64,000 bases of DNA from positions 28,908,001 through 28,972,000 of the forward strand of contig NC_135367.1 in the NCBI RefSeq assembly GCF_051622035.1, read 5' to 3'. This stretch comes from Arctopsyche grandis (taxonomy: Eukaryota; Arthropoda; Insecta; Trichoptera; Hydropsychidae). A program made the translations under genes and the position numbers. Every line of letters begins with the position of its first letter. Position 1 is the first letter of the stretch. Below the pieces are notes generated by a model that saw only the letters and a list, made by a program, of their open reading frames with translations, was not told the DNA's origin and ran no database searches. Positions 1-64,000 of the stretch are shown in pieces.

Positions 1-1394
1 AAAATGAATGGGGGGGGGTCAATTTTGATCAAAAAAACTAAAATGCTCGCAGTTCGAATTTGCACAAACCAGTCTGAAAACAATTATGAATTAAACTAGT
101 AAATTATTTATTTAGTTTAGTTTAATGTTGAAAATATTGATATAAAATAATAATGGCCGTATTAGAAATGTAGGCCAAACCAGCAATCGTTTAACTGTCA
201 AATTTGACAGAATGGTCCAGTCCGTGGCCTGGATCGCTCGTTCGCAGCGATCTTCGCATCCACAGTCAGGTACTTCGTCTGTTATCTTATCAAACGATTA
301 ATATTGGTATTAATTTATCACCATTTGCTATTTTTCGATAACACAATCATCCATTTGTGTAATTTTGCACGCCCTTTTGTGTTAATGATTTTTTTTTAAA
401 TTATAACAATATCTTCGCTCGTGGCATTGTTTGTTGTTTTTTTTCAATCTGAGATTAATATTTGCCTTTGTTAATGTTCGTGTTTCAATACTATTGTCCA
501 ATTGGTGACGATTTTCCAAATCGACTCCAATTTAGGGAATTATTGATTTATTGCTTATCTACAAGCAATTTTGTACGTTGTACATTTTCTATGTAAAGCA
601 ATTTCGTGAGTGTATTTTAATTCAATTAACCCACATATGTATGTATGTATACGGTATTTTTTTAATGTACTCAAAAACACATTAAGATGTTTTTTTTTCA
701 TTATTTATGTAAAACACACATTAATGCCACTCAGATGAGCTATTGACCATCACCATTTTCTTTAACTTCCACTTTGACGATATCCATCAATTCCTGGATG
801 TATCACAGTCAACACAACTTACAATTTTTCTTTCAAATTAACTCCAGAGTCAATAACGTATTTTTTTTTCTTTTTTTCATACATGTACATATATGGATTA
901 TGCTGAAGAATTTAATGAGCATAAAATGAATAAATAGCAATACGTATTATGCAGTTTGCTTTTATGTGGCTAGCAAACGTTAAGTATTCATTTCCAAATT
1001 ATAATTGTCTAATCGTTTTCGCCTCACCCTATATGAGTGATAAAATTTCAACACATCATTACGGAGCGGAAGTGTGTTTTTTTAATCTCATATTTAATTT
1101 TTTCAGTGAAATCATTCACAACATAATAACACCATACATATATAATTTTTTACATCAATGTATCTTTTGTGATAAACTTGTAGTTTATTCACACACATTG
1201 CAAACATCACAGTATTATAATTAAGTTCAGTAAATAATATACCGCGTCACCATAGCTAAATATTAATTAGTTCCATATACGTTAGCTAATTAGTTCCATA
1301 TATACGGCTTGCTCGTATGTTAAATCATATACATATATATATATCGTTTCAGATCTGTCCTAAATGATGTAACTTTAGCGAACCACTCGTTAAA
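1..1394 (+). other. Upstream region and probable 5'-UTR exons of the TMEM8 gene
   Basis: No coding region is convincing here. A probable first non-coding exon ends at 269 (CAGTCAG followed by GTACTT), and a good acceptor (polypyrimidine then CAG) ends at 1352, 42 bases before the TMEM8 start codon. A 5'-UTR intron of about 1.1 kb is therefore inferred. The rest of the interval is AT-rich with TATG/TACA simple-sequence tracts. The small open frame at 949-1224 lies inside this inferred intron and has no recognisable product. Confidence 0.5.
195..210. promoter_or_regulatory. Perfect 16-bp palindrome, probable promoter motif
   Basis: CTGTCAAATTTGACAG reads the same on both strands. It lies just upstream of the inferred first exon of the TMEM8 gene. 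The same half-site (TGACAG/CTGTCA) recurs near the starts of other genes in this window, so a shared core-promoter element is inferred. Confidence 0.45.
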
Positions 1395-4300
1395 ATGATC
1401 AATTTGCTCAAATTAGCAACTGTGCTAATCGCCGCGGTGCAAGTTTCGCACTCCAAGTTCATCGAACGGGACGACAGTTGGATACCAAGACTGACGAAGA
1501 GCGATCTTCAAGACTATCAGCTCGTTTCGCGCATCCCTCTCACTAGTTTATTCAAATTCACTTTCTACCGCGACGTTTCCATTCTGTACTACAATGTGCC
1601 CGAAGACGTCGAGGAAGCTCAATTCACGTTCAAAGCTCACGAAGATAAAATAAGCGTTTTAGGTATTAGCATGAATCACTAAGAATCATTAAGTTTGTAC
1701 TGTCGGCTTCAAAATAATCTTTTTATGTATATTTCAGGTGGTACATGTGAACCGAACGATATCGATATACACCTCAAAGCTGGCGGCTTTCCCGTCGTCA
1801 GTCCTCAGAATATTTCGTTTCCTGAAGACTTTGTTGATAATAGTCGAAGGAATAAAATACTTTCGCTCAAAATTGAATCGGACAGTAGCAATAACAGTAT
1901 CGTTATATCCAATCCAGCTCCCGGAGAATGGTTTGCGTTGGCGTTTGTCAGCTGGACTGATCCTAAATCTGATAAAATCGAACAGCAAGGTTTGTATATT
2001 CAAATTTAGGGCTCTCAAATTAAACAGACAAGTAATAGGATTACATATATACAGAAGCAGGCCCGGCCCGAGGGTATATGGCGCCCCTAGGCAGATTGAT
2101 TTCAGCCCCCGCCCCCCTCCCTTAAAATTTTTAAACAAATAATTTCATGAAAGTTCTTGAAATTTTATGTTGAAGAAAAATATATCAAGACAAAAACAAA
2201 AAATTTAATTTAAAATTTTTATTCAAAATAGGTTTTATGTATAAAATACGAATAACTATGGTAATGAAGACATTAATTTGTATTCAACAATGAATTGAAG
2301 AATTTTATAGCGTGACATTCTTCTTTCGAAGATGATTTGTTAAGATATTTAATTTCGTGGAGCAAATCCATCCCTGATATATATGTATATATACATACAT
2401 ATGTTTCAGCGGTATTTTATATAAAATACAATTCCAAATTATCATTTCTACCGATGAAAATTATGCTGTTTTACAAGTTTTATTCGTGAGTCGTTGATAT
2501 TTTACAGTCAACTTCCTGCGTTCCCCGTAAATTATAATATTTTACAATCAGTATTGTTACTTCGAGTAGAAAAATTAAGTTTAATATAGAATTTTTTATA
2601 AGTTCAAAGAAAGCCAAATTATTATTTTTTTTATTTTGTCAATTTAATAATCAAAATAAGAAAAATGGGGGCGCCCTAGGCACGTGCCTAGTCTCCTGTA
2701 CCTTTGAGCCGGCCCTGTACAGAAGAGTTCAAATAGGTTTCGAATGTAAAGGTCAAATGTTAATAAAAATACTTGTTACGTATGTACATTCCAATAAGTG
2801 AAATAAATTTAAGTTCTTGTGAGGGGAGCCGACTTCTTCCATGTCAGCTCGGTTCTATATATACTCTCGATCGAATAAATGTCTCCTTGTAGGATTTTAA
2901 TGTTGCCAAATTCTTATTTGTGGAAATATTGTAAACATTGAATAAGTAGGGGAAATGTATACTTTATATGTTTGTACAAAATTTCCAAATACGATTTATA
3001 TATGTCTATTTTATAGGTATTGCTATAGTTTGTGACACCGTACTCTACACGGATTTAAGAGTTAAAAAGGCAAATGTGACAATTATCACTTCTGACGAAG
3101 AAGTAGAGATACCTTTGAAGAACGTCACCACCACAATTAGCGATGTGTACAAATTCTTCATAGATTACGAAGTCAGCAAGTATTCGCTGAATTTGACTGT
3201 GATACCGCAATGTGATTCATGCAATTGGGCAACCGTCTCAATCCAAGCAAAGTCGTTGCCTCAAATCGACAACAGCTTAAGATCGTGTAAAATAGCTTTG
3301 AACGAATCGTCCGCTGACATCCGGTTCGCTTTGAAGTTCGACTCGTATCCAAAAGAATGGCATTACATCCGAGTGACGTACGGTCCCGAGGAAATGCCCC
3401 CCAATGTATCAAATCTGCAACACTGCGAGCTAATCAATAAGAAATTCGAAGCCATATATCCATTAGCACTGTCGGATAACGTATACGAGCTGGTGAGGGA
3501 CTCAAAGTCTGAATACTTCACATTTGAATACAATTTGCCCCCGTACGCCGACGACTACTCACCGGCTCTGGTGAATATATCATCCGAAGAGGTGACTAGT
3601 TTGAAGTTTAAGGTGTTTCCCGTTCAGGATATTGGGGGTACGCTCAGTGTCGGAGTTACGTTGAAACTCGACTGGAAGTACTACATCGGGTACCAACGGG
3701 AGAAGTTGAACAACGGCACCGAATATCTGTTCTCGGAAAAGGATCAGTTCTTCGATGTCGTGGTGTGCTTGAGTCAACACCGTAAACGCACTCCACTCGT
3801 CAACGGAACGTGCGAATTGAATGGAAAAGTCACACCAGCTGCTATCATAGTCAACAGTACGGATTCGTCGTCTGTTTCGAATATAATCCACATTCCTTAT
3901 CCGGAGATCGGAACTTGGTATATGACGTTAGCTTTGTTTTGCGATTCGCATCGTGTCTGCCCATGTGCCATTCAAAATAAGAATAAAACTAATTATATAG
4001 TGCGGTCTGATGGAGAGGTCAATATTCCGGCTGGAACGGAATTGAGGCAGGGCTCAAAACGTTGTAATGCTAGCGTGGTCTTTTCCGTTTCGTCATCGCC
4101 GTGCATGGGAGGAAAGTGTGGCCGTAATGGAAATTGCAACTATTACATGTCTGGAGGTTTTATATATTCGACGTGCAGCTGTAGAAAAGGATATGCAGGT
4201 TTGAATTTTTTTCTTGAAATTTATAAATTTGGATTTGTTAAAATTTGGAATGTGATCAATTAAAAATTACATCAGAAAACAGTAGAAAAAATTCGCATGT

Positions 4301-6160
4301 GGTCAACCCATGACTTTATCTATGTATTTGAGGAATATACGAAGGATAAAATACAAAATTCGATAATCAAACATTCATACACGATCACACATACCAGCTA
4401 TGACAACATTTTCGATACAAATTGAGCGCATATGTAGGGAAATTTACACAAGACAAAAGTTCTACTACCGGTTGTCGGCTTTTGTTAAAAAAAATTTTAT
4501 TACTTAAAATCACTATAAATATCAAGAAGATAAAAATAATTTAAAAGATCGAAATAAAATAATGAAATACGAATTTACGAAGGTTTACGAATTCTGACCA
4601 ATATCCCTATCAACTCTAAGTTAGTACATAAAGAATACAAATATAAATTCTCAGCTCAATTCGTTCAGGGGTGTGGAAAGAATCGTGGTCACAACATTTT
4701 TGACTTTTCTAAGACGAAAAAATCCCACTTCCGGTTTATTAAATTTAGTGATTTTTTTTTCATTTTCATCACATTAATACAATAATAATGCATGAATTTT
4801 TTCGTGAAGGGCTCACATGTGTAAGGGGTCGAAAAAATTAGTGGAAGAAAAATCGAACAAGAGTTAACTGCCACTTCCGGTTGACGGATGCTTACCAAAT
4901 TTTATACATCACTTTTTTATTAAGCTTAAACTTCTAGATATTAAATTTCAGTTCAATAAACCAAAATGTTTCTGAGGAAAAAATAAAAAACCTCGATTCT
5001 TTAGAGTAAAAGTACTAATTCCGGTTCAGGTAAAAATATTAGGGTATAAAATTTATAATTTCTATTAAATGTATAAAAAATTCAGTCCGATTGATTTAGC
5101 GGTTTGGGAGATAATTGAATGCAGAAACTTAAAAAAAAGAAGACACCTATAAGTACCATTTCCGGTCAACTTAAAAATTTACGTCGTATCGATAAGAATT
5201 TTAGTAACCGATATGAAGGTTCAGTTCGATAGGACTAACAGTGTGCAAAATCTCCCCAAAATACACACACACACTTTTTCTAGATCATAAAAATGTGATC
5301 AGTGATCGATTCTGAGTTCGAATCGATTTATGATCACAAAACTTCATCTATTGTTACTGCATACATAGATAAAGTAAAAATACTGCATACATATGTATGT
5401 ACTCACCGTGTGTATAAATTACTCCAAAATATTATAATTATATTTTAAAATCAGAAACCTCCATGTGTATTAAATTATAATACAATCTGTGCTAATTTCA
5501 GGTTGGGATTGTTCAGATGCGTCGAATGTATCATCTCCGGGCGAAGTTCTGATGTCTACATTATTCCTGACGCTGAGCAACCTGCTATTCATACCGTCCA
5601 TTTACTTCGCCATTCGCCGACAGTATTACACAGAAGCTTCCGTTTACTTTTTCACCATGTTCTTCTCGACGTTCTACCATGCCTGCGATGTTTCCGACAT
5701 CAACTACAGCATGTGCATAGTCCGGCTGGGAGTGCTGCAGTACTGCGACTTCTTCTGCGGCTTGCTATCGTTCTGGGTGACGCTCGTGGCGATGGCCGCC
5801 CTCGGCGACAGGACTATTTCCATGTTGCACATGGTCGGAGCCATCATAATAGCCTTCGGCACCGAACTCAACAAACAAGCTCTGTTAGTTTTCCTGATTC
5901 CGGTTGTGATCGGAGTAGTCATTGTAGTGACAGCTTGGGGTATCCGTTGCAGGCGCACTAAGAAGTTATTCCCGGCGAGGGCTTATCTCGTGATGTACGC
6001 ACCGATGGGTTTACTGATGGCCGCTATCGGCTTAATATGCTTCGCTTTCTTGCAGACCAACGCTAATTACCACATTGTACATTCCATTTGGCATATGGTG
6101 ATCGCTTTGAGCATCTTGTGCTTCTTGCCGAACAGGGCTATCTTTTTCCCTAAGAGCTAG
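1395..6160 (+). CDS. Tmem8: TMEM8/PGAP6-family membrane protein (EGF plus seven-TM CREST domain)
   Basis: Four coding exons join in frame: 1395-1662, 1738-1989, 3017-4198 and 5502-6160, all with phase-1 junctions and GT-AG ends, giving 786 residues. Residues 1-20 look like a signal peptide. A long extracellular region carries many N-glycosylation sequons. An EGF-like module with six cysteines (about 533-570) is split by the last intron. The final ~215 residues hold seven hydrophobic segments with the family's histidine/aspartate motifs FYHACD and HSIWH. Family knowledge: TMEM8A (PGAP6) is a GPI-cleaving phospholipase A2 of the CREST superfamily; insect members are little studied, so activity is inferred. 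The start has an A at -3 and follows an inferred 5'-UTR intron. A polyadenylation signal AATAAA lies at 6212-6217. Convergent with SAYSD1. Intron 2 carries a hAT element and intron 3 carries repeats. Confidence 0.93.
2058..2717. mobile_element. Non-autonomous hAT transposon in TMEM8 intron 2
   Basis: The 660-bp element begins CAGGCCCGGCCC and ends GAGCCGGCCCTG, which are imperfect terminal inverted repeats. It is flanked by a perfect 8-bp target-site duplication TACAGAAG at 2050-2057 and 2718-2725, the hallmark of hAT transposition. No transposase frame is present. It lies wholly within an intron. Confidence 0.85.
4430..5395 (+). repeat. Diverged repeats in TMEM8 intron 3, ending in a LINE-like tail
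   Basis: The phrase around TTCCGGT recurs at about 4467, 4730, 4874, 5018 and 5160, roughly every 140-150 bases after the first gap, suggesting decayed tandem copies. The last 230 bases (about 5160-5395) match sequence at 61560-61850 and 63480-63765, including ACGTGATCAGTGATCGATTC-type wording. This looks like the 3' end of a dispersed non-LTR element. Confidence 0.55.
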
Positions 6161-7284
6161 TATTCAGTTGTCAGTACTAACTAAACGAAATTTAGTCAAA
6201 TTCGAGCACAGAATAAATTATATACCTATACATTTATTAAAAGAAAAAAAAACATTCCACTTCTACATACATACACGAGATAAATGCAAAATTTACTATA
6301 TATTCTTCTAGATGTTTTGTAACTAAACTACATGTTTTTTGGATTGAATGTTTCATTAAAAATAAAATGTGTGTTTAGTCGATGTTAAATGTTCTATTTA
6401 ACCGTTTTTGCCTTCTCTGACGATTGTTTGTGATTTCGTAAACAAAAAAAAAACAAAAAAATTATATAATCAGTATATAATATTGTATTTTGAAAATATG
6501 CTTGTGATTTGCTCGCTTCGAAATGATAAAACGTGTCATCGGTTGGTGATGACTGAAAAATAATAAATAATTTACATCGGTGTACATAAACGTGCGGACG
6601 AGCATACCTAGTGCTTTTATTAATGTTATTAATATTAAATAAATAAGATAATTATACACACATTAGGATTTTTTTACAACTGTGATGAATAAATTTAGGA
6701 TGTAGTATTAACTATTAATAATTTTTTTATAGCCATTAATAATAATTTGTAACGCAATTCATATTATTTTTATGGTTTAGTTGTTAAGATCGATAATATC
6801 GACATGACATGAATAAGACACGTGTTTTGAAACAATAATTAGGTGCCATAATTGATGTATAATATGTCGGTTGGGCCTAGACTGCTGATAGTATTCAAAG
6901 CTAGAACTGTCCGTCCTAGTGTCCTGTTCGTCGTGTTCCCTTTCAACGAGCTTTACACGACTCGTTCTATTATGATTGTATTTCTATATGTAATCTTCTG
7001 AATGTACTTGTAAATAATACATATACTATATTTTAATGTTAAGTCCATGTATACTTCACAGCACATCCAAAGAATATTAAAAAAAAAAGATATTTCTTTT
7101 AAAATTTGTTTTATTTAAAATAGTATAAGATTTTTTATGTATATATTACATTTTAAATTAATTTAATACATAATAACAAATTAACATACGTATACATGTA
7201 TTTTATACAATGTAATCAAATCGACGATAAATTTTACGGCATTAGTTTGATTACTGGAAAGTAATAGCAAATATTGCATCACAT
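6161..7284. other. Intergenic region between convergent genes
   Basis: This holds the 3' UTR of TMEM8 (AATAAA at 6212-6217) and, on the other strand, the 3' UTR of SAYSD1 (AATAAA on the minus strand at 7110-7115). The rest is AT-rich and no further gene is seen. Confidence 0.6.
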
Positions 7285-7848
7285 CTACGTGACACTTCCT
7301 GGACCGAATCTCAACTCTTTTTCGAACTGCTCAGCCGTAAGTTGTCCGTCGATGGTTTTACAATCTTTATTGAAAACACTATAGGCCGAAACCTCGCCGT
7401 ACCGTCTGGTGCGGGTTCTCGTATTGGCATATATGAACACCAGAGCCGACAAAACGAAAAACACAGCACCCCATTGAAAGTGTACGAATACCATAAAGAC
7501 GACCACCCAAAATGTGAAACACATGATGATGAATTTATTGTCGTTCAAAATGTCTTTGAAGGAGATGTCTTCAGTGTCGAAGTCGGCGGGCTGATTGCTA
7601 TCGCCTTCGGTTATGATTAATTGCGCGTCGGGCATTAACTGTAAAGATACATGAGGTTAGTCACACGATGATGGTGGATGTTGGTTGTTAGTGATTGGCG
7701 GTGGACTAGGACTAACCGGCTCCGTGTCGGCCTGGTTGATGTTGAGGCTGACCATGCTGATGATTTTGCGTTTGGTGGCGTTTATCAAGGCTTCTCGTCG
7801 TCTCCTGGCGCGATATTCGGCCAACTGCGCTTCCATGCTCATCGACAT
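7285..7848 (-). CDS. Saysd1: SAYSvFN domain-containing protein 1 (SAYSD1)
   Basis: Two exons, 7848-7717 and 7638-7285, join at phase 0 across a 78-base intron (7716-7639; GTTAGT donor, TTTACAG acceptor) to give 161 residues. The N-terminus carries the family's opening (MEAQLAEYRARRRREAL). Two hydrophobic segments lie at about 80-116. The defining SAYSVFN motif is at 128-134, followed by the conserved tail LTAEQFEKEL. Human SAYSD1 is 183 residues, so this copy is full length. Known role: an ER membrane protein that binds ribosomes and UFM1-modified ribosomes and helps clear stalled translocation products. Start: 7848 is the first in-frame ATG after an upstream stop; the third ATG at 7836 has a stronger context and may be used instead. 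A TGACAG palindrome lies about 70-90 bases upstream. Confidence 0.93.
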
Positions 7849-7914
7849 GACTGCATTGAAGGTGAGGCAGCCGAAGCAGCAACCACCTCGCAAACGACGG
7901 ATCACCTTCGCCTA

Positions 7915-7941
7915 CTGTCACTTGCCGACTGACAGCTGACA
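7915..7941 (-). promoter_or_regulatory. TGACAG/CTGTCA motif cluster upstream of SAYSD1
   Basis: CTGTCA at 7915-7920 and TGACAGCTGACA at 7930-7941 give three half-sites within 27 bases, about 70-95 bases upstream of the SAYSD1 start codon. Similar sites precede Syx17 and TMEM8. Confidence 0.45.
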
Positions 7942-8280
7942 CGTATTGCAGTGTTTACATCGTAAGCAAAACATCTAAGTGTGATCATAGACAAAAATTA
8001 AATAAATGCACAATTTGGTTCCACGCTCAATTGATACATTTAAATGCATACACGTGAGATTATTATAAAATTAAGACTTATTTGATACGATATAATTGAA
8101 AATAATGACCGTTATGTCAAATAACGAGTGCTACCAATAAACGAATCCAAAAGTTACATTTCGTTACAATAAAATTCATTGAAATAATTCAAAATCTTCT
8201 GCACACCTACGCTGAAAGATGCTTATGGTGAGGTTGGAAGTTGACTGCGCTGTGGGCTGCTGTGAAGGCTGCGTAGTTCA

Positions 8281-8299
8281 GATCACGTCGGGGTCACCA
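8281..8299 (-). other. Primer-binding site complementary to tRNA-Trp
   Basis: On the minus strand this reads TGGTGACCCCGACGTGATC, an exact complement of the conserved 3' end of tRNA-Trp including CCA. It lies one base from the LTR edge at 8301. tRNA-Trp priming is the known signature of the CsRn1 clade of Ty3/gypsy LTR retrotransposons. Confidence 0.8.
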
Positions 8300-8499
8300 A
8301 TGTAGGCGGGGTAGGTAGTGTTGACCGTATCCCAGCCTAACGAAACACTGTTGTGCTTGTTTTAAGATGTTTTATTGTTTGCCTAAATATTTTACAAGTG
8401 TATTAGAATATTTGAGGAAGTTTTCTCGAAGCGGCTATTGGCTGTTGACTTGATGTCGTGATGGCCGCTGGATCTGCAATGTGTCGTTGCTCTGGATCC

Positions 8500-8660
8500 G
8501 GCTATGTTCAGATGTCTCTGGATATGGCAGTGTGTTGCTGGCTCGGCATTCGGCTATGTTCAGAAGGTCTCTGGATATGGCAGTGTGTTGCTGGCTCGGC
8601 ATTCGGCTATGTTCAGATGTCTCTGGATATGGCAGTGTGTTGCTGGCTCGGCATTCGGCT
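8500..8660. repeat. 52-bp tandem repeat within the LTR, three copies
   Basis: The phrase beginning GGCTATGTTCAG recurs at 8500, 8552, 8605 and (partial) 8657, a period of 52-53 bases. Related units occur in reverse complement at about 9415-9600 inside the nested plus-strand LTR, so the subrepeats belong to the LTR itself. The open frames here are repeat translations, not genes. Confidence 0.8.
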
Positions 8661-8910
8661 GAGTTGCAAGCGTTCTTCCATTGTAGGGTAGTGTAGTGGT
8701 AGCTGTTCAGATGCTGGATGTCGACTGGACCGCTGCTGTGTGTCGACTCTTGTTGCTGTGGGTCGACTGAAGTTGTTTGGGGTGGACCTCTTTTTATATT
8801 GTTTTTGGGGATCCACGTGACCTGTGTTTGGCGATTGATTCCGAGAAGTGCACGTGGTGTTTACGTGTGCAAGTTATGCGAGGAATGTGATTTGTTGTTT
8901 AGGGTGGACG

Positions 8911-9739
8911 TGTAGGAATCTCGTCGTCGTCATCGTCATCGAAACATTCGAGAATATTCCGCAACAACAAACTACATTCCCGAAAACCAGACGTCGTACA
9001 CCTGCAGTCATTATATTAAACTCAAGCGGAACGCCCCTACCAGTCGAGTGGAACCAAAACGGTCGAAACACGCCGCCACCATTAAACCACATCGAGCGGA
9101 ACGGCGCCAATCATTCCAGAAAATTCTACGCCTCGACAAAAGTGCATTCCTCGTTCACGCATCAACAACCACATGCGCTTACGCATCAACAACCACTTCC
9201 ATCAATCGTTCCAGAAAATTCTACGCCTCGACAAAAGTGCATTCCTTTCTTACGCATCAACAAACCACCACCATCGGTCAGGCGATTCCAGAAACACTAT
9301 AAAAGGAGGTACAACCCAAACAACGCCAGTCGACCCACAGCAGCAAGCGTCGACATACAGCTCCTGACCAGCCACCACTACACTACGCGGACTTGGAAGA
9401 TCAACCAGCCGGACGAGCCAGCAACACACTGCCGTATCCAGAGACTTGCTGAACATAGCCGAATGCCGAGCCAGCAACACTCTACCATATCCAGCGACTT
9501 GCGGAACATAGCCGAACAACGAGCCAGCAACACACTGCCGTATCCAGAGACTTGCTGAACATAGCTGAATGCCGAGCCAGCGACACTCTACCATATCCAG
9601 AGACCGCTGAACGACATACTTTTGCCCACAAATACCATACCTTTGTACAACCATAGGCAAACAATAAAACTTTATAAAACTAGCACAACAGTGTTTCGTT
9701 AGGCCGGGATACGGTCAACACATCGCTACCCCGCCTACA
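8911..9739 (+). mobile_element. Solo LTR (+) nested in the minus-strand LTR
   Basis: The 829-bp sequence starts TGTAGGAATC and ends CCCCGCCTACA. It is bounded by a 4-bp target-site duplication GACG at 8907-8910 and 9740-9743. A TATA box (TATAAAAG, 9298-9305) and a polyadenylation signal (AATAAA, 9663-9668) give the expected U3-R-U5 order. There is no internal region or second LTR, so it is a solo LTR left by recombination. Open frames across it are low-complexity and not credible genes. Confidence 0.85.
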
Positions 9740-9896
9740 GACGTTTCTCGAATGTTTGGCGTCGTTCCACTCGATTTAGCTTAATGGATGCAGGTGTTCT
9801 TCGACTTGAGATGACGTCAATGGTTGAGCGTGAGAAATGTATTCTCCGTCGCAATAGATTTCGATAGTTTCGATTTGCTTTGACGAGACTCCTACA

Positions 9897-10366
9897 TGCT
9901 TATTGTCATTCGAAAGCCTAAAGATGAAATTGTCATTTCAAATATTACCAAAACATTAAATTGTAAATACATTTTTGGCTTTGTTCACGGTCACCACCAG
10001 TTATTTAACGTTTACGTTGACTATTTGGTTTGTCTATATGTATATGTATAGACAGGGCTATTTTTGGAAAAGAAGGTGCCGGAACTTACTTCTTGTCAAG
10101 CTTTTTATTGGAAAAGATTATATTCAAATTATATTATATAGAATATTCGTTTGAAACATAAAAAAATACTGAGACAAAAAGGTGCATGAACGCCGTTCCA
10201 CCGCGTTACAAGAAAAAAAAAAGCCTGTATATGTAATTGAATATTGTGGTTCAGTGATTATTTCACACATGTTACTACAATCTCGCTCGTGGAACATCTG
10301 GCACCTATCGAAAATTATCCAGGCGAACTATCATATTAACTAGAATTCGAGTGCCAGATATTCTGT
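9897..10366. repeat. Intergenic repeats, including a dispersed family shared with 48.6 kb
   Basis: From about 10245 to 10366 the sequence resembles 48608-48760: a segment beginning TTCAGTGATTATTTC, then GGAACATCTGGCACC and GCCAGATATTC. The stretch at 10060-10210 (GGTGCCGGAACTTAC and nearby) looks like a further fragment of unknown type. No gene is seen. Confidence 0.45.
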
Positions 10367-11056
10367 GGGTCTACCTCACGGGACCGAAAGTGAAATGGTC
10401 GAAAAAGCAAATATCGGAAGGCAAAGATCAAAAATCGAAAGATCTTAAGTTGAAAGATCAAAAAAAGGGTGCATGGTAAACGGTACTATGTATATATAAT
10501 ATGGTTCCCGGAAAGGTTGCTCGAAAGCGGTACCCGCACGGGAAAATTTGGCTATTGTCGAAACCCACTATGGACAATTCGCCACTACGATCCGCCCAGA
10601 AACCGGTTTGAATTCTCGCCCGTCCCCACAAATTCTCGTACGCGCAAGTAGAAAATTTGAGTGAAATACTATTGTCCCAAACGCCCATCCCCACCTATGG
10701 CCATATACACACCATTGAAAGTTCAACTGAAATACTTTTCGCACTCGCCGAAATTTTTCCCTAAGGCATACATATATGAACACGTGAATTTTTGTTTGTT
10801 TTCTCGTCACTAGTTTGTGTGGTTTATTTTTATGGTAGGATACTATAATATTAACATATGTACTTACTACTTTTTTATATTTTTTATTCGATTTTACATT
10901 TTAGTTGATTTTCAATTTTGTATTTTAAACAACAATTAGCGGTGAAATTAATATCAGCCAAATATCATCGTATCCTGTCCAGTGGCTCGGCATTTGGGGT
11001 GTCTGGAAGTAACCAGACTGATTAAAATATATTACATTGGAATTCGATTATTTTTG

Positions 11057-12936
11057 TTAATATATTACATATATTTGAATAAAAATGGTCAATAACTGCA
11101 GTGTTCCCCCACCTCGCATTTAAAAGCTGTATTTTTTTTGTGCAACTAAACACCGTACCTGGCAATACTGAACCGACTCTCTACTCGTGCGGGTAATCCC
11201 TGAAACTCATAACTCCATTAGTCATCGCCTCGTCGGATCCAATTTCGATACTGGATATCGATCGGTTATTGATCGTGCATTCGTTATAAAATTCCAACAT
11301 ACATATGCATTTGTTTACAATTCAACAAGAATATTTCAACGCCACAGCATGTAGATATTTTAAATACTGGACGTGAAATATATTTACTCGAATGTTTTAA
11401 AATAAACAATTAGAACAAGGATTTTATTTCATTCATTAATAATACTAGTGATAGTTACGGCAGCGGTTTCCAAACTTTATGCTAATACGCCTCCCTAAAA
11501 AAAATTTTTTCCGCGCCTCCCTACCTTTTTTTTTAATAGATATAATAATATAGACACGTTTTAGATAATAAACCTTTATTAAAAAAAATACTAAACACTA
11601 CAATAGCCAATAATAAAAAGGTTTTGCTATAACAAATTTATACGAAAACGTTGATATGTAGTGAATACCTTACAACTTATGTACAGGTGTATTAGCTACA
11701 GAAGGCGCGTGCACAGTACTCATACAAATGCATTTTTCATATACAGGCTGTTATTTATATATTTTATTTCAACCGATCGTGTAATATTTTTAAGATCTAT
11801 GATATAATTTGGGTGGCATATTTATTTAATATTTTAATACGTACCACGAATAAAATGATAAATAGCATTTTTTTAAATTATAAGTAAAACAAACGTACGT
11901 ATGCAAAAATTAATACGAATTAAAAAATGAGAAAAAAATATAGGATATAAATTATATTAAACAGGAAATAAGTGATTTTAAAAGTGTTCGAATTTTGATA
12001 ATAATGCAGTCCTTTTCATTATTATGTATAGACATTCTTCTTTGTCGGCTAGTATTAAGGCCCGACCGTTACAAATATAATAAAATAAATTCGCAAAGAA
12101 AGCGCTACACTTTGTTGTTTATTTGCTCACTTCAAATTTGTTTACTGTTGGGTGCCTAGACCATCAAAATATTTTTTCATTATTTTGCATAGAATTGTTT
12201 GTCGGCTTCAGAATTTTGTAGCTAAGTCAGAACTTGTCATAAATAATAATAAAATAAACTTACAAAAAAAATATTGCGGCGATCTTTGGATAATGCCGCA
12301 GTACATTTACACCCAGAAAGTCTACCCGAACCGGAAGTGTTTCTAATCTAAATAAATACATTGTTCATTTTATAATCTTATTTTTGAAACACACAAGTAA
12401 GCCTGAACGTCGGCGGACGAAAATACTAAAAATAATGGAAACATTGGAACAATCATTGTTATGGTTTTTGATAGACTTTGGACATTTTGATAGATTTTGA
12501 ACCAAATTTTGCTTCGAAAATTTGCAAATAATAAAATGTATACAAATTTATAATTTTAAAAGCATCACCCGAGTTTATTATCATTTGCCAATAGCCCTTA
12601 AATATACTATGTACTTCAACTTTGGTTATTTCACACTATGGTAGTGTGAAAAAGCACATTCATATTTCAATTAAAATAAAGTTTGTGTTTGCATCCTTCT
12701 GTCTGTTCTGTGTCTTGTCAAAGATCTGTGTCGTGTCAAAGATCAAAGTGTCGTGTCAAAGATCAAAGTGTCGTGTCAAAGATCAAAGTGTCGTGTCAAA
12801 GATCAAAGTGTCGTGTCAAAGATCTGTCTTGAGATAAGCTTTTGCAAACAAAAAAAAATGGGCCACCGTACGATGAACGATTATCGGTCATAGCAGGTAT
12901 AAAAAAAATGCACCACTGAGAAATCAACAAGAAAAA
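11057..12936. other. AT-rich spacer of the inverted-repeat element
   Basis: No credible gene. A sequence near 11460 (CAGCGGTTTCCAAACTTT) resembles a hAT transposon terminus, but I find no partner end or target duplication. The small frame at 12152-12346 is not recognisable. Confidence 0.4.
12712..12826. repeat. 20-bp minisatellite
   Basis: The unit GTGTCGTGTCAAAGATCAAA repeats about five times almost perfectly, with a degraded copy at the left edge and a truncated one at the right. The frame through it is translated repeat. Confidence 0.85.
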
Positions 12937-13284
12937 ACAAAAATAATCGAATTCCAATGTAATATATTTTAATCAGTCTGGTTACTTCCAGACACCCCAA
13001 ATGCCGAGCCACTGGACAGGATACGATGATATTTGGCTGATATTAATTTCACCGCTAATTGTTGTTTAAAATACAAAATTGAAAATCAACTAGAATGTAA
13101 AATCGAATAAAAATATAAAAAAGTAGTAAGTACATATGTTAATATTATAGTATCCTACCATAAAAATAAACCACACAAACTAGTGACGAGAAAACAAACA
13201 AAAATTCACGCGTTCATATATGTATGCCTTAGGGAAAAATTTCGGCGAGTGCGAAAAGTATTTCAGTTGAACTTTCAATGGTGT

Positions 13285-14207
13285 TGTAGGCGGGGTACGA
13301 TGTGTTGACCGTATCCCGGCCTAACGAAACACTGTTGTGTGGTTCAAAGATGGGGTCACCAATGTAGGCGGGGTAGCGATGTGTTGACAGCGCTGTTGGA
13401 TGATCAGAAGGTTGCGTAGATCACGTCGGATTAGTACCAATGTAGGCGGGTTACATGTGTGTTGACCGTATCCCGGCCTAACGAAACACTGTTGTGCTAG
13501 TTTTATAAAGTTTTATTGTTTGCCTATGGTTGTACAAAGGTATGGTATTTGTGGGCAAAAGTATGTCGTTCAGCGGTCTCTGGATATGGTGTCTGATATG
13601 AGTGTCGCTGGCTCAGCATTCAGCTATGTACGGAAGGTCTCTGGATACGGCAGTGTGTTGCTGGCTCGTCCGGCTGGTTGATCTTCCAAGTCCGCGTAGT
13701 GTAGTGGTGGCTGGTCAGGAGCTGTATGTTGACTGGTCTGCTGCTGTGTGTCGACGCTTGCTGCTGTGGGTCGACTGGTCTGGTGCTGTGTGTCGACGCT
13801 TGCTGTTGTGGGTCGACTGGCGTTGTTTGCGTTGTACCTCCTTTTATAGTGTTTCTGGAATGCTTGGTGGAAGTGGTTATTGACGCGTACGAAAGGAATT
13901 TTGTTTTCGTCGAGGCGTCGAATTTTCTGGAATGCTTGATGGAAGTGGTTATTGACGCGTACGAGAGGAATTTTGTTTTCGTCGAGGCGTCGAATTTTCT
14001 GGAATGACTGGCGCCGTTCCGCTCGATGTGGTTTAATGGTGGCGGCGTGTTTCGACCGTTTTGGTTCCACTCGACTGGTAGGGGCGTTCCGCTTGAGTTT
14101 AATATAATGACTGCAGGTGTACGACGTCTGGTTTTCGGGAATGTAGTTTGTTGTTGCGGAATATTCTCGAAGGTTTCGATGACGATGACGACGACGAGAT
14201 TCCTACA
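13285..14207 (-). mobile_element. LTR (minus), tRNA-Trp-primed family
   Basis: The 923-bp LTR ends TGTAGG at 13285 and CCTACA at 14207. It is preceded by GTGT at 13281-13284. Its U5 end carries three stacked copies of the terminal phrase starting at 13285, about 13363 and about 13441, each with CAATGTAGGCGGG-type wording and two with GTATCCCGGCCTAACG. It differs by a single visible base from the LTR at 16107-17029. Minus-strand frames through it are low-complexity. Confidence 0.8.
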
Positions 14208-14483
14208 TGGCTTTCCGGTGAGTGTTAACGATGTGTGTGATTTTGTGGGAATCTTGATGTGTTGGAGTCTATTGACTCGATGGCGTCGTTGTTCGTCCGG
14301 TTGTGCTGGAGAAAGTTGTCTCAACAGCGGGTCTTGTGTTGCATGCCGGTCCAAGTCTTGTTCTCTACCAGGTTGCTTATTTTGGGCGAGCTGCGTTGGT
14401 AGTGAAGGTTTGTGATGGCTTGGATGGTGCTGTTGTGCAGGCTGCTGTGTTCTGCGTGGAGTCATTCGCGTGACTGTTTTGCT

Positions 14484-15450
14484 GGTTGTGCTGGAGTTAG
14501 TTGTCTCGGCAGCGGGTCTTGCGTGAAGAACGTTGGTTGACGAAGTGCGTTGAGTGCTAGTCTTCGTTGGTTGTGCTGGAGTTAGTTGTCTCGACAGCGG
14601 ATCTTGCGTGAAGAACGTTGGTTGACGAAGTGCGTTGAGTGCTGGTCTTCGTTGGTTGTGCTGGAGTTAGTTGTCTCGGCAGCGGGTCTTGCGTGAAGAA
14701 CGTTGGTTGACGAAGTGCGTTGAGTGCTGGTCTTCGTTGGTTGTGCTGGAGTTAGTTGTCTCGACAGCGGATCTTGCGTGAAGAACGTTGGTTGACGAAG
14801 TGCGTTGAGTGCTGGTCTTCGTTGGTTGTGCTGGAGTTAGTTGTCTCGACAGCGGATCTTGCGTGAAGAACGTTGGTTGACGAAGTGCGTTGAGTGCTGG
14901 TCTTCGTTGGTTGTGCTGGAGTTAGTTGTCTCGGCAGCGGGTCTTGCGTGAAGAACGTTGGTTTACGAAGTGCGTTGAGTGCTGGTCTTCGTTGGTTGTG
15001 CTGGAGTTAGTTGTCTCGACAGCGGATCTTGCGTGAAGAACGTTGGTTGACGAAGTGCGTTGAGTGCTGGTCTTCGTTGGTTGTGCTGGAGTTAGTTGTC
15101 TCGACAGCGGATCTTGCGTGAAGAACGTTGGTTGACGAAGTGCGTTGAGTGCTGGTCTTCGTTGGTTGTGCTGGAGTTAGTTGTCTCGACAGCGGATCTT
15201 GCGTGAAGAACGTTGGTTGACGAAGTGCGTTGAGTGCTGGTCTTCGTTGGTTGTGCTGGAGTTAGTTGTCTCGGCAGCGGGTCTTGCGTGAAGAACGTTG
15301 GTTTACGAAGTGCGTTGAGTGCTGGTCTTCGTTGGTTGTGCTGGAGTTAGTTGTCTCGACAGCGGATCTTATGTGGAGACTGTTGGTTAGCGAAGTGCGT
15401 TGAGTGCTGGTCTTCGTTGGTTGTGCTGGAGTCGGTTGTCTCGACAGCGG
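14484..15450. repeat. 85-bp tandem repeat, eleven units
   Basis: The phrase GGTTGTGCTGGAGTTAGTTG recurs every 85 bases from 14484 to 15419, eleven periods. Units differ mainly at CGGCAGCGGGTC versus CGACAGCGGATC, and the two types are interspersed in a pattern that suggests multi-unit amplification. It forms the body of the LTR element's internal region. Confidence 0.9.
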
Positions 15451-15726
15451 GTCTCGTTTTGCGTACCAGTCCGAGTTGTTCTTTTCTACCATGTTGCTTA
15501 TTCTGTCTAGGCTACGTTGATAGTGAAGGTTGGTGGTCTGGACGATGTTGTTGTGCAGGCGTTGTGCTGATTGTGCTGGAGTTAGTTGTCTCGACAGCGG
15601 CTGTGTTGTGTTGGAGCTAGTTGGCTCAGTGGCGATTTGTTTCGCCGGTTGTGCTGGAGTGTGTTGACTCAACAGCGGGTTGTGTTGGTAGCTGGTCCAT
15701 ATGTACTTTCACACCATGTTACTGTT

Positions 15727-16005
15727 GCTTTGTAGGCTGCGCTGTGGGCTGCTATGTAGGCTGCGATGTGGGCTGCTATGTAGGCTGCGATGTGGGCTGC
15801 TATGTAGGCTGCGATGTGGGCTGCTATGTAGGCTGCGCTGTTGACTGCTGTCGTGGCGGCTGTTGGTTGTTGTGGAGGCTGCACTGTGGGCTGCCGTGTT
15901 GACTGCGCTGTTGACAGCTATGAAGGCTGCGATGTAGGCTGCTATGTAGGCTGCGCTGTGGGCTGCGATGTTGACTGCGCTGTTGACTGCTATGAAGGCT
16001 GCGTA
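15727..16005. repeat. 24-bp GGCTGC-rich minisatellite
   Basis: The unit GGCTGCTATGTAGGCTGCGATGTG-like wording repeats with a 24-base period to about 15840, then degrades to 16005. A related fragment sits at 8245-8280 next to the other primer-binding site, so the array belongs to the leader of this LTR family. Open frames on both strands are repeat translations. Confidence 0.8.
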
Positions 16006-16026
16006 GTTCAAAGATGGGGTCACCAA

Positions 16027-16106
16027 TGTAGGCGGGGTAATATGTATGCCTTAGGGAAAAATTTCGGCGAGTGCGAAAAGTATTTCAGTTGAACTTTCAA
16101 TGGTGT
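16027..16106. repeat. Thirteen-base LTR stub joined to a duplicate of the 13.2-kb flank
   Basis: 16027-16039 is the first 13 bases of an LTR (TGTAGGCGGGGTA). From 16040 the sequence matches 13218 onward exactly, 67 bases of the inverted-repeat element's flank ending in GTGT. The 5' LTR of the element is therefore cut off and the insertion site starts again. Confidence 0.8.
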
Positions 16107-17029
16107 TGTAGGCGGGGTACGATGTGTTGACCGTATCCCGGCCTAACGAAACACTGTTGTGTGGTTCAAAGATGGGGTCACCAATGTAGGCGGGGTAGCG
16201 ATGTGTTGACAGCGCTGTTGGATGATCAGAAGGTTGCGTAGATCACGTCGGATTAGTACCAATGTAGGCGGGTTACATGTGTGTTGACCGTATCCCGGCC
16301 TAACGAAACACTGTTGTGCTAGTTTTATAAAGTTTTATTGTTTGCCTATGGTTGTACAAAGGTATGGTATTTGTGGGCAAAAGTATGTCGTTCAGCGGTC
16401 TCTGGATATGGTGTCTGATATGAGTGTCGCTGGCTCAGCATTCAGCTATGTACGGAAGGTCTCTGGATACGGCAGTGTGTTGCTGGCTCGTCCGGCTGGT
16501 TGATCTTCCAAGTCCGCGTAGTGTAGTGGTGGCTGGTCAGGAGCTGTATGTTGACTGGTCTGCTGCTGTGTGTCGACGCTTGCTGCTGTGGGTCGACTGG
16601 TCTGGTGCTGTGTGTCGATGCTTGCTGTTGTGGGTCGACTGGCGTTGTTTGCGTTGTACCTCCTTTTATAGTGTTTCTGGAATGCTTGGTGGAAGTGGTT
16701 ATTGACGCGTACGAAAGGAATTTTGTTTTCGTCGAGGCGTCGAATTTTCTGGAATGCTTGATGGAAGTGGTTATTGACGCGTACGAGAGGAATTTTGTTT
16801 TCGTCGAGGCGTCGAATTTTCTGGAATGACTGGCGCCGTTCCGCTCGATGTGGTTTAATGGTGGCGGCGTGTTTCGACCGTTTTGGTTCCACTCGACTGG
16901 TAGGGGCGTTCCGCTTGAGTTTAATATAATGACTGCAGGTGTACGACGTCTGGTTTTCGGGAATGTAGTTTGTTGTTGCGGAATATTCTCGAAGGTTTCG
17001 ATGACGATGACGACGACGAGATTCCTACA
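16107..17029 (-). mobile_element. Solo LTR (minus) with intact target-site duplication
   Basis: The 923-bp LTR is flanked by GTGT at 16103-16106 and 17030-17033. Comparing with the undisturbed arm at about 10698-10715 (reverse complement AATGGTGTGTATATGG) shows that exactly four bases were duplicated. It is one visible base different from 13285-14207 (C/T near 16618). It sits inside the right arm of the inverted-repeat element. Confidence 0.88.
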
Positions 17030-17252
17030 GTGTGTATATGGCGATAGGTGGGGATGGGCGTTTGGGACAATAGTATTTCACTCAAATTTTCTACTTGCGC
17101 GTACGAGAATTTGTGGGGACGGGCGAGAATTCAAACCGGTTTCTGGGCGGATCGTAGTGGCGAATTGTCCATAGTGGGTTTCGACAATAGCCAAATTTTC
17201 CCGTGCGGGTACCGCTTTCGAGCAACCTTTCCGGTCACCATATAATATATAT

Positions 17253-17420
17253 CAGTGGCATGCGGTGAAATTATCTCTCTTTTTGTCACACAGCCTTGTT
17301 TACTGTGCGCGTGCAGGATACGGGAGGAAAAGCCTGTTCGTCTTGTTCCTGTTGTATCCTGCTCGCGCAAATTAAGTGAAGATGTATGACGGGGGGGAGA
17401 AAGAGTTTTACCGCACGCCA

Positions 17421-17424
<4 letters not shown>
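17253..17424. mobile_element. MITE with CAGTGGC terminal inverted repeats
   Basis: The 172-bp element starts CAGTGGCATGCGGTGAAA and ends TTTTACCGCACGCCACTG. It lies in a TATA-rich site, so the target duplication cannot be measured, though the termini suggest hAT. Its core (GGGAGGAAAAGCCTGTTC and the following ~40 bases) is shared with the palindrome at 51110-51514. Confidence 0.7.

Positions 17425-17504
<80 letters not shown>
17425..17504. repeat. (TA)n microsatellite
   Basis: About 40 TA units follow the MITE and precede the SINE tail. The isoleucine-tyrosine frames are artefacts of this repeat. Confidence 0.95.
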
Positions 17505-18059
<555 letters not shown>

Positions 18060-18216
18060 TAACCGTTTTCCATATGTATGCATGATAAACGAATATTTTC
18101 GACTTTTTCACGGTCACCCCAATCTTCAACGTGTTGGTCTGTAATTTTAACTTTTCTACTCAATACCAATAATTGATGGCAATATATGAATTTTATACCA
18201 GTTATCTTAAATTCAT

Positions 18217-18708
18217 TGTGGCGGCTCGCTTATACGACATGGTCGAGTTTGGTTGCCTTCCTGCGAGTGGGGACCAACCCGGCTGGGTTCGGAGAGCTAC
18301 TACTCACTCTGTCTTCAGCTGTCATATAATAAACACGTGCATTAACATGCCAGTCGTCTCATTCGTTCATCCTCCATACTGGTGACCCCCGACATCGAGC
18401 CACGCAGCCTCGATCAATTTCAACATGCCGCTCATCCCTGCCTCGCCGAGCCAGGCGGGAAGCTACCCACCGCGCCCCCATCGCCATCAACACGCGTCGC
18501 GGCCCGCGGGTGACAATAAACGAGCAGACACGGCTACCTACCTACCTACCTACCTACCGACGTCCAGCCACAACGTCGACGACAGGTGCTCTTAAAAAAT
18601 GGGGGAGCTAATGAGACGACGATCTTGACAGCTGGATGTGGAGTCATGCGCGATCCACTACACATAGAACGGTCATCCAGCACCACAAGACATACACCAC
18701 CTCAGCAC

Positions 18709-18752
<44 letters not shown>

Positions 18753-19334
18753 AGGCCCCGTCTGTCCCCACGAGCGTCGTCACGCCGAGACGGGCGGTAG
18801 CGCTACAACACCTCCACGAGCCACAACGACTCACAGTCCAGCTCGGAGTATCATCAACCACATCGATGCCCCTGCCGCCCCCGCCGCCCCACCAACCGAC
18901 ATCAGCCTCGGAAGAGCGGCGCCGCCGCAGCATCGCATCGCATCGGCGCGACCATCGGACCAGCCACCGTCCTGCTCGCGACGTCACCGCCCTCGAATCT
19001 ACTGACCATTCAGGGCGGTACACCTATGTACACAGCGGATGACCCACGTCAACATTTTTTTTTTTCTCCCCACGTAATAATTTTTTCTCTTTGTGTAACA
19101 ATATTTTTTTTTCTTTTGTAAAATTTGTTTCTTTGTAATTTTGGTATCGCTGATGCTGGGGGGGGGGAGTGATGTGGCGGCTCGCTTATACGACATGGTC
19201 GAGTTTGGTTGCCTTCCTGCGAGTGGGGACCAACCCGGCTGGGTTCGGAGAGCTACTACTCACTCTGTCTTCAGCTGTCATATAATAAACACGTGCATTA
19301 ACATGCCAGTCGTCTCATTCGTTCATCCTCCATA
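18217..19334 (+). mobile_element. TRIM: miniature LTR retrotransposon with identical LTRs
   Basis: The 162-bp LTRs at 18217-18378 and 19173-19334 are identical by eye. The target-site duplication is TCAT (18213-18216 and 19335-19338). The primer-binding site just after the 5' LTR reads TGGTGACCCCCGAC, close to the tRNA-Trp complement. A polypurine tract (GGGGGGGGGAGTGA) precedes the 3' LTR. The ~790-bp interior has a (CAT)n run at 18709-18751 and no gag-pol; the proline/histidine-rich frames in it are not credible genes. Identical LTRs mean a recent insertion. A second copy is at 39490-40571. Confidence 0.9.
18709..18751. repeat. (CAT)n microsatellite inside the TRIM
   Basis: About 14 CAT units occur here. 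The corresponding site of the second copy (about 39978-39995) has only about five, so the run expanded after the copies separated. Confidence 0.9.
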
Positions 19335-19454
19335 TCATTATGATTATAAATCTAAGTATCAAACGACAGTATTGTTTTCCCCTATAGCGTTTTCCGTTAC
19401 TCAAAGTTTGACTATGTTTGGTAGACATGGCCGACGAAGTTTTATGCTACGGCA

Positions 19455-19470
19455 ACTGTCAGCTGTCAGT
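19455..19470 (+). promoter_or_regulatory. Tandem CTGTCA sites upstream of Syx17
   Basis: ACTGTCAGCTGTCAGT lies about 65 bases before the Syx17 start codon. It is nearly the same as the SAYSD1 upstream site and is a likely core-promoter element. Confidence 0.45.
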
Positions 19471-19531
19471 TGTGAAATGAATGCCGTCGTAGTAGGTGGG
19501 AGGCCTTGCTAGTTATTTAGAATATTATAAG

Positions 19532-20859
19532 ATGGCCCTTTCACGGCGATTGTCGTTGCGACGCGCCGACATATCATTGAATAACTTCAATTGCGTAGCC
19601 GTTCCTCATCTGGTGGGCGTTCTTCACACACACAGAGACAACATTCGCAGGGTCAGTCCACAATCCATTTTCACTTGTTCAGAACCATTGCCAACTATTT
19701 TTTTGTTCGACTGTGACGTCACTGCTCGTAAAATAACTTTGTTGCGTAGAGCACCCGCTCGTGTCAATACACTCACTAATAAACGTTTCTCTATTTTTTT
19801 TTTTTTCAGCAATTCACTACTATTTTTTTTTGTTCCTCAAAAATTATGTACCTTAAAAAATATTTTCATATTTTCGAAGCTTCATAAAAAGTTTAACTTA
19901 TTTTTAAATAAACAGTTTCAGGCAACTGGTGAATTTGATAGAATTAAAAATGAACAGATCAACGCCACTAGAACAGTCATACAATTGAAACATTTGCTCG
20001 AAGAAATGGACTTGCTGAGACAGCAAATAATAGAAGGAGATCTTAACAGGTTCGATCAGATGACTGAAAAATCAAGAAACCTCACCAATCAAGCTATCAA
20101 GGAATATATGTGTAACGTATATTGAGTTCATTTTTATATTTATTCATTAAAATTGTCACTCGTATAAATTTGCATGTGAAAACAACACGTCATATACATA
20201 CAATGCATTTATTTATTCAGGTGTTTTTCTCTTGTAATGTCAACAACAACAGTAATAATAATATATCGTATTTTTCAGCAATTACGCATTGTAACGACAA
20301 TACTATATCGTCTAGTCTATCGAGTGGATATTCCTCAAATTCCCCGACAACGTTCAACGAAGCCAACGATCCCAATCAAACTTATTCACAAAACGTTAAC
20401 GAGGACATAAATTTACAAATAGATGAAATGCAGCTAACGCAAGAACAAATCCAACAACAAGAAGACTGTTTAAAAAGTTGGGAAGTATTGCAAGGGGAAG
20501 TGCAAGAGTTGCATGAACTTTTTGTTAAATTCGAAGAAGTCATTCACGTCCAGGCTGAACCAGTGAACATTGTCGAAGAAAATGTCGAAACAGCCTCTTT
20601 GAACGTCAAAAGCGGTGTGTCTCTCTTGGAAAGGGCAGAACGATTCAAGACTGCTTGGTATCCAATTGCTGGAGCGGTTATCGGTGGTTGTGTTGCAGGT
20701 CCCATTGGGCTAGTTACTGGTCTCAAAATTGGAGGTCTCGCTCTGATTAGCGGCACAGCCTTAGGCTTTACCAGTGGGAAATTTCTTAAAAAGAAAAAGG
20801 AATCGAATTCTGCTCTCTCTACCAATGTAACGGAATTGTCTGATAAAAAAAATATATGA
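19532..20859 (+). CDS. Syx17: Syntaxin 17 (autophagosomal SNARE)
   Basis: Three exons, 19532-19651, 19916-20111 and 20279-20859, join in frame (phases 0 and 1) to give 298 residues; human STX17 is 302. The N-terminal helices are in exons 1-2. The SNARE motif spans about 168-230, with the central-layer glutamine at about Q197 by alignment to human. The C-terminus has the diagnostic pair of short membrane segments (about 232-273) with a glycine-rich repeat (GAVIGGCVAGPIG), then a lysine-rich tail (KKKK). Known role: Qa-SNARE recruited to closed autophagosomes, pairing with SNAP29 and VAMP7/8 for lysosome fusion. The TTTCAG at the start of exon 2 is retained because the alignment to human keeps its spacing only with these two codons. 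The start lies in AAGATGGCC, resembling a YY1/Pho-type initiator. A polyadenylation signal is near 21013. Confidence 0.95.
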
Positions 20860-21930
20860 TTGTGCTATAATATTAAAGGCTTTTTGTATTAACTGCTATT
20901 AAACTCTTTTAAATGTTATTCATGAGAGAAATGGTTTTGTCATGTTTATATTTTGTACATAAATACATATATAGATCTCAAAAATTCGTTCAATATGATT
21001 GAATTATTTTCTGAATAAATAATATTACTACTTATAGGGCGTGATAAGTTGAAGTGACACTGGATCTTAGACTTAAACTTTAAAAATCATATCAAATTTT
21101 TCAAGAAACATATCATTGTGTGCCAATCGAGATTTTAAGTATAATGTAATACAATTAGTACGATTTTGTACAATATATGTATGTATAGATGAAAGCTTTG
21201 TAAATTTATGATAATGTATCGGCTGCCTTATTACACAATATCGATTTCTTTAGTCAATAACAACCCTTCATACACGTTTGAAGGGTTTAATTTTACAATA
21301 TATGGAGTAATAATACTGAATAATATTATAATTGATTACAATTTCATTAAAATTATATGTAAATTTTGCAGAAATGAAGGTGCTGTGAAATTGTGATAAT
21401 TTATTTGTATATATTTGAATGTGCGAAAAAATCGTATATATTTTTATTTATTGAATTTTTATACCCAAAGCAATCACTAAGTGAAGTATTGTATGTCTGT
21501 TTTTAAGTTCCATTTTATGTAAACATTGTAAGAAAACTAATTTAATAAACTAATCTTAAAAAGCTAATAGATATTTTTATTTGACAATTTTTAATGTTTA
21601 CCTAAAATACTAGTCAATGTAGACTTTGAAGCATGAAAATTAATCATCGTTTAAAAGAAGCTCAAAAATGTTTTGGATAAAATTAATCGAACAGACGAAA
21701 TTTTTAAAGAGACGCTATTTACAGTTTTTATGATTTGTGTATTTAATTACTAACTTAATACTATCATATGAATACGCTTCGGCGTGACAGTGATATTTTC
21801 TAGGAAATAAGGTTTGGCTATTGTCAATCTACAAAACTAGAGAGCAAAAAAAAGTTTAACAATAGAAAGTGAAAATAGTGAATTCATTTTGCACGCTGAG
21901 CGACAATCTCTTCATACGAACAAATTAATT
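20860..21930. other. Intergenic, AT-rich
   Basis: This holds the 3' UTR of Syx17 (AATAAA near 21013) and AT-rich sequence. No gene or clear repeat is seen; the frame at 21208-21396 is not credible. Confidence 0.5.
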
Positions 21931-22700
21931 TATTTATTTTACATACATATATACCAGAAAGGCCTAAAAGGTCAAAGTCGCTGAATTACGAGATACTGAA
22001 AACCTCGAAATTAACGAGACATCTATGAATTTTAAACTTGTACATGAATCATATTTCAATTAGTGGTGACATGGTAGATAAGATGGTGTAAGACAGGGAA
22101 GGTATGTTGACCGTATCCCGGTCTAACGAAACACGTGTTGTGTAGTTTGAAAGAGGATCGTTTATTTGCGTTCAATTGGGTACAATGGTTATTGTATGTA
22201 CGAAGAGGTTTCTTCGGAGATGTGATCTAGTTGAACTCTAGAGGCTCACTCTGCCGGTGGAGGTTGCTGCGTTGCTTTATAAACGTTTTGGGTTGAAGTG
22301 TGTCGTGTGCACATCTTTTGTTCTTGGTACTCGCGCTGCCCTAGTTATGCTGCGAGCGTGGTTTTATGGGTTCATACGCCTGGACGTAGTTCGTGGTTTT
22401 TATGGGTTCAGTGTGTTCTTCCTTTGTTTCCCAGATACGTGTATAGAAACACGTGTCGACCTTTTGACGAGGCGAGCGTGTGCCATGCGTTAATGACTTT
22501 CCTGGATATGTGTCGCAGTGACCTGATGAGATCATTTCAGTTGTACTATATGCCTACAATGGCTTTTAATTTATTTAATGGAGGAACCGTTTCAACAATA
22601 AAATCAGAATAATCGTAAGTGAACCATAAAGGAGGTTTGTAAAAATTGGCTGATAGGAAACGATCGAATTGGACTCACAAATATCCAAGTCTGATCAGCA
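21931..22700 (-). mobile_element. tRNA-SINE copy split by an LTR
   Basis: The tail side (about 21931-22086) and body side (22563-22700) match the SINE at 17506-17939. The copy is older and more diverged. It is interrupted by the solo LTR at 22087-22558. The tRNA head is poorly preserved. Confidence 0.7.
22087..22558 (-). mobile_element. Solo LTR inserted in a SINE
   Basis: The 472-bp LTR runs TGTAAGACAGGG to GCCTACA with target-site duplication ATGG (22083-22086 and 22559-22562). It carries the family phrase GTTGACCGTATCCCGGTCTA. It is a shorter, diverged relative of the LTRs at 8.3-17 kb. Confidence 0.82.
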
Positions 22701-23076
22701 ATATTACAGATAATATATTCAGAATAAATATTGTACAATTGGTGGTGCGTAGTCATCGGCGATAAAATCGATACGTTACAAAAGTTCATAGGATTTTAGT
22801 GGCCAACAGCTGCAGAAGTTCCTCCATGCACGAATCTGGGATATTGATATGAAATGTACACATTCTATTTGCAACTGAGCCCGAGTAAATTGAGTACAAT
22901 TCAATACGCGCAATTGCACAATTATTCGGTAATTGACTCGAGTTGAAATAAAGGAAAGAGGGTGTCGATAATGGCTAAATAAAACGTTGTTAGGTGTGAA
23001 TCTCAGTGAGGGAAAAGAAGAAGAAGAAGAAGAAGAGTGGTCTCACGTCGAGTCGGCAAGTGGTGTTGATTTGACA

Positions 23077-25812
23077 ATGGTGTCGGCTGCAGGAGTGATA
23101 GTGGGGGGCGACGGCGGGGGCGGATTGCCGACGGCGGGGGTCCTTCTGGAGCAACCGCTCACCACGGCTTACCTCAACCAGACCTCGCTGGGCCAGGGCA
23201 CTCTCTACATCACCGACAAGTCAGTCGCACAGACAGACACACCCCACCCACCCACCTACCCACTCGCCACTCGCCACTAAAACACTCCAAATTCAACTCA
23301 AACGCATCCAAATACCCGTCGAAGCCTGTTCGGATACTATGCTAGCGTTTCTGACACGACTCGTTCCAATCTCGACACGCATTTCGACGACAGAGCTTTT
23401 CCTATAATCGAGTTAAACTAACCTCAAAACCTCGTAGACATTTATTGCGTACAAAATTGAAAAATTCATAACGACTGTAGATTGGATATTGTTAGCTAGC
23501 CCTTTTTCAAGGATCAGGTCAGACATATATCGAATCATTTCAACCACATTTTGTTCTCATATAAGTAAACGATATTAAATAATTGCCCCTACGTATATTC
23601 CTTAATTGGTAAACGGACTACTAGTCATATGTGAACCGATCGCTCTAGATCGGTCACACGTGATCACCCGTCACACCTGAAAATTGGTCACGAAAAAACT
23701 GGTCACACCCAAATATTCGACCAATTTTTAATTTTTGGGTGTGACCAATTTTCGGATGTGACCAGTTATAGTGTGACCGATCTAGAGCGACGGGTTGTCC
23801 TGTGACCAGTTCACATTTGACTAGTAATCACCGAACCCCTTAATTATTCTACTACTTTTTCTATATGGAGAAAAATTCTCCACTTTAAAGATATATGTGA
23901 ATAAAAAACATTCGATCTTCAATGAAAATTTTAAATGAAAAAAGTTTAATTTGAACTGAAAAAGGTTTCATTTGAAATAATAATGGCGGAGGATCCATTT
24001 ACTTATATTGATGACCAAAATGAGCAATATAGCAAAGTATGAAAACGATCGGATTTTTTCGGAAACTTTTTACTGAATTGTAATCGTAAGTGAAACGTAA
24101 AGGAGGTTTGTAAAAAAGGGTTAACTTGTAATGAATAATGGTCAATTTGAAATGAATAAGGGTAAACATGTAATGAAAATGGGGCAATTTGGAATGAAGA
24201 ACCTATATATAAGAGCTACTCTTATCTGATAAGGAATACATGTCCAACTTTGTAATAAACATTATATCCTGTAAATATATGTATATGAATAAATAAATAA
24301 AAAAAAATATATATATATATAAGAAAAAAAGGCAAAAATTTAGCTCATAACACACTGACCCATGTATGATTATTATCATACTAGTAGTATGATTATTGTT
24401 ACTATTAATGATACTGTAGGACATGGGAAGGTGTGTTGACCATATCTCGGCCTATAGAAACACTATTGTGTTTGTAAGAGGATCGTTTCATTTATGTTCA
24501 GTTTATACAAGATTATTGTATGCACGAAGGAGCTAGTTGCTCAGCTTCGTAGAAGTGAGCTGGCTGAACTCCGGGGGTTCACTCTCGCGTCTGGAGCTGG
24601 TGCGTCAGTTTATGTATTGTAGTTCGATGCGTGCCATGTGCAGATGTCTTTGTCTTCATGTCACGTGTTGCCGCTGTATGATGACACATAATTCAAGTAC
24701 ACGTGCATGGTACTTGAATTAGTCGCAGTATTTCAGATACATCTAAATGTCGTTAATTTTGTATCCGAGTGATGACATCAGCGTCTGGACGTCGTTCGTT
24801 AACCGAGAGATAAAATCTTTCTTTTGGAATAGTCCAATGGGTCGTTGCCCTCGAGTAGCGAAGATAATTCCAGGCGAGATTAGTTCTGAATGTTTGTACA
24901 CGAATGATAGCATCACTGGCTTTGATTCGGAATAGCATAAACTGTACTACATTCCTACAATACTAATAATGAAATATTGTACATTTTCAGAGTATTGACA
25001 TGGTACGAGGATACCAAAAAACTAGGTTTTTCTTTGGAATACCCGAACATCTCACTGCATGCGATCCGACGTGAACCCATTCCGTCACTTTACATGATGA
25101 TAGATTGTAAATTAGAATTACCTGGTGAGTTCATATTATTCACATTCATTCAAACCCTATATTAAATCTACATACATAACTATTGTATATATATATTTGT
25201 AGAAGGATTAGCACCACCTGAACAATCGCCCGCTGAGAGAGACGACTCTGGCGAGGAATCTGATGAAAACCCAGATGAAGACCAACCACTCACGGAACTC
25301 ATGTTCGCCCCCACCGATCAAGACATGCTCTCCAACATGTTCTCAGCTATGAACGAGTGTCAAGCGTTGCATCCAGATCCCAACGATAGTTTTTCCGATG
25401 ACGGTATTTAATATATATATATTTATTTCTTTATTGTAAAACACAATTATGTACTTTCGAAATGTAATAATATTCCTTTTTATAGATGACGATATATATG
25501 AAGATGCTTCAGGAGTGGTGGACGATGAAGATATAGTACCTAATTTACAACAACCAATGGAGGTATATTCATAATCGACAGCATCATAATTTTATTATGT
25601 ATTTTTGCATTAAAATAATCTTTTATAGGCTGAAGGTCCCGTAGAAGATATGGAGACTGTCAATATAGATAATAATGGTCATCCTGCAAACAATGGTAAT
25701 TTTACTATTTATCTTATATGCATATGTATGTACATAAATATAATTGTCATTATTTGATGTTTGCTTTCCAGGTAATATGGAATATGACGCGGAGCAGTTT
25801 GCCGACGATTGA
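23077..25812 (+). CDS. icln: pICln, methylosome subunit and Sm-protein assembly chaperone
   Basis: Six exons, 23077-23219, 24991-25124, 25203-25403, 25486-25562, 25629-25695 and 25772-25812, join in frame to give 220 residues. The N-terminal half is the PH-like fold, with the family landmarks QGTLYIT and GFSLEYPNISLHA. The second half has acidic stretches and the conserved helix around MFSAMNECQALHPDP, and the C-terminus is acidic (EQFADD), as in relatives. Known role: cytosolic chaperone that holds Sm proteins in a ring intermediate and works with PRMT5 during snRNP assembly; the older chloride-channel name is historical. The N-terminal ~25 residues are glycine-rich. The start at 23077 follows a CAGTGAGGG and (GAA)n leader and is the only ATG that fits. 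Intron 1 (1.77 kb) hosts a solo LTR and a foldback element; the other introns are under 90 bases. A polyadenylation signal is at 26105-26110. Confidence 0.95.
23611..23832. mobile_element. Foldback MITE in icln intron 1
   Basis: The left half (ACTAGTCATATGTGAAC, CGCTCTAGATCGGTCACAC, GAAAATTGGTCAC) reappears in reverse complement in the right half, with GACTAGTAATCACCG at the far end. It forms a hairpin of about 220 bases with an AT-rich centre. No clear target duplication could be read. Confidence 0.65.
24415..24959 (-). mobile_element. Solo LTR in icln intron 1
   Basis: The 545-bp LTR begins TGTAGGACATGG and ends ATTCCTACA, with target-site duplication ATAC at 24411-24414 and 24960-24963. 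It carries a diverged family phrase (GTTGACCATATCTCGGCCTA). It ends 31 bases before exon 2, close to the branch-point and acceptor region. Confidence 0.82.
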
Positions 25813-27025
25813 GGAGAGACCAGCTCGGATCGACTTCTCATTAACGCCAAAGTGTCGGCAAATTTTACTTTAGTGTTAATTTTATTTCTCTCCACCGAAA
25901 AATCTCATTCAGATCTATTTTTCCACTGTTTAACTTGCTGCATCTTCTTTTGAATGAATGTTGTTGTTGAACAACTTCCTTTTCTTTCATTCGACACCCC
26001 TAATATTAAGGTCTACGCAGTGCGTACGTTTTACGCTCAAATAGTCATGTAATTATTTTTTTATAACTAGTATTTTTCTTATTATATTTTATATTAACAT
26101 TCCTAATAAACGGTAGTTTGATTTATTCCTCATCCATACGTGTGATACTTTTCAGTGATGCTTCTTCAGACATCCATAGAGTGGGAAGTCGAAAAGGATC
26201 CCTCCGACAGTATTTGCTGTAATAATTGAATGCGCTCGCAAATGGACTCCAGCTTTATAATAACTGTAATAATTTAATCAAAATGTTGAACCTTCAACCG
26301 TTTCCCCGCGGCCGTCTTCTATGGAAACTTTGGGCGACAAGTCTTTAGCGTGGCTGTCTTCCAAAGAAATTTTGAACTTTGCACGGGATTTTGAGGCTTA
26401 TATGCGCCTATTTCAACTGTTTTAAGCTTCAAAATTGGTTGAATATATTACTGAGAGTTGAATACCATCTATTCAATTTGCTTAAAATGAATATATACCA
26501 GTCAAAATTAGTTTTCTGTGGAACCATACTGAAACCTCGTTTATGGGACGTCACGTCTCAATTGTATGAAGAATGATTATTTAACAATTAAGCCAAAACT
26601 ACGAAATATATTATGTATTTTATTGTTTAAAATAATACTTTGTGTTAATTAACATATCTGGTTACTAGAGTAAATATTAAAATTTGTATTTAAGGTCGAA
26701 AACTCTATTGCCAAATTCGCGAAAAAGGTGCCGCGTACAGGGCTTGTTCGCTATATTTATTGCCGCGGGCAAAAGGTTAATCAAATACTGAATGAATTGA
26801 ATTGAAGAAGACTGATATTAATATTAAAATAAAAAGCAATACTTTTTTTAGTAACAAATATTACATATGTATTTAAAAATATCATCTGATGAAACTTAAT
26901 AATAGGTTAAAAAATAATATATCACAAGCGTATGTAAAAAAAAAATAATTTCACTTGAACAAAAAGCAGAATATGTAAGTAGTAGTAATATAAATGCTAT
27001 TATTAATATTAAAAATTAAATCAAT
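25813..27025. other. Intergenic between icln and the unknown paralogue
   Basis: This holds the icln 3' UTR (AATAAA at 26105-26110). The stretches 26150-26400 and 26700-26780 are more GC-rich (for example CCCCGCGGCCG, GCCGCGTACAGGG) and may be fragments of old mobile elements. No gene is supported. Confidence 0.4.
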
Positions 27026-30000
27026 TCAATCCCTGAAGAAGGATGATGGCATTTCGTGGCTTTGACCATAAATCATCTTCACTGTCGTATTATCATAAGC
27101 TGAAATTTCTTTCAACAAACGACAGCGCATAGCTACGGTCTCCGTATGATCACGATCGACATACATCGGTATCAGACCCAAAACCAAAATCATAAACGGC
27201 CTGGTCTTATTCTCGTTCAGCAGCAGTTGTTTAATGAAATGGAGTCTACAGTTTTGATGCTGGTTGAGAATTTCAGACAACACGTCCGAAAAAAGCGCCA
27301 ACACCTCGCTGCCGTACGTATCGATGAAAAATTCAAACAGTCGCACAACACTCCCTGCAAACTTCTGTAAGAATGCAATCATCTCCGGACTGTCAACAAT
27401 CTGCTGGTCGTCTAGTGGCTTTTCCAAAAACTCCATGAAAGACATGACAAGCAAATAGTGCAACATTAGATCAGGAATGGCTCCGAACGGAAGCACCGAC
27501 TTTATCATCTCATACAAGCTTTTCAAAAGAACCAACGGATTGACCGTAAATTTACACCGCAACGCCTCCGTACAGAAAGCCTTCAGGAAATTCTTAATAC
27601 TCGCTCTGTATTTATAGTTAGTTTCATGGAGAGTGTCCCAGTGCTGGTTAATGTACGATGCGGTGATGGTGCAAAATTCCGTCACGTGTTTACTTTGAGT
27701 CTCCGGCGACTTTGCCAGTAGCAAATAGGATACGCAGAAATTCGACAGGGCACCGACGACTGATTTACTGGTCTGGTCTATCAAATTCAAATACTCCTTG
27801 ATGAGGATCTCGCAGAATTCTTCGCTCATATGTTCCATGTTTCTTGATATGGCGTATACTAGATTTGCTTGAAAGTTGTCAACGTCAAGCTTTAGCTTCT
27901 CGAGTACTTTTAGGACGTTCCAAGACATTTGACAATAATCCGACAAGAATTGATGTTTAATGGAGTCGATTTCGTACAAATAATGAAACAGATTCTTGTC
28001 GCATTCTTTAAAGCTTTCGTAAAAGTTTTTCAGCATATTAAATGCGATCGAACACATTTCTAAATCCATTTCTTTTGTGAATATCTTGTATGTACGTTGA
28101 CATAATACGTCCCGAATTGAGCTGTTCTTTTCAATTTTCCACATTTCATCAAAAATAGACAAAACTTCACGTTTTGGCAGCAAAAAATGAGATAGTCTAA
28201 TCGAATGCTTCTTGATTGAAACGGGCTTCTTAGCTAATTCTTTGACAAAAGCACACGTTTCAGCTCCGGACTTTCTGTAGCATAACGACAACATGGAAGG
28301 TAGCCCAAATTTTAAATAATCTTCTTTGATAAATAATGAAACAGTTTCAAAAGATATTGGTGGATTAACATATTTGAATTTCTGTATAAGCTCTTGCGTT
28401 CGCTTATATTCAACCTGACCTTCCTGTGACATCACTATCTTCGTCATAGATGGCACGTAATCCTTCAAAAATTCATCGTAATTATCAAGTAACAGCGACA
28501 GGTTTATAATCAAGCCTGCGAATTTATCAGACCGTTCAGTCTCATAATTGGCAATATCCCTCTCCAAACGTTCTTTGATAGTGCGTCCTAAAGAGTCGTT
28601 CATGTACGCTCGAATTCGACGATAATCCCTGATATAACTGTGAATCCCGTATGTAGTAGAGGTGTGTTCCATCACTGTATCAATATTGTCAAAAATTACT
28701 TTGGAGTTGTGAGTTAGGGCATTTCTGAAAATGTGCTCGTTGAAAACGTGTTTGAATATGTCTTCAATAAACATCGCTTTGGTTTCGGCGTGATTGGATA
28801 AGATTCTCAAAATGCGATGGTAGCGTTTTTCGTCTGATGTTTTGGACCACAATTTAACCACCTCCAAAAGCCAAGGATGATCGTTTATAGATCTGACGGT
28901 GATACCTTTATCGTTCGTCTTTAGATACGAGTTGAGGACCAGTTCAATTTTTGTCACAAGCTCATCAGTCATCGGTTGATTCAATATTAACAACTTGTAC
29001 CTTTCCATGAATACATTCAGTATTTTGGTTTCCAACTCGGGATGTTTGGTGAGTAAGTTTAATTTATTCAAATTGTATTCCATCATCAAATCAATCACGG
29101 ATTCATATTCGATATTATTGATTATTCTGTAATGAATCGATTCTTCCAATATGGTTGCGAGGAAATATTGACGGTGATACTTTTTGATTTCACCGTTGAA
29201 CATTATGACTTTCATCATTTCGTCAATGACCTCCCAATGCTCTGCCGATAGTGTATGTAAAGGGAACGTCGTCTGAAGATGTTCGACGAACCGGTATCGT
29301 AAGTGTTCTTGATCGTTCCTGTGCCGTTTAGCGACATACTTCAAAACATTAAGCAAGGCAACAGTATCGTTGTGTGCTTTGCAGCAATCAATCATCGAGG
29401 TTAATAATTTAATCCTCTTGTCGATGTTCGGAGTACTGTTATTAAGTTCTATAAGACGTTTAATTGCAAAATCTATGTTCATATACTTCAAATACCTCTC
29501 CTCTTGTTCTCCCTTACGCGACATCATCTTTTTCGCCCATTCTTCTCTCTGGCCTGCCGGTAAATATATAATAAAATTCTCGGGAAAATAATGAGTATCG
29601 AGTATGTTTTCATTTTTGTATACTTTCTTATATAATTTAATCAAATAATTACATGCATACTCGGGTTTGAAATGCTTGAATATATACTCTAGCGAGTATC
29701 TGTAGTTAAAGTTTTTGCTATCGGGGGGGAACGTATTTATTATGAACTGATCACGCTCTTCGCCTTTGAGCACTTTCATCAATGCTTCACGATTCAACGA
29801 TCGGCTAATTTTGTCTGCATTTTCGATTACCAACTGCTTATCGCATTCTAATAAGATTAAAGTTAATCTGTATCCGAAATTGATACGCGTCGGAAAATTT
29901 CCTTTCAATTTGAAAATTTCAACGAGTTCGCCGATGTAATCTCTAGCAATGAGTTCGCAAACTGAGCTGTATTCAATAGAAAGATATTTATTGCAGTCGA

Positions 30001-30577
30001 CTTGAAAAAAATTTTTTACATATTCCACTATCAATTTTGGATATTTGTTGTAAAGTTTTTTCATCTGACACTCTGGTATTTTCAAATTATCCGCGTTTAG
30101 TTGACCTTTAATGAACGCTTCAGAACAGACAGACAACAGCTTTACTGCTATCGTATTATTGTATTCTTCAGAAATTTTTACATAAAACTTTTCAGCCAAT
30201 TCCGTATCTTTCAAGTGAATTCCCAAATTTGTGATTAGTTTGCATCTTGTTACATACGATACATGTGGAATGAGTTCAGAAAAGAAGTAATCAGGATTTA
30301 CTATGTCCTTGTTGATGGTTCCTTCGAAGAACCACTTACATCTAAGTGCCTTTCTGATAACAATTTCATCTTCCGATTTGAGGAGGTTGCATACTATAGA
30401 TGAGTTTTTGAAACGATCTGCCAGTGCTGCCAAAAATATCTGATCCAATTGAGATTTTGTCGATAGAGAAGCGATATAGTCGGGTGTGAACTCTTCAGCG
30501 GTGACCTTCGCTACGAGTTGATTGAGGTTTCTATGCCGCTCCTTCATACAATCACCTTTCAACGATTTTTCAATCAT
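27026..30577 (-). CDS. Unknown large helical protein, paralogue 1
   Basis: I do not recognise this family. A single uninterrupted coding exon gives 1,183 residues from the ATG at 30577. A splice acceptor (GTGTTTCAG) sits four bases upstream of that ATG, and a matching donor (GTATGA at 30851) implies a 5'-UTR intron of about 270 bases. No signal peptide or clear membrane segment is visible. The protein is rich in leucine, lysine and glutamate, with regularly spaced short amphipathic helices; a HEAT/ARM-like solenoid is inferred from composition only. The best-conserved blocks relative to paralogue 2 are the first ~75 residues, the CCKAHNDTVALLNVLKYVAK region, and RIRAYMND plus the following ~60 residues. 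The length and the codon-level conservation with its neighbour show that it is a real gene. It has no catalytic motif that I can name. Confidence 0.85.
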   Translation of the reverse strand: MIEKSLKGDCMKERHRNLNQLVAKVTAEEFTPDYIASLSTKSQLDQIFLAALADRFKNSSIVCNLLKSEDEIVIRKALRCKWFFEGTINKDIVNPDYFFSELIPHVSYVTRCKLITNLGIHLKDTELAEKFYVKISEEYNNTIAVKLLSVCSEAFIKGQLNADNLKIPECQMKKLYNKYPKLIVEYVKNFFQVDCNKYLSIEYSSVCELIARDYIGELVEIFKLKGNFPTRINFGYRLTLILLECDKQLVIENADKISRSLNREALMKVLKGEERDQFIINTFPPDSKNFNYRYSLEYIFKHFKPEYACNYLIKLYKKVYKNENILDTHYFPENFIIYLPAGQREEWAKKMMSRKGEQEERYLKYMNIDFAIKRLIELNNSTPNIDKRIKLLTSMIDCCKAHNDTVALLNVLKYVAKRHRNDQEHLRYRFVEHLQTTFPLHTLSAEHWEVIDEMMKVIMFNGEIKKYHRQYFLATILEESIHYRIINNIEYESVIDLMMEYNLNKLNLLTKHPELETKILNVFMERYKLLILNQPMTDELVTKIELVLNSYLKTNDKGITVRSINDHPWLLEVVKLWSKTSDEKRYHRILRILSNHAETKAMFIEDIFKHVFNEHIFRNALTHNSKVIFDNIDTVMEHTSTTYGIHSYIRDYRRIRAYMNDSLGRTIKERLERDIANYETERSDKFAGLIINLSLLLDNYDEFLKDYVPSMTKIVMSQEGQVEYKRTQELIQKFKYVNPPISFETVSLFIKEDYLKFGLPSMLSLCYRKSGAETCAFVKELAKKPVSIKKHSIRLSHFLLPKREVLSIFDEMWKIEKNSSIRDVLCQRTYKIFTKEMDLEMCSIAFNMLKNFYESFKECDKNLFHYLYEIDSIKHQFLSDYCQMSWNVLKVLEKLKLDVDNFQANLVYAISRNMEHMSEEFCEILIKEYLNLIDQTSKSVVGALSNFCVSYLLLAKSPETQSKHVTEFCTITASYINQHWDTLHETNYKYRASIKNFLKAFCTEALRCKFTVNPLVLLKSLYEMIKSVLPFGAIPDLMLHYLLVMSFMEFLEKPLDDQQIVDSPEMIAFLQKFAGSVVRLFEFFIDTYGSEVLALFSDVLSEILNQHQNCRLHFIKQLLLNENKTRPFMILVLGLIPMYVDRDHTETVAMRCRLLKEISAYDNTTVKMIYGQSHEMPSSFFRD

Positions 30578-31090
30578 TCTTCTGAAACACAATTGTTATC
30601 AGCGATTATAATAAAATAGATTACATATAAAAAAAATCATATTATCTTGGATAACAAGATTCGATGCTGATAGTACGTGACATGTACAATATATATTTTT
30701 CATTAAATGTTCTTTCGAAAGTATCTCAAAATGTATCTAAAGCAGTAAAGTATATAAAAACATCAGTTAGAAAATATGGAATGCTTTTATTCAAACATAA
30801 TCTAGGACCAAAATCTGACTTCTCATAAACATAACTAGTGATGAGTCATACTTGTGCAATATAATTAAATATGGTAATAGAACTGGGAAAATAACACACA
30901 TACATACCTATGTTTACGAAAAAGTATCCTAAAAGTATGAAGTTACTGAATTCACAGAAAAAAGCCTTGTAATAAAAAAAATAGAGATGTTCCAAGAGAA
31001 CTAACGCTTTGCCGGTCTGCGCAGACTAACTTTGACAAATGATGTCATGAACAGGTGTACCACTAATTGCATGCCGGGAAAAAACTGAAA
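30578..31090 (-). other. 5'-UTR intron and putative promoter of paralogue 1
   Basis: The acceptor ends at 30582 and the donor GTATGACTCATC begins at 30851; the same donor phrase occurs upstream of paralogue 2. A non-coding first exon probably ends at 30852 and starts below about 31050, where TTTGACAAATGATGTCAT (31031-31048) resembles the upstream site of paralogue 2. Confidence 0.5.
31031..31047 (-). promoter_or_regulatory. TTTGACA...TGTCA site upstream of paralogue 1
   Basis: Two inverted half-sites, TTTGACA and TGTCA, lie about 180 bases upstream of the inferred 5'-UTR donor. They are conserved in position and order at paralogue 2 (38951-38971). Confidence 0.4.
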
Positions 31091-32224
31091 TTGAAATCAG
31101 ATTATTATCACTTGATTTCGAGAATAGATATTTATTGCTGCTATGAAATGTAAAAAAATAATAGCTTGTCATTTTTAATCTTTTCAAACAAGTAGAACAC
31201 AATAGTGTAAATATGCAGTCGTTTTCTTATAGACACTTATTTTCGTTGGTTTTGACAATGTTTTAATAATAAAATTATGAGATTTTTATGTGCTTTGATC
31301 TTTTTCTTAAATTTTTTAAACTAAAAATTGTGTTTAGACCAGGACATTTTTTCTATAAACGTATTTCTAAATACCTCAGTTATTTAAAACGAAGATTAAT
31401 GAATCATGGACGCGCATTTATGAAAAAATGAAATCATTTCATGTGTTTCAACATTCAATTTCGTTATTTCGAAGTAAAAAATCATTCGATTGGTGTATTT
31501 GTTCCTGATAAATGGAAAAAACTTTTGTAGGAGATATCATGTTCGCCGAAGCCTTTGTATATTTATCCATCTATTAGATAAAAAAAAGTGTACTGATTTT
31601 AGGACAGGACAGATACTCAAAAAACCAGTACTGTCCTGGTAAAATCAGTACGAATGGTCATCTTAGTTTAGAGTTTAGATCCAAAAAATGTAACGTGGAC
31701 CAAGTTCATTGGAATTGTTTAACGTAAATCAAATAAATGCACTTGTATTCATTTTTGAGAAATGAAAAGTAAACTTTGGATTAGGTTCTATTATTTTTAT
31801 TTAATTTCAAATCTGTACATAATTTTTGAAATGTAAACTTCTACTTATAAATAAAGATAGGCGTTTGATGAATGCATTCGAAACATTTACCAACGTAGTT
31901 TACACCGATTTGCCACAGCACACTTACCAACTGTACCTTTTCCTTTAGTATTTATAAAGCCCATTAATTTCAACAAACGTGTGATTTTGGTGGATGCAAT
32001 ATTTACTTTAGTATTGTTAGTTGGATATACTTTTCAGAGGATGGTTCTGAGAATTTTATTTATCTTAGTTTCAAAATATCTTTAGATCAGCACACAATAT
32101 TTTATAGCGTACTGGATTATTATAAGGGCCTTGTGCTACCTTTTTAAATATAAAAATCTTCAAAATATTACAGATAGAATAATCTAAATGAAATTATACC
32201 GATTCAATTTGTGTTGGTGAAACT
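31091..32224. other. Intergenic, AT-rich
   Basis: I see no gene or strong repeat here. The sequence is AT-rich with runs of poly-A and poly-T. Confidence 0.4.
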
Positions 32225-32530
32225 GTGCCCTCTGGGCAACTGCACGAACGTGGATGGACATTTGGTAATGTCAATTTTGACAGATCGAATTCGTTGTCTC
32301 ATGATTGGGGACGAGTTTTTCAGACCACTGATGTTAATGCATTTTATGATTCACATTGTATATTATGTTTTCTGAAAAAACTTTCATCTGATAATACAAG
32401 ATCTTCTCCAAAATGGTTTAATACAAATGTCATAAACATAATTGATCGGAAACATTATTTTCTTAAGCTATGGAAGAGGTATCGAAACTTTGTTGATTTT
32501 GGTATTTTTTGCAACCTGCGCACAACTTGA
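32225..32530 (+). pseudogene. Fragment of a non-LTR retrotransposon
   Basis: The 101-codon frame has the layout of the linker between endonuclease and reverse transcriptase in LINEs (W..VFQTTDVNAFYD, then PKWFNTNVINIIDRKHYF.KLWKRYRN). Only this piece remains. The clade (Jockey/CR1-like) is a guess. Confidence 0.5.
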
Positions 32531-32799
32531 TAAGATGGCGTCAAGTTTCTGACAGCATCCCGTCACTGTTGTATTTTTATATTGACAATTGTGAAAAAAA
32601 GATGTATATAAATAAAAAAATATATGTAAAACCGAAAGAAGTATTCTATTGTTTTACCCGTTGGGTTTAAATGACTGGTCCAAGAAAGCAGAAACAAGTA
32701 AAATTACAGTAAATACATTCTTTCATATCAGACTATCGATGAATTTTTCTCCAAACACCTTTGTAACTGAATGTCAAAAAGAATTCTTTCCACAGAACC

Positions 32800-33322
32800 T
32801 AATAGAAAAAAAATACACGAGTTCAATCTGCAAAATTTCAAATCCTTCGTAGTAACTGGAAACAGGTTTTCAAGAGCTCCAGCTCAGTTGAGAAACAATT
32901 GAAGGATCTGAAAGATTTTTCTAGTAATATCTTTATTAAAATATGTAATCACACATGTGGAATTTTACATTAAATATAAATTTCGTTTCAAATTATTAAA
33001 CTCTGCCTTAATTATAAATATTACATATAAACTTGTTTGAAACTATATACTTATTATTGCTCCAAATTCAAAAAAATTGTAGACGCAAAGGCAAGTTAAG
33101 TTGGATTAGGTTATAAGTTAATATATAAATTTGTTCTAACATTTTGTAAAACCATATTTTGGCACCATCCGGTGAAACTTATCAATATTTGAGTAAATAA
33201 ATAATGTATAATGTAATATGTAAAAATGTACATAAATCACAAACATATGCAGAAATGTGAATTCAACTTCAATAAAAAGCAAAAAAACATAAAGAAATGC
33301 CATTATAATGGTGTAAAAAAAT
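32800..33322 (-). repeat. Duplicated 3' flank of the unknown gene
   Basis: From about 32800 the sequence matches about 34110-34680, the 3' flank of paralogue 2: ACGAGTTCAATCTGC / GAGTGCAATCTGC, TTTTTCTAGTAA, and ATTGCTCCAAATTCAAAAAAATTGTAGACGC. It shows that the C-terminal pseudogene was copied together with its downstream flank, as a unit of about 1.3 kb. Confidence 0.75.
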
Positions 33323-34095
33323 TCAATTTCTGCCAAAGGACAATACTGTATCATAGTTTTGACGGTACATCATCTTCACTGTTATATCATCATGGGATGA
33401 AATTTCCTTTAATAAAATATCAAACATAGCCGCAGTTTCAGCATCGTCACGATAAACGTAAGTCGGCATTAAATTCAAAACTAAAATCATAAATGGTCTA
33501 GTTTTATTCTCGGTCAGCATCATTTGCTTGATGAAATAAAGATTGAGTTCAATATTTCTTCCGTGGTGGTCGAGAACTTCGGCCAGTATGGTCGAAAAGA
33601 GCCCCAACACCTCACTGCCATACGTACTAATGAAAAATTCAAACAGTCGCACCACACCACCTGCAAACTTCTGCAAGAATTCTATGGTCTCGGGACAGTT
33701 TACGACAAGTTTATCTTCGAACGGCTTCTCCAAAGACTCCACGTAAGACATAACGAGCAAATAATGCAACATGATATCAGGAATTGCTTCAAACGGAAGC
33801 ACAGATTTTATCATTTCATACAAGCTTTTCAAAAGAACCAACGGATTCACTGTAAATTTGCATCGCACTGCCTCCTTACAAAAAGCTTTCAAGGAATTCT
33901 TAATACTCGCTCGGTATTTAAACTGAGTTTCGTGGTCGGTATTCCAGTGTTGCTTTATGATGTGGTGATGGTGCAAAATTCCGCCACATGCTTACTTTGA
34001 GCCTCCAGCGACTTTGCCTGTAGCAAATAGGATACATAAAAAATCTAAAGAGGACCTATGACCAATCTATTAGTCTGGTCCATTAAAAATAACTC
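33323..34095 (-). pseudogene. C-terminal fragment of the unknown family, broken copy
   Basis: The open part (33323 to about 33960) matches the last ~205 residues of paralogue 2 closely. Farther upstream, homology continues to about 34095 but is broken by a 4-base deletion near 33957 (ACATC-ATAAAGC against GCATCGTACATAAAGC) and by a TCG-to-TAG stop near 34050. There is no N-terminal portion. The fragment stands directly downstream of paralogue 2 in tandem, so unequal duplication of the gene's 3' end is the likely origin. Confidence 0.85.
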
Positions 34096-34687
34096 TTCAT
34101 GCGACACCTGATGGAAAAAATCACACGAGTGCAATCTGCAAAATTTCAAATCCTTGTATGTAGTAACAAGTCATCAAGCTCAATTGAGAGACGATTGAAG
34201 GATAAGGAGAATATTATAAAATAAACAACGATTTTTCTAGTAACATATGTTTATTAAAAATATGTGATCACACAAATGAAATTGTGCATTAATTATAAAT
34301 TTCTTTTCAAATGATTTAACTATAAATAGGTATATATAAAATTTCTTGTTTGAAACCATTATTTTTTTTATTGCTCCAAATTCAAAAAAATTGTAGACGC
34401 TAAAGCAAGGCAAATTTAATAAGGTTAATACAGAATGCTACAGCAAAATCTAGCACTTGTTTTTTTAACTCTTCTAATACCTATATTTTTAATATAATCG
34501 AATTATAATATCCACCGTAATCCAATTTAAGGCACCATCCGTGAAACTTAACAATGTACATAAAAAATATATATTTTGTAAGCTTAAGCAAAAATGTGAA
34601 TTCAACTTCGATAAAAAGCAGAAAATACCTAAAATACATTATAAAAAATAAATGCCATTATAATTAATTATAATACTGTAAAATCAT

Positions 34688-37600
34688 TCAATTTATGAAA
34701 AAAGACAATGCTGTTTCATAGTTCTGACCGTACACCATCTTCACCGTCATATCATCATGGGACGAAATTTCCTTTAACAGAATATCATAAATAGCTGCAG
34801 TTTCTGCATCGTTACGATCGATTTGAGTTGGCATCAGACCCAAAACCAAAATCATAAATGATCTAGTTTTATTCTCGGTCAGCATCATTTGCTTGATGAA
34901 ATAAAGATTAAGCTTAATATTCCTTCCGTGATGGTCAAGAACTTCGGCCAGTATAGTCGAAAAGAGCCCCAACACCTCGCTGCCATATGTACTAATGAAA
35001 AATTCAAACAGTCTCACCACCCCACCTGCAAACTTCTGCAGGAATTCAATGGTCTCCGGACAGTTTACGACAAGCTTATCTTCGAACGGCTTCTCCAAAG
35101 ACTCCACGAAAGACATAACGAGCAAATAATGCAACATTATATCAGGAATGACTTCAAACGGCAGCACCGATTTAATCATCTCATGCAAACTTTTCAAAAG
35201 AGCCAACGGATTCACCGTAAATTTACATCTCACTGCCACCGTACAGAAAGCCTTCAAGAAATTCCTAATACTCGTTCTGTATTTAAACTGAGTTTCGTGG
35301 ACGGTATTCCAGTGTTGCTTTATGTACGATGCGGTGATGGTGCAAAATTCCGCCACATGCTTACTTTGAGCCTCCAGCGATTTTGCCTGTAGCAAATAGA
35401 ATACGCAAAAAGTCGAAAGAGCACCGACGACAGATTTATCAGTCTGGTCCATCAAATTCAAATATTCCTTGGTGAGAATCTCGCACAATTCTTCGCTCAT
35501 ATGTTCTATGTTTCTAGATATGCCATATACTAAATTACTTTGCATGAAATCAACGTCAAGTATTCGCTTCTCCAGTGACTTCAAAGTATTCCAAGAGACT
35601 TGGCAGTAATCCGACAAAAACTGAGGTTTTACGGAATCAACTGCATGCAAGTAATGGAAGAGATTTTTATCGCATTCTTGAAAGCTTTCGTAAAAGATTT
35701 TCAGCATGTCAAATGCGACAGAACACATCTCTAGATTCGTCTCTTTTGTGAAAATCTTGAATGTACGTTGACATAATACATCCCTAATTGAGCTGTTCTT
35801 TTCAATTTTCCACATTTCTTCAAATATAGACAAAACTTCACGCTTTGGGAGCAAAAAATGCGATAATCGAATTGAATGCTTCTTGACTGAAACGGGCTTC
35901 CTAGCTAATTCTTTCACAAAAGCACACGTTTCAATTCCAGACTTTCTATAGCACAACGACAACAGGGAAGGTAGCCCAAATTTGAAATAGTCTTCCTTGA
36001 CAAATATTAAAACAGTTTCAAAAGATATGGGTGGATTAACATATTTAAATGTCTCTATCAGCTCTTGCGTTCTCTTATATTCAACCTGACCCTCGTCTGA
36101 CAGTACTATCTTCGCCATTGATGGTACATAATCCTTTAAATATTCGTCGTAATTATCAAGTAGCAGCGACAGGTTTATAATCAAGCCTGCGAATTTATCT
36201 GACCGTTCCGTCTCATAATTGGCAATATCCCTCTCCAAACGTTCTTTGATAGTGCGTCCTAAAGTATCGTTCATGTATGCTCGAATTCGACGATATTCCC
36301 TGATATAATTTTGAATCCCATGTGTAATAGGGGTGTATTCCATCACTGTATCAATATTGTCAAAAATCACTTTGGAGTTGTGAGTTAAAGCATTTCTGAA
36401 AATGTGCTGGTCGAAAGCGTATTTGAATATATCTTCTATAAACATTGCTTTCGTTTCGGCGTGACTGGATAAAATTCTCAAAATGTAATGGAAACGTTTA
36501 TTCTTCGACGTTTCCGACCATAATTTAACTACCTCCAAAAGCCAAGGATGATCGTTTATAGATCTGACGGTGTTACTTTTATCATTCTTCTTTAGATAAG
36601 ATTCGAGGACTAGTTCAATTTTTAACACAACATCATCAGTCATTGGTTGATTCAATATTAAGAACTTATACTTTTCCATGAATACATTCAGTATTCTAGT
36701 TTCCAACTCGGGATTGTCGGTGAGTAAGTTCAATTTATTTAAATTATATTCCATCATCACATCGATCACAGATTCAAATTCGATATTGTTGATTATTCTG
36801 TAATGAATCGATTGTTCCAAAATGGTTGCGAGGAAATATTGACGGTGATACTTTTTGATTTCATCGTTGAACATTATGACTTTCATCATTTCGTCAATGA
36901 CTTCCCAATGCTCTGTCGATAGTGTATGTAAAGGGAATGTCGTCTGAAGATGATCGACGAACCGGTATCGTAAGTTTTCTTGATCATTCCTGTGCCGTTT
37001 AGCGACATACTTCAAAACATTAAGCAGAGCAACAGTATCGTTGTGTGCTTTGCAGCAATCAATCATCGAGGTTAATAGTGTAATCCTCTTGTCGATGTTC
37101 GGAGTACTGTTATTAAGTTCTATGAAACGTTTAATAGCAAAATCTGTATTCATATACTTCAAATATCTCTCCTCTTGTTCTTTTTTGCGAGATATCATCT
37201 TCTTCGCCCATTCTTCTTTTAAGTCTACCGGTAAATGTATGACAAATTTCTCCGGGAAATCTTCAGTATCAAGAATGCTTTCATTTTTGTATGCTTTCTT
37301 GTATAATTTAATCAAATAACTGCACGCATACTCTGGTTTGAAATGCTTGAAAATATACTCTAATCCATATTTGTACTGTAATGTATCTCTCTTGGAAGGG
37401 AAAACATTTATTATGAATTGATCGCGCTCTTCGCCTTTCAGGACTTTAAGTAACGCTTCGATATTCAACGATCGGCTAATTTTCTCTGCATTTTCGATTA
37501 CCAATTTCTTATCGCATTCCAATAAAATCAATGTCAATCTATATCCAAAGTTGAAGCTTGTCGGAAAATATCCCCTGGATTTGAAGATTTCGACAATTTC

Positions 37601-38248
37601 GGCAATGTAATCTCTAGCGATGAGTTCAAAAACTGAACCATAATCGACGGGAAGAAAACTCTGGGAATCAGCCCGGAAAATTGTTTTTACATATTCTACA
37701 ATCAATTTTGGGTATTTGCGGTAAAGTTGCTTCAATTGATTCTCTGGGATATCTAAATTATTCACGCATAGTTGAGTTTTAATGAACTCTTCAGAACAAA
37801 CGGACAACAGCTTAACTGCTATCGTATTGCTGTATTCTTCAGAAATCCTGACATAAAACCTCTCGGCCAATTCCGTATCTTTCAAATGAATTCCCAAATT
37901 TGTGATTATTTTACATCTTGTAGCATACGTTACATATGGAATAAGTTCAGTGAAGAAGTAATCAGGATTTACTATGTCCTTGTTGATGGTTCCTTCGAAG
38001 AACCACTTACATCTAAGAATCTTACTGACAACAATTTCATCTTCCGATTTGAGGAGGTTGCATACTATAGATGAATTTTTGAAACGATCTGCCAGTGCTG
38101 CCAAAAATATCTGATCCAATTGAGATTTCGTCGATAGAGAAGCGATATAGTCGGGTGTGAACTCTTCAGCGGTGACCTTCGCTATGAGTTGATTGAGGTT
38201 TCTATGCCGCTCCTTCATACAATCACCTTTCAACAATTTTTCAATCAT
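34688..38248 (-). CDS. Unknown large helical protein, paralogue 2
   Basis: A single uninterrupted exon gives 1,186 residues from the ATG at 38248. It is a paralogue of the protein at 27026-30577, collinear over its whole length with only a few small indels (for example HGRNIKLN against Q-NCRLH near the C-terminus). As in paralogue 1, a GTGTTTCAG acceptor lies four bases before the ATG and a GTATGACTCATC donor occurs upstream (38803), so both carry the same 5'-UTR intron. No domain, signal peptide or membrane segment is recognised; a helical repeat fold is inferred from composition. Residues about 158-238 differ strongly between paralogues (about two-thirds identity by eye), while the first 74 differ at only about two positions. 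Both copies keep full-length frames, so both appear to be under coding constraint. Confidence 0.85.
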   Translation of the reverse strand: MIEKLLKGDCMKERHRNLNQLIAKVTAEEFTPDYIASLSTKSQLDQIFLAALADRFKNSSIVCNLLKSEDEIVVSKILRCKWFFEGTINKDIVNPDYFFTELIPYVTYATRCKIITNLGIHLKDTELAERFYVRISEEYSNTIAVKLLSVCSEEFIKTQLCVNNLDIPENQLKQLYRKYPKLIVEYVKTIFRADSQSFLPVDYGSVFELIARDYIAEIVEIFKSRGYFPTSFNFGYRLTLILLECDKKLVIENAEKISRSLNIEALLKVLKGEERDQFIINVFPSKRDTLQYKYGLEYIFKHFKPEYACSYLIKLYKKAYKNESILDTEDFPEKFVIHLPVDLKEEWAKKMISRKKEQEERYLKYMNTDFAIKRFIELNNSTPNIDKRITLLTSMIDCCKAHNDTVALLNVLKYVAKRHRNDQENLRYRFVDHLQTTFPLHTLSTEHWEVIDEMMKVIMFNDEIKKYHRQYFLATILEQSIHYRIINNIEFESVIDVMMEYNLNKLNLLTDNPELETRILNVFMEKYKFLILNQPMTDDVVLKIELVLESYLKKNDKSNTVRSINDHPWLLEVVKLWSETSKNKRFHYILRILSSHAETKAMFIEDIFKYAFDQHIFRNALTHNSKVIFDNIDTVMEYTPITHGIQNYIREYRRIRAYMNDTLGRTIKERLERDIANYETERSDKFAGLIINLSLLLDNYDEYLKDYVPSMAKIVLSDEGQVEYKRTQELIETFKYVNPPISFETVLIFVKEDYFKFGLPSLLSLCYRKSGIETCAFVKELARKPVSVKKHSIRLSHFLLPKREVLSIFEEMWKIEKNSSIRDVLCQRTFKIFTKETNLEMCSVAFDMLKIFYESFQECDKNLFHYLHAVDSVKPQFLSDYCQVSWNTLKSLEKRILDVDFMQSNLVYGISRNIEHMSEELCEILTKEYLNLMDQTDKSVVGALSTFCVFYLLQAKSLEAQSKHVAEFCTITASYIKQHWNTVHETQFKYRTSIRNFLKAFCTVAVRCKFTVNPLALLKSLHEMIKSVLPFEVIPDIMLHYLLVMSFVESLEKPFEDKLVVNCPETIEFLQKFAGGVVRLFEFFISTYGSEVLGLFSTILAEVLDHHGRNIKLNLYFIKQMMLTENKTRSFMILVLGLMPTQIDRNDAETAAIYDILLKEISSHDDMTVKMVYGQNYETALSFFIN

Positions 38249-39239
38249 AGTTCTGAAACACAATTATTATACAATAAATTATATAATTAAACATCAGGTT
38301 TTGAAATTATCTTTAATTTTATACAACTATCAACTGATAGTCGGAATGTATATATTTTATATATGTATATATTTTATATTCAAAATTCAGATTACCTAAA
38401 CACAACCTGCTTTAGATCGTCGACTTTAGAGAGTCTTTAATTAATATTAGGTATTAGATGTATTATGAGCATTTGTAAGAATTGTAAATAGGTTTTTGAG
38501 CTCTATTTCCTATTATGCTTACATTAACATTAGAATAATATAATACTATGATTACTAACAAAATTAAATTAAAATTGTAAAATAGAAAATGATCAGTAGA
38601 TCAGTAACTATTAAAATAGATATAAGATGTATTGTCAACATAATTTAGTCACAATAAAAAACATTTAAAAATCAATTTTTTTTCAAAAGTAGCGAAAAAT
38701 CTGAGCATTACTACAAAATGCTAACATGATTAATTTATGAACTGTCAAATCAAGTTTACAATATATATTTGACCTGTCATTATTTTTTGACGATGAGTCA
38801 TACCTGTGCAATAATTGAATATATGTAGCAGACAAAACTTGGATAAGAACAAAGTGTAAAAAAGTGTTAGAGTATTGTATTTACAGAATAATAGAGATTT
38901 TCCAGAGTATAGATGATTTCACCGGCCGGCACAAACTAAAACAGCTTGACTTTGACAAATGACTGCTGTCATGCAGGGCTGCCACAACAAACGTGTCAAC
39001 CACTAAAGGGTAACAATTGTTTGGAGAAATACTGTGTACAGTCGTTTAAAATTACAAAATAAACCCTGCTACCTTCTTAAGTACAAAGTATGCCCTCAAT
39101 GACACTCTTCTTTATTCATATTTAACAAAAATATATTAATCACCTTAAATATATACATTACCTCATATTAAGCATTTCATTAGATGATAAACCAGTAGAA
39201 GTAATAAATAATTATTTATATTTCTTCTTCTTGTTAATA
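38249..39239 (-). other. 5'-UTR intron and upstream region of paralogue 2
   Basis: The inferred intron is 38803-38253 (551 bases). The probable first exon lies between 38804 and about 38940. Beyond 39000 the sequence is AT-rich with no gene seen. Confidence 0.5.
38951..38971 (-). promoter_or_regulatory. TTTGACA...CTGTCA site upstream of paralogue 2
   Basis: TTTGACA at 38951-38957 and CTGTCA at 38966-38971 are oriented as inverted half-sites, matching the arrangement upstream of paralogue 1. A further CTGTCAAA lies near 38742, inside the inferred intron. Confidence 0.4.
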
Positions 39240-40770
39240 CTATAGGGCGGGTTAAAGGTTTGGACCGTTCCCCGGCCTATGAAAATTCAGTTGTATTTTG
39301 AAGAGGATCTTTATTACTCGATTAATACAGGTGTATTTGTATGTACAGCGAAGTAGGTAGGGGATTCGCTGGAACGAGCCAGGTCGAGTTCCTGAAGCTC
39401 ACTGGCATCTGAGGACGATGCGCTGGTTTATAAAGTTGTTGCTTGAGTAACGTGTAGCTGGGCTGGTGAGATCGCGTTCTGGAAGATTCTGTGGCGGCTC
39501 GCTATACGACATGGTCGAGTTTGGTCACCTTCCTGCGAGTGGGAATCAACTCGGCTGGGTTCGGAGAGCGGCTACTCACTCTGCCTTCAGCTGTCATAAA
39601 TAAAACACGTGCAATAACATGCCAGTTGTCTCATTCGGTCATCCCCCATAACTGGTGACCCCCGACATCGAGCCACGCAGCCTCGATTAATTCAGCATGC
39701 CGCTGCTCATCCCTGCCTCGCCGAGCCAGGCGGGAAAGCTACCCGCCGCGCTGCCATCGCCATCGACACAGCACGTCGCGGCCCGCGGGTGACAATAAAC
39801 GAGCAGACACGGCTACCTACCTACCTACCGACTGGAGTCCAGCCACAACGTCGATGACAGGTGCTTAAAAAATGGGGGAGCGAATGAGACGACGATCTTG
39901 ACAGCTGGATGTGGAGTCATGCGCGATCCAGTACACATAGAACGGTCATCCAGCACCACCAAGACATACACCACCTCAGCACCATCATCATCATCAAGGC
40001 CCCGTCCGTCCCCACGAGCGTCGTCACGCCGAGACGGGCGGCAGCGCTACAACACCTCCACGAGCCACAACGACTCACGGTCCAGCTCGGAGTATCATCA
40101 ACCACATCGATGCCCCTGCCGCCCCCGCCGCCCCACCAACCGATATCAGCCTCGGAAGAGCGGCGCCGGCGCAGCATCGCATCGGCGCGACTATCGGACG
40201 AGCCACCGTCCTGCTCGCGACGTCACCGCCCTCGAATGTACCGACCATTCAGGGCGGTACACCTACACAGCGGATGTCCCACGTCAACAATTTTTTTTCT
40301 CCTCACTCAACATTTTTTTTCTCTTTCTTTGTGTAACAATAATTGTTTTCCTTTTGTAAAATTTGTTTCTTTTGTAATTTTTGTATCGCTGATGCTGGGG
40401 GGGGGAGTGATGTGGCGGCTCGCTATACGACATGGTCGAGTTTGGTCACTTTCCTGCGAGTGGGAACCAACTCGGCTGGGTTCGGAGAGCGGCTACTCAC
40501 TCTGCCTTCAGCTGCCATAAATAAAACACGTGCATTAACATGCCAGTCGTCTCATTCGGTCATCCCCCATAATTCCAACGGGGTCGAGGTCTTCCTTTGT
40601 GTTCTATGTTTGATGCTTAGTTGCGTAGCTTCTTGGGTTTCCCCATGTACTAGTGATTGCATATCTGGAGCGAGTCGAATCGCCTTTATGAGTAAGTTGG
40701 ACGAAGTATTTCGGCCACTGCTGACTTTCGTGTACGAGAACAGGACGCGATGGTGTCATTTGTACAGATT
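39240..40770 (-). mobile_element. Old LTR-like sequence hosting the second TRIM
   Basis: The left part (39240-39489) carries a diverged LTR-family phrase (GGACCGTTCCCCGGCCTATG, GAAGAGGATC) as in the solo LTRs at 22.1 and 24.4 kb. The sequence resumes after the TRIM at 40576 and ends near 40770. I could not confirm its target duplication, so its edges are approximate. Confidence 0.45.
39490..40571 (+). mobile_element. TRIM, second copy
   Basis: LTRs of 161 bp at 39490-39650 and 40411-40571 differ at about five positions. The target-site duplication ATTC is at 39486-39489 and 40572-40575. The primer-binding site TGGTGACCCCCGAC is at 39653, and the polypurine tract is just before 40411. The interior matches the copy at 18217-19334 but has a shorter (CAT)n run. 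The LTR divergence makes it the older of the two. Proline-rich frames across it are not genes. Confidence 0.9.
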
Positions 40771-40779
40771 AAGTTCAAT

Positions 40780-41540
40780 GAGGGAAATATCATCGACTTA
40801 GTTTCGTATGGTACAAGTCGTGCTATATCCCTACTATCGGACGTTGGCGACCACCTCGTCGATTATTTGAAGATATCCGCATCGGTCTTCAGCGGCTCGG
40901 AACACCTCTTCGGTATATCGGTCCACATGCGCATGTTTCGAAGCCAAGATAACTTTTTCCTGCCAATCCATTTTTTTCCTTCTATTTTCCCCCATGGTTA
41001 TCAAACGGTGAAATTCGTATTTTGGACCCCGTATCATGTGTCCGAGGTACTCCATCTTTCTCCGCTTGATGACAGAAACAAGTTCCCTGCCTCTCCCCAT
41101 CATGCCGAGGACAGCTTCGTTTGATATCTTTTTGGTCCACGGAATCTTCAGCATACGCCTATAGACCCACATCTCAAAAGCTTCGATGCGGCTGATCATC
41201 TTGGTCTATAGAGTCCACGTCTCACATCCGTGTAGTAATACTGTCCAGACGTAGCTCTTTGCGAATCTCAACCGCGTATGAAGATAGAGATGCTTGTTTG
41301 TAAGCGCCGCCTTCATTTTTATGAATGTTGTTCTAGCCATCTCGATGCGGATTCTTAGATCTGCATCTGGGTCCATCTCTTCATTCAGCCAGGTACCCAG
41401 ATATTTGAATCTTTTTACTCTTTCTATCACCTCTCCATACAACGTTAGATCACCGGTGTCTGTTTGCATTCTATCTACTATCATAAATTTTGTCTTCTTT
41501 AGATTTATGCGCAGACCTCTTCGATTGCTTTCTTAATGTT
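40780..41540 (-). pseudogene. LINE reverse-transcriptase C-terminal fragment
   Basis: On the minus strand the frame reads through the typical LINE tail: INLKKTKFMIVDRMQ, RFKYLGTWLNEEMDPD, LLHGCETWTL, RIEAFEMWVYRRMLKIPWTK. A single in-frame TAG (41206-41208) separates the two long frames. The upstream polymerase core is missing, so this is a 5'-truncated dead copy. I call it RTE-like with low certainty as to clade. Confidence 0.8.
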
Positions 41541-41564
41541 TATATTTATATTTAGGCCAAATAA

Positions 41565-42366
41565 TTGACATGTCCGGTAGAAAAGATGAAGAGATAAAGA
41601 GACGTGTGAAATTGGGATGGAGTGCATTTGGGCGAGTGAATGTTGTTTTTAAATCAAAAATGCGACTCTGCCTGAAGAAAAAGATCTTCGATCAATGCGT
41701 TTTGCCAATGATGACGTATGGATGTGAAACTTGGACATTGAACGCCAAGATGGTACACAAAGTCCAATGCGCTCCGCTACAAATCTTTGCAAATGATGCG
41801 GCTGCATGCTCATTTCGCTACATGTGACTGCATGCTCATTTCATACTTTTGCCTTTTTAAATTTGCCAGAAAGATCCATCTCAATTTTAATAATTGCCAA
41901 TCATTAATGCACATCGAAATGTCATCTGCGCAACCCAATGAATATCTCGTCTTTCGTACATGCTTAAATTCAAGCAGTCGAGAATTTCAGTCGAGTGATT
42001 TGTAGCAAACCCAGTCCAATGCACTCAAAGAAGTATGGAGTGCTGTATGCTCCGCATAACGAGGAAAGACAGGAAGCAGAACACGTGGGTGAGAAGTATG
42101 ACAAGGGTAGTGGACATAGTGGATAGAGTAAAGAGACTAATATGGAAATGAGCGGGCCACGTGACTAGAAGAATGGACGAAAGGTGGAAAAAAGAAGTGC
42201 TTGAATGGTACCCGAGAGAATGCAAAAGGGTAAAAAGAAGACCGCGGGAAAGATGGGTAGACGAAATTAGGGAAATGTGTGGGGCGAGATGTATGAGAGT
42301 TGCGCAAAACAGAGACGATTGAAAGCGTATATATTGTTGGAGAGGCCTGAATAATATATTATCCAA
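41565..42366 (+). pseudogene. Second LINE fragment, interrupted
   Basis: The plus strand encodes the same type of tail (TYGCETWTLNAKM, then WKWAGHV, RRPRERWVDEI). The two parts are separated by about 230 bases (about 41775-42010) that look like an insertion, since the phrase GTCCAATGC appears on both sides. Frames are broken. A decayed relative lies on the minus strand at 61880-62330. Confidence 0.7.
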
Positions 42367-42484
42367 AAATCAGTAGATTTCTATAAAGCTAGAGAGCAAA
42401 TTAAAAAGGTTGACTATATAAATTAACAATGTTGAACCCATTTTTTTGTCCAAAAAGAAACCGACCGCCTATCCTTGTAATGAC

Positions 42485-42617
42485 TAAAGCCCGGACCCTG
42501 GGGGGGCCGTTTATTGTTCAAATGTTGTAAATGCATTGTTAAAGGTTTGGCGAACCTTTTTTACAAAGCATTTACAACAATTGAACAATAAACGGCACGC
42601 TTCCGGTCCTACCTCTA
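42485..42617. mobile_element. hAT-type foldback MITE
   Basis: The 133-bp element has an 8-bp target-site duplication GTAATGAC (42477-42484 and 42618-42625). Its inner inverted repeat (TTTATTGTTCAAATGTTGTAAATG and its complement) folds into a hairpin around AAAGGTTTGGCGAACCTTTT. A sister copy is at 59776-59919. Confidence 0.88.
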
Positions 42618-42726
42618 GTAATGACATTTGACAAATGTATATTAAAACCATTTTGGACGACCAATTTTTCTTTATTTACTGTTTCTATTAATTTATAGTA
42701 TGTACATATACATATATGAACGATGT

Positions 42727-45700
42727 TTAATCTTTATTTTCCAACAATGCCATCAAATTTTCATAACGACTCGCAGAAAGATTTTGTTGTCTTCCCAATT
42801 GACTTTCAATTGCTTCAATTTTGAACAAAAGCTCATTGCTGAAACATTAAATTTAATCAGTCATCAATTTCACCTAAAACATAAATATGTATGTACACAC
42901 CGCACAGTTTGAAATACCTGTTTTCAAAATACTTCGTTTCCATTTCTGGTGTAAGAAAATACTTATTACTCAAATACCATATTTTCTCTTCTTTTAATTG
43001 TGAGACATACTAAAATTAAAAATTTTATATAATAAAAATTTGAAATAATAACAAAAATAAGCTTCTTCCTGTAAATTTACCATTTGATACGTTTCTTGTA
43101 ATCTATTTTGCCTTGCAATCTGCATCTTTTTAAAATCTTCAATACATGATAACTTTGCAGACTCATTCAAAGTATCAATACCATCTTGTACTAAATAAGG
43201 TGTTCCAGGCCACATTCCAGATTCACTCATTTCTCTCTCAAACATTTGTTTCTCTTGTGTTTCCTTTTATTTTATTAATATTAAAATTAATAATATTTTA
43301 CTGACTATTATAAAAATGCATTATATTAATTATTGTAACCTTTTTATTTAAGCTATCTTTAGCTTTTTCATTCCTTTCCGTGTTGAACAAAGGGACCGAA
43401 AGTGAAGGACTATCCAATTCTTCGAGACGATTAGCTAAATATGATTTCAATTTGTTTTCGAATTTCACCACGTGTGTTTCAGTCTTTAGCATATCATCTC
43501 TACATTTGCAAAGCAATTCGTACAACTCTAATTCGTTAAGAGTCTTCGCATCCGAGTTTACCTGATAATGTTTTATTCGTTTACTATTAAGCTAACAACA
43601 TTGAACATTTACACATTTAATAATTTGTAACCTCATAAATTTGAATTGAATCAGGATTATACTTTAAAAACTCTCCCATATCAGTCACATATGGTATATT
43701 AAAGGTCTTGGTGGATTTTAAAAACGAATTATCTCCATAATGATAAACCAATTTAACTTTACTCTCATTTATAATGAAATGCTTCTCACACACGTCTTCC
43801 AATGCAGAAATATTAGTGTTTCGTTCGAATGTTTCAAGCACAGACTAAAAATAAATTAAAAAACATTTGGAATAATTATATAAGTATTTACTTAATAAAA
43901 CTGTTACTTACTTGCAATCCACCACCAGAATTTACGTCATATTTTATTTCTCGCAAACATAACCTTAAAATTTAGTTTAATTATGAATCGTTAATATTTT
44001 CATTATAATACGAAACTATATCATTATTAATATAACCTGTCCGATCTATCATTATAATATTCGGTAATTGAAGAAGGAGATGTTACAACTTTTAGCAAAT
44101 TATCAGGATGAGACTCTTGGAAGAATTCTATAATTCTATTCGTTTTTAAAGTATCCGTGTTGTCATTTATTTCATACTGATGTACTGTAATTAATTACAA
44201 AATAATATATTATATCATATTGTATCATAAACGATCAGCTAAAGATAAATAATCAAATCAAACATTTCAGATAATCTTCTCTTCCCCTTTTGAATACTTC
44301 AGTTACGAAATTTGTAGTTTGATCGAATAATCTCTTCATTAAATAATCAGAACGGTGTTCATACCATTCATACCTGTCATAAAAAAAAATTAAACAATTT
44401 CATCATGTATGTATATAATATAATAGAAACATTATACAAATTAGTTGAGCACCAATTTAGCGGAATGGTATAATCGTAATCTTCATATTCGACTAATTTT
44501 TTGATCAAACCATCACTTCTCGAATACGGTGCATGTTTTTCTAAAATGGCCTTTTTGTACTGAATAGTTTTTTTTCCGCTTGGATATCTTTGTTCAAAAT
44601 CTACTTCAACAAAAAAACATTTGTATGTACGTATTTTATAAACTAAATAGATTTTCACAGTTACCCACCTGATATTGATATATCTAACTTTTCTACCCAA
44701 CTCGAGGGCATGTCGAGATGTTTTTCTGCTACATAATTTTCTGCTGCTTCTTCTGATAGTTCTATCGGCTCTTCGCAAAGTAGACGCTCCCAATAATCAG
44801 GATTGGTTAAAACAAAATTTGTAGGACTTTTCAAATTTGCCAAATTTACCTATAATTTATTTTATATTAAAAACGAATTTTAAAAGCGCCTTTTTGAGAT
44901 ATAAACACTATATTTACAAACTATTGCGTATGGCTAGAAGGGTGTTTCCATCGATTATTTTATCTTTCCAGACATTAAAGATACGATTTGATATATTCAT
45001 ACAGTACGATAACCTTTACTAGCTTCCTAGAGATTGCAAAACCATATGGATATAAAAATCACTGAGCTTTAGTTGATCAATATTTCAATATTTTCATACA
45101 AACATTAAGTAGTGAAATGCAATTCGAGATCATATCGAAACAACCTAAACTGCGTTTGGTAAAAGATCAACCAAAGTTATGATCAACCAAAGAACTAAGA
45201 TCAACCAAAGAACAAAGTTATGATCAAAGTTATGAACAAAGTTATGGAAAAAGTTATGAACAAAGTTATGAATAAAGTTATGAACAAAGTTATGATCAAC
45301 CAAAGAACAATGTTATGATCAACCAAAGTTTGTTATAATCAACCAAAGAACTGTTGCAAAAGTTTTTTTTTTGTAATAAAGCTATGACATTTGGTAAAGA
45401 ATTTCTACGAGCAATAAATCGTCACGATAAGTTGTACCAGTTGGGAGATGAAGCACATTGTCTGTGGGCCGTATAAATAAGTGGCAAGCAAGCATACTTA
45501 CATTGCATTACATATTATATATGTATGTACATATGTTCCTATACATAAAAATCTCTATGAGGCCCTTTTCAAAGAAAAGCTGAAGCTTCCGCGAACGAGT
45601 TCTATAATTTTAATTTTAATTATGAATAGATTTTCAACAAACTTCATCGAAATTTTATAAATTTCTTATACAAACTCACATATATTAAAATATTCATCAA

Positions 45701-47986
45701 GTAACGAAAACCCTAAGGGACTAAGCTCAACTATGTTCTGGGGAAATAAAATATAGAGTGGAAAAAGAAAAAGTTATAGGCGTTTGAACAATTAAAATCT
45801 GACATAGCGAGATGGTGGCGAAAAGGGTTATAAAGTAAGAATACGCTAAAACGAACAAACTGGACGAACAGTCTGAACGATCAATTCAGACGATAGACGT
45901 CAGGAAGAAATACGAGGGAGTATTTCCAAACTTGTCTATTACGATTTTTTTCACCATCATAATTGCGGACGTCATTTCCAATTACATTGATGACCAAACC
46001 GAGAAAAATGGCAAAGTATGAAAACGATCGGATAAGAGCCAAAATTTTTTTTGACTAGTGATCGTAAGTGAAAGTACGAAGAGGTTACTAATTAGTAAAA
46101 ATGGCATGGATACTCACGTAATAATTTTCATGATTGTACACACTTTCCACATTTAAGTATTCCGAATGTGCGATATCATATTTAAAACCACTCGATGGTT
46201 CTATGTAAAATGGATATTTTTCGACTTCGTTAAGATCAACATCGTTTCTATTGGAAAATCTAGATTTGGCGAGCACCAACACCCACGAATGCACTCTCCA
46301 ACCGTGAAGATTGTCCGAGGGTGGTTTCTCCAATTCCTGCTAATAAAGATCAATCAATAATCTAATGATTTAATAAATAATCATTATAACAGACACGACC
46401 TCTATCAACTTCATAGCTTCTGCTTGTACGCGACTTTGTTCTTCCGTCAACCGTTTCTTACGCATTTCTTCTCTTTGGAGAAGATGCTTGCTGCTGAAGT
46501 CACACGCTGGTTTCACTTTATATTTTGTTTCTCTCAGCTCCTCTTCTGTTTTAATCAACTGTCACAATGTAATAAGAAAAATATTACCAAACAGTAAACG
46601 AAACAATCAAAAACTCTCATATGGAGTTTATTAAAAGGTATAATTAATCGTGTCCGGACATTTCATAGCATGATCATTTCATCGCGGTGACTTTTTGACT
46701 ACTCACAGACAGATTTCATGCAAATATTTATTATCCACATTAATAATCTTTAATTTTTGTGTTGACTGTACTTTTTGAAATGTACATTTATTGATTTATT
46801 GTCATCGAACATGTACATTCGTCTTTACAGATCGCTCCACAGCGATTAATGTACTAATACAGATACAATACAATAGATACAAGCATTTTTATACAATGCG
46901 AATTCATACAAACACCTACAGTGACATCTATAGCATTTTTATAATCAAATTGGCGACCCTAACGACGCTGAACAACTTGAGATTAGCAAGAAAGATAAGA
47001 AGGGAGATGCCAATTTACAGGAAACAGGAAATTTATACAATGTGAATTCATACAAATATCCACAGTGACACATATAGAGAAATTTTATAATCAAATCACA
47101 AAACCTCAAGACACTGAATAACTTGAGATTGTCAAGAGATATAGGAAAGGAGATGCTAATTTTATAGGAACCGTTTCAATGAAAATCAGAAAAATTGGCA
47201 AACTCTGATAAGAAACGACCGAGCTGGAGTCACAAACCAAGGTCTAGCCAGCAGCGGGACTCTAGTGGGACTCAAACCCATGACCAATCTGGTCAAAAGC
47301 ATAATAATAAGTTAATTGACCTATTTTCATTTCAAATTGACCATTTTTCATTTCAAATTGATCCTTTTTTATTTAAAATTAAACCTTTTTCATTTCAAAT
47401 TAAACCTTTTTCATTTCAAATTGACATTGAAAAGGGGTCAATTTTAATTGAATAAGAGTCAATTTTAAATGAAAAACGATCAATTTGGAATGAAAAACCT
47501 ATATCTTAACCACTAGTCCACGCCGCTGGTTGAAATATTGAAACCGTTATTCAAATATTTGGAGCAATGATTTTTTGAATCACACATACATACATTACTC
47601 TTTTTTAAAAATAATAATTGAAAACTTTCTAGCTGTCTTCTATCAAAAAAAAAAAAAATTATATATTCTGTTCGAAAATTGTTATTGCCGTATAGGATGT
47701 ATAATTAAAAAATAGTTGCATGAAATCTGTCGACGAGTTGTCCCGGCGATGAAATGTCCTAGATGCATAATTAATATGTATGTAGATAGCTCACTTGAAT
47801 TTCTTCTTGAGAAGGACAAACTGTTCTGATTTGTAAGCCAAGAGTGAGATCCCTTGTGGCTCGTCCTACGACGACATAAGCGTCGTATCCTACTCCAATG
47901 AGGAGAGACACCAGCAATGTGGAAAATTCAAAGCAGTTTCCTTTGCGTCGTTTCAGCACCGTGTGTGGAGATAGGATTCTTTCTGG
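42727..47986 (-). CDS. Drc7: Dynein regulatory complex subunit 7 (DRC7/CCDC135, lost boys), N-terminus missing
   Basis: Thirteen exons join in frame to 682 residues: 47986-47795, 46558-46400, 46336-46118, 44849-44669, 44603-44438, 44373-44264, 44184-44037, 43963-43912, 43844-43632, 43561-43340, 43263-43081, 43009-42918 and 42838-42727. All phases agree; only the donor at 46400 (or 46397) is uncertain. Landmarks: TVLKRRKGNCFEFSTLL with the transglutaminase-like cysteine, HGWRVHSWVLVLA with the matching histidine, PFYIEPSSG, YPSGKKTIQYKKAILEKHAPY, and the C-terminal coiled coil. Known role: linker part of the nexin-dynein regulatory complex of motile axonemes; in flies lobo is needed for sperm storage and swimming. 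Human DRC7 is 874 residues, so about 190 N-terminal residues lie on exons not seen between 47987 and 64000. The first listed exon starts at an acceptor, not a start codon. Most introns are under 250 bases. Confidence 0.93.
45164..45354. repeat. AAAGTTATGA minisatellite in a DRC7 intron
   Basis: The 12-base word AAAGTTATGAAC and a 21-24-base version with GATCAACCAAAGAAC alternate about twelve times. It lies in the intron 44850-46117. Confidence 0.8.
46780..47535 (-). mobile_element. Second tRNA-derived SINE family, copy with internal expansion
   Basis: On the minus strand the head reads AACCAGCGGCGTGGACTAG then TGGTTAAGA near 47506-47531 (A-box-like). A B-box-like GGGTTTGAGTCCC is near 47268-47280. 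Between them lies about 200 bases of TTTCATTTCAAATTGACC repeats. The body (CCGTTTCAA, GGCAAACTCTGATAAGAAACG) is shared with the first SINE family. A copy without the expansion is at 49830-50190. Confidence 0.65.
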
Positions 47987-48342
47987 CTGAAAATTTTTTT
48001 AAATTATTTTAAGCTTCAAAGATTGTCAAAGATCTGGAGTGAACTATTAATACTAAATGGTTGAGCCATGAAATTTTATCATTTCTTAGTCACGTTCGGT
48101 ATATCTAAGCACGTACATGTACTTATGAAACCACCTGTACATAATACTCCCGAGCTATGATTCATAACTTATGAACTTCTTCGTATATATGTACATACAT
48201 ATATCATAATCGTATAAAATTTCACCGTCTAGAAAATTTGATTCTATTTGTCCTCAACTTATGAGTTTGTATACGGCTCTTGTATATGAGGTCCATACAT
48301 TCCTTTGTTACAAGTTTTGTTTTATTTGAAGTACTAGCTGAA

Positions 48343-48600
48343 CCCGGCATGCGTTGGAATGCCACAATAACCCATGCAATTCCCGTTCCCGTTCCCGTTC
48401 CCAACGCAGGCAGCAAACACATTTGAACACATTATTGCGTTGCAATGACACTCATTCTAGTTTTTCCCGTTTCCGTTCCCGTTTTTGGGCGATTTTTTTT
48501 CACAGTAATCTTCCCGGACATGCATACAACAAATCCTGAAAGTTCCATCGTAATCGGTTCAGTGGTTTAGCATTTTACTCAGTATCTGTGTGTCTACTAT
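48343..48600 (+). repeat. LINE-like 3' tail
   Basis: This begins AGCTGAACCCGGCATGCGTTG, continues with CCCGTTCCCGTTCCCGTT, and ends TGAAAGTTCCATCGTAATCG then GTTCAGTGGTTTAG. The same order occurs at 50708-51045. Endings of this kind are typical of RTE-type non-LTR elements in insects. Confidence 0.6.
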
Positions 48601-48607
48601 TTTGGAG

Positions 48608-49820
48608 ATGATTCGAATGGTTCGGTGATTATTCCGCACAAAGCTATCTCGCACACGTCACTAAAATCTCCATCATGGAACATCTGACACCTGAACATTC
48701 CATCCAACTATCATACTAACGAGATCTACAGTGTCAGATATTCCGTATTCGTGATTTTTTGGCAAAGATTGTCGTGTGCGTGATCGCAATGTGCGAAATA
48801 ATCCATTTACCAGTTCGGACATCGCTAATTTTAATCAGACTGAAATTTTATTTCAACTTAATGAAATTCTATTAGGTTCACATTACATTTTGAAAATGGT
48901 ACCTCTCTGTCCTTTTATATATCGTATCTTTATAATTTTTCTTTGGATTTTTTAATCTCCTACGCCACTCAAGGATCAATTAATTTGGATTATACTGAAC
49001 GGGTAGATGATAAAACACTCAATTTGAACTATTTAAGTGTTCTTTACCTTGAAATTTCTTAATCCTTTAATCAAACCGAGCATTTGCCCGGGAACATATC
49101 ACATATTAACCACTCGGGGAGGTTGGGTATCGATAATAAAATGTGTGAAAGACAATTTTCTCTCAACTTTCGCTCGACTTGAGTCCATCCCCAAAGAACC
49201 CTAAATGCGGTTGCCGTCCACAATTAATAAAGGTTAGCCAAAAATATCGCAGGGGCACCCTTGGGGTCCGATGTAAACTGATAATCTCTCCCTTATCGGC
49301 AGATTAAGTCCTCCAAAAAGGTCATCATAAACCAGCGCTTTCCAAACGGTCTTGCAAAATCGTTCACCTTCTCCATTAAGTAGATATAACGGGTTAAGAG
49401 GGTTAAAAATAAGACCCGAGTTTTTTTTAGCCATCTATATGAGTATTACGCTTAAAAAATCTAGTATATAAAAATAGCTCGTTTTAGTACATAATTAGTA
49501 TGATCCAAAATCAAAAATACCTACATACCTAAACTTTATTATTAGCAAGTACCTATTTATCTCACTCTTTTAGAATATTTTATCATGTGAATTTATGGAA
49601 CTATCTACATATCGTTGTATAATTTGATCATGTTTAAATATTTTGGTCATTTCGAATTCTTCGCCTCTTCAAAATTTTATTTAATCTTGACTTATAAGCT
49701 TTCTGTATGCATACATAATAATATAAACTCCTGAAAATTTTCCCAGATAGTTAAAAAGTAATTCCTATAACAAAATATTGGAATTCTTTAACCTGTAGTT
49801 TGCACCACTGATTTTTATTT
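48608..49820. other. Gene-poor stretch with a dispersed repeat
   Basis: 48608-48800 matches the repeat at 10245-10366. The remainder is AT-rich. A 66-codon frame on the minus strand (49234-49434) has no recognisable relatives and no splice or start context that supports it; I do not call it a gene. Confidence 0.4.
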
Positions 49821-49829
49821 TTATTTTAT

Positions 49830-50190
49830 TTCATAGAACATGAAAACTCGCCTTTACAGATCGCTCCAAAGCGACGAGTGCACTTAAACATATTATGTAA
49901 ATGCAGTCAATCAATCAATACAATATATGTACATATAAGCATTTTATACAGACATCCACAGTGACATTTATGGAGAAGTTTTTGCAGAATTTTATAATCA
50001 AATTGGCGAGCCTCAAGACGCTGAATAATTTGAGATTAGCAAGAGAGATAGAAAAGGAGATGCCAATTTTACAGGAACCGTTTCAACGAAAGTCAGAAAA
50101 ATTTGCAAACTCTTATAAGAAACGATCGATCTGGAGTCACAAACCAAGGTCTGGCCAGCAATGGGACTCTAGTGGGAATCGAACTTATTA
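49830..50190 (-). mobile_element. Second tRNA-SINE family, further copy
   Basis: This matches 46800-47290: TTTACAGATCGCTCCA, AAATTGGCGA, AACTTGAGATTAGCAAGA, AGGAACCGTTTCAACGAAA. The head end has GGGAATCGAAC (B-box complement GTTCGATTCCC) near 50178. Confidence 0.6.
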
Positions 50191-50199
50191 ATGAATTTA

Positions 50200-51045
50200 T
50201 TTACGGTTTCACCACTCCAGTATAAAGATTAAGAGACAATTATTTGTTTCCTTTTGTACTAGCCTCCATACTGGTGAATTATAGAGGAAATACAAGCAGG
50301 AGACAATTAATAGGATAGAGGTACAATACAACAACTGCTACCAGGCTCTCTTCGGGCTACCAAGCTATTTGTAGAGGGCACGTGCCTCAGTTTGAGGCCA
50401 TTCTCAGAATGAGAGCGGCCTCCCTACGTCGTCGTGTGTTTGTATCGTCAAACTGTTTTCATTTCCGCTTATCTCTGTATATTCGGTGGAAGGAGCTACT
50501 AAGAGAAGGAACTACTTCACCAACCACCATAAATTGACTTTCAATTGAGTAAATAATTAATAAATATTATTATTTATTTAATATTACTATTATATGTACA
50601 TATATTACTATTCTTATTATATTATATTTATTTATTTTATCATTCATCATATACATATTAAATTAGATATATTTTAAAGATATTTGAAAAAACACATTAT
50701 TTTTAGTCGCTGAACCCGGCATGCGTTGCAATGCCAGAATAAGGCATGCAATTTCCGTTCCCGTTCCCGTTTTAAGTGATGGTTGGAGCTCAACTAACGT
50801 CTCTTAAACGCCGTGTCGTCATAACCCAACTGGTAACGTGGTAACCGACGAACACATTTCCTTGACTACACAATGGCGCTTCAAACTTTCGCGTCGTTAA
50901 AATCGTAATTACGAATATTATTATCAAGAGGTTTTTTCCCGTTTTTTTTTCACAGTAAGCTTCTCGGACATGCATACAACAAATCTTGAAAGTTCCATCG
51001 TAATCAGTTGAGTGCTTTAGGAGCCTATACGAGACAGACAGACAT
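50200..51045. repeat. Unclassified repeat and LINE-like tail
   Basis: 50200-50520 is a moderately GC-rich fragment without a clear family. From 50708 the sequence matches 48343-48600 (TGAACCCGGCATGCGTTGC to GTTCCATCGTAATCAGTTGA). Confidence 0.45.
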
Positions 51046-51109
51046 TCAATTTTATATACCTACATATATATAAATATGCCATCACCCATGCAATGATATG
51101 TCATCGGGG

Positions 51110-51514
51110 GGTCTACGTGACGAGACAGAATGTTAAATGACAGAAAACGCAAATATCGGAAGGCAAAGATCGAAAATCGAAAGATCTTGTCGAAAGATCA
51201 AAAAAAAATGGTGCATGGTAAACGGTACATACTCACTTAATTTGCGCGAGCAGGATACAACAGGAACAAGAGGAACATGCTTTTCCTCCCGTATTCTGCG
51301 CACGCACGTTAGTACGGGAGGAAAAGCCTGTTCCTCTTGTTCCTGTTGTATCCTGCTCGCGCAAATTAAGTGAGTATGTGCGTGAGTATGTACCGTTTAC
51401 CATGCACCATTTTTTTTTTTTTGATCTTTCGACTTAAGATCTTTCGATTTTCGATCTTTGCCTTCCGATATTTGCGTTTTCTGTCATTTAACATTCTGTC
51501 TCGTCACGGAGACC
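51110..51514. mobile_element. Nearly perfect 405-bp palindromic MITE
   Basis: Both ends read GGTCT(A/C)CGTGACGAGACAG on their own strands. The inverted repeat continues almost without break (AAATATCGGAAGGCAAAGATC, ATGGTGCATGGTAAACGGTAC, TTGCGCGAGCAGGATACAAC) to a loop of about 20 bases near 51290-51310. No coding capacity. Ends and first 100 bases resemble the long inverted-repeat element at 10367; the centre resembles the MITE at 17253-17424. Confidence 0.8.
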
Positions 51515-51889
51515 GGTCATATGGTACAACAATAGTTCACAGTATAAAATGCGAGCGACAAACTAGTTAACAGCTCTATTGATAAAATAATTCTTCGTTT
51601 GATAAAAGATTATTATCGGAAAAGAAGTCGAAAGATTTGTAAGATCTTGTATCTAGTGTCGAGACATGGTCGCGTTAAGATGTTAAAACCGTCATCTTTT
51701 AACGTCTTACTATATACATAAGTACATGTCCTTTTGTCTTTCACTTCAGTTCAGACCATTCTTTTCCATTTAGAATCGGTCCTCTTCTGCATACCTCCCC
51801 CCATTCTTCGTATTTGGTCTATAGCTATACCCACCCTCGATTTGAACCCTTTCGCTCGTTCTTTTTTTTTTGTTCCTCCCCTGGCTGTC

Positions 51890-52200
51890 CGTTAGGGTGG
51901 ATCGATGTGGGCGTATTCCCAGGTGCGGCAGGATCCGCAATTAGGCGAAGGCTTGCAGCTTCGGAGGTGTGCTGGATTTGGGCTATTTGTCAACGGCGGG
52001 TCAACGATGGCAGCACACCGCCTCAGGCAGGGATCGATCGCCCCTCCCTGGTTCGGCCCTCCACGTGGCCCTCTTGGGACCAACCCTTGGTCGCGTTCTT
52101 TGATCGCGTCCGGCGGTTTTCACTGGGGTGACGTCACACCCACCCACCACCCATCTCGTCCGCGGCATCTTACCCTCTGCTATAGGTACGTACTCGTATA
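51890..52200. other. GC-rich island, function unknown
   Basis: About 300 bases clearly richer in G+C and CpG than the surroundings (GGCGGGTCAACGATGGC, CCCTCCACGTGGCCC). Overlapping frames exist on both strands with no recognisable protein. It may be a mobile-element fragment or an unrecognised exon or promoter. Confidence 0.3.
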
Positions 52201-52420
52201 TACCCACACGGCACACACAGGGTGCCTATACCATGTCTCCTAAACTAAACAATTGATTTTTCGAAAACTACCTAAAGGGCTGTGATTTCTATCAAAATAT
52301 ACATATAAAAAGTCTTTAAAAAGTGAATATTATTCAGTGGCGGATATAGGAATTTTGTTAGGTGGGGACCATTTCTAACCATTTCACAATATTTTTTTCC
52401 AAAATATGACGTATATTCAG

Positions 52421-52846
52421 TTATTTGTTTATTTACATATATACTACAAAGGCCTTACAGGTAAATCTCAATGCGCCTTCCTGGCCAATTACGAATACAA
52501 ATGCAGCATTTTTATTACAAGTCGTTGAATTGCGAGACACTGAAAAACTCGCAAATTAACGAGACATCTATGAATTGTACATAAATTTTATTGTACATCA
52601 ATCAAACTTCAAATAGTGGTGACATAGTAGGTAGGAAAGATTTTTAGCCAATTTTTTTTCCGGGAACCGTTTCAACAATGAAATCAGAGAAAATTGGCAA
52701 ACTCTGATAGGAAACGATCAACCTGGAGTCACAAATCCAGGTCTGACCAACAGCATACTCTGAAAAATTCATTTTCATTCAGGGATTGAACCCGGCACCT
52801 TCTTGACGCTAAGCAGAAGCTTAACGACCGAGCTATGCTGCTGGCT
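52421..52846 (-). mobile_element. tRNA-derived SINE, copy 2
   Basis: Nearly the same as 17506-17939. On the minus strand it has an A-box TAGCTCGGTCGTTAAGC and a canonical B-box GGTTCAATCCC. The intact boxes suggest a young copy. A hAT-like end (CAGTGGCGGATATAGG) lies near 52336, just outside its tail. Confidence 0.85.
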
Positions 52847-52946
52847 TATATTATTAATTATATTATTAATTGCTACTACTCCACTTAATTGCACGAGCAT
52901 TTGAGTTTTTTTATATAATCTGTCAATGTGTGTGTGTGTGCTTGTG

Positions 52947-53166
52947 TAGTGCCGGTTTTTTTGGGGGGGGGCTGGGTTGGGCGGCGCCCGAGGGCGCCAA
53001 ATAAGTTAGAGCGCCGCATGATGCGCCAAAGGCGCTTTAAAATTAAAAATTAGAGCGCCAAAAGCAATACAAAATTTTAGATTATAGCGCCAAAGGCGAA
53101 AGTTTTTTCTAAAGGTTGTTTAAAAAAAATTGCCCGAGGGCATCATTGGGTGTAAGGCCGGCACTG
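52947..53166 (-). mobile_element. hAT-type MITE (GCCGGC ends)
   Basis: The 220-bp element runs TAGTGCCGGTTTTTT to AAGGCCGGCACTG, with an 8-base target duplication differing at one place (TGCTTGTG, 52939-52946; TGCTTATG, 53167-53174). It is a shortened, reversed relative of 54542-55016. Confidence 0.75.
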
Positions 53167-54533
53167 TGCTTATGTACACATATATGTACATATGTAAATG
53201 TATGTTTACTTGAGGTGTGCGTGCATTAGCACGGCACATATCTGGTATTAATTCTTAAAGCATGTACGCTTTATGTGTTCATGCGCTGTTGTTTATTTTG
53301 TACTTGGTTATGTACAGTGTGGTATTTTTTTATATAGAGCAGTGATGTGCGGATTTTCTTGTGCGATATTGCTGAAGAACCGTCTCGTTCTCCGACGAAA
53401 GAGTCTCTTAGACTGTATTCGTTGGGGGGGTGGTGGCCTCATGTTGAGGGATTTAAGGGTCAATTCCTTGACCTTTAAAGTGAGCTTTAATATATTATTA
53501 ATTTATTATCATAGAAGCTTATTATATAATTTCAACTAAATTATAAAAATACAAATACATAAAATATTTTCAACTTTAATTACTCGGAAATAATTGTGAT
53601 TGTGAATTTTATTATATTATTATTTTATTGTTTTTATTATTTTCATTATATTATTATTTTTGTGTTTTTTCTAATTATCTTACTTAATTTGTTACTTATT
53701 TGCTTAATTTGAATATATTTATTAATATTAGTTTATTGTTGTTACAATTATAATGTAGGTTATTATTTTTATTATTATTAATACTATTATCTTATCACTA
53801 TCACTGGTACTATTTTCTTGCTATTTTTTTAATTTTAATGTTTAAATATTTCTTTTTCTCTCACCTATGAATATGCGAAAATTTTTAAAACGGTTTATCT
53901 TATAATAATTATTTTTTGTTATCAATTTTGTAATTAATAAACCTGTAAATTTTCCTAACAAAATAAATAAATAAATCGACATTATACAGTAAAAGCGGAA
54001 ATTCCCAGTGTAGTTGAAGGATTGTGGATCAGCTGCAGTGATTATTCACATGTAAATATTTTATACCTGAAGGGCAGAGTGGTCTGCTCACACCCCCGAT
54101 TCAATAATGTTACTTTTTGGACAAACAAGGCGCGTTTGAATTGCGTTTTTAAACGCCGAATGCGAATTTTAATTATTATGAATATGTATAATATTATGTA
54201 GTCCTCTAGGGTGGTGGCGATTGACCTCGTGCCACCACCGTGAATCCGCTAGTGATATTATTCCTATTGTATGTACTGCCTGGTTTATTTTATTAACAAA
54301 ATATACTGTCGATTATCCGTGCATGGATTCAATATTTTATTAATTAAAAAACATTTTTTAAATAACATGAAAGCATGTGGAAATGAAGGACTGGCCTTAT
54401 TAAAAATATTTTTATCACATTTAATGTGAATCGAGGAGCTATTTCATCAATGAAACAACGTTATCGTACTGATCTTTTTAACCCCTGCCAACGGAAATAG
54501 CGACGATTACGGTTCCTGAACTTCGCTTAACCG
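53167..54533. other. AT-rich gene-free stretch
   Basis: Low-complexity ATT/TTA-rich sequence from about 53490 to 53990. I see no gene. The frame at 53273-53539 is not recognisable. Confidence 0.45.
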
Positions 54534-54541
54534 AATGAACG

Positions 54542-55016
54542 CAGTGCCAGCCTTACATCCAATGGCGCCCTTGGGCAATTTTTTCTAAACACCCTTATAA
54601 TTAAATTATAAAAAACTGAACTACCATGCTCATTTTTCCCGGTCTTGTGACCTTGCTACGTTTCAGGCAGTGTCAGCAAAAGCATAGAAACCCAAATGTT
54701 TGGATATAATTCTTGTAAATTGCGCTGTTTTATACAATTTAATACAATGAGTGGATTAATTTTACCTTGAACTTTATTTGAAAGAAAGGCTTTTAAATCA
54801 ATAAGTTCCCTGCTAATAATATCAGATTTTGAATTCGCGGTGATCTTAATTTGAAGATCGGCTTTTTCCAGTAGACTGTTTGAATAGAATTTGCCGAGTA
54901 CAAATATAAGACCTTTGGTGCTCTAATTTTAATTTTAAAGCCTTTCGAGCGGCGCCCTAACTTATTTGGCGCCCTCGGGCACTGCCCAACCCAGTCCCCC
55001 CCTAAAACTGGCACTG
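54542..55016. mobile_element. hAT-type MITE, longer copy
   Basis: The 475-bp element runs CAGTGCCAGCCTTAC to TAAAACTGGCACTG. An 8-base target duplication with one mismatch flanks it (AATGAACG, 54534-54541; AATGAATG, 55017-55024). The GCGCCCTCGGGCA phrase near each end is shared with 52947-53166. Confidence 0.78.
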
Positions 55017-55249
55017 AATGAATGATATCAATATGGACAAGGATTTGAATTTATTATGATTGAATTGTTGACTCGTAATCATATCTATATAATTTTGTCC
55101 ACTGCTCATCCCGCACTACACAGTTTGAGTAAAAATGAGAGATACAGATTAAACGAAATGCCCACCCACCTACATAAATGGGTATGTAGTAAATAAGAGC
55201 AAAAGTCACCGCCGAGTCTCATCCGACCATACATGTGTATGTACATAGC

Positions 55250-55650
55250 GTGTGCACACACATTGGAGCCGGTGTGTGTCCGCATCGCCAATTAAGCGCA
55301 GTGGCGTATCGTCGCTCCAAGAAATTAATTAATCGCGACGGCAGTGCAGCCCTGGCGGAGCGAGAGGGGAGGTGAGGCGGCGAAGGGGGTCAGCGCAGAG
55401 GGGGGGCGTGAGGGGGTGTGCGGGGGTAGCGGGGGGTAGGGAGGGGGAGTCGCGCGAAAAGGCGGCGGTGGGTGAATAATTATCGGAGGGGGTGGCGCAG
55501 ATGGGCGCACACAGCTTCAGCCCCAGCCACACACGAGACTCGAAGCGCACACAGAGACCCGACCCGACACGAAACGCACACAGGCGCACGACCTAACGTG
55601 GCGTGCCATCTCGACGGAAACCGGACACACGCACACACCCGCGCGCCGAA
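55250..55650. other. GC-rich, purine-skewed island
   Basis: From about 55340 to 55460 one strand is almost all G and A (GAGGGGGGGCGTGAGGGGGT-type), followed by CpG-rich ACACACGAGACTCGAAGCG-type sequence to 55640. Proline-rich frames on the minus strand come from this bias. A promoter or non-coding 5' exon of a distant gene is possible but unproven. Confidence 0.35.
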
Positions 55651-55859
55651 CCTACACACTATATCTATTATGTATACGCTCATCTTCCTATGTACTCCTA
55701 TGTACTCCTACCGAGTGGGGATTCTTCGATGTACGTAAGCGCAAACTACGACGAAGGCGCTTCGAGAAAGACCTCGTATGTAAATGTGCGGGAATTATGC
55801 CTAATCAATTCGTTTAACGCTGTCATGATGCAGCTTCACCTTTTGATTAACGTTTTGTA

Positions 55860-58800
55860 AATTTGTTTCTAAATTAAGCGCGCTCATTTTAGAATAACTA
55901 AGACAGAAAAATTGATTTTGTATTCGATATCGATCAATGGTTACATTTTCGTGGTTTAAAATAATGTGTGTGTGATGTTACTATACAATTTTTCCAAACT
56001 ACTGACCGTATCGAGCTGAAAATTTATATTTATATACTTCATGTACATATTTCCTCAGAATTTTTATAATAAGGTATAGTTAGAATATGTAAATCGAAAG
56101 AAATAGCTTTCTTTAAAACAATATTTTTTATTTTATTTCGATCTTCATACTTATGTAGGTATTATCTTTATAGCGATAATAAATTAATGGCGTAGTCAGT
56201 GGCGGATCAAAGGGGGGTGCCATGGGTGCCCCCCTTGGGACGAATTTAATTTTATATATATTGTAAATTTTTCATATTTAAATATTTATTTATTTAATAG
56301 TTTTGGACCATTGTGGCATTACAGGAAGAACCTAATGCGCCACAATGGCCTACAATTGAAAAATATATAAAAACAAGTAAACTGTAAATAAAGGAAAAAA
56401 GCAAAAGCAGAAAACATGGTAAAATAAAATAATAAAAAAAAAGTAACAAAAGGAAATAATACATCATTCAGAGAGGAAAAAAAAAATAACAAAAGTGTAA
56501 AAATCAAAAATAAAATCTATAAATCCCATTCTTTGTTTACACTGAACAAAATTAAAATAGTATATAAAAATGTACAATATATATTATTTATAACGGATTT
56601 ATATTTTTATACTTTTTACTTACTCTAATCTTATTTTTACGTAATTATAATATAATGTGTATGTTTTCTCAATCATAAGATATATACATTTTTTCATTCT
56701 CTTCACGTAAACATTAATAACTGTGTTTTATATTATGTGTACATGTTTTCCTAATTATTGTGTGATATTTGTATGTATATTTGACCACAGTAGCATATTG
56801 GAGGAATTTGTAAGACTATAGTTTGATAAAATATAAATATAATATACAAGAAATAGTTGATAGAATATGTTGAGTTTTTGTCTGTATATAATTAAATTAA
56901 AATAAAACCGAGACATGATAATACATTTCTTTCACATTCTTTTCATTTATTAACACCTTTTTCCTGAATGGGGTTATACGCCATAATATTTTTCTTCACC
57001 TTAACCCTAAAAGTACTGATAGAGTTGGAAAATAAATCAGGGCAATCATCTGTACAATCGTCAAGACAGCATATCCATCCAATCTAATATATAATTTCAA
57101 AAGAGACTTTGTATGTATATATGTATGTTTCTTTGGTTTGGCGTAAAATAATTATATTAACATTTATCAATAGAATGAGTTAGGTTAGGACATGAATCCC
57201 AATGAAAGTATGAATGAAATCACAGGGTATAAATGAAACACATTCCAAAAGCATTATAAAATATATATGCAAACAATTATTTAAAAGAGACGAAGCCCTA
57301 AACACCCATTTATAATCCGTTTAATAAACACTTGTCGAACTGTGAGTCAAACTGGAAAACAACCGTTTGCGAACCGCTGAGCGGTAACAGAATCCCTTTA
57401 CGAACCATAACTTTTATTGAGATACTTAACTGTTCATACATATAAATTAGACTGAACTGCCACGATAACACCTCCACTGCGAATTATAACGATATTATTT
57501 ATCAATCTGCTTATTTCAATTCATAATTAAATTTACAATTAACATCACATTTGATTATTACTAGTTAATATATAATCAGGACCTTTTAAATAACGCAAAT
57601 TAAAAACATTGAAACTAGCAGATATCAATTACTACATACATTTATCAATTTCGGGAATGATATATGTACATACAAAGCATTTCATAAGTGAATATGGATA
57701 TATAATATATCAATGAGACGATGCTAAATAATAAGTTCGTAATTCCGACCCTTATGTAACCATTAGCATAACGATTTGTCTTGCAACATTAAATCGACCG
57801 AATTTTCCAACAAATTTTCTATCCGTAAACTTTTTCTAGCATTGCTTATCTGTCAACTGATTGAGACTTCGTTCAAAAAATATAATAGTATACATATTTT
57901 AAATATTTTCATAGAGAATATCATTGAATAATGGACCAAATGATTTAACTCAAAGACAATGTTGTCAATGTGATAAAATCAATTTTGTTCGGCAAAAGAT
58001 TCTGTCGGCTGTAGCATCGCTGGCTACGAAAAATTTCGTAACGAGCAAATTATTGGCTAATAAACCACTATGTGAAATGATGCGCTTTAAATTTCGTTGT
58101 TTTACAGTATTTTGAATACAGAAAAGTCTAAATAAAAATTTTCAGAGATGGAAAATGAAAAAATTCCGGGGGGCTCATAATTACGGATAAAGATATACAC
58201 ATACATAGCTTCATAGCACATGTAAACATACAAGATGAATATAAAAAGTGATAAATACTAATCTATCTTACAATAATTATTGCAATTTATCTAGCAATTA
58301 ATTATTTCATTACAATTTACATATCTAGCATTGCTTAAACTCACAATTTATTAATTACGCACATCAATGCTGCACAGTTATCTTATTAGCAATTCATCAA
58401 AACTATCGAAAAATGTAAATATGAATTTCCTTTTTTTTATCAAACCTCCAACTATCTGCGTAAATAGACTAAAGTGAAAAAAATGCATATTAGCGTAAAT
58501 TCTTGTAAATGATAATTTGATATCATCGACGACCCGATATGAACTTGACACCAGTGCCTCGTCATATCATATATATAATAGTTTAATATAAACATCATGC
58601 AAAATACGATAGAATCGAAGTCCATTAACAGAAAGGCAGAATTTGCTGTATCACTTTATTTTTTTTCGTATGACACTCGTGGAATGATAAAAATGCAACG
58701 AGCATACGCCAAAGGTCTTCCCACATTGCGTGTTTGAAATTCTAATACTCAAATATTCGTATATAAAAACAGCCCAAAGCCGAAAGATTCAATTTGTGAG

Positions 58801-59180
58801 GACTAAAAATCAATGACGCTCTCGCTTTGTATTACAGATCGTTTAGCAACAAATTGACTCATCATTATTATTGATTCAGAATGAAAATGTCTCATATAAA
58901 AATATATGTACATGTGTTAATTGAGTGAGAATGAAGTATTTGATAAAATATGATTAAATATCGTTTTATCTCAAGAAGGCGTATTTTAAAAATCCACACA
59001 CTGAGAAAAGTTTTAATCAACTAAATCATGGCTCGGTCTTTAATTATTCAACTCTGACTTTGTCAAATATATTTTTTTAATAATTTAAAAAAAAATTGAA
59101 AATACATAGGCAGACAGACAGACGGGTGGACGGGTGATGAAATTGAAAAGTTTCATCTGAAGATGTATTAAATAATTTAG
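55860..59180. other. AT-rich gene-free stretch
   Basis: I see no supported gene. At about 56193 a hAT-like end (CAGTGGCGGATCAAAGG) occurs without a visible partner. 56300-56360 (GACCATTGTGGCATTACAGG) resembles a SINE tail. The rest is AT-rich with scattered TACATATG words. Confidence 0.45.
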
Positions 59181-59194
59181 CGATCTGGTACATT

Positions 59195-59370
59195 TGCCGA
59201 GCGTCAGATGGCTCGACTCGGTGTCGTATGCATAATTCTGGGGCAGTACGGGTGCGGGGACTCCGGGGCCCCCGTGGGGGCCCTGGGGGTTCTCGCCTCG
59301 CCTCGGTGCATCCAATGTGAACCGGTGGTGCATTCGCTGGTAAATGGCGCCGTCACTCCTGGACTCAACC
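59195..59370. other. Short GC-rich island of unknown nature
   Basis: About 175 bases of high G+C (CGGGGACTCCGGGGCCCCCG) sit in AT-rich sequence. Open frames exist on both strands but none is recognisable. It might be a conserved regulatory block or an isolated exon. Confidence 0.3.
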
Positions 59371-59775
59371 GGCAGAACAGGAAAACTATAATATTCCCGT
59401 TTGTTATAAAAAGCTTACATACACACGACCGCTTAAGTACAAATTTTAAGAAAATAAAGAACAAAGCAATGACAGTGGTAATAATGACAAAGCGTATAAA
59501 GAAGTCATGCTGGAGAACCCTGGTATATGTTCTATCTTTCGTCGTAAGAAAGTTTTACTTCTCGTTTGAATCGCTCTCGTTGAATCTTAGCAAAATGTCC
59601 CTTTGCCGTGACCTTGTATAGGTTATTAAAACTACTTACAATAATATTTTATGGCCCGTTACTGAATCTCAAAGCAACCGCTAAGTGCTGTCCCTTTTTT
59701 TGTTTAAAGAAATATATGCCTATTCCCTATATGCTCATTGTTTTCGTTCTTACATAGAAATTTTAAAATCATAAC

Positions 59776-59919
59776 TAGAGACCGGAATCTGAAGGGGCTG
59801 TTTATTGTACAAAGATTGTAAATGCATTGTTAAAGGTTTGCTGAACCTTTTTTACAAAGGATTTACAACAATGGAACAATAGGCGGCACGTTTCCGGCCC
59901 CTTCAGATTCCGACCTCTA
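59776..59919. mobile_element. hAT-type foldback MITE, second copy
   Basis: The 144-bp element has ends TAGAGACCGGAATCTGAAGG and its near-perfect inverted counterpart, with a perfect 8-bp target duplication ATCATAAC (59768-59775 and 59920-59927). The hairpin core matches 42485-42617. Confidence 0.92.
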
Positions 59920-59927
59920 ATCATAAC

Positions 59928-61555
59928 CAGAGATCACGATCATCACTATTGTCCTACAAAGCAAGAGGGCAAAAAACCTAATATATAAGGGAAGGCGGCC
60001 AGGTTGTTAGACGGCTAAAAAATGGTTCAATGTTGTCAATTTCTATTGTCAACCATTTATTTTTTTGCTCTCCTACTTTCTCGGACAATGGAGAGGTCTA
60101 TTGTTATTTTATGGCAGAAACCTGACCGCCACTCTTTACCTTAATAAACCTTGTAAAAAAGTTTGACAATCGTGAAAAAATTTTTGTGCGAAAAGCAGCT
60201 TTGTCCGCCTATATCTGTTCATAATTGATAGCTTTGAGAAAAAAAAATTTAACAACCTAATTTTTAAACCTAATTTTTTTTAAATTCCTGTTTTCGGTTT
60301 TTAGAAAATGGTCAAAAAGCCGGTTTTTCGGTTTCAGTTTTACCCGACTTGGAAGCCCTGGTATGTACCTTATCTGTTGAAATGGAGTAGGCCTTCGTAT
60401 TTATGTACATACATACATATATGGAAACGGTACCTAAACATTTTCAAATATGTACCCTCTTTTCCCATTTTAGTATCTAATTTGATAAACATATGCAATT
60501 CCTATATACATATGTATATTTTGAGTATATTTAATTTGAAGTTATAAAGATTGTATTTAGCCCGCAAATCGCAAATTGAATACTGCTGGTCTTTAAAACT
60601 AACGAAGTGTATTTCGAATTATCAATAAAAAGAGACACTAAAGTTTCAGACGCGTCTCTTAAAGACACTAAAAGTTCATCCACCCATTCATAAAGTTACA
60701 TAAATATAAATAACAGTTTGGTAAATTATGAATACTTGGTTCTGATTAACATATGTATTTTCTGTTATAATAATTCTGCACACATGTGCATGTGTAAAAA
60801 GTTTGAGAAGCTCATAGCGTGGTTTTATGAATGAAGCGAATATGACCTACGAGTTTCGTACAAATACACAACCCTTTATGTACATATGTACAACAATCGT
60901 GTGAAGATAAATACACACTCGGGAAACTATCGGTTAGTTATGAATGACGATTGTAACCCAATTATGGATTCCCAACACGTTAACTGCTCCATAAAATTTA
61001 CGTTGTGAAATGAATCGATCGTTCACGTAAATTTCATTCAACGCTTGAATTCACACGAACAAACTTTCGAAGCACTCTGACGATTCCATTTTAAACTAAA
61101 TGCTGTCGTTGTTTCATTAGCATGTTGTCAATATTAACTACATACATATGTTTGTAAGTGCACGCACTCGTTCACTCGATAAAAAGTGAACACCAATTAA
61201 AAAATGCACATTGTTGTTGTGACGTCTGTAAGAACAATCATCAATGTGAAGTGTAAATAAATAAGCTTTTAGTATATTATTGATAGAAATGTACATAGTA
61301 CATATGTATATGTATATCAGTGTTAAAAAATTCGAATGAAAAAAATTATTGCAAATTTTGCGGCCAGACTGCGGCACCATTCGATGTTTCGGTGTAACTT
61401 TTGATAGTTAGAAGAAAAACAAAATACATGTATTAAATCTTCAGGTATTTTTGTTTGAACGGATCTATGTATTTAGAAGAATTGTAATTGATTTTAGTCC
61501 GATTCAATATATGTATGTAAAAACAAATATGTATCGATAAAAAAGAGGACACCTA
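59928..61555. other. AT-rich gene-free stretch
   Basis: No gene or clear repeat is seen. The frames at 60308-60547 and 61138-61380 are unremarkable. Confidence 0.4.
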
Positions 61556-61559
61556 TGTA

Positions 61560-61850
61560 TAAGGGGAGTTTCCAGTCAACTTAAAAATTTGAAAAAAAAT
61601 GTACGTAGCATCGATAAAAATTTCAGTAACCGATACTAAGTTTCGCTTCAATAGGACGAACGGTTTTAAAAAATCTCCAAAATACACTGACATACAGACA
61701 CACACACATTTTTTCTAGATCATGAAAACGTGATCAGTGATCGATTCTGAATTTGAATCAGTCAGCCAAAATCTCGCGTTCTAATTTTCGCATGATTACA
61801 AAACTTCATCTAATGTTACAAGCAAAATCAATGAATAGACATGGTGAAGA
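61560..61850 (+). repeat. Dispersed LINE-like tail, copy 2
   Basis: This matches 63480-63765 and 5160-5395: TTCAGTAACCGATACTAAG, a run of CA dinucleotides, TTTTTCTAGATCATGAAAAC, GTGATCAGTGATCGATTCTG, and CACAAAACTTCATCTA-type wording. Confidence 0.6.
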
Positions 61851-61879
61851 AAAATCATGATAATGTACAGCCATTCACC

Positions 61880-62330
61880 ATCCACTACTAGATGAAAGCC
61901 TCTCCAACACGCTTCCACTCGTCTCAGTTTTGCGCAACCCTTAACCATCTCACCCCACACATTTTCCCAATGTCATCTACCCATCTGCCTTGCAGTCTTT
62001 CTTTTACCCTTTTAAATTATCTCGGGTACTATTCTAGCACTTATTTTGTCCATTCTTCTGGCCCTTGTCATACTTCTCATCCACGTATTCCGCTTGCTGT
62101 CATTCCTCGTTACGCTAAGCATACGGCGTTCCATACTTATTTGAGTGCATTAGACTTGTCTAGCATCTTGGTGTTGTCCAATGTCCAAGCTTCACATAAA
62201 AACGTCAACAATGTTTTCGAAAAACATATTAAGCGAAATGCTTTTTCTTCGGGCGAAGTGGCATTTTTGATTTAAAATCGGAATTCATTCATCAAAATGC
62301 ATTCCATCTTAATTTCATACGTCTTTTTAG
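61880..62330 (-). pseudogene. Decayed LINE reverse-transcriptase tail
   Basis: Read on the minus strand, it parallels the fragment at 41565-42366 (CEAWTLDNTKM, RRMLS-like region, QGRWVDDIGKMCG, RVAQN) with several stops. The plus-strand frame at 61892-62275 is an antisense artefact. Confidence 0.6.
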
Positions 62331-62769
62331 TTCTTCGCCTTTATGTACTACCGGACATGTTTATTATTATGTACATATAGTGATATTAATTTACAAAATT
62401 ATTCAAATTAAAGACATAGGTAAGAGGAGGGGAGGACTGCGCAGAAGAGTACCTTCTTAGAAAATTATCGTATTTCAATTTTGGCCCTCGGCCAAGAAGG
62501 GTGAACTGAGCATTTAGTAGGTATGTAACACCTTTTCATAGTTGAATTTTAGATTTTTAAGGCCAAAGTCGACCTTATCAAAAGAATTATCTTACTTACA
62601 TTATCACTTTCATATAATATTATATATCTTTCGAATCATTCTGCACATGGTACCTGTGTATGTATATATTGGGTCGAAGGATACACATCTACCCACCTAC
62701 ATCATCAGCATGACGTAGGTAGGATCGTCTTCACAAAGACTGTTCGAATGCTAGCCGAAGCGCCGATAA

Positions 62770-63245
62770 TGGGCGAACTGCCGTTCTAATTTGGCGGCAC
62801 GCTAGGGGTTAATCATGCCCGTGATCGATATTGAGGGGCTGAGCGGCTCCGGCGCACATCCTCGGGGCAAATCCCGGCGTGCAGCGACGCCCCTTCCAGG
62901 ATCTCGCATTAATCGGGATTAATAGGCGCGGAGGGGGGTCGCAGGGGGGCGGAGAGGGTGAGGATCGGAAGAGGAGGGTGGGTTCGGCGGCGCCGCCTGG
63001 TCACGTTCGGCGCCGCGGAGAGGCCTCCGCTCGGAGGGGCGCTGCTCAGTGGCGTGTGTCGCGGGGGGGTCCAGGGGCGAGGGGGGACAGGGGTGGAAAG
63101 AGGGGGGTCAGGCGGCGAAGGGGGCGCGAGCCATGGGGGCGCGACCGCCGCCGCCCCCCCGAAACCCACCCGCGACCCGCGAGCCGGCCGCTTCTCCGCG
63201 CCCCCCTAAACTGCACCCAACCGAGGACGAAACCTCTCCCATTGG
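62770..63245. other. GC- and CpG-rich island
   Basis: About 475 bases of very high G+C in an otherwise AT-rich region, with strong G-strand skew at 62930-63120. The left part (62780-62930) is more complex and carries TTAATCGGGATTAATAGG, which contains GGATTA and TAAT homeodomain-type cores. Arginine- and proline-rich frames on both strands reflect composition. A regulatory island or 5' exon of a neighbouring gene beyond the window is possible. Confidence 0.35.
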
Positions 63246-63479
63246 CCGCCTCTATCCACTACCGAGAACATAGACAAAGCCAAACTATTCGCCCTGGTCA
63301 TCGAAAACATCCCCCGTACTCCTCCAGGTCGTAAATATCAATTAGCAGTGGATTCAAAACCAAATCTCTACTCTCACTATATTTTTTAACACTTTTTGGA
63401 ATGTATTGCATTTGAAATAAATTAAAACATCCATAGCAGTCGACGAAAACTTTTTAAATTAAAATTATATCATCACAAA

Positions 63480-63765
63480 TAAAAATGAAAAAAATTAACG
63501 TCGTGTCGATAAGAATTTCAGTAACCGATACTAAGTTTCGGTTCGATAGGACTAACGGTGTTCAAAAAATCCCCAAAATACACGGACACACAGACACACA
63601 CACAGACACACAAACACACATTTTTTCTAGATCATGAAAACGTGATCAGTAATCGATTCTGAGTTCGAATCAGTCAAAATCTCGAGTTGGAATTTTCGCA
63701 TGATCACAAAACTTCATCTATTGTTACTACGTAAATAGATAAAGTAAGAAATGTTAAGAGATCAC
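63480..63765 (+). repeat. Dispersed LINE-like tail, copy 3
   Basis: Close match to 61560-61850 in the same orientation, including CGATACTAAGTTTCGGTTCG, GGACTAACGGTG, the CA-rich run and TTTTTCTAGATCATG. Confidence 0.6.
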
Positions 63766-64000
63766 TTTCGTCATACAATACCCATTAAGTAAGTGTAGCG
63801 TCTTGTATCGGGGATTTGGTGACTATTTTGAAATTTTGATAATTATTCAAAAATAAATATTGTCATTTATGAACCTTTTTTGTTTCTTTGGAGGGGGATT
63901 GCTTATTAAGAATTTTAAAAATAAAAATAATTTTGAAATTTAAGGCATGCGCCGCACACAAAAAAAAAATTGGGCAGGTCAGGAGGATGCATGTTATTTG

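Follow-up and report, generated by a model that had tools for sequence, protein, structure and literature searches.

A small tandem cluster of genes for large, probably alpha-solenoid proteins in Arctopsyche grandis

Introduction

Alpha-solenoids of the HEAT/ARM type usually serve as scaffolds or adaptors that bind a partner, either a protein or a nucleic acid, on their concave face. Karyopherins, the Integrator subunit INTS4, Pds5 and MMS19 are described members of this class. The two large proteins encoded at the locus studied here resemble such scaffolds in size range, in their all-helical models and in the lack of a membrane span, and the structural matches obtained for the full model and for residues 1-259 belong mostly to that class. 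Neither protein has a detectable sequence relation to the described scaffolds, and no internal repeats were found by a profile comparison of low power. The organisation of the locus is like that of tandem birth-and-death clusters with gene conversion in general, with two live copies, a decayed copy between them and 5' coding ends that are alike. It is unusual among such clusters only in that a large protein is encoded by one coding exon. On balance, we favour the reading that one host gene family forms a small birth-and-death cluster in tandem and that its products are probably alpha-solenoid scaffold proteins.

Gene organisation and reading frames

The window, that is the whole 64-kb stretch of DNA that was analysed, is located near one end of a 29.5-Mb contig, at a distance of about 0.55-0.62 Mb. 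It contains two intact genes:

27026..30577, minus strand: gene 1, one coding exon for 1183 aa, predicted helical-solenoid-like protein
34688..38248, minus strand: gene 2, one coding exon for 1186 aa, with 81% identity to gene 1

The ATG of gene 1 starts at 30577 and its stop codon ends at 27026, the ATG of gene 2 starts at 38248 and its stop codon ends at 34688, and the spacing between the genes is about 4.1 kb. The original prediction of two intact minus-strand genes about 4 kb apart, encoding full-length collinear proteins from one huge coding exon each, was borne out, as both open reading frames are present. The proteins are collinear end to end, with one 3-codon indel as the sole gap, and the differences between the genes are distributed over codon positions 1, 2 and 3 as 145/100/283. 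Collinearity, 81% identity, this distribution, the single 3-codon indel and a dN/dS of 0.21 together argue that two reading frames of about 1190 codons did not arise by chance. Judged from the sequence, genes 1 and 2 are maintained coding genes.

Selection and silent-site divergence

Comparison of gene 1 with gene 2 gave a dS of 0.49 and a dN of 0.10, which corresponds to the ratio of 0.21. Within windows of at most 100 codons the ratio ranged from 0.09 to 0.45, with none above 0.45, and the most divergent window was formed by the last 86 codons (dN 0.28). These values indicate that purifying selection acts on the pair. A fast-evolving role, as first suggested, finds no support in the same ratios, and the elevated dN/dS expected of a fast-evolving germline or immune family was absent between gene 1 and gene 2. 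It is therefore unlikely in our view that the genes encode lineage-restricted, fast-evolving germline or immune proteins, although the tandem turnover with one lost copy, the divergent last 86 codons and the lack of any family above threshold in the libraries used would fit such a role.

Silent divergence is distributed unevenly along the pair. Fourfold sites differ at 1 of 33 positions in codons 1-100 versus 79 of 261 beyond, the dS of codons 1-100 is 0.067, and among the first 75 codons 6 are changed where 27 would be expected. A 75-codon window as low as the observed one was found in none of 1000 random placements. For windows of 30 fourfold sites, 34 of 2000 shuffles reached the observed minimum, the longest stretch without a changed codon was no more than mildly unusual (P 0.034, 5000 randomisations), and a second stretch of low divergence is located near codons 383-570. 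The near-absence of silent change in the first 100 codons suggests that gene conversion probably homogenises the N-terminal 75-100 codons of genes 1 and 2. Uneven constraint on silent sites might also produce low 5' silent divergence; we rank conversion as the likelier cause.

The third copy and copy number

A third copy, which went unmentioned in the original prediction, is located between genes 1 and 2:

33323..34087, minus strand: copy 3, a broken 3' remnant of about the last 255-270 codons, with stops in its 5' piece and a broken frame
32808..33322, minus strand: sequence 3' of copy 3, which aligns with 34115-34687, the 3' flank of gene 2

The upper end of copy 3 is 34087 by blastn, and its 5' piece aligns only with one internal TAG and one internal TAA. 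Gene 2 is its nearest copy, with 87% identity over 211 aa and, over the same 211 codons, a dS of 0.40 and a dN of 0.06. When gene 1 is used as the outgroup, the branch of copy 3 receives 20 silent and 14 replacement changes (over approximately 130 silent and 503 replacement sites) and that of gene 2 receives 16 and 13; these counts omit part of the changed positions at which gene 1 has a gap or is unlike both other copies. From the 20 silent against 14 replacement changes on its branch, copy 3 seems to have been under constraint for most of its history and to have decayed late. Copy 3 with its 3' flank forms one blastn alignment with gene 2 and its flank (78.6% over 1373 columns). Because the coding match of copy 3 ends at 34087 and the flank of gene 2 starts at 34115, we infer that copy 3 lost its 5' part by deletion; the join to the gene 2 flank is inexact, since tblastn pieces extend to 34107 and 34134.

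In the organism's own 475.7-Mb genome no further copies were found among the best-scoring candidates. A translated search scored 5 candidates and gave 4 matches at E ≤ 0.001, a second search scored 21 candidates and gave 4 matches at E ≤ 10, and a search with the N-terminal 249 aa scored 4 candidates and gave 2 matches at E ≤ 10, all of them in the cluster; only the best candidates were scored in these searches, and exons were seen separately.

Upstream region and duplication mechanism

The upstream regions of both genes contain the following putative features:

30852..31042, minus strand: putative 5' exon of gene 1, start drawn at the common TCATTTGTCAAAG block
38804..38962, minus strand: putative 5' exon of gene 2, start drawn at the common TCATTTGTCAAAG block
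30582..30851, minus strand: putative 5'-UTR intron of gene 1, GTATGACTCATC...CAG, 270 bp
38253..38803, minus strand: putative 5'-UTR intron of gene 2, 551 bp

The splice-like motifs that had been described, an acceptor four bases before the ATG and a common donor start, are correct to the base in both genes. An AG stands four bases 5' of each ATG (AAGA-ATG and AACT-ATG), and GTATGACTCATC follows directly after 30852 in gene 1 and after 38804 in gene 2. The donor-side block common to both genes comprises 20 bases with 1 mismatch, which was equalled in 1 of 200 Markov-1 simulated pairs, and is also found by blastn (33 bp, 88%, E 8e-5). Further upstream, the 13-base block TCATTTGTCAAAG is collinear in both genes, from 31042 and 38962. 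This block is weightless alone, because a 13-base match of some kind turned up for 22 of 200 simulated pairs and, in the real pair, a second such match is present within the putative intron. Conservation on the acceptor side is not independent evidence for an intron either, since it adjoins the homogenised coding end. A search of the organism's own genome with 38780-39060, which covers the putative 5' exon of gene 2, returned that region alone. Taken together, a 5'-UTR intron in both genes is a plausible prediction.

The donor block contains ATGACTCAT, which we take to be a bZIP site of the GCN4/AP-1 type, and thus may act as a splice donor, as a promoter site or in both roles. A possible reading, to which we give real but lesser weight, is that a bZIP/AP-1-like promoter site accounts for the conserved 5' block and that neither a splice donor nor a 5'-UTR intron exists. 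The only two exact ATGACTCAT sites in the window are those in the donor blocks (30841-30849 and 38793-38801), conservation of the block continues past donor position +6, and the two genes show little conservation over most of the putative intron. However, CAG-GTATGA and CAA-GTATGA are acceptable splice donors, a CAG acceptor is placed four bases 5' of each ATG, and the upstream TCATTTGTCAAAG block, for the little that it adds, is collinear in both genes.

Non-coding sequence is common to the copies, namely the 5' blocks to genes 1 and 2 and the 3' flank to gene 2 and copy 3. For the tandem step, the earlier claim of duplication at the DNA level therefore holds and retrocopying as the origin of the pair was rejected. 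The claim does not reach further back: the ancestor may have been retroposed before the tandem duplication, which would agree with a common 5'-UTR intron.

Genomic surroundings

A plus-strand icln-like gene, convergent with gene 1, matches Pfam Voldacs at 24992-25126 (E 1.1e-9) and 25205-25408 (E 5.8e-12); for its first exon, placed by eye at 23079-23221, no Pfam match was obtained. Upstream of the cluster a DRC7-like gene is encoded on the minus strand (44380-44796, E 2.2e-12), with a second segment at 43301-43591 that is under its cut-off (E 8e-5). An exon at 5474-6157 matches DUF3522 (E 5.4e-52) and is presumably related to TMEM8/PGAP6.

Several repeats were observed in the window. Two elements of about 1.1 kb at 39490-40572 and 18217-19334 are mutually 89% alike and are each bounded by 162-bp direct repeats, which are 97% alike in the former and 100% in the latter; they may be LTR-like or other repeat-bounded elements. 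A 990-bp direct repeat at 13218-14207 and 16040-17029 is 99.9% identical and has inverted relatives at 8911-9739 (about 81%). The stretch 14483-15454 is a tandem repeat with units of about 85 bp, according to the self-comparison offset, and has very strong GC and AT skew.

Elsewhere in the genome, a 42.7-Mb contig (C1) carries at about 36.084 Mb an open COI frame in the invertebrate code (1468-3006 of the extracted piece L009), beside which ND2-like and COII-like frames were read by eye. These frames could reflect a recent transfer of mitochondrial DNA to the nucleus or a join made in assembly. Among the matches listed, a TTAGG array starts near the end of the same contig at about 42.661 Mb; a 30-base TTAGG pattern had 46,861 overlapping matches genome-wide on both strands. 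The array and the invertebrate code of the COI frame both point to an insect or another arthropod, while a search for chorion families carried no information, as it drew a blank in the control genomes too.

Protein family searches

Profile searches of both proteins agree with the original prediction that they belong to no assignable family: in Pfam, NCBIfam, PHROGs, PADLOC and PDB sequences no family was above threshold for either protein, and NCBIfam and PADLOC returned zero rows. Sub-threshold Pfam rows, all short of the curated cut-offs, were HRXXH, PhoU and DUF1722 for the gene 1 protein and ULD_2 and DUF1722 for the gene 2 protein (E 0.01-0.38 across both). The DUF1722 row is located at residues 411-476 in both proteins. 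As the proteins are 81% alike, this shared position is not independent, and membership in DUF1722 was taken as chance. Two PHROGs rows, for the gene 2 protein only (E 0.043 and 0.062), and an unrelated PDB row for the gene 1 protein (E 0.62) were likewise taken as chance; the gene 2 protein and the two-protein profile gave no match in PDB sequences at E up to 10. No Pfam row for HEAT or ARM repeats was obtained for either protein at E up to 1, and none for the importin/exportin family at the same limit. Divergent HEAT repeats are often missed by Pfam. Internal repeats were not found by hhalign in 105 window pairs, a comparison of low power with a 2-sequence profile (best probability 2%). A literature search found nothing bearing on the protein family, from which we claim no absence from print.

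Relatives outside the genome were sought with two short peptide patterns, which reach close relatives only. One or the other pattern was fitted by 56 stretches in bacteria and archaea and by 270 in viral contigs, and 0 were confirmed in either set; tblastn found no phage relatives at E up to 1. Capture of the genes from a virus or another mobile element, which a single long coding exon, the lack of a family and the repeat-bounded element nearby (39490-40572) might suggest, is thus opposed by the lack of a viral-contig relative with these two patterns and of a phage relative. No dispersed copies were found in the organism's own genome, purifying selection acts on the pair, and the BFVD gave no row at E ≤ 0.001 for residues 1-259 (best 0.23). 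We consider such a capture highly improbable.

Predicted fold

Both proteins have a mass of about 139 kDa, show no membrane span by hydropathy and match no recognised catalytic family. In the gene 2 protein no 19-residue window exceeds 1.6, and the hydrophobic moment is above that of shuffled sequences at 100 degrees (z 4.0) and at 80 degrees (z 3.1). The full AlphaFold2 model is all helix without strand at low confidence (pLDDT 42.7), and the model of residues 1-259, also of low confidence (pLDDT 59.1), has no strand. In Foldseek, 12 of the 13 rows at E ≤ 0.001 for the full model were large helical-repeat proteins or pre-ribosome chains, and the remaining one was an IP3 receptor; TM-scores over the 50 rows listed were 0.04-0.21. 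Residues 1-259 gave no Foldseek row at E ≤ 0.001 (best 0.29, mixed list). In VIA-align, rows for the same residues were mostly importin-alpha, CRM1, Integrator, AP2 and designed repeat proteins, and the best one (7bfp_C, Z 9.2, rmsd 6.0, 221 aligned) falls below the Z of about 13 under which helical-repeat matches may mean only a common arrangement. The structural comparison, which had been proposed as a check on the lack of a family, did not point to a single known family; it did reveal a general resemblance of the low-confidence models to HEAT/ARM solenoids. Most likely, the fold consists of paired helices in a HEAT/ARM-like alpha-solenoid.

Tandem-duplicated, divergent transport receptors of the karyopherin-beta/exportin type are a narrower and improbable version of this fold assignment. 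The length of the proteins is near that of karyopherins, the models are all helix, IPO5/RanBP5, CRM1 and TNPO3 are among the 13 Foldseek rows, importin-13 is at rank 15 for the full model, and importin-alpha and CRM1 appear in VIA-align for residues 1-259. However, the TM-scores of the karyopherin rows are just 0.11-0.21, and the Foldseek rows for the full model also include pre-ribosome chains, Pds5, MMS19, Integrator, the mTOR complex and the ryanodine receptor. The sequence searches likewise gave neither an importin-family row in Pfam nor, apart from the unrelated row for the gene 1 protein, a match in the PDB.

Conclusions

For the cluster that we favour, we propose that an ancestral host gene was duplicated in tandem and left two full-length survivors, while a third copy would have lost its 5' part. 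Gene conversion would keep the N-terminal 75-100 codons of the survivors alike, and both copies would have been retained by selection and probably also by conversion. The alpha-solenoid product might act as a scaffold or adaptor, a role suggested by its fold class. The genes look real and selectively maintained, and together they look like an ordinary small tandem cluster and not like a strange new system. With little confidence, we also speculate that they represent a giant single-exon alpha-solenoid family that is confined to one arthropod lineage and has no ancestor in a known family, with a converting tandem pair kept because two doses or two specialised partners would be required. As a tandem cluster, the locus is of an ordinary kind. 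If the family is real and lineage-restricted, it would add one more large, strongly constrained protein of unknown role that deserves a name.
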